A DNA stretch of 38,481 nucleotides, from positions 1 through 38,481 of the forward strand of contig JAUIFV010000026.1 of NCBI GenBank assembly GCA_030430155.1, in the 5' to 3' direction. This document shows, piece after piece, positions 1-38,481 of this stretch. The stretch's first letter is position 1; each line of letters begins with the position of its first letter. Below the pieces are notes generated by a model. It was not told the origin of the DNA. It was given only the letters and a program-made list of their open reading frames with translations, and made no database searches. A program made the position numbers and the translations under genes. The DNA comes from Gammaproteobacteria bacterium (GTDB lineage Bacteria; Pseudomonadota; Gammaproteobacteria; Xanthomonadales; SZUA-5).

Positions 1-33
1 TGAACCAGTAAGGCTACGCAAGGAGTACAGCTG

Positions 34-996
34 ATGACGACGCCAGTGGCAAGCGAGAAACTCGATCTGGAAAGCCTGGATTTGAGCGTGCTGGACCAGC
101 TCGCCGAGATTCAGGGCGAGCTGAGTCAGGTAGACAGCCGACTCAAGACCATGGACGACAAGCGCAGCAGCGTGGCCGAGCAGGTTTTCAACCGGGTCCG
201 CAAAGACTACATGGACCAGCGCCAGGGCCTGGTGGCCAAGGCCGAGCCGCTCAAGGCCAGTGCCAAGCAGCTCTATAACCAGGTGCGTAGCGCGATGGCC
301 GAGCTGGAACAGGCCTTCGAGGCGGCGCGCATGGATCAGGAGGAAATCGAATTCCGCCACAGCCTGGGTGAGTTCGACGATGCGGAGCTCAAGCGCCGCA
401 TGCAGGGCATCAAAGGCGCCTTGGATGAGCGTGCCAAGGCGAAGAAATCGGTGGCCGATATTCGCGACCGATTCAGCAAGGCCTTCAAGTCGATGGACGA
501 GTTGGATGCCGGCCCGCCACCAGCGCAGCCTATAGATGACAGCGAAGAGCCCACCCAGCGCGTCAATCAGGTCAAGGAAGATGAAATCACCACCGCCGAG
601 ATGGAGAATCCCGAAGGTGAGGTGACTGCAGAGGCCGAGGTCGCCCCGCCGCCACCGCCGGCGCAGCCCGCGTCGCCGCCGCCGCGCCGCAACCCGGACG
701 CGACGGTGGTCTTCAGGCCGGGCAGATTGATCGACCAGGCTGCCGACAGTCCCGGTGGGCCGTATACTCTGGGCTTGCGTCCGCTTTCGATCGGTAGTGC
801 CGCGGGCAACGATGTCCAGGTTGACGGTGTGGCTGAGCGTCAGGCCGAGGTTGGTCCCAGCCGCAGTGGGTTTATACTGCGTGACCTCGCTGACAAGCGC
901 ACCCGCGTCAACGGGCAGCCTGTGGACGAGCTGTTGTTGAAGGATGGCGACATTATTGAAGTGGGTGGCGTGAGCTTGAAGTTCTCACAGGTCTAG
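34..996 (+). CDS. Coiled-coil protein with C-terminal (degenerate) FHA domain
   Basis: The 320-residue product has no signal peptide or membrane span, so it is probably cytoplasmic. Residues about 15-165 are charged and heptad-like (Glu, Lys, Arg, Gln, Ala), consistent with a long coiled coil. Residues about 195-225 are a Pro/Ala-rich linker. Residues about 245-320 match an FHA phosphothreonine-binding fold, with the terminal VNGQPV and DGDIIEVGG strands clear. The usual phosphopeptide-binding Gly-Arg and Ser-x-x-His are replaced (GSAAGND, ERQAEV), so phospho-binding may be weak or lost. The start is supported by AAGGAG eight bases before ATG. The gene precedes a STAS gene and lies near a second FHA protein fused to a PP2C phosphatase, suggesting phospho-signalling. 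The FHA call is fairly safe; the role is unknown. Confidence 0.8.
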   Translation: MTTPVASEKLDLESLDLSVLDQLAEIQGELSQVDSRLKTMDDKRSSVAEQVFNRVRKDYMDQRQGLVAKAEPLKASAKQLYNQVRSAMAELEQAFEAARMDQEEIEFRHSLGEFDDAELKRRMQGIKGALDERAKAKKSVADIRDRFSKAFKSMDELDAGPPPAQPIDDSEEPTQRVNQVKEDEITTAEMENPEGEVTAEAEVAPPPPPAQPASPPPRRNPDATVVFRPGRLIDQAADSPGGPYTLGLRPLSIGSAAGNDVQVDGVAERQAEVGPSRSGFILRDLADKRTRVNGQPVDELLLKDGDIIEVGGVSLKFSQV

Positions 997-1107
997 CCCA
1001 GGCATCATCAACGGCCCGCTAAGGATTCCGGAGCACAAATCGTGAATAATGCGGGCTAGGCGTTCACCGATACCGTATACATCAGTCGCAACCATCAAGG
1101 TCCAACC

Positions 1108-1659
1108 ATGGCACTGGAAATCTCTGAAGAGAAAGCGGGCGAAGTCCGTATCCTCGCGCTTACCGGCCGTCTCGATACCGAGACCGCGCCCGACTTCGAG
1201 CTCAAGGCGCATGACCAATTCACCGAAGGTGATCGGCATTTCGTGGTCGATCTGTCGGGTATCGATTACGTCAGTAGTGCCGGGCTGCGCGTCTTGCTGG
1301 CGCTGGCCAAACAGGTCGATGGCGCCAAGGGCAGCATGAAGCTGTGCGGCTTGGCCAGCCATGTGCGTCAGGTGTTCGATCTGGCCGGCTTCAGCAAGCT
1401 GCTCAACATCCAGCCGTCGCTGAAGGAGTGCATCGCCGCGCACGACCATGCCGACCTCGACGCCGACAAGATTGCCGCCATGGCCAAGGAATTGCTTGGC
1501 GATCGTGCCGACGCTGCCCCGGTCGCGACGCCGGCACCCAGCGCCTCGCCGCAGATGCAAAACAGCGCGGCCAGCCTGCTCGGTGCGCCCACCGTTGAGA
1601 CCCAGCGACCCAAGCCCGGATTGTGGGCGCGGTTCATGGCTTGGCTGCGCGGCGAATAG
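1108..1659 (+). CDS. STAS-domain anti-sigma factor antagonist-like protein
   Basis: The protein has 183 residues. Residues 1-110 form a STAS domain of the SpoIIAA/RsbV type, with the strand/loop VVDLSGIDYVSSAGLRVLL. Ser56/Ser57 sit where antagonists are phosphorylated by a partner kinase and dephosphorylated by a PP2C phosphatase. Such proteins release sigma factors or other targets by binding the anti-sigma kinase. The C-terminal 70 residues are an unusual Ala/Pro-rich extension ending in a Trp-rich amphipathic stretch (GLWARFMAWLRGE) that might touch the membrane. The convergent neighbour at 1774-2883 encodes a SpoIIE-type phosphatase, a natural partner. No anti-sigma kinase is visible in the window, so the circuit is incomplete here. 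Confidence 0.88.
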   Translation: MALEISEEKAGEVRILALTGRLDTETAPDFELKAHDQFTEGDRHFVVDLSGIDYVSSAGLRVLLALAKQVDGAKGSMKLCGLASHVRQVFDLAGFSKLLNIQPSLKECIAAHDHADLDADKIAAMAKELLGDRADAAPVATPAPSASPQMQNSAASLLGAPTVETQRPKPGLWARFMAWLRGE

Positions 1660-1669
1660 GGCGTCGAGC

Positions 1670-1690
1670 GAGTCGCGGCAGAGGCGACTC
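1670..1690. terminator. Weak stem-loop between convergent genes
   Basis: GAGTCGC and GCGACTC form a 7-bp stem around a 7-base loop, just after the STAS stop codon. No T-run follows. The 114-bp convergent spacer also holds a GGCCCA/TGGGCC pairing inside the repeat at 1741-1767. It could act as a bidirectional terminator, but the evidence is only the folding potential. Confidence 0.3.
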
Positions 1691-1740
1691 CCGCGGCGGC
1701 GGCGTTGACCGCCGTTGCAAAGCAACCGTCGCAGGGAAGA

Positions 1741-1754
1741 GGGCCCAGGGCCCA
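1741..1754. repeat. GGGCCCAGGG-type intergenic repeat, short copy
   Basis: GGGCCCAGGGCCCA sits in the spacer between the convergent STAS and phosphatase genes. It is the shortest copy of a motif that recurs at 3342-3450, 3898-3968, 5125-5178 and 38355-38378. All copies are outside genes. Confidence 0.75.
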
Positions 1755-1773
1755 AAATCGTGGGCCTCTCGCC

Positions 1774-2883
1774 TTAGCTGGACAGCAGCCGTTCCACGGC
1801 GATGATGGTCAAATCGTCTGAGGACACCTCGGCGCCGCAAAAACTGAGCAATTCCGTGCGCACGCGACGATTCATGTCGGCGGCGCCGCTGGCCTCGCGC
1901 ATGGCCTGATTGCGGCGGGTGGTGCCAAAAGGCTCCTTGTTCTCGTTCTCGCCTTCCTCCACTCCGTCGGTGGTGAACAGCATGATGTCGCCCGGGGACA
2001 GCTGCAGGCGCTGATCGCGGATCACCAGATCCTCGCTGGCGCCAATGGGGTGACCTGGGTCCAGCCCCATCTCCACCACCTTCTTCGACGCCGAGCGCAG
2101 CACCGGCGGATTGTGCCCGGCCATCGCCAATCGGCAGACGTGGGTCTGGGTGTTGATGAACATCGTCGACAGGGTGACGAACATGCCGGGTTCAAGTATC
2201 GGACACATACGCTGGTTGACCAGGGTCAGGAACTCCGCCGGGCCCTTGGAACCGTGCAGTCGTGCGCGCAGCACCGCGCTGACGAAAACCATGTACAGCG
2301 CCCCGGAAACGCCTTTGCCGGAGACGTCGCCGATGGTGATCGCCAGCTCGTTGTTGGGCAGCTGGGTGATATCGAAGTAGTCGCCGCCAATCGCCAATGC
2401 CGGCACGTAGCTGAAGGCGATCTCATAGCCCGGAATTCTTGGCGCCTTGTCCGGCACCAAACGATGCTGAATGCGCCGCGCCAATCGCATGTCCGAGGCC
2501 ATCATCTTGGCCTTGCGGGCGTCGCGGCTGGGCTTGGTGGTTTCGGCCAGGGACTGCCGACGCGTTGCCGCCGCGGCGCTGACCGGCTCTTCGTACTCGA
2601 ACAGGATCTGTCCCAGCTGCACCAGGTCGCCATGGCCCAGCATGTAGGCCGAGCGACTCAAGGGGCGACCGTTGATACGCGAGCCGTTGGCGCTGCCCAG
2701 ATCGGTCAGCTCGACCTTCTGACCGTCGATCTTAACCTCGGCATGCTTGCGTGAGACGGTCGGATGCTCGACGCGGAAATCGGCGGCTGGATCACGACCG
2801 ATCAGGCCGCTCTTGACCAGGTCGATCACCAGTTCCGCGGGCAGACCCTCAACCGAGCGTAGGCGAGGCGGCTTGTCGCTCAT
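1774..2883 (-). CDS. FHA domain fused to SpoIIE/PP2C-type protein phosphatase
   Basis: The protein has 369 residues. Residues about 18-98 are an intact FHA domain with the canonical GRD and SRKH motifs for phosphothreonine binding. Residues about 140-369 are a SpoIIE-like PP2C serine phosphatase, with the metal-binding aspartates visible in GGDYFD, GDVSGKG and TTDGVEE. The family (SpoIIE, RsbU, RsbP) dephosphorylates STAS antagonists. The STAS protein encoded convergently at 1108-1659 is an obvious candidate substrate (inference). The FHA domain replaces the PAS or GAF sensors found in many relatives, suggesting recruitment or activation by a Ser/Thr kinase. The ATG is preceded by CGGAG at a normal distance. 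There are no transmembrane segments. Confidence 0.92.
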   Translation of the reverse strand: MSDKPPRLRSVEGLPAELVIDLVKSGLIGRDPAADFRVEHPTVSRKHAEVKIDGQKVELTDLGSANGSRINGRPLSRSAYMLGHGDLVQLGQILFEYEEPVSAAAATRRQSLAETTKPSRDARKAKMMASDMRLARRIQHRLVPDKAPRIPGYEIAFSYVPALAIGGDYFDITQLPNNELAITIGDVSGKGVSGALYMVFVSAVLRARLHGSKGPAEFLTLVNQRMCPILEPGMFVTLSTMFINTQTHVCRLAMAGHNPPVLRSASKKVVEMGLDPGHPIGASEDLVIRDQRLQLSPGDIMLFTTDGVEEGENENKEPFGTTRRNQAMREASGAADMNRRVRTELLSFCGAEVSSDDLTIIAVERLLSS

Positions 2884-2963
2884 ATGGACTCCGTTCCAAT
2901 CATTCTCGTTTCGGCGGCTGCCGAAGGCATACTGCGTCCTTCTATCTTACCCGGAGTTGCCGC

Positions 2964-3341
2964 ATGTCCTGGTCCTACCTGTGCGTTTTGATCGCCGGCG
3001 TCATGCCGCTGCTGTTCACCGGATACGCAAAATTCTCCGGGCCCGGATTCAACAACCGCCATCCGCGCGACTTTCTCGCCGGTTTGAAAGGTGCCCGCGC
3101 CCGGGCGAACGCCGCGCAGCAGAATAGTTTCGAGGCCTTCCCGCTGTTCGCCGCCAGCGTGCTGATGGCGCATCAGGCCGGCGTAGATCGCGGCACCATC
3201 GACCTGCTGGCGCTGATCTATGTGCCGCTGCGGCTGGCTTACGGCGTGCTGTACATCGCCGACAAGCACACCCTGCGGAGTTTGGTTTGGGCGGCGGCTA
3301 CGCTGGTTTGGATCAGCTTGATGGTTTTGGCGATGAGCTAA
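2964..3341 (+). CDS. MAPEG family membrane protein
   Basis: This 125-residue protein has about four hydrophobic helices and the MAPEG signature region NAAQQNSFEAFPLF, in which the Asn and Glu match the glutathione-binding region of the eicosanoid/glutathione metabolism family. Bacterial members are integral inner-membrane proteins, some with glutathione transferase or peroxidase activity; the substrate here is unknown. The length is typical. The start ATG follows CGGAG by eight bases. It is divergent from the FHA-phosphatase gene with only 80 bp between, so the two share a promoter region. The downstream flank begins directly with an intergenic repeat array. The family call is confident; the reaction is not. 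Confidence 0.88.
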   Translation: MSWSYLCVLIAGVMPLLFTGYAKFSGPGFNNRHPRDFLAGLKGARARANAAQQNSFEAFPLFAASVLMAHQAGVDRGTIDLLALIYVPLRLAYGVLYIADKHTLRSLVWAAATLVWISLMVLAMS

Positions 3342-3450
3342 GGGCCCAGGGCCCAGTGAAGAGCGAAGAAGGGCCCAGGGAAGAGCGAGAATGGCCAGAA
3401 CGCGCGGATCGGCGGCGCTTCTGGGCCCTATGCCCTGGGCCCTGTGCCCT
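3342..3450. repeat. GGGCCCAGGG repeat array upstream of rnpB
   Basis: The array has two direct copies of the motif (3342-3356 and 3371-3380), a spacer rich in GAAGAGCGA, and then the inverted orientation CTGGGCCCTATGCCCTGGGC from 3421. The arms can pair, so the transcript may fold into a long GC-rich hairpin. It begins at the MAPEG stop codon and ends about 35 bp before rnpB. No reading frame in it looks coding. Confidence 0.75.
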
Positions 3451-3472
3451 TCCGCTCTCGCCGACTTGCGGC

Positions 3473-3478
3473 TACTCT
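3473..3478 (+). promoter_or_regulatory. Possible -10 element for rnpB
   Basis: TACTCT lies seven bases before the first base of the RNase P RNA P1 helix (3485), as expected for a sigma-70 -10 box. No convincing -35 was found at the correct spacing (TTCCGC is the closest), so this is only a suggestion from position. Confidence 0.4.
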
Positions 3479-3484
3479 GACGCC

Positions 3485-3858
3485 TCCATCAGACCGGCGT
3501 TGGACAAACGATCGCGGTGGCGCTCTGCGCCATCGAGGAAAGTCCGGGCTGCATAGGGCAGGGTGCCAGGTAACCCCTGGGAGGCGAGAGCCTACGGAAA
3601 GTGCAACAGAGAGCAGACAGCCTAAGGTGCCGGCTTGCCGGTGCCCGGTGATGGTGAAAGGGTGCGGTAAGAGCGCACCGCGCGAGTGGTAACACGTCGC
3701 GGCTAGGTAAACCCCACCCGCAGCAAGGCCAAATAGGGGAGCGTTGGCGTGGCCCGCGTTGCTCCCGGGTAGGCTGCTACAGCCGTGCGGTGACGTACGG
3801 CGCAGAGGAATGATCGTTCAAGACAGAACCCGGCTTATGTTTGACCCGGTCTGGTGGA
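3485..3858 (+). ncRNA. rnpB: RNase P RNA, bacterial type A
   Basis: This is the catalytic RNA of RNase P, which removes 5' leaders from tRNA precursors. It carries the conserved cores GAGGAAAGTCCGGGCT near the 5' end, GGGCAGGGTGCCAGGTAAC, GTGCAACAGAGAGCA, GGGTGAAAGGGTGCGGTAAG, AAGGCCAAATAGGGG and the 3' core AGACAGAACCCGGCTTA. The ends were set from helix P1: bases 3485-3497 pair with 3846-3858 over 13 pairs, with one G-U. The overall order matches gammaproteobacterial type-A RNAs such as that of E. coli. Intergenic repeat arrays flank it on both sides. No rnpA-like protein gene is nearby, which is normal. Confidence 0.98.
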
Positions 3859-3896
3859 CCCATGCCTTAGCTGCCGCGGGCAGCTAAGGCATGGGT
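3858..3896. terminator. Perfect 18-bp inverted repeat directly after rnpB
   Basis: ACCCATGCCTTAGCTGCC (3858-3875) and its exact complement (3879-3896) enclose a three-base GCG loop. The hairpin starts at the last base of P1, so it is well placed to terminate rnpB transcription or guide 3' processing. It lacks the U-run of a standard intrinsic terminator. The perfect 18-bp arms are longer than most terminators and may instead be the remnant of a mobile or regulatory palindrome. Confidence 0.6.
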
Positions 3897-3897
3897 A

Positions 3898-3968
3898 GGG
3901 CCCAGGGAAGAGGGCCCAGGGCCCAGCCTGATCTGGACTGATGTCTGGGCCCTGCGCCCTGGGCCCTG
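3898..3968. repeat. GGGCCCAGGG repeat array downstream of rnpB
   Basis: Direct copies (3898-3908 and 3912-3926) are followed after a short spacer by the inverted form CTGGGCCCTGCGCCCTGGGC starting near 3945. The two arms can form a large hairpin. The arrangement mirrors the array upstream of rnpB. Confidence 0.75.
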
Positions 3969-4013
3969 ATCGCCTAAACTTCGGGTCCTTTGCGGCGTCG
4001 TTGCGATCTGCCC

Positions 4014-5114
4014 ATGCCCCTTCTCCCCTCCACCCCACACGCTGACGGCTACGCCATGCCGGCTGAGTGGTCGCCGCAGTCTCAAGTGTGGATGCTGTGG
4101 CCGGAGCGGCCGGACAACTGGCGCTACGGCGCCAAGCCGGCGCAGGGGGCATTCGCAAAAGTCGCGGCAGCGATCGCCGATCACACCCCGGTCACCGTCG
4201 GCGTTTCCGCCGATCAGTTCGAGAACGCCTGTGCGCGGCTGGATCCGCGAGTGCGGGTGCTGGAGCTTTCGGCAAACGACGCCTGGGCGCGCGATGTGGG
4301 GCCGACCTTCGTGGTCGACGGGCACGGCGGGGTGCGCGGCGTGGACTGGCAGTTCAACGCCTGGGGTGGCCTCGCCGGCGGGCTTTATCAGCCCTGGAAC
4401 CGCGACGATCAGGTGGCCGAGAAGATCTGCCGCATTGAGGGCATCGATCGCTATCGCAGCGACGGTTTTGTGCTGGAGGGTGGGGCGATCCATGTCGACG
4501 GCGAGGGCACGGTGTTGACCACCGAAGAGTGCCTGCTGCACAGCAATCGCAATCCGCAGCTCAATCGAGCACAGATCGAAGCGCAGCTGCGCCTGTATCT
4601 GGGCGCCGAGAAGATCCTCTGGCTGCCCGAGGGCATCGTCGATGACGAGACCAACGGCCACATCGACAACATGGCCTGCTTTGTCGCCCCGGGGCAGATT
4701 GCGCTGGCCTGGACCGACAACGTCGACGACCCGCAGCATGCCTGCTGTCAGCGCGCATGGGACTACCTGCAGGCGCAGCGCGATGCGCGCGGACGCGCCT
4801 TGAAGGTGCACAAGATCGTCCTGCCGCAGCCGCTCGCGCACACAGCCGAAGAGGCCGATGGCATCGACATCGCCCGCAACGCTTGGCCCCGTCGTGCCGG
4901 AGCGCGGATGGCCGCCAGCTACATCAACTTTTTGATCAGCAACGGCGCCCTGATCGTCCCCGCCTTCGACGATCCCGCCGATCAGATCGCCGCCAACCAG
5001 CTCGCCGATCTGATGCCCAACCATCAGGTGATTCAGATTCCCTGTCGGGAGATCCTGCTCGGCGGTGGCAATATCCACTGCATTACGCAGCAGCAGCCGG
5101 TCGGCCGAGCCTGA
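4014..5114 (+). CDS. aguA: Agmatine deiminase
   Basis: Agmatine deiminase hydrolyses agmatine to N-carbamoylputrescine and ammonia in the arginine decarboxylase route to putrescine. The 366-residue product has the family N-terminus (DGYAMPAEW then [12 protein letters not shown]), the substrate-loop motif [12 protein letters not shown], the EGG motif ([14 protein letters not shown]), the ETNGHIDN motif with its catalytic His, and the C-terminal GGGNIHC with the nucleophilic Cys356. ATG 4014 was chosen over a TTG eight codons upstream, because family members start close to the DGYAMPAEW motif and the upstream codons overlap the repeat flank. The usual partner, N-carbamoylputrescine amidase (aguB), is not adjacent, so the gene appears monocistronic between repeat arrays. 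Confidence 0.95.
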
Positions 5115-5124
5115 GACACTGGTT

Positions 5125-5178
5125 GAGGGCTCAGGGCACAGGGCTCAGGGCACAGGGCCCAGGGCCCAGAAGGGCCTG
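5125..5178. repeat. GGGCTCAGGGCACAGGG/GGGCCCAGGG repeat array
   Basis: Two near-identical GGGCTCAGGGCACA units are followed by GGGCCCAGGGCCCAG and an inverted AGGGCCTGGG end. It follows the aguA stop by 10 bases and is a variant of the arrays flanking rnpB. It forms part of a 327-bp gene-free stretch (5115-5441). Confidence 0.75.
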
Positions 5179-5237
5179 GGATTTGACGACGCCCTCGGAG
5201 TGTTGGGGGTGTTACGCCACCGTCGGATCTGTACTTA

Positions 5238-5316
5238 GGAGCGCCGGCATCCTGCCGGCATGCTTTTCGCTCCTGGTTCTGGATCAGGGGCCATGCCGAC
5301 GAGACGCCGGCGCTCC
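5238..5316. repeat. Inverted repeat GGAGCGCCGGC...GCCGGCGCTCC
   Basis: GGAGCGCCGGC (5238-5248) and its exact complement (5306-5316) bracket a 57-bp centre that itself contains CCGGCATCCTGCCGG. The pattern resembles GC-rich intergenic hairpin repeats common in many environmental bacteria. It lies in the gene-free spacer before the purine permease. The rest of that spacer (5317-5441) shows only a small GAGCTGC/GCAGTTC hairpin, no recognisable purine riboswitch and no clear promoter. Confidence 0.6.
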
Positions 5317-5441
5317 GCTGTCGCTGGCGCAGCGGGGCCTGACCGGGAGAAGTACCGCGGCCGTGGAGTTTGAATGAGCTGCGCTTTGCAGTTCCTGCTT
5401 CAACTGGCTAAAAGGGACATACCAAGCCCAGGACGCATCAC

Positions 5442-6749
5442 GTGAACGCCAGCGCCGCACTCGACCGCTATTTCCAGCTCAGCGCGCACGGCACCACCCC
5501 GCGCAAGGAACTGCTGGCCGGTCTGACCACCTTTCTCACTATGGCCTACATCCTGGTGGTCAACCCGGACATTCTGGCCGCCGCGGGAATGCCCAAGGAC
5601 GCGGTCTTCGTGGCCACCTGCCTGGCCGCCGCGCTGGGCTCGGCGATCATGGGGCTGTATGCCAACTACCCGATCGCGCTGGCGCCGGGGATGGGCTTGA
5701 ATGCCTACTTCGCCTTCGTGGTGGTCGGCACCATGGGCTTCAGCTGGCAGACCGCTTTAGGCGCGGTGTTCCTGTCCGGCTGTTTGTTCCTGATCGTCAG
5801 TCTGCTGCGGGTGCGCGAGTGGGTGGTCAACGCCATCCCGCGTTCGCTGAAACTGGCGATCTCCGCCGGTATCGGCCTGTTTCTGGCCATCATCGGCTTG
5901 AGCAACGCCGGCATCATCAAGCCCGACCCAGCCACTTTGGTCAGCCTGGGTGATCTGCATCAGCACGGCGCGCTCTACGCCATCGTCGGACTGCTGCTGA
6001 TCGTCGCACTGCAGGCCCGCAAGGTCACCGGCGGGGTGATTATTGGGATTCTGGCTGTGACGGCAGTCGCCATCGTGTTAGGTCACGCGCCCTTTCAGGG
6101 CGTCATCGCCGCGCCGCCGTCGCTGGCGCCTACGCTGCTGGCGATGGATCTGGCCGGGGCTCTCAACGCCGGGCTGCTGGCGGTGATTCTGACCTTCTTT
6201 CTGGTCGAACTCTTTGACGCCACCGGAACGCTGGTCGGGGTCTGCCATCGGGCCGGTCTGCTCGACGCCGACGGCAAGCTGCCGCGACTCAATCGCGCCC
6301 TGCTGGCCGACTCCAGCGCGATTGCCGCCGGTGCTGCGCTGGGCACCTCATCCACTACCGCCTACATCGAAAGCGCGGCTGGTACCGCGGTCGGCGGGCG
6401 CACCGGGATGACCGCGGTGACAGTCGCGCTACTGTTCCTGCTGGCCCTGTTTTTCGCCCCGCTGGCCGGCAGCGTGCCCGGCTTCGCTACCGCCCCGGCG
6501 CTGATTTATGTCGCGGTGCTGATGACCCGCGGCCTGGCCGAGCTGGATTGGGAGGACATCACCGAAAGCGCACCGGCGGTGCTCTGCGCCGTGGCCATGC
6601 CGCTGACCTTCTCCATCGCCCACGGCATCGCCTTCGGCTTTGTCAGCTATGCCGGCATCAAGCTCCTCGCCGGGCGCTGGCGTGAGGTGGGCGTGGCGGT
6701 GTGGGTGATCGCCGCGGTCTTTCTGGCCAAGTTCATCTGGCTGGTTTGA
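5442..6749 (+). CDS. NCS2/AzgA-type purine (hypoxanthine/guanine/adenine) permease
   Basis: This 435-residue inner-membrane protein has about 12-14 hydrophobic segments and takes up purine bases by proton symport, as AdeQ, PurP and GhxP do. Family signatures are visible: the amphipathic N-terminus TPRKELLAGLTTFLTMAYI, NPDILAAAGMPKDAVFVATC, the substrate-site stretch ALAPGMGLNAYFAF, the FFLVELFDATGTLVGV motif, and GTSSTTAYIESAAG. These place it with AzgA-like purine permeases rather than uracil or xanthine carriers. The start is GTG at 5442. Its last 17 bases overlap tail-to-tail with the final gene of the minus-strand operon (6733-7329). No purine riboswitch was seen upstream. The exact base preference cannot be read from sequence. 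Confidence 0.93.
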   Translation: MNASAALDRYFQLSAHGTTPRKELLAGLTTFLTMAYILVVNPDILAAAGMPKDAVFVATCLAAALGSAIMGLYANYPIALAPGMGLNAYFAFVVVGTMGFSWQTALGAVFLSGCLFLIVSLLRVREWVVNAIPRSLKLAISAGIGLFLAIIGLSNAGIIKPDPATLVSLGDLHQHGALYAIVGLLLIVALQARKVTGGVIIGILAVTAVAIVLGHAPFQGVIAAPPSLAPTLLAMDLAGALNAGLLAVILTFFLVELFDATGTLVGVCHRAGLLDADGKLPRLNRALLADSSAIAAGAALGTSSTTAYIESAAGTAVGGRTGMTAVTVALLFLLALFFAPLAGSVPGFATAPALIYVAVLMTRGLAELDWEDITESAPAVLCAVAMPLTFSIAHGIAFGFVSYAGIKLLAGRWREVGVAVWVIAAVFLAKFIWLV

Positions 6750-7329
6750 ACAGCCAGCGCAGCGCCAGATGGGTAAGTCCGTAGGCGCTGCACAACAGGG
6801 TGGCGATGGCCAGCGCGCGAAGCGCCGGGGATGCGCCCGGCAGCGCGCGATCAAAGCCGGAGTGCACAAAGTTGAGGTTGTGCGGCGCCAATTCGGGCCA
6901 GCTGCCCAATCCCAGCACCGCCAAGGTGAGCAGACTCTGTAACGCGAGCGCGCGGCGATCGTAGCCATGGCGTTGCAGGCAGTACAGCAGCAGCGCCGGC
7001 CAGAGCAGATGGTAAAGGGAAAGCGCTCGCGCCAGCCACGGTATGGATGGGTCCCACATGTAGGCGGTGCCGCCGTGCAGGAAGCTGCCGCCGAGCAAGC
7101 GCCAAAGCACGTCCGCCAACCATGTGAGCGCCAGACCCAGCATCAGCAGCGGTGCGGCGCTGATCCACAGCTGCCGACCAAGCAATATGCCCAGCGCGCT
7201 GAGTACGACGGCCAAGTTGCACAGATAGAGGAAATGCCAGCCGCCGTAGGTCAGCGCATACACCGGCAAGTACAGCAGCAGCCAGAGCAGCGCGAACCAG
7301 CGCAGGCGCGGATAGGGGTGAGGGCTCAA
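6733..7329 (-). CDS. Polytopic membrane protein of unknown function, last gene of lipid-type operon
   Basis: The product has 198 residues with six or so hydrophobic segments and short polar loops. I do not recognise the family with confidence. Distinctive loop residues are GGTAYMWDPSIPW and SLYHLLWP in the middle, QRHGYDRRALALQS after them, and ELAPHNLNFVHSGF near the C-terminus; such polar residues in or near membrane could form an active site. The start was set at TTG 7329 because it overlaps the TGA stop of the upstream desaturase gene (TTGA), matching the overlapping junctions of this operon; a longer upstream frame only shadows that gene. Its 3' end overlaps the convergent permease by 17 bp. 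It presumably works with the upstream lipid-type enzymes (inference). Confidence 0.8.
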   Translation of the reverse strand: MSPHPYPRLRWFALLWLLLYLPVYALTYGGWHFLYLCNLAVVLSALGILLGRQLWISAAPLLMLGLALTWLADVLWRLLGGSFLHGGTAYMWDPSIPWLARALSLYHLLWPALLLYCLQRHGYDRRALALQSLLTLAVLGLGSWPELAPHNLNFVHSGFDRALPGASPALRALAIATLLCSAYGLTHLALRWLFKPAR

Positions 7330-8117
7330 TGCGCGACCTGCGCTTGTGCGCTCGCGTTGCGTTCCTGCACATCGCGGCCCAGCAGCATCGGCACGATGAC
7401 GCTCTTCAGCGGCTGGGCAAAGCCCACCACGCCTTCGAAGCGTTCGGGGTTCTCGAAACTGCCCGCGCACAGATCCCAGATCGGCAGATCGCTGTAGTTG
7501 GACCGATGATGGTCACGCCGATGGTGCACACAGTGCGCCTCCGGTCGCTGGATCAGATAGCCCAGCCAGCGCGGTGTGGCGATATTGAAGTGCTGGAACA
7601 TGCCGTAGAAGGCACCGATATAGGCCAACAGCATGGCCGCGACCGGATCCAAGCCGAGCAGAAAGACGCTGACCGCGACGAACAGCACGGCGTTGGCCGC
7701 GGCCTCCAGCGGGGTTTGGAACATTACCCCCGCCACATCGATGCGCTGCGGCGCGTGGTGCAACTGATGCACATGCCGCCATAGCCAATCAACGCGGTGA
7801 TAGGCACGGTGCAATAGGGCATTGCCCAGGGACAGAAACAGATAGCCGATGAGCGCCGCCGGCAGCACGCCCCAGGCGCTGCTGTCGATCAGATGAACGC
7901 GCCCGAAGGCCCCCAGCAGGGCTGCTGAAACCATCCCGTTGGTAATGCCGAGCAGGCAGAATCCGGCGGCGCCGATCCACTGCCAGTAACGAATCCGCGG
8001 CCAGCGCTGACCGCTGCCGCACCACTCCACCAGCACCATCAGCGCATAGGTCAGCGGGATCATCAGCGCGATTGCGGCGCGCCACAGATCGTCGCTGCTG
8101 AAGGCGCTCAAGTTCAC
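7326..8117 (-). CDS. Sterol desaturase/fatty acid hydroxylase superfamily membrane protein
   Basis: The 263-residue integral membrane protein carries the three histidine boxes that hold a di-iron centre: H103-x3-H107, H117-x2-H120-H121 and H195-x2-H198-H199, with further His at 176, 203 and 204. Four to five hydrophobic segments surround them, as in the fatty acid hydroxylase superfamily, whose members (sterol desaturases, alkylglycerol monooxygenase, carotenoid hydroxylases) use O2 to hydroxylate or desaturate lipids. The substrate here is unknown. GTG 8117 overlaps the radical SAM stop (GTGA), which decides the start. The downstream gene overlaps its stop with a TTG. Its place between a Tes-like radical SAM gene and a membrane protein gene points to lipid modification rather than a sterol pathway; no sterol gene is nearby. 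Confidence 0.9.
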   Translation of the reverse strand: MNLSAFSSDDLWRAAIALMIPLTYALMVLVEWCGSGQRWPRIRYWQWIGAAGFCLLGITNGMVSAALLGAFGRVHLIDSSAWGVLPAALIGYLFLSLGNALLHRAYHRVDWLWRHVHQLHHAPQRIDVAGVMFQTPLEAAANAVLFVAVSVFLLGLDPVAAMLLAYIGAFYGMFQHFNIATPRWLGYLIQRPEAHCVHHRRDHHRSNYSDLPIWDLCAGSFENPERFEGVVGFAQPLKSVIVPMLLGRDVQERNASAQAQVAH

Positions 8118-9661
8118 TGGTTGACGGCGACGGGGCGATGATCGGGCAGTTTGGGGAAGCGCTGCCAGCTGTCGTCGGCGCGCAGGCGGGCGTTGTACTC
8201 GCAGAAGGACACCGGCCGCCCGTGGGTATCGAGTATGTGGTGGCAACAGGCCGAAACCCGATCCTGGTCAAAGCTGTAGCGGTCCATGAACGGCTTGATG
8301 GCGATTCCGAATACGTCGCGCGGCCGAATCAGGCGCCGGCCCAGCCGCGCCAGCAGGCCGCGCCAGCCCTGATCGCGGGCAGTGCCGACCACGTCCTGCA
8401 TTTCTGTCTCGCTGAGCAGGGTCTTGTAGGCCACCTGGTCCATCACCTTGGCCAGATCGACATGGCGGGCGATATTGGCGAACAGGCCGAAGCGACGGGC
8501 GAACAGGGTGACCCAGCCGCAGTTGGGGTGGCTGCAGGGGATCGGCAGAAAATCGCCCTCGCCGGCCCTGTTGCCCAGCCCCTGGGCGATGCCCTTGACC
8601 ACGTCGCTCAGGGTCAACCGGTCGGTGGGGTCGATGTCCAGCTCGTAGCGACCGGAGTAGAAGGCCGGCTGCATCGCCAGCAGGCGCACGTTGGCAAAGC
8701 GCCGCGCTTGGGCTACCACCCAGGCGATCTGGTCCTCACTGACGCCGCGGGACAGGGTCATGGTCAGCTGCATGGCAATGCCCAAACGATCCAGGTGCTG
8801 GATCAGGCGCAGGCGGTTGCGCTCCGGCTTGGCCCGGCGCAGCACCGGATTGGCGCCGGCGTCGGTGCCGTCAAACTGCAGCAGCACCAGCAGCTTGTCG
8901 GCGTAGGGAACCAGCCGCTCTGCGAAACCGGCTTTGCCCAGCTCGATACCGTTGCTGGGCAGATAGATCTTGCCTACCGGTTGCTGACACAGCCAAGCCA
9001 GCAGTTCGAAGAACTGCGGGTGCAGCGAGGCTTCGCCGCCGGTGATCTGCACCGAATCCAGTCCGCCTTTCTGCTTCAAGAGCGCGTCCAGATGGCGCTG
9101 GAAGTCCTTCAGCGGCAGGAATCGGTCGCCCTTGGAGTCCGAATAGCAGACCCGGCAAGCCAAGTTGCAGGCATCGGTCACTTCGACCAGCACGGTGCAG
9201 CTCTTGTTGGCGAGCTGATCGGCGAAGTCGAAATCGGCCGACGGCGCAGACGAGGTTTCGCCGCAACTGTTGCTGCCGCCGCAGCAGCCGCCTTGGGGTG
9301 CGAATTCGGGAATCTCGAAAACCCGATCATTGGCGTAGCGTCGACCCCATTGATCCTTGTTCGACAGGTGGTAATAGCGCCTGTCGTTCTCGAGCAGACC
9401 CAGGGCCAGTCCGTGCTTATCGCAGCGCTGGCGCAGCATGACCGCATCGCCGCGTTCGAACACCGCCGCCGGCACATGCTGCAGGCACTGCGGACACAGG
9501 CTGAGCGTCGTCTTCAGCAGACGATCTGCCTTGGTCAGGCCGAAAGCCTGGCGGACGTCCACCGAGTCCATCGCCCGAAGCGGTTCGGCGATGGCATTGA
9601 GTCGACTGCCGTAGTCGATTGCCGCCGATTCGGCGACCACCGGGATCTGAATCGCCTTCAT
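8114..9661 (-). CDS. Radical SAM enzyme, Cys-rich, resembling the tetraether synthase (Tes/MJ0619) group
   Basis: The 515-residue protein has the radical SAM motif C165-x3-C169-x2-C172 in VEVTDACNLACRVCY, and GGE at 208-210 for SAM binding. An N-terminal module has C56-x2-C59 and C80 with nearby His83, suggesting a metal knuckle, then a C126-C127/C133 cluster. C-terminal cysteines C376, C381, C472, C473 and C487 (SACCHHI, SFCEYN) could hold auxiliary iron-sulfur clusters. This order of N-terminal Cys module, SAM barrel and C-terminal Cys module is like archaeal tetraether synthase and bacterial membrane-spanning-lipid homologues, which join lipid tails through radical C-C bonds. ATG 9661 overlaps the upstream stop (ATGA). 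Radical SAM is certain; the Tes relationship is recognition from memory and needs an HMM test. Other MJ0619-like functions are possible. Confidence 0.93.
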   Translation of the reverse strand: MKAIQIPVVAESAAIDYGSRLNAIAEPLRAMDSVDVRQAFGLTKADRLLKTTLSLCPQCLQHVPAAVFERGDAVMLRQRCDKHGLALGLLENDRRYYHLSNKDQWGRRYANDRVFEIPEFAPQGGCCGGSNSCGETSSAPSADFDFADQLANKSCTVLVEVTDACNLACRVCYSDSKGDRFLPLKDFQRHLDALLKQKGGLDSVQITGGEASLHPQFFELLAWLCQQPVGKIYLPSNGIELGKAGFAERLVPYADKLLVLLQFDGTDAGANPVLRRAKPERNRLRLIQHLDRLGIAMQLTMTLSRGVSEDQIAWVVAQARRFANVRLLAMQPAFYSGRYELDIDPTDRLTLSDVVKGIAQGLGNRAGEGDFLPIPCSHPNCGWVTLFARRFGLFANIARHVDLAKVMDQVAYKTLLSETEMQDVVGTARDQGWRGLLARLGRRLIRPRDVFGIAIKPFMDRYSFDQDRVSACCHHILDTHGRPVSFCEYNARLRADDSWQRFPKLPDHRPVAVNQ

Positions 9662-10383
9662 GGGCTCACCTTCAACAAGCCGGCCAGAGCCCAGGCGCTG
9701 GCGCGGTACAGCCCGCGCCGGCTCGCCGACCAGCCCTGTCCATGTTCGAGCAGCACGCGACGCAGCTGGCTGGCGGAGAAATCCAGATTGCCGCGCCACT
9801 CGGCGCGTCGGTGCTGGGCCCAGACCTGATTGGCGACCCGCTGCGGCAGCAGCGCATTGACCGCCTCGCCGGTGTAGCGCACGTGCTCGTATTCGTCGGC
9901 CAGCACCGCGCCCACCGCTTTGGCCGGATAGTCGCAGGGCGAATGGGCGCAGGCTTCCAGGTGGTACTCCAGCGAGCGGGCCACGCGCTTTTCCAAACAG
10001 TGTGCGTGGGCCATGAAGTGGGCCACCTTGAGGCTGCGGGTATCGGCATCATCGGCCGGGTCGATGGCGAAGCTGGCCTCGGTATGATTGCGGATGACCG
10101 CATTGAAGATGCACGACAGCGGCAATTCGACCACGCTTTGCTCCAGGCGGCTGATCGCCTTGCTGTACAGCGCGATGTGCTTGTCCTCCTCCTGCGCGTG
10201 GCGGCTCATCCGCGCCGCAAGTTCGGCTTCGCTGACGTAGCCGACCGGGAAGTAGTCGTCCACCCGATGCGGGTAGGCCTCACCATTCAGATACAGGTTC
10301 AGGATCGCCCCGTGCAGCACCGGATCAGCGACGATGTCGCGATGCAGGCGCTGCTTGATGCCGTCGACGATGGAGATGCTCAT
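9658..10383 (-). CDS. Ferritin-like di-iron protein of unknown function
   Basis: This 241-residue, mostly helical soluble protein carries two E-x2-H motifs, E66-x2-H69 (EEDKH) and E164-x2-H167 (EYEH), with extra candidate ligands Glu35 and Glu131. This is the four-helix-bundle carboxylate-bridged di-iron pattern of ferritin-like oxygenases, rubrerythrins and MiaE-type hydroxylases. It lacks the rubredoxin-like Cys tail of rubrerythrin and is too long for a simple bacterioferritin. It could be an oxygenase acting on the same lipid, or could protect the oxygen-sensitive radical SAM enzyme from peroxide or O2. The start ATG follows GAGGG by five bases. The stop overlaps the radical SAM start (ATGA), implying coupled translation and roughly equal amounts. 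Confidence 0.82.
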   Translation of the reverse strand: MSISIVDGIKQRLHRDIVADPVLHGAILNLYLNGEAYPHRVDDYFPVGYVSEAELAARMSRHAQEEDKHIALYSKAISRLEQSVVELPLSCIFNAVIRNHTEASFAIDPADDADTRSLKVAHFMAHAHCLEKRVARSLEYHLEACAHSPCDYPAKAVGAVLADEYEHVRYTGEAVNALLPQRVANQVWAQHRRAEWRGNLDFSASQLRRVLLEHGQGWSASRRGLYRASAWALAGLLKVSP

Positions 10384-10404
10384 TGTTGCCCTCGTAGCCG
10401 GTGT

Positions 10405-10557
10405 TCAACCGAGCATGCAGATGCCGAACAGCAGGGCACCCAACACCAGTAATGCCGCTGGTATACCAAGCAGAACGATCAGCAGCGCTTTTAGCCCTGG
10501 GTGCATGCCTTGGCGTGGCGGATCTTGATCCGGTTGCCATGGGTCGTTCGGGTTCAT
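10405..10557 (-). CDS. 50-residue single-span membrane peptide
   Basis: A short gene: a polar, Pro/Asp-rich N-terminal half (MNPNDPWQPDQDPPRQG) is followed by one strongly hydrophobic helix at residues about 22-48 ending in GICMLG. ATG 10557 overlaps the stop of the Lgt-like gene (ATGA), as at the other junctions of this operon, which is the main evidence that it is real; the following di-iron gene begins 21 bp later with its own ribosome-binding site. It may be a small subunit or membrane tether for the soluble enzymes. I know of no family for it. Confidence 0.65.
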   Translation of the reverse strand: MNPNDPWQPDQDPPRQGMHPGLKALLIVLLGIPAALLVLGALLFGICMLG

Positions 10558-11291
10558 TGGCGTACTCCGGTTGCCGTATCGACGCTGCTGCCAGCCGGCG
10601 AGCGCAGCCACAGGCTGAGCAGTCCCAGCAGCACCATCAGCAGCGCCATCCATTGATAGGCCGAGTGCCCGGCGAAGGCCTTGGCGGTATCGCGCAGATA
10701 TTCACTGGCGAAGCGAAAAACGCCATAGCCGAGCAGGTAGAGTGCAAACAACCGGTGGCGCAGCAGGCCGCGCTTGTAGAGCTGCCAAAGCAGCCCGGCA
10801 AACAGCAGCTGAAAGAGCATTTCATACACCGGCGCCGGATGGCGCAGCACCCCCTGGGCATCGCGCATTGCCAGCCAACCGCTGTACGGCAAACCCTGAC
10901 AGCAGCCGGCCAGCAGGCAGCCGATGCGGCCGATGCCGATAGACACGGGCAGGATCACCGCGAAGCGATCGTTCGGTGGCAGCCGATATCCCAGCAGCGG
11001 CTTGGCCAACTCGGCGGTGATGAATCCAAACAGCAGCGCGCCGGCGATCGAGCGCCCCGAGACCAGCAGCTGCGGCCACTCCGGGTAGGGCTGCAGCGGC
11101 CACAGCGCATCACCCATCAGCACCGCGAACTTCGCTCCCACCAGCGCACCGAGCAGGGTGATGCCCTGTATTACGTAGTAGCTGCGCCGCTCGGCCGATC
11201 CGCGCAGATCGCGGGTCAGCGGAAAGGCCAGCATCACCAGCGCGCCCAGCAGCACCATTAGCGCGTAGCCGGCATGGATATCGATGCTCAT
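10554..11291 (-). CDS. Lgt-like integral membrane protein (divergent prolipoprotein diacylglyceryl transferase fold)
   Basis: The 245-residue protein has about seven hydrophobic segments and an Lgt-like layout: a central GIGRIGCLLAGCCQG in place of the Lgt signature, PVYEMLFQLL, and a C-terminal YGVFRFASEYLRD matching the Lgt Tyr/Arg/Glu/Arg motif. Lgt moves diacylglycerol from phosphatidylglycerol to lipoprotein cysteines. Here the essential HGG loop is replaced by SGRSIAG, and the signature Asn residues by Cys125 and Cys130/131, so normal Lgt activity is unlikely. It more likely binds or transfers a phospholipid-derived group for the operon's pathway (inference). ATG 11291 overlaps the upstream stop (ATGA). 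It is not the housekeeping lgt. Confidence 0.85.
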   Translation of the reverse strand: MSIDIHAGYALMVLLGALVMLAFPLTRDLRGSAERRSYYVIQGITLLGALVGAKFAVLMGDALWPLQPYPEWPQLLVSGRSIAGALLFGFITAELAKPLLGYRLPPNDRFAVILPVSIGIGRIGCLLAGCCQGLPYSGWLAMRDAQGVLRHPAPVYEMLFQLLFAGLLWQLYKRGLLRHRLFALYLLGYGVFRFASEYLRDTAKAFAGHSAYQWMALLMVLLGLLSLWLRSPAGSSVDTATGVRQ

Positions 11292-11629
11292 GACCAGGGC
11301 TGGTCCAGCCACAGCCAGACGCCGATAAAGCCCGCCAGCGCCAGATTGGCGGCCGCATGCACCGCACGCTCACGGCGATCGATGTGCTGGTGAAAGCCGA
11401 AGGCGTCATACAGGTGCAGCGGCAGAAACAGTCCCAGCGCGATCCAGGCCTGCGTTGCGTAGCCGCCGAACACGCTGGTGAAGTAGGCGATCAGGCTCAG
11501 CGCCAGACCGTTGTGCAGCCACCACTCGGTCCGCGGCACCTTGCGGCCGCGCTCGTGCCACCAGGCGTCCAACCCGGCGCAAACCAGATAGGGACTGACC
11601 GCCAATGCCAGCAGGAGGGTGCGCGTCAC
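11288..11629 (-). CDS. Small polytopic membrane protein, first gene of lipid-type operon
   Basis: The 113-residue product has about three to four hydrophobic helices, with conserved-looking polar spots LDAWWHERGRKVPRTEW after the first helix and LYDAFGFHQHIDRRERAVH before the last. I do not recognise the family. GTG 11629 was chosen because AAGGA lies seven bases upstream; a GTG 19 codons earlier has no ribosome-binding site and would put a polar tail before the first membrane helix. It is the first gene of a seven-gene minus-strand unit ending at 6733. The operon promoter should lie in 11630-11773, a region shared with the divergent Asp-box protein gene; no clear boxes were found. Confidence 0.75.
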   Translation of the reverse strand: MTRTLLLALAVSPYLVCAGLDAWWHERGRKVPRTEWWLHNGLALSLIAYFTSVFGGYATQAWIALGLFLPLHLYDAFGFHQHIDRRERAVHAAANLALAGFIGVWLWLDQPWS

Positions 11630-11773
11630 GCCAGAGTCCTTCACATCCGTTGCCGCAGTGTCGCGCGGATCAGTAGTCGAATGCACGCGGCTAGCCCGCT
11701 GCGGGCAACGGCTGACCCGGTCTGTTGGTGACCGAGCTACACTCCAGCCCTGCCTTTGCTCGGGGAGGAGTTC

Positions 11774-14700
11774 ATGGGACGCACATTGCTTTGGGTCGCG
11801 CTGCTATTGCTGCAGCTGCCACTGTACGCCAAGGATGAACCTGCTTCGCCGACCCACGGGCTTAGCTTCCGCAACATCGGCCCGCAGATCGACGGTCGGA
11901 TCACCGCAGTGACCGGCGTACCGGGCGATCCGCTGACCTACTATCTGGCGGCGGCTCAGGGCGGGGTGTGGAAGAGCAGCAACGGCGGTCACAAATGGAC
12001 TCCGATCTTCGACGAGCAGCCATCCAATGCGGTGGGCTCGATCGCGGTGGCGCCGTCCGATCCCAACGTGGTCTACGTCGGCGGCGGCGAGGCCAACATC
12101 CGCGGCAACGTGCAGGCGGGCGAGGGCATCTTCCGCTCCACCGACGGTGGCGCCAGCTGGACTCATCAGCTCAAGCTGCGCGGCCAGATCGGTCAGCTTG
12201 CAGTGCATCCGGAAGACGCCGATATCGCATTCGCCGCGGTCCTGGGCAATCCTTTCAAGGCCGCCGAAGCGCGCGGCGTCTACCGCACCGTTGATGGCGG
12301 TACGACCTGGACCAAGGTGCTCTACGTCGATGAACACACCGGCGCCTCCGACGTGGTCATCGACCAGACCAATCCACGCATCGTATTTGCCGGCACCTGG
12401 CAGACCCGGCGTCAGCCCTGGGGCCATACCAGCGGCGGCCCGGGCGGCGGACTATGGCGCTCGGCCGACGGTGGCGTCAGCTGGAAGCGTATCGTAGGCA
12501 AGGCCAGCGGATTGCCGGATGGGGAGTGGGGCAAGGTCGGGGTGGCGATTGCGCCCACCGACGGCAAGCGGGTCTACGCCCTGATCGAGGCCGAAGCAGG
12601 CGGCCTGTTCCGCTCCGACAACGGCGGCAAGACCTTCAAGCGCATCAACGATCATCAGGTGCTGCGGCAGCGGGCCTGGTACTACACCACCATGACCCCG
12701 CATCCGAGCAATCCGGACGTGCTGTGGGTACCGCAGGTGCGGATGTTGCGCAGCATCGATGGCGGTCGGTCGGTGCAGTCGATTCCGGGCTTCTCCCACG
12801 GCGATCATCATGACATATGGATCGATCCTGTCGACCCGAAGCGGATGATCGCCGGTCACGATGGCGGCGTTGATCTGTCGGTGGATGGCGGCGCCAGCTG
12901 GTTCCATCCGCGCCTGCCGCTGGCGCAGTTCTACAACATCGACGTCGATGGGCGCACGCCCTACCACGTTGGCGGCACCATACAGGACTACGGCACCGCC
13001 AGCGGGCCGTCGATGTCGCTGCTGGGCAAGACCGCGCCGCTGGCCGAGTGGCGGGTGGCAGGTGGCGGCGAAGCGGGTGACTTCAAGTTCGATCGCGAAC
13101 TGCCGGGCGTGGCCTACGCCGGCGAATACAGCGGCTACTTGTCGCGCGCCGATGAGGCCAGCGGGCAAACTCGCGCGATCAGTGCCTGGCCGGCCAACGC
13201 CATCGGCTGGGCTGCCGCCGATCTGAAGTATCGCTTCCAGTGGACCGCGCCCATCGAGACCTCCGCGCACGACCCGGCGGTGCTCTACCACGCAGCCCAG
13301 GTGCTGTTCCGCTCCACCGATCGCGGCGAGAGCTGGACCGCGATCAGCGGCGATCTGACCCGCAACGATCGCAGCAAACAGCAGTGGTCGGGCGGGCCGA
13401 TCACCGGCGACAACACCGGCGTGGAGGTCTACAACACCATCTTCTCGGTGGCCGAATCGCCTCTGGATGCCAACACCGTGTGGGTGGGCACCGATGACGG
13501 TCTAGTCCATCTGACCCGCGACGGTGGGCAGAGCTGGACCGAAGTCACGCCCGACGCTTTGCCGGAGTGGGCCACGGTGGAGGGCATCGAGGCTTCCAAG
13601 GTTCAGGCCGGGCGGGTCTACGTGGTCGCGCACCGCTATCGGCTGGGCGACGATAGCCCGCTGTTGTATCGCAGCGACGACTTTGGCGGGCGCTGGACCG
13701 CGATCAGCAAGGGTCTGCCCGCCGACATGCCGCTGTACGCACTGCGTGAGGACCCGACCGATCCCGACACGCTGTATCTGGGCGCCGAGCGCGATCTGTA
13801 CATCTCCACCGATCGCGGCGCCAGCTGGCGCTCGATGCGGCTGAATCTGCCGCCGGTGGCAGTCACTGATCTGGCCGTTTCGCACAGCGGCGATCTGGTC
13901 GTCGGCACTCGCGGTCGCTCGATCTGGGTGCTCGATGACGTGGCCAGCGTCCGTGCCGCGCTGGCCGCTGCCGACAGCGCATTGCTGCGCGCGCCGGCAC
14001 AGGCGGTACGCTGGCAAAGCGCGCGCATCTGGGGCGGCGATGGGCTCGACAACGCGCCGCGCGGGGTGGTCCTGCGCTATCGACTGCCGGAGCCAGTCGA
14101 GGGCAACTTCAGCATGGAGATACGCGACGCCGAGGGCGCCCTGGTGCGTACGCTGAGCAGCGTGGCCGAGCCGGCCCGCTACGCGCCCGACGACCCCGAT
14201 GCGCCGACCCCCGAGCCGAAGCCGGATCTGCCCAATCAGGCCGGCTGGAACAGCGCCGTTTGGGACTTCCGCCATGACGGCGCGCGCAAGATCCCGGACG
14301 CCAAGACCGCCTTCGGCAACCCCTACGCCGGGCCGATGGTGGCGCCGGGAAGCTATCAGGCCCGTCTGCTGCTCCCCGGCGGCGCGCTGAGCGCCGAATT
14401 CAGCGTGATCGCCGATCCGCGCAGCGACACCAGCGCCGCGGATTTGAATGCTCAAACGGCCTTTGGACTGCAGCTGCGCGATGCGCTGGACCTGCTTGCC
14501 GTGGAGGTGATCAAGCTGCGCAGCTGGCGCGATCAGGCTGCTGAACACGCTCGCCGGCTGGCCGATCAGCCCGGGGCCGCGGCCGTGGTCAGCGCCGCCG
14601 AGCGGGTGGTAGAGCAGGCCGAGTCCATTGAGGGTCGATTGCACAACCGCACGGCCGTGGTGGCCTATGACTTTCTGGCTCAGAAGGGCGGCACCCGCCT

Positions 14701-14929
14701 GCACGGGCAGTTGGGTAGCCTGCTGGGGATGGCTCAGGACTCCGACCATCGGCCTACCGCGGCCATGCTCGCGCGCTACACGGAGCTGGCCGAGCAGCTA
14801 ACCCGGCTGCGCGGTGAGGTCGCCGGACTGGCGCAAGGGCCGCTGGCAGTGCTGGAAGCCGAGCTGGAGCGCAGCGGCGTGGGCCGGGTGGTGACGCCAG
14901 AGCCGGCGCGGGCGGACAACTCGCAATAG
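11774..14929 (+). CDS. Secreted Asp-box (BNR/VPS10-like) beta-propeller protein
   Basis: The 1051-residue protein starts with a signal peptide (residues 1-19, ending LPLYA). Residues about 30-730 contain some ten Asp-box motifs of the S-x-D-x-G-x-x-W type, such as STDGGASW, TVDGGTTW, SADGGVSW, SVDGGASW, STDRGESW and STDRGASW. These mark the beta-propellers of sialidases, sortilin/VPS10 domains and photosystem-stability-factor-like proteins. A linker and a FlgD/fibronectin-like strand domain (about 770-890) precede a helical C-terminal region. Bacterial proteins of this layout are often labelled 'glycosyl hydrolase' but no catalytic triad is evident, so a binding role is as likely. The ATG was chosen for the strong GGGGAGGAG just upstream. 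The next gene follows after 14 bp. Confidence 0.9.
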   Translation: MGRTLLWVALLLLQLPLYAKDEPASPTHGLSFRNIGPQIDGRITAVTGVPGDPLTYYLAAAQGGVWKSSNGGHKWTPIFDEQPSNAVGSIAVAPSDPNVVYVGGGEANIRGNVQAGEGIFRSTDGGASWTHQLKLRGQIGQLAVHPEDADIAFAAVLGNPFKAAEARGVYRTVDGGTTWTKVLYVDEHTGASDVVIDQTNPRIVFAGTWQTRRQPWGHTSGGPGGGLWRSADGGVSWKRIVGKASGLPDGEWGKVGVAIAPTDGKRVYALIEAEAGGLFRSDNGGKTFKRINDHQVLRQRAWYYTTMTPHPSNPDVLWVPQVRMLRSIDGGRSVQSIPGFSHGDHHDIWIDPVDPKRMIAGHDGGVDLSVDGGASWFHPRLPLAQFYNIDVDGRTPYHVGGTIQDYGTASGPSMSLLGKTAPLAEWRVAGGGEAGDFKFDRELPGVAYAGEYSGYLSRADEASGQTRAISAWPANAIGWAAADLKYRFQWTAPIETSAHDPAVLYHAAQVLFRSTDRGESWTAISGDLTRNDRSKQQWSGGPITGDNTGVEVYNTIFSVAESPLDANTVWVGTDDGLVHLTRDGGQSWTEVTPDALPEWATVEGIEASKVQAGRVYVVAHRYRLGDDSPLLYRSDDFGGRWTAISKGLPADMPLYALREDPTDPDTLYLGAERDLYISTDRGASWRSMRLNLPPVAVTDLAVSHSGDLVVGTRGRSIWVLDDVASVRAALAAADSALLRAPAQAVRWQSARIWGGDGLDNAPRGVVLRYRLPEPVEGNFSMEIRDAEGALVRTLSSVAEPARYAPDDPDAPTPEPKPDLPNQAGWNSAVWDFRHDGARKIPDAKTAFGNPYAGPMVAPGSYQARLLLPGGALSAEFSVIADPRSDTSAADLNAQTAFGLQLRDALDLLAVEVIKLRSWRDQAAEHARRLADQPGAAAVVSAAERVVEQAESIEGRLHNRTAVVAYDFLAQKGGTRLHGQLGSLLGMAQDSDHRPTAAMLARYTELAEQLTRLRGEVAGLAQGPLAVLEAELERSGVGRVVTPEPARADNSQ

Positions 14930-14943
14930 GGACGAATAGGACC

Positions 14944-15702
14944 TTGAGCACGCAGAACTTCGGCCGCAATCAGACCGTCCAGCTGATGCGTCGGATCCAC
15001 GCCGGCGAGCCTTTCGACGTCTCGCTGATGCCGCGGTGCGACGTCCAGCTGCGTGGCTTGGCATTCGCCGAGAACGGCGCCGATCTACAGCTGCAGCTGC
15101 GCGCTAGCGTCGGCGGCATGACCCTGGATTGGGTACTGTTGGCGCTGCAAGTGCATGCGCTGAAGATCGATCTGGACTACGGCGATCGCGGCGCGCGCAT
15201 GCCGATGACCTGGGATATGTTGATCGATCAGGATAGGCGTCAGGAGGAGTGGTTCGTCATCTTCGATTTCGCCAGTCATGGCGAACTGCGCTTCCGCTGC
15301 AGCAACCTGGAAATCGACCGCCACGCGGCGCGCTTGGCCGAGGCGGTGCCCGAGCCTTCCGCGCCTTCCGTGCAGTTTGTGATCGTGCTCGATTCCGACG
15401 AACTGGACAATCCGGATACCGACCTGGCCGTGCTCCTGCCCGAAGCCATCGAAACGCGCACCGACGGCATGGTGGTGGGGGAGGGCTGGGCTTACGACGA
15501 TGACGAGCGCATGCACCTGTACTTCCGCAGCGCCGACCAGCAGCGCGGTCTGGCCGCCATACAAAGCGCCCTGGACGAGGCGCCGGTGTGCGGCAACCAA
15601 CTCGGTCAGGCGATGGTCGGCAGTCGGGCCAGCGATAGCGAGCCCTTCCGCATCCTCAGCCCGCCGTCGCGTGTGGGGACCGAGTTCTCGGCGATCGACT
15701 AG
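14944..15702 (+). CDS. Hypothetical protein downstream of the Asp-box protein
   Basis: The product has 252 residues and no signal peptide or membrane segment, so it is probably cytoplasmic. It looks like two alpha/beta halves, about 20-125 and 135-245, separated by an Ala/Pro/Glu hinge (AVPEPSAPSV). The first half contains MPMTWDMLIDQD and the second LFRSADQQ-like strand/helix patterns, but nothing I recognise as a known family. It begins with TTG 14944 after AGGA, 14 bp behind the preceding stop, so it is likely co-transcribed with the Asp-box gene. The next possible start, ATG 14986, has no ribosome-binding site. Existence is well supported by codon use over the full length; the function is unknown. 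Confidence 0.7.
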   Translation: MSTQNFGRNQTVQLMRRIHAGEPFDVSLMPRCDVQLRGLAFAENGADLQLQLRASVGGMTLDWVLLALQVHALKIDLDYGDRGARMPMTWDMLIDQDRRQEEWFVIFDFASHGELRFRCSNLEIDRHAARLAEAVPEPSAPSVQFVIVLDSDELDNPDTDLAVLLPEAIETRTDGMVVGEGWAYDDDERMHLYFRSADQQRGLAAIQSALDEAPVCGNQLGQAMVGSRASDSEPFRILSPPSRVGTEFSAID

Positions 15703-15810
15703 CCCGCATCTCTCATACCTGTCCTTAGCGAGGGCGCCCCCTGTACTGACAAGAAATGGCGTGCTGTGGTGCTCTCCGCGGGCCAGAGCAGGTTGCTGAT
15801 CACCACCTAC

Positions 15811-15842
15811 TGTCATCCCGGCCTTGAGCCGGGATCCAGTGT
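15811..15842. repeat. Dispersed hairpin repeat TGTCATCCCGGC...GCCGGGATCCAGTG
   Basis: ATCCCGGC (15815-15822) and GCCGGGAT (15828-15835) form a perfect 8-bp stem with a CTTGA loop, flanked by TGTC and CCAGTG. This form closely matches a short hairpin repeat widespread in proteobacterial intergenic DNA. It sits between two convergent genes and may end transcription from either side. Confidence 0.6.
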
Positions 15843-15861
15843 CTAAGAATGCCGCGCAGCC

Positions 15862-16329
15862 CTACCAGACGAAGTGCACGCCGTTGGTCGGCGGCCAGCG
15901 TCGCTCGCGCTGGTAGTAGGCGCGCTCTTCGCGCTCTTCTATAGTCAGGCATTCCTCACGATAGATGCGGCTGCCGGTAATCGGCACGTCGATGCACACC
16001 TCGCGATCCTTGTCGGCGGTCTGCAGTACGCTGGCAATGGTTGCTCTTGCCGCGCCCAGCTCGGCCTGCTCGCTGCCGCTCAGGCTAGCCGAACTGCGCC
16101 GACCGCTGAGCAGCGCCTTGATGGTGCGACCGGCTTCCTCCACGCGATACTGCTGGTCTTCGCTGATTTCGCCGTACTCGCCTTCCTTGGCCATCAGCAG
16201 CGTGCGATCCACCTGGCGCAGGAACGCCCAGACGTTGTCTACCTGGCCATTGGCGCCTTCGGCGGCCAGGGCGTTGAATGGCAGGGCAACAATGGCAATC
16301 ACGATTGCCGCGTACAGTTTTCTCATCAT
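15862..16329 (-). CDS. Small secreted protein of unknown function
   Basis: The 155-residue protein starts with a signal peptide (MMRKLYAAIVIAIVALPF, then NALA before AEG), so it is probably periplasmic. The mature part is helical and charged, with two cysteines (EVCIDVP and EECLTIEE) about 15 residues apart that may form a disulfide. An Arg/Glu-rich stretch (EEREERAYYQRERRW) follows before a short tail ending HFVW. ATG 16329 follows AGGGAG at about eight bases; a TTG/ATG 19 codons upstream would put polar residues before the signal peptide. No family is recognised. It is separated from the TMEM43-like gene by 127 bp and may be transcribed alone. Confidence 0.7.
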   Translation of the reverse strand: MMRKLYAAIVIAIVALPFNALAAEGANGQVDNVWAFLRQVDRTLLMAKEGEYGEISEDQQYRVEEAGRTIKALLSGRRSSASLSGSEQAELGAARATIASVLQTADKDREVCIDVPITGSRIYREECLTIEEREERAYYQRERRWPPTNGVHFVW

Positions 16330-16456
16330 GGCGTGCGCTCCCTTGGGCAGCCGGCGCTGCGTGGTACAGACCCATAATGCCAGCACAGCGCGCAGGGTGA
16401 CGCGATAGTCGTCGGCTGAGTGCGCAAGATTTGAGCGGACACACCGTATACAGCGC

Positions 16457-18289
16457 TCACGCGGTGCTGGCTTGCAGTTTCAGTAGCGCCTGCCGGATCT
16501 CGTCCTGAGTTCCACGTTTGATCGCCTTGCCCTGGTGCATCAGCTCAAAGCAGACCACCTGCTCAACCCCGTCGGGCAGGACACGCAGTATGCGGTTGAC
16601 CAGATACTTGCCCTTGCGACCCAAGACGCGGCGCACCAGCTTCGCGGTCTGCGCGGCGGCGGTCGTTGCGCTGGCTGGCTCCGGCTTGCTCGCTGCAGGC
16701 ATCGCTGGCGGTGGCGCTGCAGCCGGCGAACGCACCGGGACCTGCTCAAACAGCGCGGCCGGCTCCGGATCAGGCTCACTGGCGTTGTAGAGCGGGGTGC
16801 TGGCGCCACTGCGCGGTCGTACTGACGGCGGTCGATGGCGGGCCAATCCCGGTTCCCACTCCAGTGGCGGTAGGTCGGCCTTGGGTTCGTCATTCTCGGT
16901 CGTTTGCTCCGCCGCGACGGTCTCGCTGGGTGCTGCTAGCGATGCCGATGGGCGCGGTGCGCTGCCGGCAGAGGGCGGCGGCGGTGGCAAAGCGTTGCCG
17001 GGGACCGACGCAGCGTTCGCTGAGGTGCCGGACGGCGGCGGCGGTGGCGGCATGGCGGCGCGGTCGGCGGCGCGCTGTTTGGCTTGCGCGCTGATCTGCG
17101 CGGTGCGCGCGCGCTGGCGCTGCGCCTTCAACTTGCTCAGACTCCAGGCGACCATGCCGGCCACAACCAGCAGCAGCGCCAGGGCAATCAGCGGCCGCGC
17201 CCACAGCCAGCCCAGCACCAGCGTGAACAGGCCCAGCACCAGACCGAGCAGCGCCCCGACCAGACGCAGCGAGGTGTCCAGCAGCGGGCCCAGCACCGGC
17301 ACTATCGACAGCAGTCCGCTGATCGCCCCGACCATGCCGGCCATGCCCAACATGGCGCCGAGCACGCCGACCAGGCGCAGCAAACTGCGTGCGCCACCGT
17401 TGCGGCTGATCGCCTGGCTGACCATTTGCCCGGCATCCTCGACGCCGCTGCGTGCAATCAATACCGACTTGCCGTTGCTGGCCTGCCACGGCACCAGGCT
17501 GTCGCCGTTCTGCGCGGCGATAAGCGAAAGCTTGTAGTGATTGGGGAACTCATAGAAAGTGACCGAGATGTCGCCGATCTCGATCTCGTCGACGCTCTGA
17601 TCGCCGAGGTAGTACTCGTCCGGCTCAATCTGAAACCAGCCCTGACTGCTCAGCCTTGCGGACAATTCGGGCAGGCTGGCGCGGTATTGCGGCCAGTGCC
17701 CCAGGCTGCCCGGATCCTCATCGCCCATCGCCCACAACGCACGTCGCGCCAGCGTTTCGCTGTTGAAGCGGTAGGGGCCAAGCCGCGCGTCCTCGGCGAA
17801 GAAGCCCGCGCTGCGAATCGTCGGCTTCGGATTGTGGTGACCCTCGGGCTGCTCGAAGCGGCTGGAATCGTGGTAGCGCCAGTCCCAATCCATCTCGTAG
17901 TAGACCTCGCTGCGCTTACGCACGCCTTTGCCACGGCTGCGCTTACGCTCGATCCACTGGTACATCTGCACGTGGCGATACAGCGCCACGCCCTGGGTGC
18001 GTAGCCCAAACGTGTCATCGCGCGCGCCCAGTTGAGTGCTGACCGTGGTGCTCAGATGGACCGGTTTGCCGTCCAGGGCCGGATCGACGGCGGCACCCGT
18101 CTCAACCACCTGCGTGCCGGCTTCGGCGTAGGCATCAGCCTGCGCTTTGGACGAGGTTTCATTCCAGAACAGCAGCGCCAGCGAGAGCAGGAAGATGGCG
18201 CCGCTACTCAAGGTCGAGGTCGTCCCGCCGCCCCAGCTGAACCAGGAATCCTCGTCGTCACCAGCGTCCAGTTCAATCTCGTCCAGCAT
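16457..18289 (-). CDS. TMEM43/LUMA family membrane protein with long Pro-rich C-terminus
   Basis: The 610-residue protein has a first membrane helix at about 28-43 and a group of three at about 300-385. The large loop between them has the TMEM43 family features AAVDPALDGKPVHLS, FGLRTQGVALYRHVQMYQW and the aromatic-rich WDWRYHDSSRF. Eukaryotic TMEM43 is an inner nuclear membrane protein; the bacterial relatives are of unknown role. After the last helix an unusual 200-residue tail is rich in Pro, Ala and Ser (about 405-540) and ends in a small folded, basic segment (KLVRRVLGRKGKYLVNRI). No obvious ribosome-binding site precedes ATG 18289. It is divergent from the AHSA1-like gene. Confidence 0.85.
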   Translation of the reverse strand: MLDEIELDAGDDEDSWFSWGGGTTSTLSSGAIFLLSLALLFWNETSSKAQADAYAEAGTQVVETGAAVDPALDGKPVHLSTTVSTQLGARDDTFGLRTQGVALYRHVQMYQWIERKRSRGKGVRKRSEVYYEMDWDWRYHDSSRFEQPEGHHNPKPTIRSAGFFAEDARLGPYRFNSETLARRALWAMGDEDPGSLGHWPQYRASLPELSARLSSQGWFQIEPDEYYLGDQSVDEIEIGDISVTFYEFPNHYKLSLIAAQNGDSLVPWQASNGKSVLIARSGVEDAGQMVSQAISRNGGARSLLRLVGVLGAMLGMAGMVGAISGLLSIVPVLGPLLDTSLRLVGALLGLVLGLFTLVLGWLWARPLIALALLLVVAGMVAWSLSKLKAQRQRARTAQISAQAKQRAADRAAMPPPPPPSGTSANAASVPGNALPPPPPSAGSAPRPSASLAAPSETVAAEQTTENDEPKADLPPLEWEPGLARHRPPSVRPRSGASTPLYNASEPDPEPAALFEQVPVRSPAAAPPPAMPAASKPEPASATTAAAQTAKLVRRVLGRKGKYLVNRILRVLPDGVEQVVCFELMHQGKAIKRGTQDEIRQALLKLQASTA

Positions 18290-18421
18290 CTTCGCCGCCC
18301 ATCCGATTCCGCGGCCAAATTGGCACGCGGCGCGAACGCTAGCCCAGAACGATCAATCACGCTAGCTTCACGCCCGCATGACAATCTGAATCGCTCTGAG
18401 CGCTAATGGAGGCAGACCTAA

Positions 18422-18835
18422 ATGAAGATTCGCGTCAGCATCGATGTGGCCACGCCGCTGCAGCGCGTCTGGCAAGCCTGGGTGACGCCGGAAGAAATTA
18501 CCCAGTGGAACCACGCCTCGGCGGACTGGGTCTGTCCCAGAGCGGAGATGGACCTGCGCGAGGGCGGCCGCTTCAGCTACCGGATGGAAGCGCGAGACGG
18601 CTCGATGGGTTTCGACTTCTGCGGGCGGATTATTGCCCTGGAAGCGATGCGCCGTATCGACTACGAATTCGATGACGGACGCCGCGTCGAGGTGGGCTTC
18701 GATCAGCAGGCATCGACGGTAACGCTCTGGCAGCTGTTCGACGCTGACAGCAGCCACCCGGAAGAACAGCAGCGCGCCGGGTGGCAGGCCATCTTGGACA
18801 ACTTCAAGGCCTACGTGGAATCACAGGCAACTTGA
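18422..18835 (+). CDS. SRPBCC (AHSA1/CalC-type START-like) domain protein
   Basis: This 137-residue cytoplasmic protein is a single AHSA1-type SRPBCC domain. It starts with the family strand VSIDVATPLQRVWQAWVTPE, then ITQWNHASADWVCPRAEMDLREGG, and ends with the long C-terminal helix QRAGWQAILDNFKAYV. Members have a hydrophobic pocket and are variously linked to ligand binding, stress or Hsp90-like co-chaperone activity; the ligand here is not known. GGAGG lies about ten bases before ATG, a little far but acceptable. It is followed by a strong hairpin and faces the convergent DUF11-repeat gene. The fold call is confident. Confidence 0.9.
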   Translation: MKIRVSIDVATPLQRVWQAWVTPEEITQWNHASADWVCPRAEMDLREGGRFSYRMEARDGSMGFDFCGRIIALEAMRRIDYEFDDGRRVEVGFDQQASTVTLWQLFDADSSHPEEQQRAGWQAILDNFKAYVESQAT

Positions 18836-18839
18836 TCAA

Positions 18840-18868
18840 CAGCCCCGGGTAATCATCACCCGGGGCTG
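18840..18868. terminator. Hairpin between convergent SRPBCC and DUF11 genes
   Basis: CAGCCCCGGGT (18840-18850) pairs perfectly with ACCCGGGGCTG (18858-18868) around the seven-base loop AATCATC. It lies four bases after the SRPBCC stop and ten before the convergent stop, so it can serve both genes. No strong T-run follows on either side. Confidence 0.65.
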
Positions 18869-18878
18869 CGTGTACCGA

Positions 18879-21236
18879 CTAGCCCTGACGACGCAGCAGC
18901 AGGGCGCCGCCAATGGCGGTGAGCAGGACCAGCAGCAGCAGGCTGGTGCGGCTCAAGGTGTTGATCGGGGCAATCAGCGGCTGCACGTTCAGCGTCGCCG
19001 AAGCGGTCGCCGCGCCGCCAGCACTGCCGACGTCGCTTTGCAGCGGACCGGCGGTGTTGACCAGATTGCCTTCCAGCGAGACCACCACGTCGAAGCTGAT
19101 GGTGCAGGTGCTGTTGGCCGCCACATCGCCGCCGCTGAAGTCCACGCTGACCGCACCAGAGGACGCATTCAGCGTGCCCGCACCACAGCTGTGGCTGGCC
19201 CCGTTCGGGGTCGCCACGCGCATGCCGTCAGGCAGGTTGTCAGTCAGCGCCAAGCCGGTCACCGGCAGGGTGCTGCCGCTGTTGTCGACGGTCAGCACCA
19301 CCTGGGAAACATCGCCAACCAGGACGAAGGCCGGATTGAAGGCCTTGGCCAGCGTCGGCAGCGGATTGACTCGCAGGTTGGCGCTGGCGTTGCCGCTGTT
19401 GCCGGCGTTGCTGGCCAGACTGGCGCTGTTGACCACATCGCCGCTGGCCACCGCAGTGACGTCAAAGCTGATCGTGCAGCTCGCGCCGGCAGCCAAGCTG
19501 CCGCCGCTGTAGTTCACAGCGGTCGACCCGTCTGGCGCGCTCAAGGTGCCACCGGCACAGGTGGTGCTGGCGTTGGCCGGTGTTGCGACCACCAGTTCGG
19601 GCGGCAGGTTGTCGATCACGCTGATCCCGCTGAGCGCCTGGGTGGCGGTGCTGTTGTCGACGCTGACCGTGACGGTGCTGTTCTGGCCGACGAACAGGCT
19701 GCCCGGGGCAAAAGCCTTGCTGATGGCGGGCAAGGCTTCGACGGTTAGCGAGGAGGACCCGCTGCCGCTGGCACCGGCGCTGATGCTCAGGCTGGCGGTG
19801 TTGAGCAAGCTGCCGGTCGCGTTGGCGCTAACGTCGAAACTCACCGTGCAGGTGGCGCCGCCGGCAAGGCCGCCGCCGCTGTAGGTGACTGAGGTACCGC
19901 CGCTGACTGCGCCGATGCTGCCGCCGCTACAGGTGGTGCTGGCGTTGGCTGGATTGGCAACGATCATCCCGGCAGGCAGGTTGTCGACCACATTGATCGC
20001 GGTCAGTGCCTGAGTGGCGGCGCTGTTGTCGATAGTCAGGACCACGGTGCTGTTCTGGCCCAGGAAGATCACGCCCGGGTTGAAGATCTTCGAAATCGAC
20101 GGCCGTTCCTCGGCGGTCAGGGTGGCGCTGGCGGTGCCGCTGTTGCCCAGGTCGGAGGTCAAGTCGCCGGTGGTGTTGACGAAGCTGCCGGTGCTATTGG
20201 GTACCACGTCGACCAGCACTTCACAGGTCGCCCCGGCGCTCACGCTGCCGCCGGTGTAGCTGACTACGCCCGATCCCGGGGTGGCGGTCAGGGTACCGCC
20301 GGTGCAGGTGGTGCTGGCGTTGCTCGGCGAGGCGACCACCAGCAGCGCCGGCAGGTTGTCGGTGAAGTCCAGCGCGGTGGCGTCGAGCACGTTGGCGCTG
20401 TTGTCGATGCTCAGGCTGAGCTGCGACGCCTGCCCGGAGAACACCAGGTCCGGGGTGAACTGCTTGCTGAAGCCTGGCGGGTTGCTGCCTTCGATCAGCA
20501 GCATGTGGAACTGCGCGAAGGGGCTGCCGCCAAAGAAGAAGCTGCCCCCGTAGGCGCCGGTGGCGACATCCGGGGTGAATATATCGAAGACGTCGGTGCG
20601 GCCTGGCGCACCCGGCGCCGGGCCTTCGGCGCTGATCGACGGCCCGAGGCTGGTGGCGTTGCCGGTATCGACCGCCAGGAAGCCCCAGCCCCAATCGGTG
20701 CCCGGGTTCATGTCGGTATCCGGACCGGTGATAATGAACTGGTCGTCGGCGGCGAGCACGATGTTGATGGTGTACGCAAAAATTCCGCCCCCGGTCAGGC
20801 CGGTAATCGGTATGTCGTAGCTGGCCTGCCCGCCGCCCACGGTCGGCAGCAGATTGCCGACCGAGTTGAACTGATCGTTCTCGTAGAAGCTGTAGCGCAG
20901 CGTGATGGCGCCGGTGGCGTCGGTGGCAAAGCCGATCTGGAACTCGCCGATCACGGTGCCGTCGGGCAAATCGCCCTCGTCGAGCAGTTCCTGACCGACC
21001 GTGCCGCGGAAGAATCCGGTGGGTGCGGTGTTGTCCCAAATGGTGTCGCCCGGCGCATTCGGCTGCAGCGGCGTCAAGCGTCCGGCGTCGGACAGCGCAA
21101 AGGTGCCCAGGTGGATGACTTGATCCGCCGCGGCGACCTGGGCGGAATCATTGATCGGCGTGGATTGCGCCATCGCTGACTGGGTTGCCAGCGCCAGCGC
21201 GGCCAGGGCGGCGCAGCGCCGCAGTGGGTAATACAT
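18879..21236 (-). CDS. Secreted DUF11-type repeat protein with IPTL/PEP-CTERM-like sorting tail
   Basis: The protein has 785 residues. A signal peptide (about 1-24, ending SAMAQ) precedes an N-terminal beta-rich domain to about residue 250. Four tandem DUF11-like beta-sandwich repeats begin near residues 255, 380, 503 and 629, each about 123 long, with recurring phrases such as FLGQNSTV, VDNLPAGM, NASTTCSGG, SYTGG/TYSGG and GATCTVSFDV. The two cysteines per repeat probably pair. The tail APINTLSRTSLLLLVLL... ending ALLLRRQG is a hydrophobic helix plus basic end resembling an IPTL/PEP-CTERM exosortase-type sorting signal; no exosortase is in the window. ATG 21236 follows AGGGGA by five bases. 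The likely role is a surface or matrix protein. Confidence 0.88.
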   Translation of the reverse strand: MYYPLRRCAALAALALATQSAMAQSTPINDSAQVAAADQVIHLGTFALSDAGRLTPLQPNAPGDTIWDNTAPTGFFRGTVGQELLDEGDLPDGTVIGEFQIGFATDATGAITLRYSFYENDQFNSVGNLLPTVGGGQASYDIPITGLTGGGIFAYTINIVLAADDQFIITGPDTDMNPGTDWGWGFLAVDTGNATSLGPSISAEGPAPGAPGRTDVFDIFTPDVATGAYGGSFFFGGSPFAQFHMLLIEGSNPPGFSKQFTPDLVFSGQASQLSLSIDNSANVLDATALDFTDNLPALLVVASPSNASTTCTGGTLTATPGSGVVSYTGGSVSAGATCEVLVDVVPNSTGSFVNTTGDLTSDLGNSGTASATLTAEERPSISKIFNPGVIFLGQNSTVVLTIDNSAATQALTAINVVDNLPAGMIVANPANASTTCSGGSIGAVSGGTSVTYSGGGLAGGATCTVSFDVSANATGSLLNTASLSISAGASGSGSSSLTVEALPAISKAFAPGSLFVGQNSTVTVSVDNSTATQALSGISVIDNLPPELVVATPANASTTCAGGTLSAPDGSTAVNYSGGSLAAGASCTISFDVTAVASGDVVNSASLASNAGNSGNASANLRVNPLPTLAKAFNPAFVLVGDVSQVVLTVDNSGSTLPVTGLALTDNLPDGMRVATPNGASHSCGAGTLNASSGAVSVDFSGGDVAANSTCTISFDVVVSLEGNLVNTAGPLQSDVGSAGGAATASATLNVQPLIAPINTLSRTSLLLLVLLTAIGGALLLRRQG

Positions 21237-21438
21237 AACGATCCCCTGAATGAGTACTACTGTTGGGCCAAAGCTCAGCAACGGGACGCGCACAGCGTGC
21301 CGCATCTGGCCGCAATTCTGCACCATGTTGCAACCGCATGCAGCAATAGGCCGGGTAGCCGATGCAACTGCCGGCGCATCGTTACAAAGTATCAACCGGC
21401 GGCCGCAATAGGAGGCTGATGCGATGCGGGCTAGCTAG

Positions 21439-21604
21439 CTAGTGTGGTGTCCCCAAATTAACTTGATCTATTTCAGCGTCTTTTGCCCTGATACGTCGTT
21501 GCTCGTCGCAGCCATAGGCAAAGCTATGGCTTGCTCCTCGCGCCTAGTCTCAGAACAAAATCCATCTGAACTAAATTCAACTTATTTTGGGGACACCACA
21601 CTAG
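21439..21604. mobile_element. MITE-like element, 166 bp with long terminal inverted repeats
   Basis: The left end CTAGTGTGGTGTCCCCAAA (21439-21457) is the exact complement of the right end (21586-21604), and the match continues to 26 of 28 bases. The palindromic CTAG at both ends may be a 4-bp target duplication, inserted in a CTAGCTAGCTAG run. The 110-bp centre is clearly less GC-rich than its neighbours and holds an 8-bp stem AGCCATAG/CTATGGCT. No transposase is encoded, so it would need one in trans. The right end supplies the TAG stop codon of the GNAT gene. Confidence 0.65.
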
Positions 21605-22167
21605 CGCTCCCGCCAGTCCCAGGCCACGACTTCCCATTGCTCATCGGCCTGCGGATCGGCGTAGCGGTGCATGGTTTGATAGCCCACTCGTCGATGGGCC
21701 CGCAGCGATCGGGGATTGGCCTGCGAGACTTCGGTGACGGTGAAGTCGAACTCATCGGCGTATTCGTCGCGGAGTCGCTGGTTCATGCCGTCGAACAGTC
21801 CCTGACCGCGCCAGCCTTCGGCCACACACACTTGGCCCATCACAAACCAGCGCGAGTTGCCGGCCAGCGGCTGCTCGCGCCATTGCAGTCCGTCTAGCAT
21901 GCGAAACATCGGAACGAGTTCGGGGATCTGTTCGCGAAAGGCTTGCGCCATCATCAAGCAGTAACCCACCACCTGACCGCCACTGCGCGCGACCACCGAG
22001 GCGTACAGGCGATTCATCGCTGCCAGCGTCTCCGCCTGATGGCGCACGGTCGTGTAGCCCTGGCTCTGTACTGTGGCGGCGTCCACGGCGCTGCGGTGAT
22101 TGAGGCGCTGCAGGCGCAGGATCTGCGCGACATCGTCCGCGTTGCGAACCAGATCGTACTCAACCAT
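21601..22167 (-). CDS. GNAT family N-acetyltransferase
   Basis: The 188-residue cytoplasmic protein has a GNAT fold. Strand 4 is WFVMGQVCVAEGW, followed by the acetyl-CoA pyrophosphate loop WRGQGLFDGM (motif A, normally R/Q-x-x-G-x-G/A), then motif B VTEVSQANPRSLRAHRRVGY. The substrate is unknown; relatives act on small amines, amino acids or peptides. GAGG lies five bases before ATG 22167. The TAG stop lies inside the right terminal repeat of a MITE-like element, so the element may have replaced or trimmed the original 3' end (for example WDWRER may be a new tail). The gene is 60 bp downstream of the duplicated secreted-protein gene and may be co-transcribed. Confidence 0.9.
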   Translation of the reverse strand: MVEYDLVRNADDVAQILRLQRLNHRSAVDAATVQSQGYTTVRHQAETLAAMNRLYASVVARSGGQVVGYCLMMAQAFREQIPELVPMFRMLDGLQWREQPLAGNSRWFVMGQVCVAEGWRGQGLFDGMNQRLRDEYADEFDFTVTEVSQANPRSLRAHRRVGYQTMHRYADPQADEQWEVVAWDWRER

Positions 22168-22227
22168 CGCCGCCTCGATACCCTTGAAAAAACGCGATCT
22201 TGCCAGGATTGCTGCTGTCAGGAGCGC

Positions 22228-23358
22228 TCAGTGGAGCCGACTGATTGCTCGTGCACTGCGCTTGGCGGTGGACTCGCGCAGGTCGTCGATCAGCCAGTTG
22301 CCGCCACCGCTACGGCTGAGGATGGCGTGACGAAAGCGCTTGGAGGAGAGTATTCCGCAAAAACCGCCGTTGATATTGATGGCTTGTACCTGCTGCTGAA
22401 AGCCGACCAGCACGCCACTGTCATCGTACAGTTCGACGATCCATTGCGACGGACGCTTGGGCGGGTCGCAGGCGTAGCAAGCCGCAGCCAGCGCAAAGCC
22501 CAGCTGATCGCTGGCGAAACTGATCTTGAGGCTGCGGTCGTTGACCACGATGAAGCGACTGCCCGGCGCATGCTTGCCAAACCAGAAATTCGCCGTCAGA
22601 CCCGCCAACTGGTCAGATACCTCCATTCCTCCGACTGCCGTATCGGCGCGCAGGTTCTGCAGCTGCACGCCGCCGCTGCTGAGCGAGGTGCTGCTTCCCA
22701 ACGCCAGATCCTCGAAACGGTGGGTCGCGGTGACGCCGGCAATGGCTTCGAACTCGCCTGCGTCGGTGGTCAGCAGGACCCGGTCGGCGGCCGATTGACG
22801 CAAGTCGTCAAGCAGCCAGCTGCCGCCATCACTGCGGCTGACCACCGCATGGCGGAAGCGCTGCGCAATCACCCCGACGAAACTGTCCTTGGGCTGCAAG
22901 GCAGCGAGCTGCTCAATCGCGCCGACCCGCACCCCGGCCTCGTCGTAGAGCTCGATCACCCAGCGGTTGGCCGTGTCTGCATAGGCGCAGTCAGCGCAGG
23001 CAGCGGAGAATGCAAAAGCGCGCTGGTCCACCGCAAAGCTCAGCAGCAAGGTCTGCGCTTGCGTGTCCAGGAAACGATTGCCTGTGGTCGTGTCGGCGAG
23101 GCCGGCCGCGTGCTGCCGGACTAGCATCGGCCGGGCAGGCTGACCGTCAGCAACCATCGCAGTGATCCGCACCCCTGCGGCGCTGATTCCCCCGAGCGAC
23201 GGGCCAAGCTCGGCGTCAGCGAAGTCGGCCAGCGCCGTAGTGCCGGCCAGCGACTCGAATTCGGCTGCGGCGGTGGTCAGCATCAGCTGGGCGCTCGCGG
23301 TAGCGGGAAGCACATACAGCAGGGTTGCGGATAGCAAAAAGCGCAAGTAGGGCGTCAT
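22228..23358 (-). CDS. Secreted protein made of two tandem homologous domains
   Basis: A signal peptide (residues 1-23, ending TASAQ) is followed by two copies of the same domain, about 28-190 and 192-365. Parallel phrases include LTTAAAEFESLAG/LTTDAGEFEAIAG, FAFSAACADC/FALAAACYAC, WVIELYDEAG/WIVELYDDSG, RFRHAVVSRSDGGSWLLDDL/RFRHAILSRSGGGNWLIDDL. Each copy has a close Cys pair. The layout resembles secreted beta-sandwich domains often found before PEP-CTERM tails, but no sorting tail is present; the protein ends in a short basic segment. The function is unknown. Expression is probably from a promoter in 23359-23557. The internal duplication is clear from the sequence. Confidence 0.8.
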   Translation of the reverse strand: MTPYLRFLLSATLLYVLPATASAQLMLTTAAAEFESLAGTTALADFADAELGPSLGGISAAGVRITAMVADGQPARPMLVRQHAAGLADTTTGNRFLDTQAQTLLLSFAVDQRAFAFSAACADCAYADTANRWVIELYDEAGVRVGAIEQLAALQPKDSFVGVIAQRFRHAVVSRSDGGSWLLDDLRQSAADRVLLTTDAGEFEAIAGVTATHRFEDLALGSSTSLSSGGVQLQNLRADTAVGGMEVSDQLAGLTANFWFGKHAPGSRFIVVNDRSLKISFASDQLGFALAAACYACDPPKRPSQWIVELYDDSGVLVGFQQQVQAININGGFCGILSSKRFRHAILSRSGGGNWLIDDLRESTAKRSARAISRLH

Positions 23359-23557
23359 CGGTGATCCTGTTTCTTGTTATGCAGCCGGCGTTCGCCATCC
23401 GCCCAAGGCTAGCGGCGGCGATTGCCGTTAAATCCAAGTGAACATCACAGACCGTGGCATTGCCGATTGGTTCACGCTTTTGCGCTTTCTCGTCCGGGTC
23501 GAGTACGGATCCAGACGATCCGGCGCTGCAGCAGCGGCGACCGCGGGTCTGGCGGCC

Positions 23558-24397
23558 CTAGCGCTCCGGCCAGTACTTGGCGTGAGCGCGACCGCGTTCG
23601 CGGCGCATCCGCTCGCTCAGTTCCTGCGCGGACTGGCGCCACTGTGTCGCCATCTGCAGGCGCTCGGCCGCCGTTGTGCCCGGCATCGGCGACAGCAACG
23701 CGATGCTGCGATCCAAGTTCTCGATGGCCGCCTGCACCTGTTCGGGATGGTCCACGCAGCGCTGGTCTGAAAGTCGGGCCGTTGCCGCCAGCAGGTAGGC
23801 TGAACTGGCCAGATCGACGTCTGCCGGCTGCAGGCTCTCGGCTTCGGCAGCAGCAATGTCGGCGTGTTTGGCGGCGCTATCCCGGTGGAACAGGCTCAGC
23901 TCCGCGGTAGCCAGAGAGAGCCAGGCGTGTGCAGACAGTTCGGTGGCTGGCTGTGCGATACGGCGGCGCTCCCAAAGCAGCTCGCGCAGGCGCTGCTGGA
24001 TCTCGGTGTTGTCCTGCGCATCAAGCAGATCGAGCTCGGCCAGGGCGATCTGCAGATCGTCATGGCGAAAAGCTGGCGGATCGGCGTGGTTCAGCCGCAG
24101 CACCCGCTGGTATGCCAACCGCGCTGCGTCCCGTTCCTCTGCGTACGGGAAGGCCAGCCGCGCGTAGTTGTAAGCCAGCACCGCAGTGACGGAATCGTCG
24201 CCCAGTTCCGCTTCAGCGGCATCCCAGGCGGCGCGGGCGTGGCGCATCGCCGCTTCCAGCTGTCCGACTTGGAATGCCTCGGTATAGGCGGCGTATGCGC
24301 TGAGGTGGCGGTCGGCGCAGAGCGCGAGCGGCGACATCATCAGTCCAGTCAGCGCCATTGCGCAGAGCAGGGGTTTGCAACGCCGTGCAGTTGGCAT
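23558..24397 (-). CDS. Periplasmic TPR-like helical repeat protein
   Basis: The 279-residue product starts with a signal peptide (MPTARRCKPLLCAMALTG..., cleavage near LCA/DR). The mature part is helical throughout and Ala/Leu/Glu-rich, with repeat units resembling TPRs: YTEAFQVGQLEAAMRHARAA, LAYNYARLAFPYAEERDAAR, WLSLATAELSLFHRDSAAKH and SSAYLLAATARLSDQ. It may therefore be a scaffold for protein-protein contacts in the periplasm. There are no catalytic motifs. The start is ATG 24397 with AAGAG upstream. It is divergent from the beta-helix protein gene across 259 bp, a shared promoter region. No specific family is recognised. Confidence 0.7.
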   Translation of the reverse strand: MPTARRCKPLLCAMALTGLMMSPLALCADRHLSAYAAYTEAFQVGQLEAAMRHARAAWDAAEAELGDDSVTAVLAYNYARLAFPYAEERDAARLAYQRVLRLNHADPPAFRHDDLQIALAELDLLDAQDNTEIQQRLRELLWERRRIAQPATELSAHAWLSLATAELSLFHRDSAAKHADIAAAEAESLQPADVDLASSAYLLAATARLSDQRCVDHPEQVQAAIENLDRSIALLSPMPGTTAAERLQMATQWRQSAQELSERMRRERGRAHAKYWPER

Positions 24398-24583
24398 GTG
24401 TGGGTACTCTTGCGGTCAGACGCGGCCGAGTTGAGCACAGCGCAGACGTCGCCGAGCGGCAAGCGCCATCAAAGCTCAAGGATCGACACGAGCTCAGGCG
24501 TACCGGTCAAGACTGGTGTCGGCTATGGCCGCCGAAAGCGTCGAAACCGACTAGTCGATCCCAGTCTGCGCCGGACAGCGACC

Positions 24584-24589
24584 TACAAT
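24584..24589 (+). promoter_or_regulatory. Possible -10 box for the beta-helix protein gene
   Basis: TACAAT occurs 68 bases before the ATG at 24657, in the 259-bp divergent spacer. No good -35 box is present at 16-18 bp. The rest of that spacer shows no gene or clear hairpin. Confidence 0.25.
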
Positions 24590-24656
24590 GCTGTACTCGG
24601 CTCCGAGCCTGCGTCACTGAGCACTCGGGCTGAGCCTGTGCAGCTGGAGTATCGCG

Positions 24657-26015
24657 ATGAAGAACGGCTTGGATCGTGGGCGGTCTACCAGTCCGCAGCC
24701 GCATCCAGTGCTCGTCTTGGTCAGGCGGCTGCTGTTGTTGGCGTTCTCCATTGGTACCCATACCCATGCCCTGACGCCGGCCGACGCGCCGCCGTTGCCG
24801 CCGCCCGCGGGAATGACCGTGGTCAACGTCAACACCGCCCAGGCCCTGGCCGATGCCTGCTGGAATCTGACCAGCAATATGGCGATTGTGATCGCTCCGG
24901 GGGATTACAACCTGGCAGCGGTGGCGTTTCCCAACGGTGTCGACGGACGCTTGACCGTGGGCCGCTTCGGCGCGGCGCCGATCAGCAACATTCAGATACG
25001 CGGCGCTACATCCAACCCGGCCGACGTGCGCCTGCACGGCGCCGGCATGCTCAATCCCGTGGTCCCCTTCGGACTGCAGATCTTCACCGCCACTGACGTC
25101 ACCATCGCCGATCTGTCGGTGGACTCGGTCTACTATCACGCGGTGATGGTCTCGGGGAATCAGGGTGCGCAGCGGATTCGCTTGTACAACCTGCGCCTGT
25201 ACGATGCCGGCCAGCAGATCATCAAGGGCACCGCTGGCGGCGACGATGTGAGCGTCGAATCCAGCGAGCTCTACTACACCGCAGGCGCAGTGCAGCATCC
25301 TGAGGGCTCGCCGCCCAACTCCTGCTACACCAACGCCATCGACGGGGTGAACACCGATCGCTGGGTGGTTCGGGATAATTGGATTCACGACATCCGCTGT
25401 CAGAACAACGCCCTGGCCGGACCTTCGGTGCTGCTGTGGCAGGGTTCGCAGGACACGGTGGTAGAGCGCAACACCATCACCAACTCCTCGCGCGGCATCT
25501 CGCTCGGCCTGGTCAGCGCCAGCGATCATGGCGGCGGATTGGTGCGCAACAACTTCATCAGCTGGGATCTCGGGGCCAGCTACGCGGTGGATGTGCCGAT
25601 CTACGTCGCCTCCTCCAACGCCCGCGTGCTGCACAACACCGCGCTGACCGCAGGTGCCTACCCCAACGCCATCGAGGTGCGCTACACCGGCGCCAACAAC
25701 CAAGTGCGCAACAACCTGCTGGACGCGGCCATCGCCCTGCGTAACGGTGCGCAGGCCGCACAGTCGGGCAACCTCAACAACGCTCAGAACGCCTGGTTCG
25801 CGAATCCGGACATCGGAGATCTGCATCTGACCGAACTGGCCGCGGCCGCCTTCGGTGCCGGTACGCCGCTGCCCGAGGTGATCGACGACTTTGACGCCCA
25901 ATCCCGGCCCAGCGCCGCGGCGGTCGACCTGGGTGCCGATCAATGGCAGCCCAGCGACGAACTGCACGCGGACGGATTCGAAGGGTCATCGGCCGCTCAA
26001 GGCACCTCGAACTGA
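24657..26015 (+). CDS. Secreted right-handed parallel beta-helix protein with C-terminal DGFE motif
   Basis: The 452-residue protein has a long polar N-region and a hydrophobic signal segment at about 18-36. Residues about 55-390 contain the Asn-rich ladder of a parallel beta-helix, with repeats such as IQIRGATSN, VTIADLSVDSVYYHAVMV, IRLYNLRLYDAG, WVVRDNWIHDI, TVVERNTITNSSRG and GLVRNNFISWD. This fold is shared by pectate lyases and many carbohydrate-binding or degrading proteins (choice-of-anchor Q type proteins are similar). No pectate lyase active site is evident, so enzyme activity is uncertain. The end carries VDLGADQWQP and then HADGFEG; the DGFE motif recurs in the giant neighbour protein. 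It is convergent with that gene across a GC-rich hairpin. Confidence 0.85.
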   Translation: MKNGLDRGRSTSPQPHPVLVLVRRLLLLAFSIGTHTHALTPADAPPLPPPAGMTVVNVNTAQALADACWNLTSNMAIVIAPGDYNLAAVAFPNGVDGRLTVGRFGAAPISNIQIRGATSNPADVRLHGAGMLNPVVPFGLQIFTATDVTIADLSVDSVYYHAVMVSGNQGAQRIRLYNLRLYDAGQQIIKGTAGGDDVSVESSELYYTAGAVQHPEGSPPNSCYTNAIDGVNTDRWVVRDNWIHDIRCQNNALAGPSVLLWQGSQDTVVERNTITNSSRGISLGLVSASDHGGGLVRNNFISWDLGASYAVDVPIYVASSNARVLHNTALTAGAYPNAIEVRYTGANNQVRNNLLDAAIALRNGAQAAQSGNLNNAQNAWFANPDIGDLHLTELAAAAFGAGTPLPEVIDDFDAQSRPSAAAVDLGADQWQPSDELHADGFEGSSAAQGTSN

Positions 26016-26022
26016 CTGCTGA

Positions 26023-26057
26023 GCGGTGGCGGGCGGCACCCGCCGGGTCGCCGCCGC
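26023..26057. terminator. GC-rich branched hairpin between convergent surface-protein genes
   Basis: GCGGTGGCG (26023-26031) pairs with CGCCGCCGC (26049-26057, one G-U), and inside it GGCGG pairs with CCGCC with a four-base bulge. The position after the beta-helix stop and before the giant gene's stop fits a bidirectional terminator, although there is no T-run. Confidence 0.5.
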
Positions 26058-26102
26058 GCTATCGCCAGTTGGTCGAACGTCTCGATTGGGCGTCAACGTC
26101 GT

Positions 26103-29100
26103 TCAGTCCTCTGGCTCGGTCGGCAAGAATATTCCGACGAACACACCGACGTTGCCGCTGGCCAGGCCGAAAGTGACGATCAGCACCGGGGCCGGCAAGG
26201 CCAGCGGGCCGTCATTGACATAAGCCGAGTCGAAGCCGTCAGGGAATATTAATTGTCGGCAGCCGGGCGTCGCATCAAGCAGGCAGCCGTTGCGCACATC
26301 GCCAGGGCTGCTGATCGCGCCCTTGACCAGGCCGACCGTATTGTTGCCGATGTCGGCGGCGGCCTTGAGGTTAGCCAGGAGCTTGTTGATATCCTTCAAA
26401 TTCTGCGCCGTGGATAGCGCCGAGCTCAGTATGCTCTGCGCCTGGGCGATGGCATCGGGGCCGATCATGATGGTGCTGTTGGCCTGCGCATAGGACTCAA
26501 AGCCAACCCCTTCGGCCACCGAATTGGGAATCTTGGCGACGTGGATGGACAGGCTGGCGGCGGTGACTATCCCGGACAGATTGCCGGCATTGGCGTAGTC
26601 AAGGAGCAGGTTCTCACCGATCAGCACCACCGCTGCGCGTATCAAATCGCCGATCAGCGGCTTGTAGACCTTCTTGATGATGTTGCCGCGTATACGGGTG
26701 GCGCTGAGCACCCCGGCCAGGGTGAAGCGCACCGATTTGGCCATCTGCAGCGGCGCCTGCGGACCGAGCAGCCCGGCGTCACTCAGGGCCTGATGCACGG
26801 CGTCGATATCGCTGGCCAGCATTTGCGGAATGCGATGGTTGAGCAACTCCACGCTGGGTCCCAATGCGCCCAGCACGCCCGGCACGCTGGGCTCCAGGCC
26901 GTCGATGCCGGCGGCCTGGGCGAGCAGGCGCTGGTTTAGATTGAAGACTTCGATGTCCGGGGTCAGCGGATTGGCTACCAGTGCGGCCATCTGCGCCAGG
27001 CTCTGACCCAGCGCGGCGCTGCCGGCCAGATAGGCGCTGTCGTCGACAGCGGGGCTCTGACCCATGCTGATCGCGGTATCGCGATCGGGCGGCACACCGC
27101 CGTCCGGCGCCAGCGGGGTCAGGCCGCGGATGCGATCCACGCTCAAGCTTTCACGCAAGGTCTGCAGCTGCGCATCGATGGCCTGTATCGCCGGCACATC
27201 GTTGATCAATACCGCCGCCTCAAGCTCGGCAAATAGCCGGTCGGCGCTCTCCAGCTGCGCACCCAGCTCGGCGAATATGTCGCCTTCGGGCGCATCGGCG
27301 ATGGCCTCCATCACCACCAACTCGGTGGCAAAGCTTTCCATGGTCGCCGGCAGATCCACCTGCAGCAGGAACTCGCCCTGGGTGGTGGCGCTGGTCATGA
27401 CGCTGCCGGCTCCCGCCGTTGGCAGCGGACCGCTGGTGGTGCCGGGCACCGCCTCGACGATGCTGATATTGGCGGCGGGCTGCGGGTCCAGCGGCATGCC
27501 GTCGTTGCTGAATACGGTGATCGCCAGCGCCGAGCTCTGGCCGCCGATCAGCACCGGGCTGTCGATGGCGATGTCGATGCGCGGGCCGCCGGAAACGGTC
27601 AGATCGACGTTGGATCCGGGCGCTGCGTCGCGTCCGGGGGCCGGGCTCTGCGTGATGACTGTGCCCAGCGGCAGATCATCGCGATTGACGTAGGTGGTGG
27701 CGCCGAGCATCAGATTGGCATCGACCAGCCGATTGCCGGCGTTGAGCAGATCCAGTCCGACCACCCGCGGCACCGTTACCGGCGCCGGTCCCAGCGAGAC
27801 CTCCAGTCGCACCGAGTCTCCCGCTGCGGCGGCGCTGCCGCCAATCGGCAGCTGCGCGCGTACCTGGCCGGCGGGCACCACCGGGTCGAACACCGGGGCG
27901 ATGGGATTGGCGGCCAGATCGGCCGCCTCAACAGTGGCGACCGCGGCGGCCTGGGTCTGGCCGACCACGTCGGGCACGGTGGTGGCCATTCGCACCAGCA
28001 CCTCGAACAGCTGGGTATCGCTGTAGCCCAGGGTGTCGGTGACCTGCAGGATGATCGGATGGCTGCCCAGGTCGCCCATGGTCGGCGTCCAGGTGATCAA
28101 GCCCAGCGCATCCACGCTCATCCCGGCCGGCGCCTGCACCAACAGGTAGCTCAGGCTTTCGCCGACGTCCGGATCCACCGCCAGCACCGGATAGCTGTAG
28201 GGGAAGTCGGGCGAGGCGAGGGTCCGCGGGTTGGACAGGATCTGCGGCGCGTTGTTCGGCGGCAGCACCTCGATCTCTACCGTGGCCACGTTGGAGAGCA
28301 ACTCGCCATCGGAGGCTCTGTAGGTGAACTGATCGATCTGCGGGGTGCGCTCTTCGGGCAGCAGCGCGTTGACCCGGTTGGTATTCAATCCCGGCAGCAG
28401 CCAGTGCGGCTGCTCGCGCGCCGGCACCGTGCCGTCGGCGTTGACGTTGGTGACGTGGTAGTTCCACTGATTCCACACCGGCTGCGCCGCCGGCCAGTCG
28501 TCGTTGGGGCCTTCGTAGACGCGGAGGATGTCGGAAGCGCCGGTGCCAAAGCGCGATTCGCCGTGGATCACCAGTTCTGAGGCGCCGTCGGCGTCAATGT
28601 CGGCCAGGATCGGCATGGCCCGGATACCGGAATCGTTGTCCAGGTCGAAGATGCCGATCAGGGTGCCGTCTACGCCGTTGAGCAGGTGCATGTTGATTTC
28701 ACCATCGATGATTCCAACCTCGACCTTGCCGTCGCCGTCGAAGTCCATCACCACCGGGCCGTAGTAGAAGGGATCAAAACTCGGATCCTCCATCGGTGGG
28801 TAGCGCCACTTCAGACTGCCATCGATACCGTTGTAGACCTCCATGAATCCGTCTGAGGACCCATTGCCGGCGACCGAGAGGACATCGGCGCGGCCGTCAT
28901 CGTCGACATCGGCAACCACCAGCGGCAGATCTTCCTCAAAGGTGGTCGGGACCTGCCACTTGATGCTGCCGTCGTGCTCATACACCGTCGTTTCGTCGGT
29001 ATCGGTGCCGCGAATCAGCTCCGGGAAGGGGTCATCATCCAGATTGGCGGCGATCGGCGTGGAGCGCGGTGCGGAGAGATCGCCGGGTACCGTCCACAGC

Positions 29101-30899
29101 ACCTCGCCAGTGTGGGAAAAGGCCGCTCCGGAAACCAGGATTTCGGGATCGCCGTCCAGATCCAGATCGACGATCTCCACGGTCAGCTCGATGCCGCTGC
29201 GCACAAAACCGGCATTGCGCGCATAGCGGGTGAACAGCAGTCGGCCGTTGTTGTCGAAGACAGTGACGCCAATCGCATCAGTTTGTGCGTGGGGGAAGAT
29301 CAGCTCCGGGGTGCCGTCGCCATCCAGATCGGCGGTGCCGATCTCGCCGTCGGCATTGCCGCGCTGATTGATGGTGTCATCTTCAAAAATCCCGACTTCC
29401 GGCAACGCGTCGCTGATCCACTTGAGAGTACCGTCGTGCTCAAACGCAATCAGCTTGCGACCAACTTGGGTAACATTGCGGCCGTTTTCACTACCGATGG
29501 CGACCATTTCGATGCGCCCGTCCAGGTCGATGTCGGCGAGCAGGAAGCCCTGGTCATTGGCCACGCTGCGGTCGTAGGGCGGGGTTTGGTACACCGTGCT
29601 GCCGTCATCGCCGCGAACAATCAGGGCGCGATTGGCGTTTGCGGTGCCGTTGCTGTAGCGGACCACGACATCGACGCTGCCGTCGCCGTCCATATCGGCC
29701 AGTCGGGGCATGCCCAGGCGCGCGCCGTTGGGGCTCTGCACCCGATATTTCTCGATGAACCCGAACGGACTGAGGTTTAGATCCGGGGTGTAGCTGAAGC
29801 CGCCGTCGGCGGCGAGGGCCAGCGTGCCGGCGCCGGCATCGGTCTCCAGCTGGGCGCTGATGGCGGTTTGATTCGGATCTTCGTCGTTGATCAACACGCC
29901 TAAGGAAGGCACCGTCAAGGTCTCGCCGCGCTCGACGCTGTACGCGTCGTCGACGGCGATCGGCGCCACATTGTTGTCGATCAGGATGCTGAAGCTGGCG
30001 CTGTCACTACCACCGCGACCATCGCTGACGCTTACGCTCACGGATTCACTGCCCTGGGTGAGGCTGGTCGGGGTCCAGCCGATCAAACCGCTGGCGCTAA
30101 TGATCATTCCGATGGGCGCCTCGGTGAGCGTGAACTGCAGCGGATCCATGTCCGCATCGGTGGCGATCAGCTGCAGGCTGAAGGGCTGATTGAGGATCGC
30201 GCCCTGGTCGCCTGGCGGGGTCAGTACGGGGGCCTGATTGGCGTCGATGACCTGCACCTGAAAGCTCTCGGTATCGGCAAAGCCGCGGCTGTCGGTCACC
30301 CGCACGGTGACCGGGTGGCTGCCCAGGTCGGCCAGCGTGGGCGTCCAGCTCAGCAGCCCGCTGCCCGGATCGAGCACCATCCCGCCGGGCGCCACGTCCA
30401 GGCTGTAGCTGAGCGTGTCGCCGAGGTCCGGATCGGTGGCCGGTATGTTGAAACTCAGGGTCTGGGTGGCGACCACAAAGCGCTCGCCGATGCTGTCGAT
30501 CAGCGGCGGTGAGTTGGGCAGCAGCACTTCGATGACGAAGGACTCGGTATCCACCGCGCCCTGGTCGTCCTCGGCGCGCACCGTCACCGGGTGCTGGCCG
30601 CCGTCGGCCAGCGTCGGGGTCCAACTCAGCACGCCCGCGTTGTCGATGCTCAAACCGGTTGGGCCGCTGTCGATGGCGTAGAGAACTACCGTACTGGCTG
30701 GCGGCAGCACCTGCAGTTGGTGGCCCAGCGGTTGCTCGGCGACCCCGGCCAGCAGGTCCAGAGGTACGATTCGGAAATCGCCCTCGAAGCCGTCGGAGAA
30801 GATGGCGCCGGGAACGCCGCGCTGCGCCTGCGCGCTGTGCCAGCCAGCATTGGCAAGCAAGAGAATGGCGATTGCGAAGAGGCGGATCAGCACGTTCAT
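26103..30899 (-). CDS. Giant secreted Ig-like/FG-GAP/PASTA protein
   Basis: The protein has 1598 residues. A signal peptide (1-25) and IFSDGFEG (33-40) are followed by three putative-Ig (He_PIG-type) domains to about 305, each with the phrase LSWTPT or GWTPT. A cadherin-like segment (VDDAYSVERGETLTV) follows. Integrin-like FG-GAP/VCBS repeats (about 390-805) have DMDGDG and DLDGDG calcium loops. Another Ig-like domain follows, then two PASTA domains starting near 973 and 1046 (VPDVVGQT, VPRVVGLDL). The final 450 residues are largely helical, with a second IFPDGFDSA at 1551. The start overlaps the upstream TAA by one base (TAATG) after GGAGGA, so translation is coupled to the PD40 gene. The likely role is adhesion, probably calcium-dependent. 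Confidence 0.88.
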   Translation of the reverse strand: MNVLIRLFAIAILLLANAGWHSAQAQRGVPGAIFSDGFEGDFRIVPLDLLAGVAEQPLGHQLQVLPPASTVVLYAIDSGPTGLSIDNAGVLSWTPTLADGGQHPVTVRAEDDQGAVDTESFVIEVLLPNSPPLIDSIGERFVVATQTLSFNIPATDPDLGDTLSYSLDVAPGGMVLDPGSGLLSWTPTLADLGSHPVTVRVTDSRGFADTESFQVQVIDANQAPVLTPPGDQGAILNQPFSLQLIATDADMDPLQFTLTEAPIGMIISASGLIGWTPTSLTQGSESVSVSVSDGRGGSDSASFSILIDNNVAPIAVDDAYSVERGETLTVPSLGVLINDEDPNQTAISAQLETDAGAGTLALAADGGFSYTPDLNLSPFGFIEKYRVQSPNGARLGMPRLADMDGDGSVDVVVRYSNGTANANRALIVRGDDGSTVYQTPPYDRSVANDQGFLLADIDLDGRIEMVAIGSENGRNVTQVGRKLIAFEHDGTLKWISDALPEVGIFEDDTINQRGNADGEIGTADLDGDGTPELIFPHAQTDAIGVTVFDNNGRLLFTRYARNAGFVRSGIELTVEIVDLDLDGDPEILVSGAAFSHTGEVLWTVPGDLSAPRSTPIAANLDDDPFPELIRGTDTDETTVYEHDGSIKWQVPTTFEEDLPLVVADVDDDGRADVLSVAGNGSSDGFMEVYNGIDGSLKWRYPPMEDPSFDPFYYGPVVMDFDGDGKVEVGIIDGEINMHLLNGVDGTLIGIFDLDNDSGIRAMPILADIDADGASELVIHGESRFGTGASDILRVYEGPNDDWPAAQPVWNQWNYHVTNVNADGTVPAREQPHWLLPGLNTNRVNALLPEERTPQIDQFTYRASDGELLSNVATVEIEVLPPNNAPQILSNPRTLASPDFPYSYPVLAVDPDVGESLSYLLVQAPAGMSVDALGLITWTPTMGDLGSHPIILQVTDTLGYSDTQLFEVLVRMATTVPDVVGQTQAAAVATVEAADLAANPIAPVFDPVVPAGQVRAQLPIGGSAAAAGDSVRLEVSLGPAPVTVPRVVGLDLLNAGNRLVDANLMLGATTYVNRDDLPLGTVITQSPAPGRDAAPGSNVDLTVSGGPRIDIAIDSPVLIGGQSSALAITVFSNDGMPLDPQPAANISIVEAVPGTTSGPLPTAGAGSVMTSATTQGEFLLQVDLPATMESFATELVVMEAIADAPEGDIFAELGAQLESADRLFAELEAAVLINDVPAIQAIDAQLQTLRESLSVDRIRGLTPLAPDGGVPPDRDTAISMGQSPAVDDSAYLAGSAALGQSLAQMAALVANPLTPDIEVFNLNQRLLAQAAGIDGLEPSVPGVLGALGPSVELLNHRIPQMLASDIDAVHQALSDAGLLGPQAPLQMAKSVRFTLAGVLSATRIRGNIIKKVYKPLIGDLIRAAVVLIGENLLLDYANAGNLSGIVTAASLSIHVAKIPNSVAEGVGFESYAQANSTIMIGPDAIAQAQSILSSALSTAQNLKDINKLLANLKAAADIGNNTVGLVKGAISSPGDVRNGCLLDATPGCRQLIFPDGFDSAYVNDGPLALPAPVLIVTFGLASGNVGVFVGIFLPTEPED

Positions 30900-32305
30900 T
30901 ACGGTCCTCCTCCGCTCAGCGGGTTGGCGACCCGGAAGATGTCGCGGGACTGGTTGCTGTCGGCGGGCACCAGATTGGTGGCGTCGGATTCAAAGACGAT
31001 CCACTGGCCGTCCCCAGAGATCGCCGGCGCGACGCTGTGCCCATCGGCCTCGCCGCCGCCATCGGGCACGCTGATCCGCGCCGTGGTGCCGCTGTTGCGG
31101 TCATGGATGAAGATGTCCTGGCGGGCGTTGCCATCGCCGGCAACCAGATTGGATGCGTTGGAGCGGAAGGCGACAAAGCGGCCGTCGTCGCTGATTGAGG
31201 GTGAGAAGCTGTCGTGGTTGGCCTGGGTACCGTCGCTGGCCACGCTGATCCGGGTGGTGGCACCGGTATCCAGGTCGTGGACGAAGATGTCCCAGCGCTG
31301 GTTGTCGTCAGCGGCGACCAGATTGCTGGCCAGCGAGCGGAAGGCGACGTAGCGGCCGTCACCTGAGATCATCGGGTCCATGCTGTCGTCGTCGGCCTGA
31401 GCGCCGATACTGGACACGCTGATTCGGGTGATCGGCCCGGCGATGCCCTGGTAGACGTTGCCGGCATCGAATCGATGCTTGACGAAGACGTCGATGAAAT
31501 CGTTGTCGTCGTCGGCCACCAGATTGCTGGCGTGGCTGTAGAAGGCCACGTGTCGGCCGTCGTCGGAGACCGAGGCGCCAAAGCTGTCCACATTGCCCTC
31601 CGGGCATTCAATGCCTGGATCGCCGATGCACGCGGTGTCGCTGCTGAAATCAGGTCGGCTGAGGCGCTCGACCATGGGCACAGGCTGGGTCACCGCATCG
31701 TAGTAAAAGATGCTGTGCATGTTTTCCTGGCCGATGTTGTCGGGCCTGGCGCTGGTTGGCTCGGACTGCCGAAAGGCAGCCTTGGAATGAAATACCACCG
31801 AACTGCCATCGCCGGAAATGCGGCTTTGCTGGCGCGCCTGGCGGTCGGTGTTGCCGGAACTGAAACTGGGAGCAAGGATCTCGAAGGTGGTGTTGGCGGA
31901 CCGGTCGCGCAGCACGCCCAGGGCGAAGCCCTCATAACCGCTGAACACCACGCGCTGGCCGTCGTCGGACACCGACGGCGCGTAGCTGCCCCGGTACAGA
32001 GCAGCGAAGTTGAGTACATTGCCCATGTCATCGACGTTGACCCGTTCGATGGTCCCGGCAGTCAGATCGCGCAGGAAGACGTCGGGCAACTCGTTGACAT
32101 CGCCGGCGAGCAGATTGCTGGCGCTGGAGCGAAAGGCAATCACGCTGCCGTCGTCGGAAACGCTGGCCTCGTAGCTGCCGTGATTTGACTGGGTGCCGTC
32201 GGTGGCGGTGCTGATGCGCTGGATCTGTGCCTGGGCTGCGCCCGTCGTTGCCAGTGCCGCCAGCAGCCAGCCGAACTGCATCCAGCCGGTGGTGATTGCC
32301 TTCAT
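30899..32305 (-). CDS. Secreted PD40/TolB-like beta-propeller protein
   Basis: This 468-residue protein has a signal peptide (about 1-27, ending AAQAQ) and roughly seven propeller blades of about 55 residues. Each carries a variant of SDDGRFVAFRSNASNLVAGD followed by a D-I/V-F-hydrophobic strand such as DIFVHDLDTGATTRIS. This is the PD40 (WD40-like beta-propeller) repeat of TolB-type proteins and of many secreted propellers. The neighbours suggest a surface or periplasmic binding role. No peptidase domain is attached. It is translationally linked to the giant Ig/FG-GAP gene by TAATG. It lies 83 bp downstream of the kinase gene's stop, on the same strand, so it may be partly co-expressed with the ECF/kinase unit. 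Confidence 0.88.
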   Translation of the reverse strand: MKAITTGWMQFGWLLAALATTGAAQAQIQRISTATDGTQSNHGSYEASVSDDGSVIAFRSSASNLLAGDVNELPDVFLRDLTAGTIERVNVDDMGNVLNFAALYRGSYAPSVSDDGQRVVFSGYEGFALGVLRDRSANTTFEILAPSFSSGNTDRQARQQSRISGDGSSVVFHSKAAFRQSEPTSARPDNIGQENMHSIFYYDAVTQPVPMVERLSRPDFSSDTACIGDPGIECPEGNVDSFGASVSDDGRHVAFYSHASNLVADDDNDFIDVFVKHRFDAGNVYQGIAGPITRISVSSIGAQADDDSMDPMISGDGRYVAFRSLASNLVAADDNQRWDIFVHDLDTGATTRISVASDGTQANHDSFSPSISDDGRFVAFRSNASNLVAGDGNARQDIFIHDRNSGTTARISVPDGGGEADGHSVAPAISGDGQWIVFESDATNLVPADSNQSRDIFRVANPLSGGGP

Positions 32306-32388
32306 CGCGTGCCCCGTTTGATCGCCGTTGCTAGAGGACCAAGCGCAACACGGCGGGAAACTCCATCACGGGGCAATGATTTTCTTGA

Positions 32389-34719
32389 CTACTGGTCCAG
32401 GCGGCTGATGATTTCGTCTATAGCCTCGCGCCAGCGCTGCGGGCTTTCATCGTTGTTGGCGTAGATCGCCGCGGCTTTCTGCGCCGGCGCGAGAGCCTGG
32501 TCGGACCTGCCCAGCTGCAGCAGCACCTCGGCCAGACGATGATTGAAGCGACCGGTGTAGAGGTGATCGGGTGCGTAAGCCTGGTCGGCACCGGCCACCG
32601 CCAAATGCAGATTACTCAGCGCATCTTCGAGCTGTCCCGCGTTGATCTGCAGACTGCCCAGGTTGTAGCGCTGCAGCAGGGCTTCCGGGTGCTCCGCGCC
32701 GAGCACCTGATCCTGCATTGCCGCCGCTTCGGCTGACAGCTCAATCGCCTTTTGCATGTCTCCGGCGTGCTCATAGGTCATGCCCAGATTGGCCAGGGCG
32801 ATGGCCAGATCGGGATGGGCGGCGTGGTGCTGCCGGTGTAGGGTGATGCTGTGCTCATAGGCATCAATGGCGCCAGGCAAATCGTCGTTGCCCTCCAGCG
32901 CATTGGCAAGGTTGTTCCAAAGCACCGGTAGTTCCAGTGCCCGCAGATCGCTGATCTGCGGTTGCAGCGCGAGCGCGCGGCGGGTGAGCTGTTCGGCCCG
33001 CGCATACTGCTCCAGCTTGGGCAGCAGGCCACCCAGATCGGCCAGGGCGTGATAGCGCACGCGAATCGCCTCGGCACTGTCCAGGCCCTTGAGCAGAACC
33101 AGTGCCTGCTCAAACTGATCCTCGGCAAGATCGTAGTCGCTGTCGGCCCAGCTGACTCTGCCCATCGCGGTCAGAACGCGGGCGATTGCGATGGGATCGC
33201 CCTGCGCCCGGTAGTAGTCCAGCGCTTGGGTGAGCTGCGCCTTGGCCTCTTCGATCTGGCCCAACCCCTCCAGTGCAAAGCCCACCGCGAAGCGCAGTTC
33301 GGCAGCCAGCTGCGGCTGGGCGCTGAAGTGCTCGCCGATCTCCGGGATGGCGCGGCGCAGCGCGCCTGCCATGGTCGGTTCGCCGGCGTTTTCGTAAGGA
33401 TCGGCCTGGGAGATCATCTGCACCAGGAAGTCTTTGGCGGCTTCGGCACGTTCGGCCTGCAGCCGGGCCTGGCGGGCCTGCAGAGAGACCGCGATCAGCG
33501 CGCCCAGCAGGACCACGAACACCGCTGCGGTTGCGACGCTGGCGGCGCGATTGCGCTGCACGAATTTGCCGAGCCGATACCAGCGCGAGGCACCTCTGGC
33601 CTGCACCGGGTGACCGGACAGATAGCGACCGATGTCCTCGCCCAACGCCGCCGCCGTGGCGTAGCGCTGGCCCGGCTCCTTGCGCAGTGCGGTCATCACG
33701 ATGCGGTCCAGATCGCCGCGCAGCTGGCGGCGCAGCGAGTCGGACTCCGGCAGTCCGCGCGGCGGTGGCATTACGGCCCGGCTGACGTGGGTGCTGGGGT
33801 CGGCGGGCATCGAATGACAAACGGTACGCTCGATCTCAACCGGGGTACGCGCCGACAGGGCGTAGGGACGGCTGCCGGTCAGCAGCTCATAGAGCAACAC
33901 GCCTACCGAATAGACGTCGCTGCTGGGGCCGATCTCTGCGCCGCGCACCTGCTCCGGGCTGGCGTATTCGGGGGTCAGGATCTGCAGCGCGGTGGCGGTT
34001 TCCGGCAGATCCAGGCCCACCGAATCGGCGTCGAGCACCTTGGCGATGCCGAAGTCGATGATGCGCGGCTGGCCTTGCTCGTCGACCAGCACGTTGCCGG
34101 GCTTGATATCGCGATGGACGATGCCGCGCGCATGTGCGGTCTGCAGCGCTTCGCAGACCCGCTGCACCAGCCGCAGGCGCTGGCGCAAATCCAGCTCCCG
34201 TTGGTCGCAGGCATCGTTGATGGGCTGCCCCTGGACCAGCTCCATGGCGATGTAAGGCGTGCCGTCGGCCGCGTTACCGCCGTCGATCACCCGCGCAATA
34301 CCGGGGTGCTCCAGACAGGCCAGGATCTGCCGTTCGGCGTGGAAGCGCTGCAGCGTGGCCGCGGTCAGATGGCCGGCGGTGTACAGCTTGACCGCGACCT
34401 CCTGGTCAAAGCCGCCGTCGACGCGGCGGGCGCGGTAGACCTGGCCCATGCCGCCGGCGCCGATGGGATTGCGCAGCTCGAATGCCCCCAGTCGCTCGCC
34501 GCGGCGGTCACCGCGCGCGGCACCCGGCGGTGGCTGTTCGAGAAAGCCGGATGCGATCCGATCGGCAGCCGCCAATCGTTCCACCGCCGAGCGCAGCTGG
34601 GCATCGCCCTGACAGGCCTGATCCAGCCAGGCCGCTCGCGACGCCTCCGGCTGTTCCACGCTTTCGCAAAACAGCATCAGCGCGCGGCGCTCCAGCGAGT
34701 TCGGGCGGGTGTCGTTCAT
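32389..34719 (-). CDS. Membrane-anchored Ser/Thr protein kinase with TPR sensor domain
   Basis: The 776-residue protein has a PknB-type kinase domain at about 80-370: glycine loop GAGGMGQVYRA, Lys111 in VAVKLY, the catalytic loop H202-R-D204-IKPGNV, and DFG at 222-224. All catalytic residues are present. One membrane helix (about 392-413) is followed by a C-terminal region of TPR-type repeats (about 440-760) that would lie in the periplasm. An N-terminal segment of 75 residues has an ECF-kinase-linked helical pattern (ERRALMLFCESVEQPEASR). The start ATG overlaps the sigma factor stop (ATGA). Such kinases phosphorylate partner proteins, possibly including the neighbouring ECF sigma factor. Confidence 0.94.
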   Translation of the reverse strand: MNDTRPNSLERRALMLFCESVEQPEASRAAWLDQACQGDAQLRSAVERLAAADRIASGFLEQPPPGAARGDRRGERLGAFELRNPIGAGGMGQVYRARRVDGGFDQEVAVKLYTAGHLTAATLQRFHAERQILACLEHPGIARVIDGGNAADGTPYIAMELVQGQPINDACDQRELDLRQRLRLVQRVCEALQTAHARGIVHRDIKPGNVLVDEQGQPRIIDFGIAKVLDADSVGLDLPETATALQILTPEYASPEQVRGAEIGPSSDVYSVGVLLYELLTGSRPYALSARTPVEIERTVCHSMPADPSTHVSRAVMPPPRGLPESDSLRRQLRGDLDRIVMTALRKEPGQRYATAAALGEDIGRYLSGHPVQARGASRWYRLGKFVQRNRAASVATAAVFVVLLGALIAVSLQARQARLQAERAEAAKDFLVQMISQADPYENAGEPTMAGALRRAIPEIGEHFSAQPQLAAELRFAVGFALEGLGQIEEAKAQLTQALDYYRAQGDPIAIARVLTAMGRVSWADSDYDLAEDQFEQALVLLKGLDSAEAIRVRYHALADLGGLLPKLEQYARAEQLTRRALALQPQISDLRALELPVLWNNLANALEGNDDLPGAIDAYEHSITLHRQHHAAHPDLAIALANLGMTYEHAGDMQKAIELSAEAAAMQDQVLGAEHPEALLQRYNLGSLQINAGQLEDALSNLHLAVAGADQAYAPDHLYTGRFNHRLAEVLLQLGRSDQALAPAQKAAAIYANNDESPQRWREAIDEIISRLDQ

Positions 34720-35276
34720 GCGCTGTCCAACTGGATGTAGAGCCAGGCCCGGGCGGCGCGCCAGGCGCGTTCGATGGTGGCGGTGGACAGTGTCAGCACG
34801 TGCGCGGTTTCGGCGATGCTCAAGCCGGCGAAATAGCGTAGCTCAACGACGCGAGCCTGGGTCGTATCCAGCGCCTCCAGCCGATTCAGCGCCTGATCCA
34901 GGGCATGCAGATCGACCACATCCTCGGTCACGGACAGGCTCAGCGGTGGCACTGCACCGGCATCGCGGCGCGCCGCGTTGCGTCGTCGGGCGCTGTCCAC
35001 CAGTACCTGCCGTATCACCCGTGCCGACACCGCATAGAAGTGGCTGCGATCCTGCCAGTCCACCTGCGCGCCGCCGGCCAGCTTGAGCCAGGCTTCGTGG
35101 ACCAGGGCGGTGGGCTGCAGGGTGTGCCCGGCGCGCTCGCCGGCCATCTGCGCCCGCGCAATCACCTTCAGCTCGTCGTAGGCCGTCGCGATCAGCGCAT
35201 CCCTGGCCGCCAAATCGCCTTCGGACCATTGCTGCAGCAGCGCGGTGAACGGGGTTTGCTGGTGTGCTGGGGGCAA
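34716..35276 (-). CDS. ECF-type RNA polymerase sigma factor, kinase-linked subfamily
   Basis: The protein has 186 residues. Region 2 (about 20-95) includes YDELKVIARAQMAGER and TALVHEAWLKLAGG, and region 4 (about 130-180) includes VVELRYFAGLSIAETAHVLTLSTATIERAWRAARAWL. The phrase LQPTALVHEAWLKL and the region-4 end mark the ECF subfamily whose genes sit next to Ser/Thr kinases in Xanthomonadales and Planctomycetes. It would direct transcription of target genes under control of the kinase rather than a classical anti-sigma factor; none is encoded here. TTG 35276 follows GAGG by seven bases. The stop overlaps the kinase start. The surface-protein genes downstream are possible targets (inference). 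Confidence 0.93.
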   Translation of the reverse strand: MPPAHQQTPFTALLQQWSEGDLAARDALIATAYDELKVIARAQMAGERAGHTLQPTALVHEAWLKLAGGAQVDWQDRSHFYAVSARVIRQVLVDSARRRNAARRDAGAVPPLSLSVTEDVVDLHALDQALNRLEALDTTQARVVELRYFAGLSIAETAHVLTLSTATIERAWRAARAWLYIQLDSA

Positions 35277-35423
35277 GGGCTAGCCTCACGTTGGATTGGA
35301 TGAGCCTGAATCGCTCGCAGTACGGCGACGTCGGCACGATCGTACGCCGTTCACTTTCGCATGACCTGCGTGAGTGGATTGCAAGCGTATCCTTGGGGTC
35401 GACCTGAAGGCGAGGGTGCGCAA

Positions 35424-36242
35424 ATGGACCAGGGCTCGGTACAGCAGCTCGGCGATGCCGCCGGGGCCTTCTTCGACGATTGGTATGCGCGCGCCCCTTC
35501 GATCCTGCTCGCCATCGGGGTCCTGATCGTCGGCTGGCTGTTGGCCCGACTGGCCAGGGGCGCCGGCAAGGGTCTGGCCAATCAGATCAATCGCCTGCTG
35601 GAGCGCTCACTGCGCTGGGGCGATCTGGCCTCGGCCCGATTGCCGGCGGGCGCGATTGCGGTGGTGGGCGAGATTTTGTTTTGGGCGGTGCTGCTGTTGG
35701 CCGCGGCGCTGGCGGCGCGGGTCGCTGGCGTAGCTGTGGTGGTGGCCTGGTTTGACGATGCGGCGACCTATTTCCCGCATCTGGTGATAGGCGCGCTGAT
35801 CATCATCATCGGCTGGCTGATTGCAGCCAAGCTCGGTCCTCGCGGTGACGGCGCCGAATCGGTTTCGCGACGCTTCGTGCAGGTGCTGATCGTCGCCGTG
35901 GCGACAGTCATCGGCCTGCAGAAGATGGGCTTGAATATGAGCCTGCCGGTGGTGCTGCTGGGCATTGGCCTGGGTGCCACCCTGCTCGGCTTCGCGGTGG
36001 CCTTTGGTCTGGGCGCGAAGGACTTCGTCGCCGCCAACATCGCCAGCCGGGCGTTGACCCCACAGCTGCAGCGCGGGGTGCGGCTGCGGGTCGGGTCTCA
36101 CGAGGGCGAGTTGGTCGAGATCAGCGCCACCCATCTGCTGATCGACGCCGAGGACGGCCACGTGCTGTTTCCCTTGAGCGAAGCGCTGCGCCAGACCATC
36201 GTCATCTGTCAGCACGACGACGACGGAGCAGACGATGAGTAG
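35424..36242 (+). CDS. MscS-like (small mechanosensitive channel family) membrane protein
   Basis: The product has 272 residues. It has about four membrane helices (about 22-42, 78-100, 115-137 and 150-195), then GLGATLLGFAVAFGLGAKDFVAANIAS, the pore-lining TM3 and start of the MscS beta domain, with LRVGSHEGELVEISATHLLI as its small barrel. The cytosolic vestibule is short, so it resembles the minimal CmpX/MscS-related group rather than E. coli MscS. Members relieve osmotic stress or pass ions. ATG 35424 follows GAGGG by eight bases; an ATG 21 codons upstream adds a polar tail and lacks a ribosome-binding site. It overlaps the next gene by 8 bp, so it is in an operon with the two MgtE-type genes. 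Confidence 0.86.
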   Translation: MDQGSVQQLGDAAGAFFDDWYARAPSILLAIGVLIVGWLLARLARGAGKGLANQINRLLERSLRWGDLASARLPAGAIAVVGEILFWAVLLLAAALAARVAGVAVVVAWFDDAATYFPHLVIGALIIIIGWLIAAKLGPRGDGAESVSRRFVQVLIVAVATVIGLQKMGLNMSLPVVLLGIGLGATLLGFAVAFGLGAKDFVAANIASRALTPQLQRGVRLRVGSHEGELVEISATHLLIDAEDGHVLFPLSEALRQTIVICQHDDDGADDE

Positions 36243-37053
36243 CGGATTGTCGCTGGCCTTCATCGATCGCAAGCCGCTGTCGGCCGCGCGCGCGCTGGCT
36301 GCGCTCAGTCTGAGCGATGCCGCGGATTTTCTGCAGAGCATCCCGACTCGCTATGCGGCGCGGGTGCTGGCGCGCAGCAGTGCCTGGCCGGCGTCGAAGA
36401 TGCTCGAAGTGATGCAGCCCGAGGCCGCCGCGGCGGTGCTGCGCGCGCTGCCCTATTTGGACAGCGTGGCGATACTGCGCCTGCTGGCGCCGACTCAGCG
36501 CGGCGCGCTGCTGGCTGAGCTGCCGAAAAAGCTGCAGCGCGACTTGCAGAACTCCTTGGCCTACCCGGCCGATACGGTGGGTGCGCACATGAGTCTGAAC
36601 ATCGTGGCGGTAAAGGCCAATTTGAACGTCGACGACGCCCGCAATGCGGTCGCCAAGGCTGCAGGGGTCAATACCGATACCGTCTTTCTGATTGATGGCG
36701 CGCGTCGCTTGCACAGCGCCATAGCGATTTGCGAAGTGCTGCGGCATGCGCCGGAAACGCCGCTGTCGAGCCTGCCGACTCGAGCCACCCAGCCGCTGCT
36801 GGCGCGGCAGTCGTTGAAGTCCGCTCTGGCCATGGACGCTTGGCAGGATCACGCCAGCCTGCCGGTGCTCGGCCGCCGGCGGCATCTGGTCGGATCGCTG
36901 CCGATTCGTCAGTTGATCAAGGCCAGCCCGCAGCCGGTCAAATCCAGCATGCCTTTGAGCACGCTGACCGAAGCCTATTTCGGTAGCGCCGGTGCGCTGC
37001 TCGATCTGCTCTCCGGGACCAAGTCGGCTGCAGCGAAGGAGCAATCGAGATGA
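36235..37053 (+). CDS. Stand-alone MgtE cytosolic-domain (N-domain plus CBS) protein
   Basis: The product has 272 residues. Residues about 1-115 are MgtE intracellular N-domain superhelix repeats (LQSIPTRYAARVLARSS, MQPEAAAAVLRALPYLD, LAPTQRGALLAELP). Residues about 116-235 are a divergent CBS pair, with DTVGAHMSLNIVAVKANLNV aligning to the start of the MgtE CBS pair. There is no transmembrane domain, so it is soluble. In MgtE these domains sense Mg2+ and close the pore. This protein could form mixed dimers with, or regulate, the MgtE encoded next (inference). It overlaps the upstream channel gene by 8 bp and the downstream mgtE by ATGA. The C-terminal 40 residues are polar and Ser/Lys-rich. 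Confidence 0.85.
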   Translation: MSSGLSLAFIDRKPLSAARALAALSLSDAADFLQSIPTRYAARVLARSSAWPASKMLEVMQPEAAAAVLRALPYLDSVAILRLLAPTQRGALLAELPKKLQRDLQNSLAYPADTVGAHMSLNIVAVKANLNVDDARNAVAKAAGVNTDTVFLIDGARRLHSAIAICEVLRHAPETPLSSLPTRATQPLLARQSLKSALAMDAWQDHASLPVLGRRRHLVGSLPIRQLIKASPQPVKSSMPLSTLTEAYFGSAGALLDLLSGTKSAAAKEQSR

Positions 37054-38357
37054 GCGCCGCCGCGGCATCGGCAGAGCGGCTGCTGGGCGAACGCTTCATC
37101 GTCGAGTATCCGCAGGAGGCGGCGCGGGAGATCGAGCTGCTGGACCAGGACGAAGCGGTCCGGACCCTGGCCGCCATGCCGGTCACCGTGGTGGCGCCGA
37201 TGGCTCCGCAGCTGCTGCCCGAGGCGGCCGCACGGATCTTTGATCAGCTGCCGGACCAACAGGTGGATGCGCTGCTGGCGGAGCTGCCGGCGTCCTACGT
37301 GGTGCGCGTATTCGGGCACCTGCCGGCGGCGACGGCGCAGGCCCGCCTGCAGCGACTGGATCGGGCGATACGTGACGAACTGCAGGCCTTGCTCGATTAT
37401 CCGCCGGAGACCGCTGGGCGGATGATGGATACCGACGTGCCGGCCTTCAGGCCGGAGCACAGCGCCGGCGAGGTGCTGCAGCGGCTGCGCCAGGTGGGGA
37501 TGAAGACCGCGCGCAGTCTGTTCGTGGTCGACGATGCCCACCATCTGGTCGGCAAGGTGCTGCTGTCGGCGGTGGCGCTGGCCGACCCCAAGGCGCGACT
37601 GGCCGATCTGCAGCAGCCGGTGCGGATCAGCGTGCGCGCCACCGATCCTGTCGACGAGATCGGCGAGGCCTTCGAGTCCGGGCAGGTGCTGGACATACCG
37701 GTGGTCAACGTCGATGGCGTGCTGGTGGGCGTGGTGACTCACGAGAACCTGGCCGACAGCATCCGCTCCGATTCGGCCACCGATCTGCAGACCATGGTCG
37801 GTGCGGGCAAGGACGAGCGCGCTCTGTCCAGCCCCTGGTTCACGGTCAAAAAGCGCATGCCCTGGCTGCAGATCAATCTGGTCACCGCATTCATGGCGGC
37901 GGCGGTGGTAGGCGTATTCGAGCAGACCATCGCCCAGGTCACCGCACTGGCGGTGCTGCTGCCGGTGGTAGCCGGGCAGTCCGGCAACACCGGTGCGCAG
38001 GCGCTGGCGGTGACCATGCGCGGCCTGGCCCTGCGCGAAATCACCGTGCGCCAGTGGGCCAGGGTGATGCGCAAGGAAGTGATCGCCGGCTTCATCAACG
38101 GCCTGGCCATTGCCGCCACCTGCGGGCTGGGCGTCTACCTGTGGGGCCAGTCCCTGGGCCTGGTGGCGGTGATCATGTCTTCGATGGTGCTGGCGATGAT
38201 CGCCGCCGGCTTCGCCGGCGCAATCATCCCGGTGCTGCTGACCCGCCTCGGTCAGGATCCGGCGACCTCGTCATCAATCATTTTGACGACGGTGACCGAC
38301 GTGGCCGGTTTTTTTGCGTTCCTGGGGATCGCCAGTTTGTTGATGGAATTTTTGTAG
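37050..38357 (+). CDS. mgtE: MgtE magnesium transporter
   Basis: The 435-residue protein has the full MgtE layout: intracellular N-domain (about 1-120), CBS pair (about 121-250), a connecting helix with SPWFTVKKRMPWLQ, and five membrane helices (about 272-435). Pore motifs are present: LPVVAGQSGNTGAQALAVTM (304-323) and TTVTDVAGFF, whose Asp417 corresponds to the essential Asp432 of the T. thermophilus protein. The transporter is a homodimeric Mg2+ channel in the inner membrane, closed by Mg2+ binding to its cytosolic domains. The usual TGGNxG motif is QSGNTG here, within normal variation. It starts with an ATGA overlap after the stand-alone MgtE-domain gene. No Mg2+ riboswitch was noted upstream of the operon. 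Confidence 0.95.
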   Translation: MSAAAASAERLLGERFIVEYPQEAAREIELLDQDEAVRTLAAMPVTVVAPMAPQLLPEAAARIFDQLPDQQVDALLAELPASYVVRVFGHLPAATAQARLQRLDRAIRDELQALLDYPPETAGRMMDTDVPAFRPEHSAGEVLQRLRQVGMKTARSLFVVDDAHHLVGKVLLSAVALADPKARLADLQQPVRISVRATDPVDEIGEAFESGQVLDIPVVNVDGVLVGVVTHENLADSIRSDSATDLQTMVGAGKDERALSSPWFTVKKRMPWLQINLVTAFMAAAVVGVFEQTIAQVTALAVLLPVVAGQSGNTGAQALAVTMRGLALREITVRQWARVMRKEVIAGFINGLAIAATCGLGVYLWGQSLGLVAVIMSSMVLAMIAAGFAGAIIPVLLTRLGQDPATSSSIILTTVTDVAGFFAFLGIASLLMEFL

Positions 38358-38378
38358 GGCCCAGGGCTCAGGGCCTAG
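38355..38378. repeat. GGGCCCAGGG-type repeat after mgtE
   Basis: TAGGGCCCAGGGCTCAGGGC begins at the mgtE stop codon. It joins the GGGCCCAGGG and GGGCTCAGGG variants seen after aguA. The remaining bases to the window edge hold no recognisable repeat. Confidence 0.65.
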
Positions 38379-38467
38379 CAGCTTGTTGCCTTTCTCCTAG
38401 ACAGGGACTTGCTTTGCGAGGCTTGGCTTGCGATACCGGTTTGGCAGAGAGCTTGAGGTGAGAGTTT

Positions 38468-38481
38468 ATGCGCGGAGCCGA
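38468..38481 (+). CDS. Possible start of a further gene, cut by window edge
   Basis: ATG at 38468 follows GAGGTG by seven bases, a plausible ribosome-binding site. Only MRGA of the product is visible, so the gene cannot be identified. A chance match is possible. Confidence 0.3.

Follow-up and report, generated by a model that had tools for sequence, protein, structure and literature searches.

The Lgt-like gene described here belongs to a conserved module in which an Lgt-like membrane protein without the HGG loop is accompanied by a radical SAM enzyme of the Tes/TrsS superfamily and by a small membrane protein that bears a cysteine, an assignment to which we give a probability of about 0.9. 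The gene lies in the window, the whole stretch of 38,481 nucleotides that was analyzed (contig JAUIFV010000026.1 of the gammaproteobacterial assembly GCA_030430155.1), where the module is extended by additional membrane proteins and by a ferritin-like diiron protein. These are encoded in a seven-gene run on the minus strand, from 11686 to 6733, with 4-nt overlaps at five of the six junctions; no sigma-70-like promoter was found. The Lgt fold is known, as is the Tes/TrsS superfamily, and their association and the small cysteine protein appear undescribed: in the open-access literature, we found no paper joining Lgt, radical SAM enzymes, and tetraethers, or Lgt-like proteins and radical SAM enzymes, and none that names an Lgt-like partner of bacterial Tes homologs or the small cysteine protein.

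The Lgt-like protein (positions 10554 to 11291, minus strand, 245 residues) is read from an ATG start, and its gene overlaps the gene on either side by 4 nt. It scores 86.8 bits against Pfam LGT, above the cut-off of 24.9, and 41 bits against the TIGR00544 lgt model, below the cut-off of 118.9. An AlphaFold2 model based on 17 sequences (pLDDT 85.7) was compared with solved structures by Foldseek, and the sole significant match was E. coli Lgt (5azb; E = 3.8e-6, Z = 14.0 over 222 residues). Judged by this model, the protein has the Lgt fold that the original prediction had assigned to it from the letters of the DNA. The separate, full lgt that was to be sought in the same genome is present as well, a canonical gene adjoining thyA on contig C260, so the window protein is not the sole Lgt. 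A further Lgt-like gene, itself adjoining a radical SAM gene, lies on contig C18.

Alignment with E. coli Lgt, whose numbering we use except where noted, places the most conspicuous differences in two motifs. The equivalent of GMSFHG is GRSIAG (11040 to 11057, minus strand; window R87 aligned with M100 and A90 with H103), and the equivalent of the Lgt signature is GIGRIGCLLAGCCQG (10893 to 10937, minus strand; window R129 aligned with R143, C132 with N146, C137 with E151, and C138 with L152), the window protein's signature reading GRIGCLLAGCCQG. The motifs GIGRIGCLLAGCCQG, SGRSIAG, and YGVFRFASE are present as the original prediction quoted them, and the alignments agree with its reading of a lost HGG loop and a retained C-terminal YG-x-x-RF-x-x-E motif. 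Its account of the signature, in which Asn residues were exchanged for Cys, is correct for N146 only; N149 is replaced by Ala, and the other two Cys residues replace E151 and L152. M100 is replaced by Arg. At position 103, where other Lgts can have Tyr, Trp, or Phe in place of His (PMC13251419), the window protein has Ala, which is none of these. The five residues of the phosphatidylglycerol (PG) site (R143, Y235, R239, E243, and R246) are all present, in keeping with the predicted retention of a phospholipid-binding frame, and Y26 is kept too. The head is short, with 23 residues between G154 and E202 versus 47 in E. coli Lgt and between 45 and 49 in the majority of E. coli-type Lgts. Compared with E. 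coli Lgt (5azb; TIGR00544, PF01790), then, the protein shares the fold and these six residues and differs in the absent HGG loop, the short head, the three Cys residues, E101 and K104, and the ties to a radical SAM enzyme and a small cysteine protein.

In a tree of 67 Lgts, a single branch (SH-aLRT 100) separates the 38 that are linked to a radical SAM gene, the window protein among them, from the 29 that are not, and the 38 clade members are spread across seven phyla. H103 is lost in every linked protein, the position being occupied by Val, Leu, Ala, Ile, or Glu, and R143, R239, and Y235 are retained in all 38. Cys at N146 (window C132) is found in 38/38 linked versus 10/29 unlinked Lgts, K104 in 38/38 versus 4/29, E101 in 37/38 versus 0/29, and Lys or Arg at M100 in 33/38 versus 0/29. 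On this sequence comparison, the clade is set apart by the change at H103, Lys or Arg at M100, Glu101, Lys104, and the short head. Because C132 is invariant and H103 is lost throughout, the pattern in the signature and loop is not a matter of chance. C137 and C138 are missing from the B type (the second of two types distinguished below by their radical SAM enzymes), and most of the clade lacks two of the three Cys residues.

Mutagenesis of E. coli Lgt has found R143, R239, H103, Y26, and N146 to be essential (PMC4728403, PMC13251419). The sequence GCxxxGCCxG nonetheless also occurs in the best unlinked Lgts of a Planctomycetaceae genome (L097) and a Myxococcota genome (L095), both presumed to be housekeeping Lgts, and N146C is known in distant Lgts, including that of Leptospira, which still partly complements (PMC13251419). 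Exchange of Asn for Cys alone is therefore no mark of lost function, and we dropped the proposal, made in the original prediction, that the Cys signature denotes loss of the transferase chemistry.

Scans with the window radical SAM protein recovered the window cassette in Lysobacterales, in Lysobacter dokdonensis, and in a Planctomycetaceae bacterium, and found adjoining Lgt-like and radical SAM genes of the B type in Verrucomicrobiota, Planctomycetota, Acidobacteriota, and Bacillota. Further pairs are present in Myxococcota, and one is on a Bacteroidota replicon; viral contigs held no Lgt-like relatives, and plasmids gave no DNA match. Because the loci were found mostly through the radical SAM gene, the reverse test was run from an Lgt-like profile. 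PF23545, the family of the radical SAM partner, is present in 14 of 397 Pseudomonadota genomes, and the same 14 carry the Lgt-like protein, a result that upholds the predicted tie to the radical SAM gene. The profile yielded 15 matches above 123 bits, all within these 14 genomes; the next matches reached at most 114 bits, and all 16 that were inspected were canonical HGG Lgts without a radical SAM gene. At all 13 Pseudomonadota loci outside the window's genome, the two genes lie within 1.5 kb of each other.

Split loci occur in two families. Sandaracinaceae have the ferritin-like and radical SAM genes together with the Lgt-like gene elsewhere, and Myxococcaceae have the Lgt-like and ferritin-like genes together with the radical SAM gene elsewhere; the trio is thus kept despite broken linkage, which argues against mere operon hitch-hiking. 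Among Myxococcota without an adjoining Lgt-like gene, four of five genomes carry one elsewhere, and the gene is absent from G545 (L042), a fragmented MAG. The B-type loci without an Lgt-like gene, L053 and L076, are both at contig ends, and no such partner was found near the radical SAM gene of a partial Bacillota MAG (L044) or of a Mycolicibacterium plasmid (L143). Another radical SAM subfamily within PF23545, found in five Lysobacterales genomes (L062 and L065 to L068), is without the Lgt-like gene; at two loci, L146 and L147, a class I methyltransferase gene lies downstream (L146:4177-5004, L147:4650-5567). No canonical lgt was found in one MAG, G542 of the Opitutaceae, which may be incomplete. 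We also observed that the Sandaracinaceae genome of locus L039 (G541) holds seven Lgt homologs of several kinds, and that in two Myxococcaceae loci a divergent gene adjoins the Lgt-like gene (L178:5425-6921, which encodes a DUF362 protein, and L180:1748-3244).

The radical SAM partner in the window is a 515-residue protein of the Tes/TrsS/HMPTM superfamily (8114 to 9661, minus strand; PF23545 and PF04055) with an HMPTM zinc ribbon, and its gene overlaps the ferritin-like gene by 4 nt. Its nearest solved relative is tetraether synthase (Tes, or GDGT-MAS; MJ0619, 7tol; E = 2.9e-33), and the B-type enzymes match Tes with E = 2.6e-69. With Tes, the partners share overall homology, an N-terminal rubredoxin-type ribbon (C-x2-C-x20-C-x2-H), and the CxxxCxxC cluster motif; ribbon and motif are present in all 47 sequences of both types. 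Scores against the Tes model NF045702 (147 bits for A, about 257-295 bits for B) fall below its cut-off of 450, and the highest NCBIfam scores, obtained with the TrsS radical SAM (seleno)protein family NF045646 (183 bits for A, about 300-333 bits for B), fall below its cut-off of 490. A further difference from TrsS is that the separate subfamily noted above, which has no Lgt-like gene, has a methyltransferase gene downstream at L146 and L147. Roles in Tes have been described for Tyr459, Met439, and the ligands of the ribbon and N-terminal cluster (PMC9433317). In the A type, to which the window enzyme belongs, C77 and H83 have been lost from the N-terminal cluster, Met439 is replaced by Lys, and Tyr459 by Ile, Leu, or Met. 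In the B type, the N-terminal cluster is intact, C455 is mostly Ser and C470 is Asp or Glu (we infer both positions to be cluster ligands of Tes), and mostly Ile or Phe, also His, stands in place of Tyr459, a residue reported to be invariant across 1,000 archaeal enzymes (PMC9433317). On the replacement of Tyr459 and the scores below cut-off, we rejected the identification of either type as a Tes, and tail-to-tail coupling of lipids is therefore no safe inference. The source genome has a third HMPTM-type radical SAM gene, of the B type and cut by a contig end (contig C225; L145:5746-7134, minus strand).

A 50-residue ORF (10405 to 10557, minus strand) separates the Lgt-like gene, which it overlaps by 4 nt, from the ferritin-like gene. 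Its predicted product is a membrane peptide with a polar, Pro-rich start, positively charged residues ahead of its one helix, and Cys47 followed by just three residues (...LLFGICMLG), the candidate acceptor. A membrane protein with a C-terminal Cys directly follows the Lgt-like gene at all 12 A-type loci, and a small Cys protein also follows it where the radical SAM gene lies elsewhere (L153, L178, L179, and L180). Overall, a small membrane ORF with Cys at the helix end adjoins 36 of the 43 units, whereas the control counts are 6 of 218 for flanking genes and 0 of 30 for loci of canonical lgt under the same criteria, which were picked after the pattern had been seen and applied to units that are not independent. 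Three of the 36 positive units (L186, L188, and L194) include artefacts of the Lgt frame, two of them with a genuine second match, and at least two of the six control matches are second copies adjoining a unit (L048, L185). The remaining seven units have no small Cys protein under the set criteria; looser windows give one at four of them.

The small proteins differ in length and helix number, occur in tandem at several loci, and in other units many start at the radical SAM stop codon. Alphaproteobacterial and gammaproteobacterial units have small proteins with two helices, and the Cys stands between them, at the end of the first. Gly is found at position -2 from the Cys in 23 of 39 motifs, and position -1 is commonly Ile, Leu, Val, or Thr, for which reason the motif is not a lipobox. 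Across 15 small Cys peptides, 31 Lys or Arg residues precede the helix versus 7 that follow it. By the charge rule, the Cys is thus most likely on the outer face, on the same side as the active site of Lgt, which faces outward (PMC4728403).

Of the other members of the run, the ferritin-like protein (9658 to 10383, minus strand, 241 residues) is a probable diiron oxidase or oxygenase: two ExxH motifs and two Glu residues in a four-helix fold give a six-ligand pattern with invariant E35, E66xxH69, E131, and D163-E164xxH167, and the best matches of its model (pLDDT 92.8) are aldehyde-deformylating oxygenase and MiaE (Z about 15). Upstream of the Lgt-like gene, with a 4-nt overlap, a small membrane protein without a Pfam family (11288 to 11686, minus strand) is rich in His, Asp, and Glu; its invariant residues (D40, H44, R48, E54, H58, D94, H99, E106, and H110) possibly form a membrane metal site. 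A fatty acid hydroxylase superfamily protein (7326 to 8117, minus strand; PF04116, 80 bits) recurs in cassettes L028, L034, and L181 and is confined to few gammaproteobacterial cassettes, and a 198-residue membrane protein without a Pfam family (6733 to 7329, minus strand) accompanies it, according to the Pfam scan and cassette comparison. Divergent to the cassette is a 1057-residue Sortilin-Vps10/BNR repeat protein (11756-14929); within the genus, L026 also has a homolog beside its cassette, and L029 has one near its B-type unit. Elsewhere, the window encodes a bacterial TMEM43 homolog (16457-18289; PF07787, 145 bits), a probable surface protein that combines four DUF7933 stretches with DUF11 repeats (18879-21395), and a 1598-residue protein (26103-30899) whose domains are Ig-like, cadherin-like, FG-GAP, and PASTA, the last of which looks unusual in this context.

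What might such a module do? That a dedicated transferase lipidates the Cys of the small protein, and that the radical SAM enzyme acts on the resulting lipid or on the peptide, has at best a little less than an even chance. More specifically, and more tentatively, the module may represent a private lipidation outside the lipoprotein pathway, in at least seven phyla. The Lgt-like protein would take diacylglyceryl from PG and put it onto the Cys of the small membrane protein, which would remain uncleaved and resembles a prolipoprotein signal peptide that ends just after its Cys; the cytosolic radical SAM enzyme, joined in the window by the diiron protein, would then change the acyl chain or the peptide. 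Since the small protein stands beside almost every unit, a protein Cys acceptor may have been kept but changed, and a private acceptor of this non-lipobox kind would account for the missing H103 and large head. The thiol acceptor is more likely to reside on the small protein than on the Lgt-like protein. Against lipidation are the loss of a residue, H103, that is essential in E. coli Lgt, the non-lipobox residues at position -1, the variability of the small proteins, and the seven units without a match. With the active site of Lgt facing outward and the radical SAM enzyme expected in the cytosol, a shared substrate must also be reached from both sides.

The main rival, which takes up the original prediction and which we consider somewhat unlikely, is that a noncatalytic or altered Lgt-like protein binds PG and presents phospholipid to the Tes-like enzyme, which would change or join acyl chains into an unusual membrane lipid, with the small Cys protein as a structural subunit. 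Tes itself binds two phospholipids (PMC9433317), the match of the B-type enzymes to Tes is strong, the PG-site residues are kept while the HGG loop and head are lost, and the clade-specific E101 and K104, which probably lie on the TM3 end that faces the cytoplasm in E. coli Lgt, could contact a partner in the cytosol. Presentation of phospholipid leaves the constant, outer, helix-end Cys of a third protein unexplained, however, and sits uneasily with the replacement of Tyr459 in both types and the absence of two Cys residues of the C-terminal cluster region (Cys455 and Cys470) from the B type. Transfer of diacylglyceryl to a small-molecule or lipid acceptor, or hydrolysis of PG, to give a new glycerolipid that the radical SAM enzyme modifies, strikes us as improbable; R143 and R239, the pair that activates the C3-O bond in Lgt, are invariant, and the neighbors include the fatty acid hydroxylase and a protein resembling aldehyde-deformylating oxygenase, but the constant small Cys protein is the more direct acceptor, and the hydroxylase is limited to few cassettes.

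Two further readings have little probability. The Cys cluster could bind metal or react with the small Cys protein by thiol redox chemistry, as an invariant C132 and a partner Cys on the same face would allow; Cys is common in the signature motif of ordinary Lgts, however, and because the B type lacks C137 and C138, a three-Cys site cannot be general. Least probable of all is that the protein is simply a second, ordinary Lgt acting on normal lipoproteins. Such a protein would share the fold and the Arg pair, and N146C occurs in other Lgts (PMC13251419), but the window protein scores far under the lgt cut-offs, falls in a separate clade with a fixed link to radical SAM genes, has a G154-E202 stretch of roughly half the usual length, and coexists with a canonical lgt.

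Lipidation of the small protein, which we prefer, has a parallel in RiPP-lipoprotein hybrids such as dyb (PMC12636315), in which a small Cys peptide, a modifying metalloenzyme, and a lipid on Cys (here proposed) are likewise combined. In the dyb-type hybrids, the enzyme is the housekeeping Lgt and the lipobox is a true N-terminal one (PMC12636315), whereas here a dedicated Lgt-like protein would act on a Cys that follows a transmembrane helix. Because many proteins of this separate clade exceed the Pfam LGT cut-off, they are prone to being annotated as prolipoprotein diacylglyceryl transferase, despite the few residues that mark the clade off. Bacterial homologs of Tes have been tallied, with the proposal that they make membrane-spanning lipids (PMC8941075), and the small set of genes in the module is relevant to the function of bacterial Tes-like enzymes.
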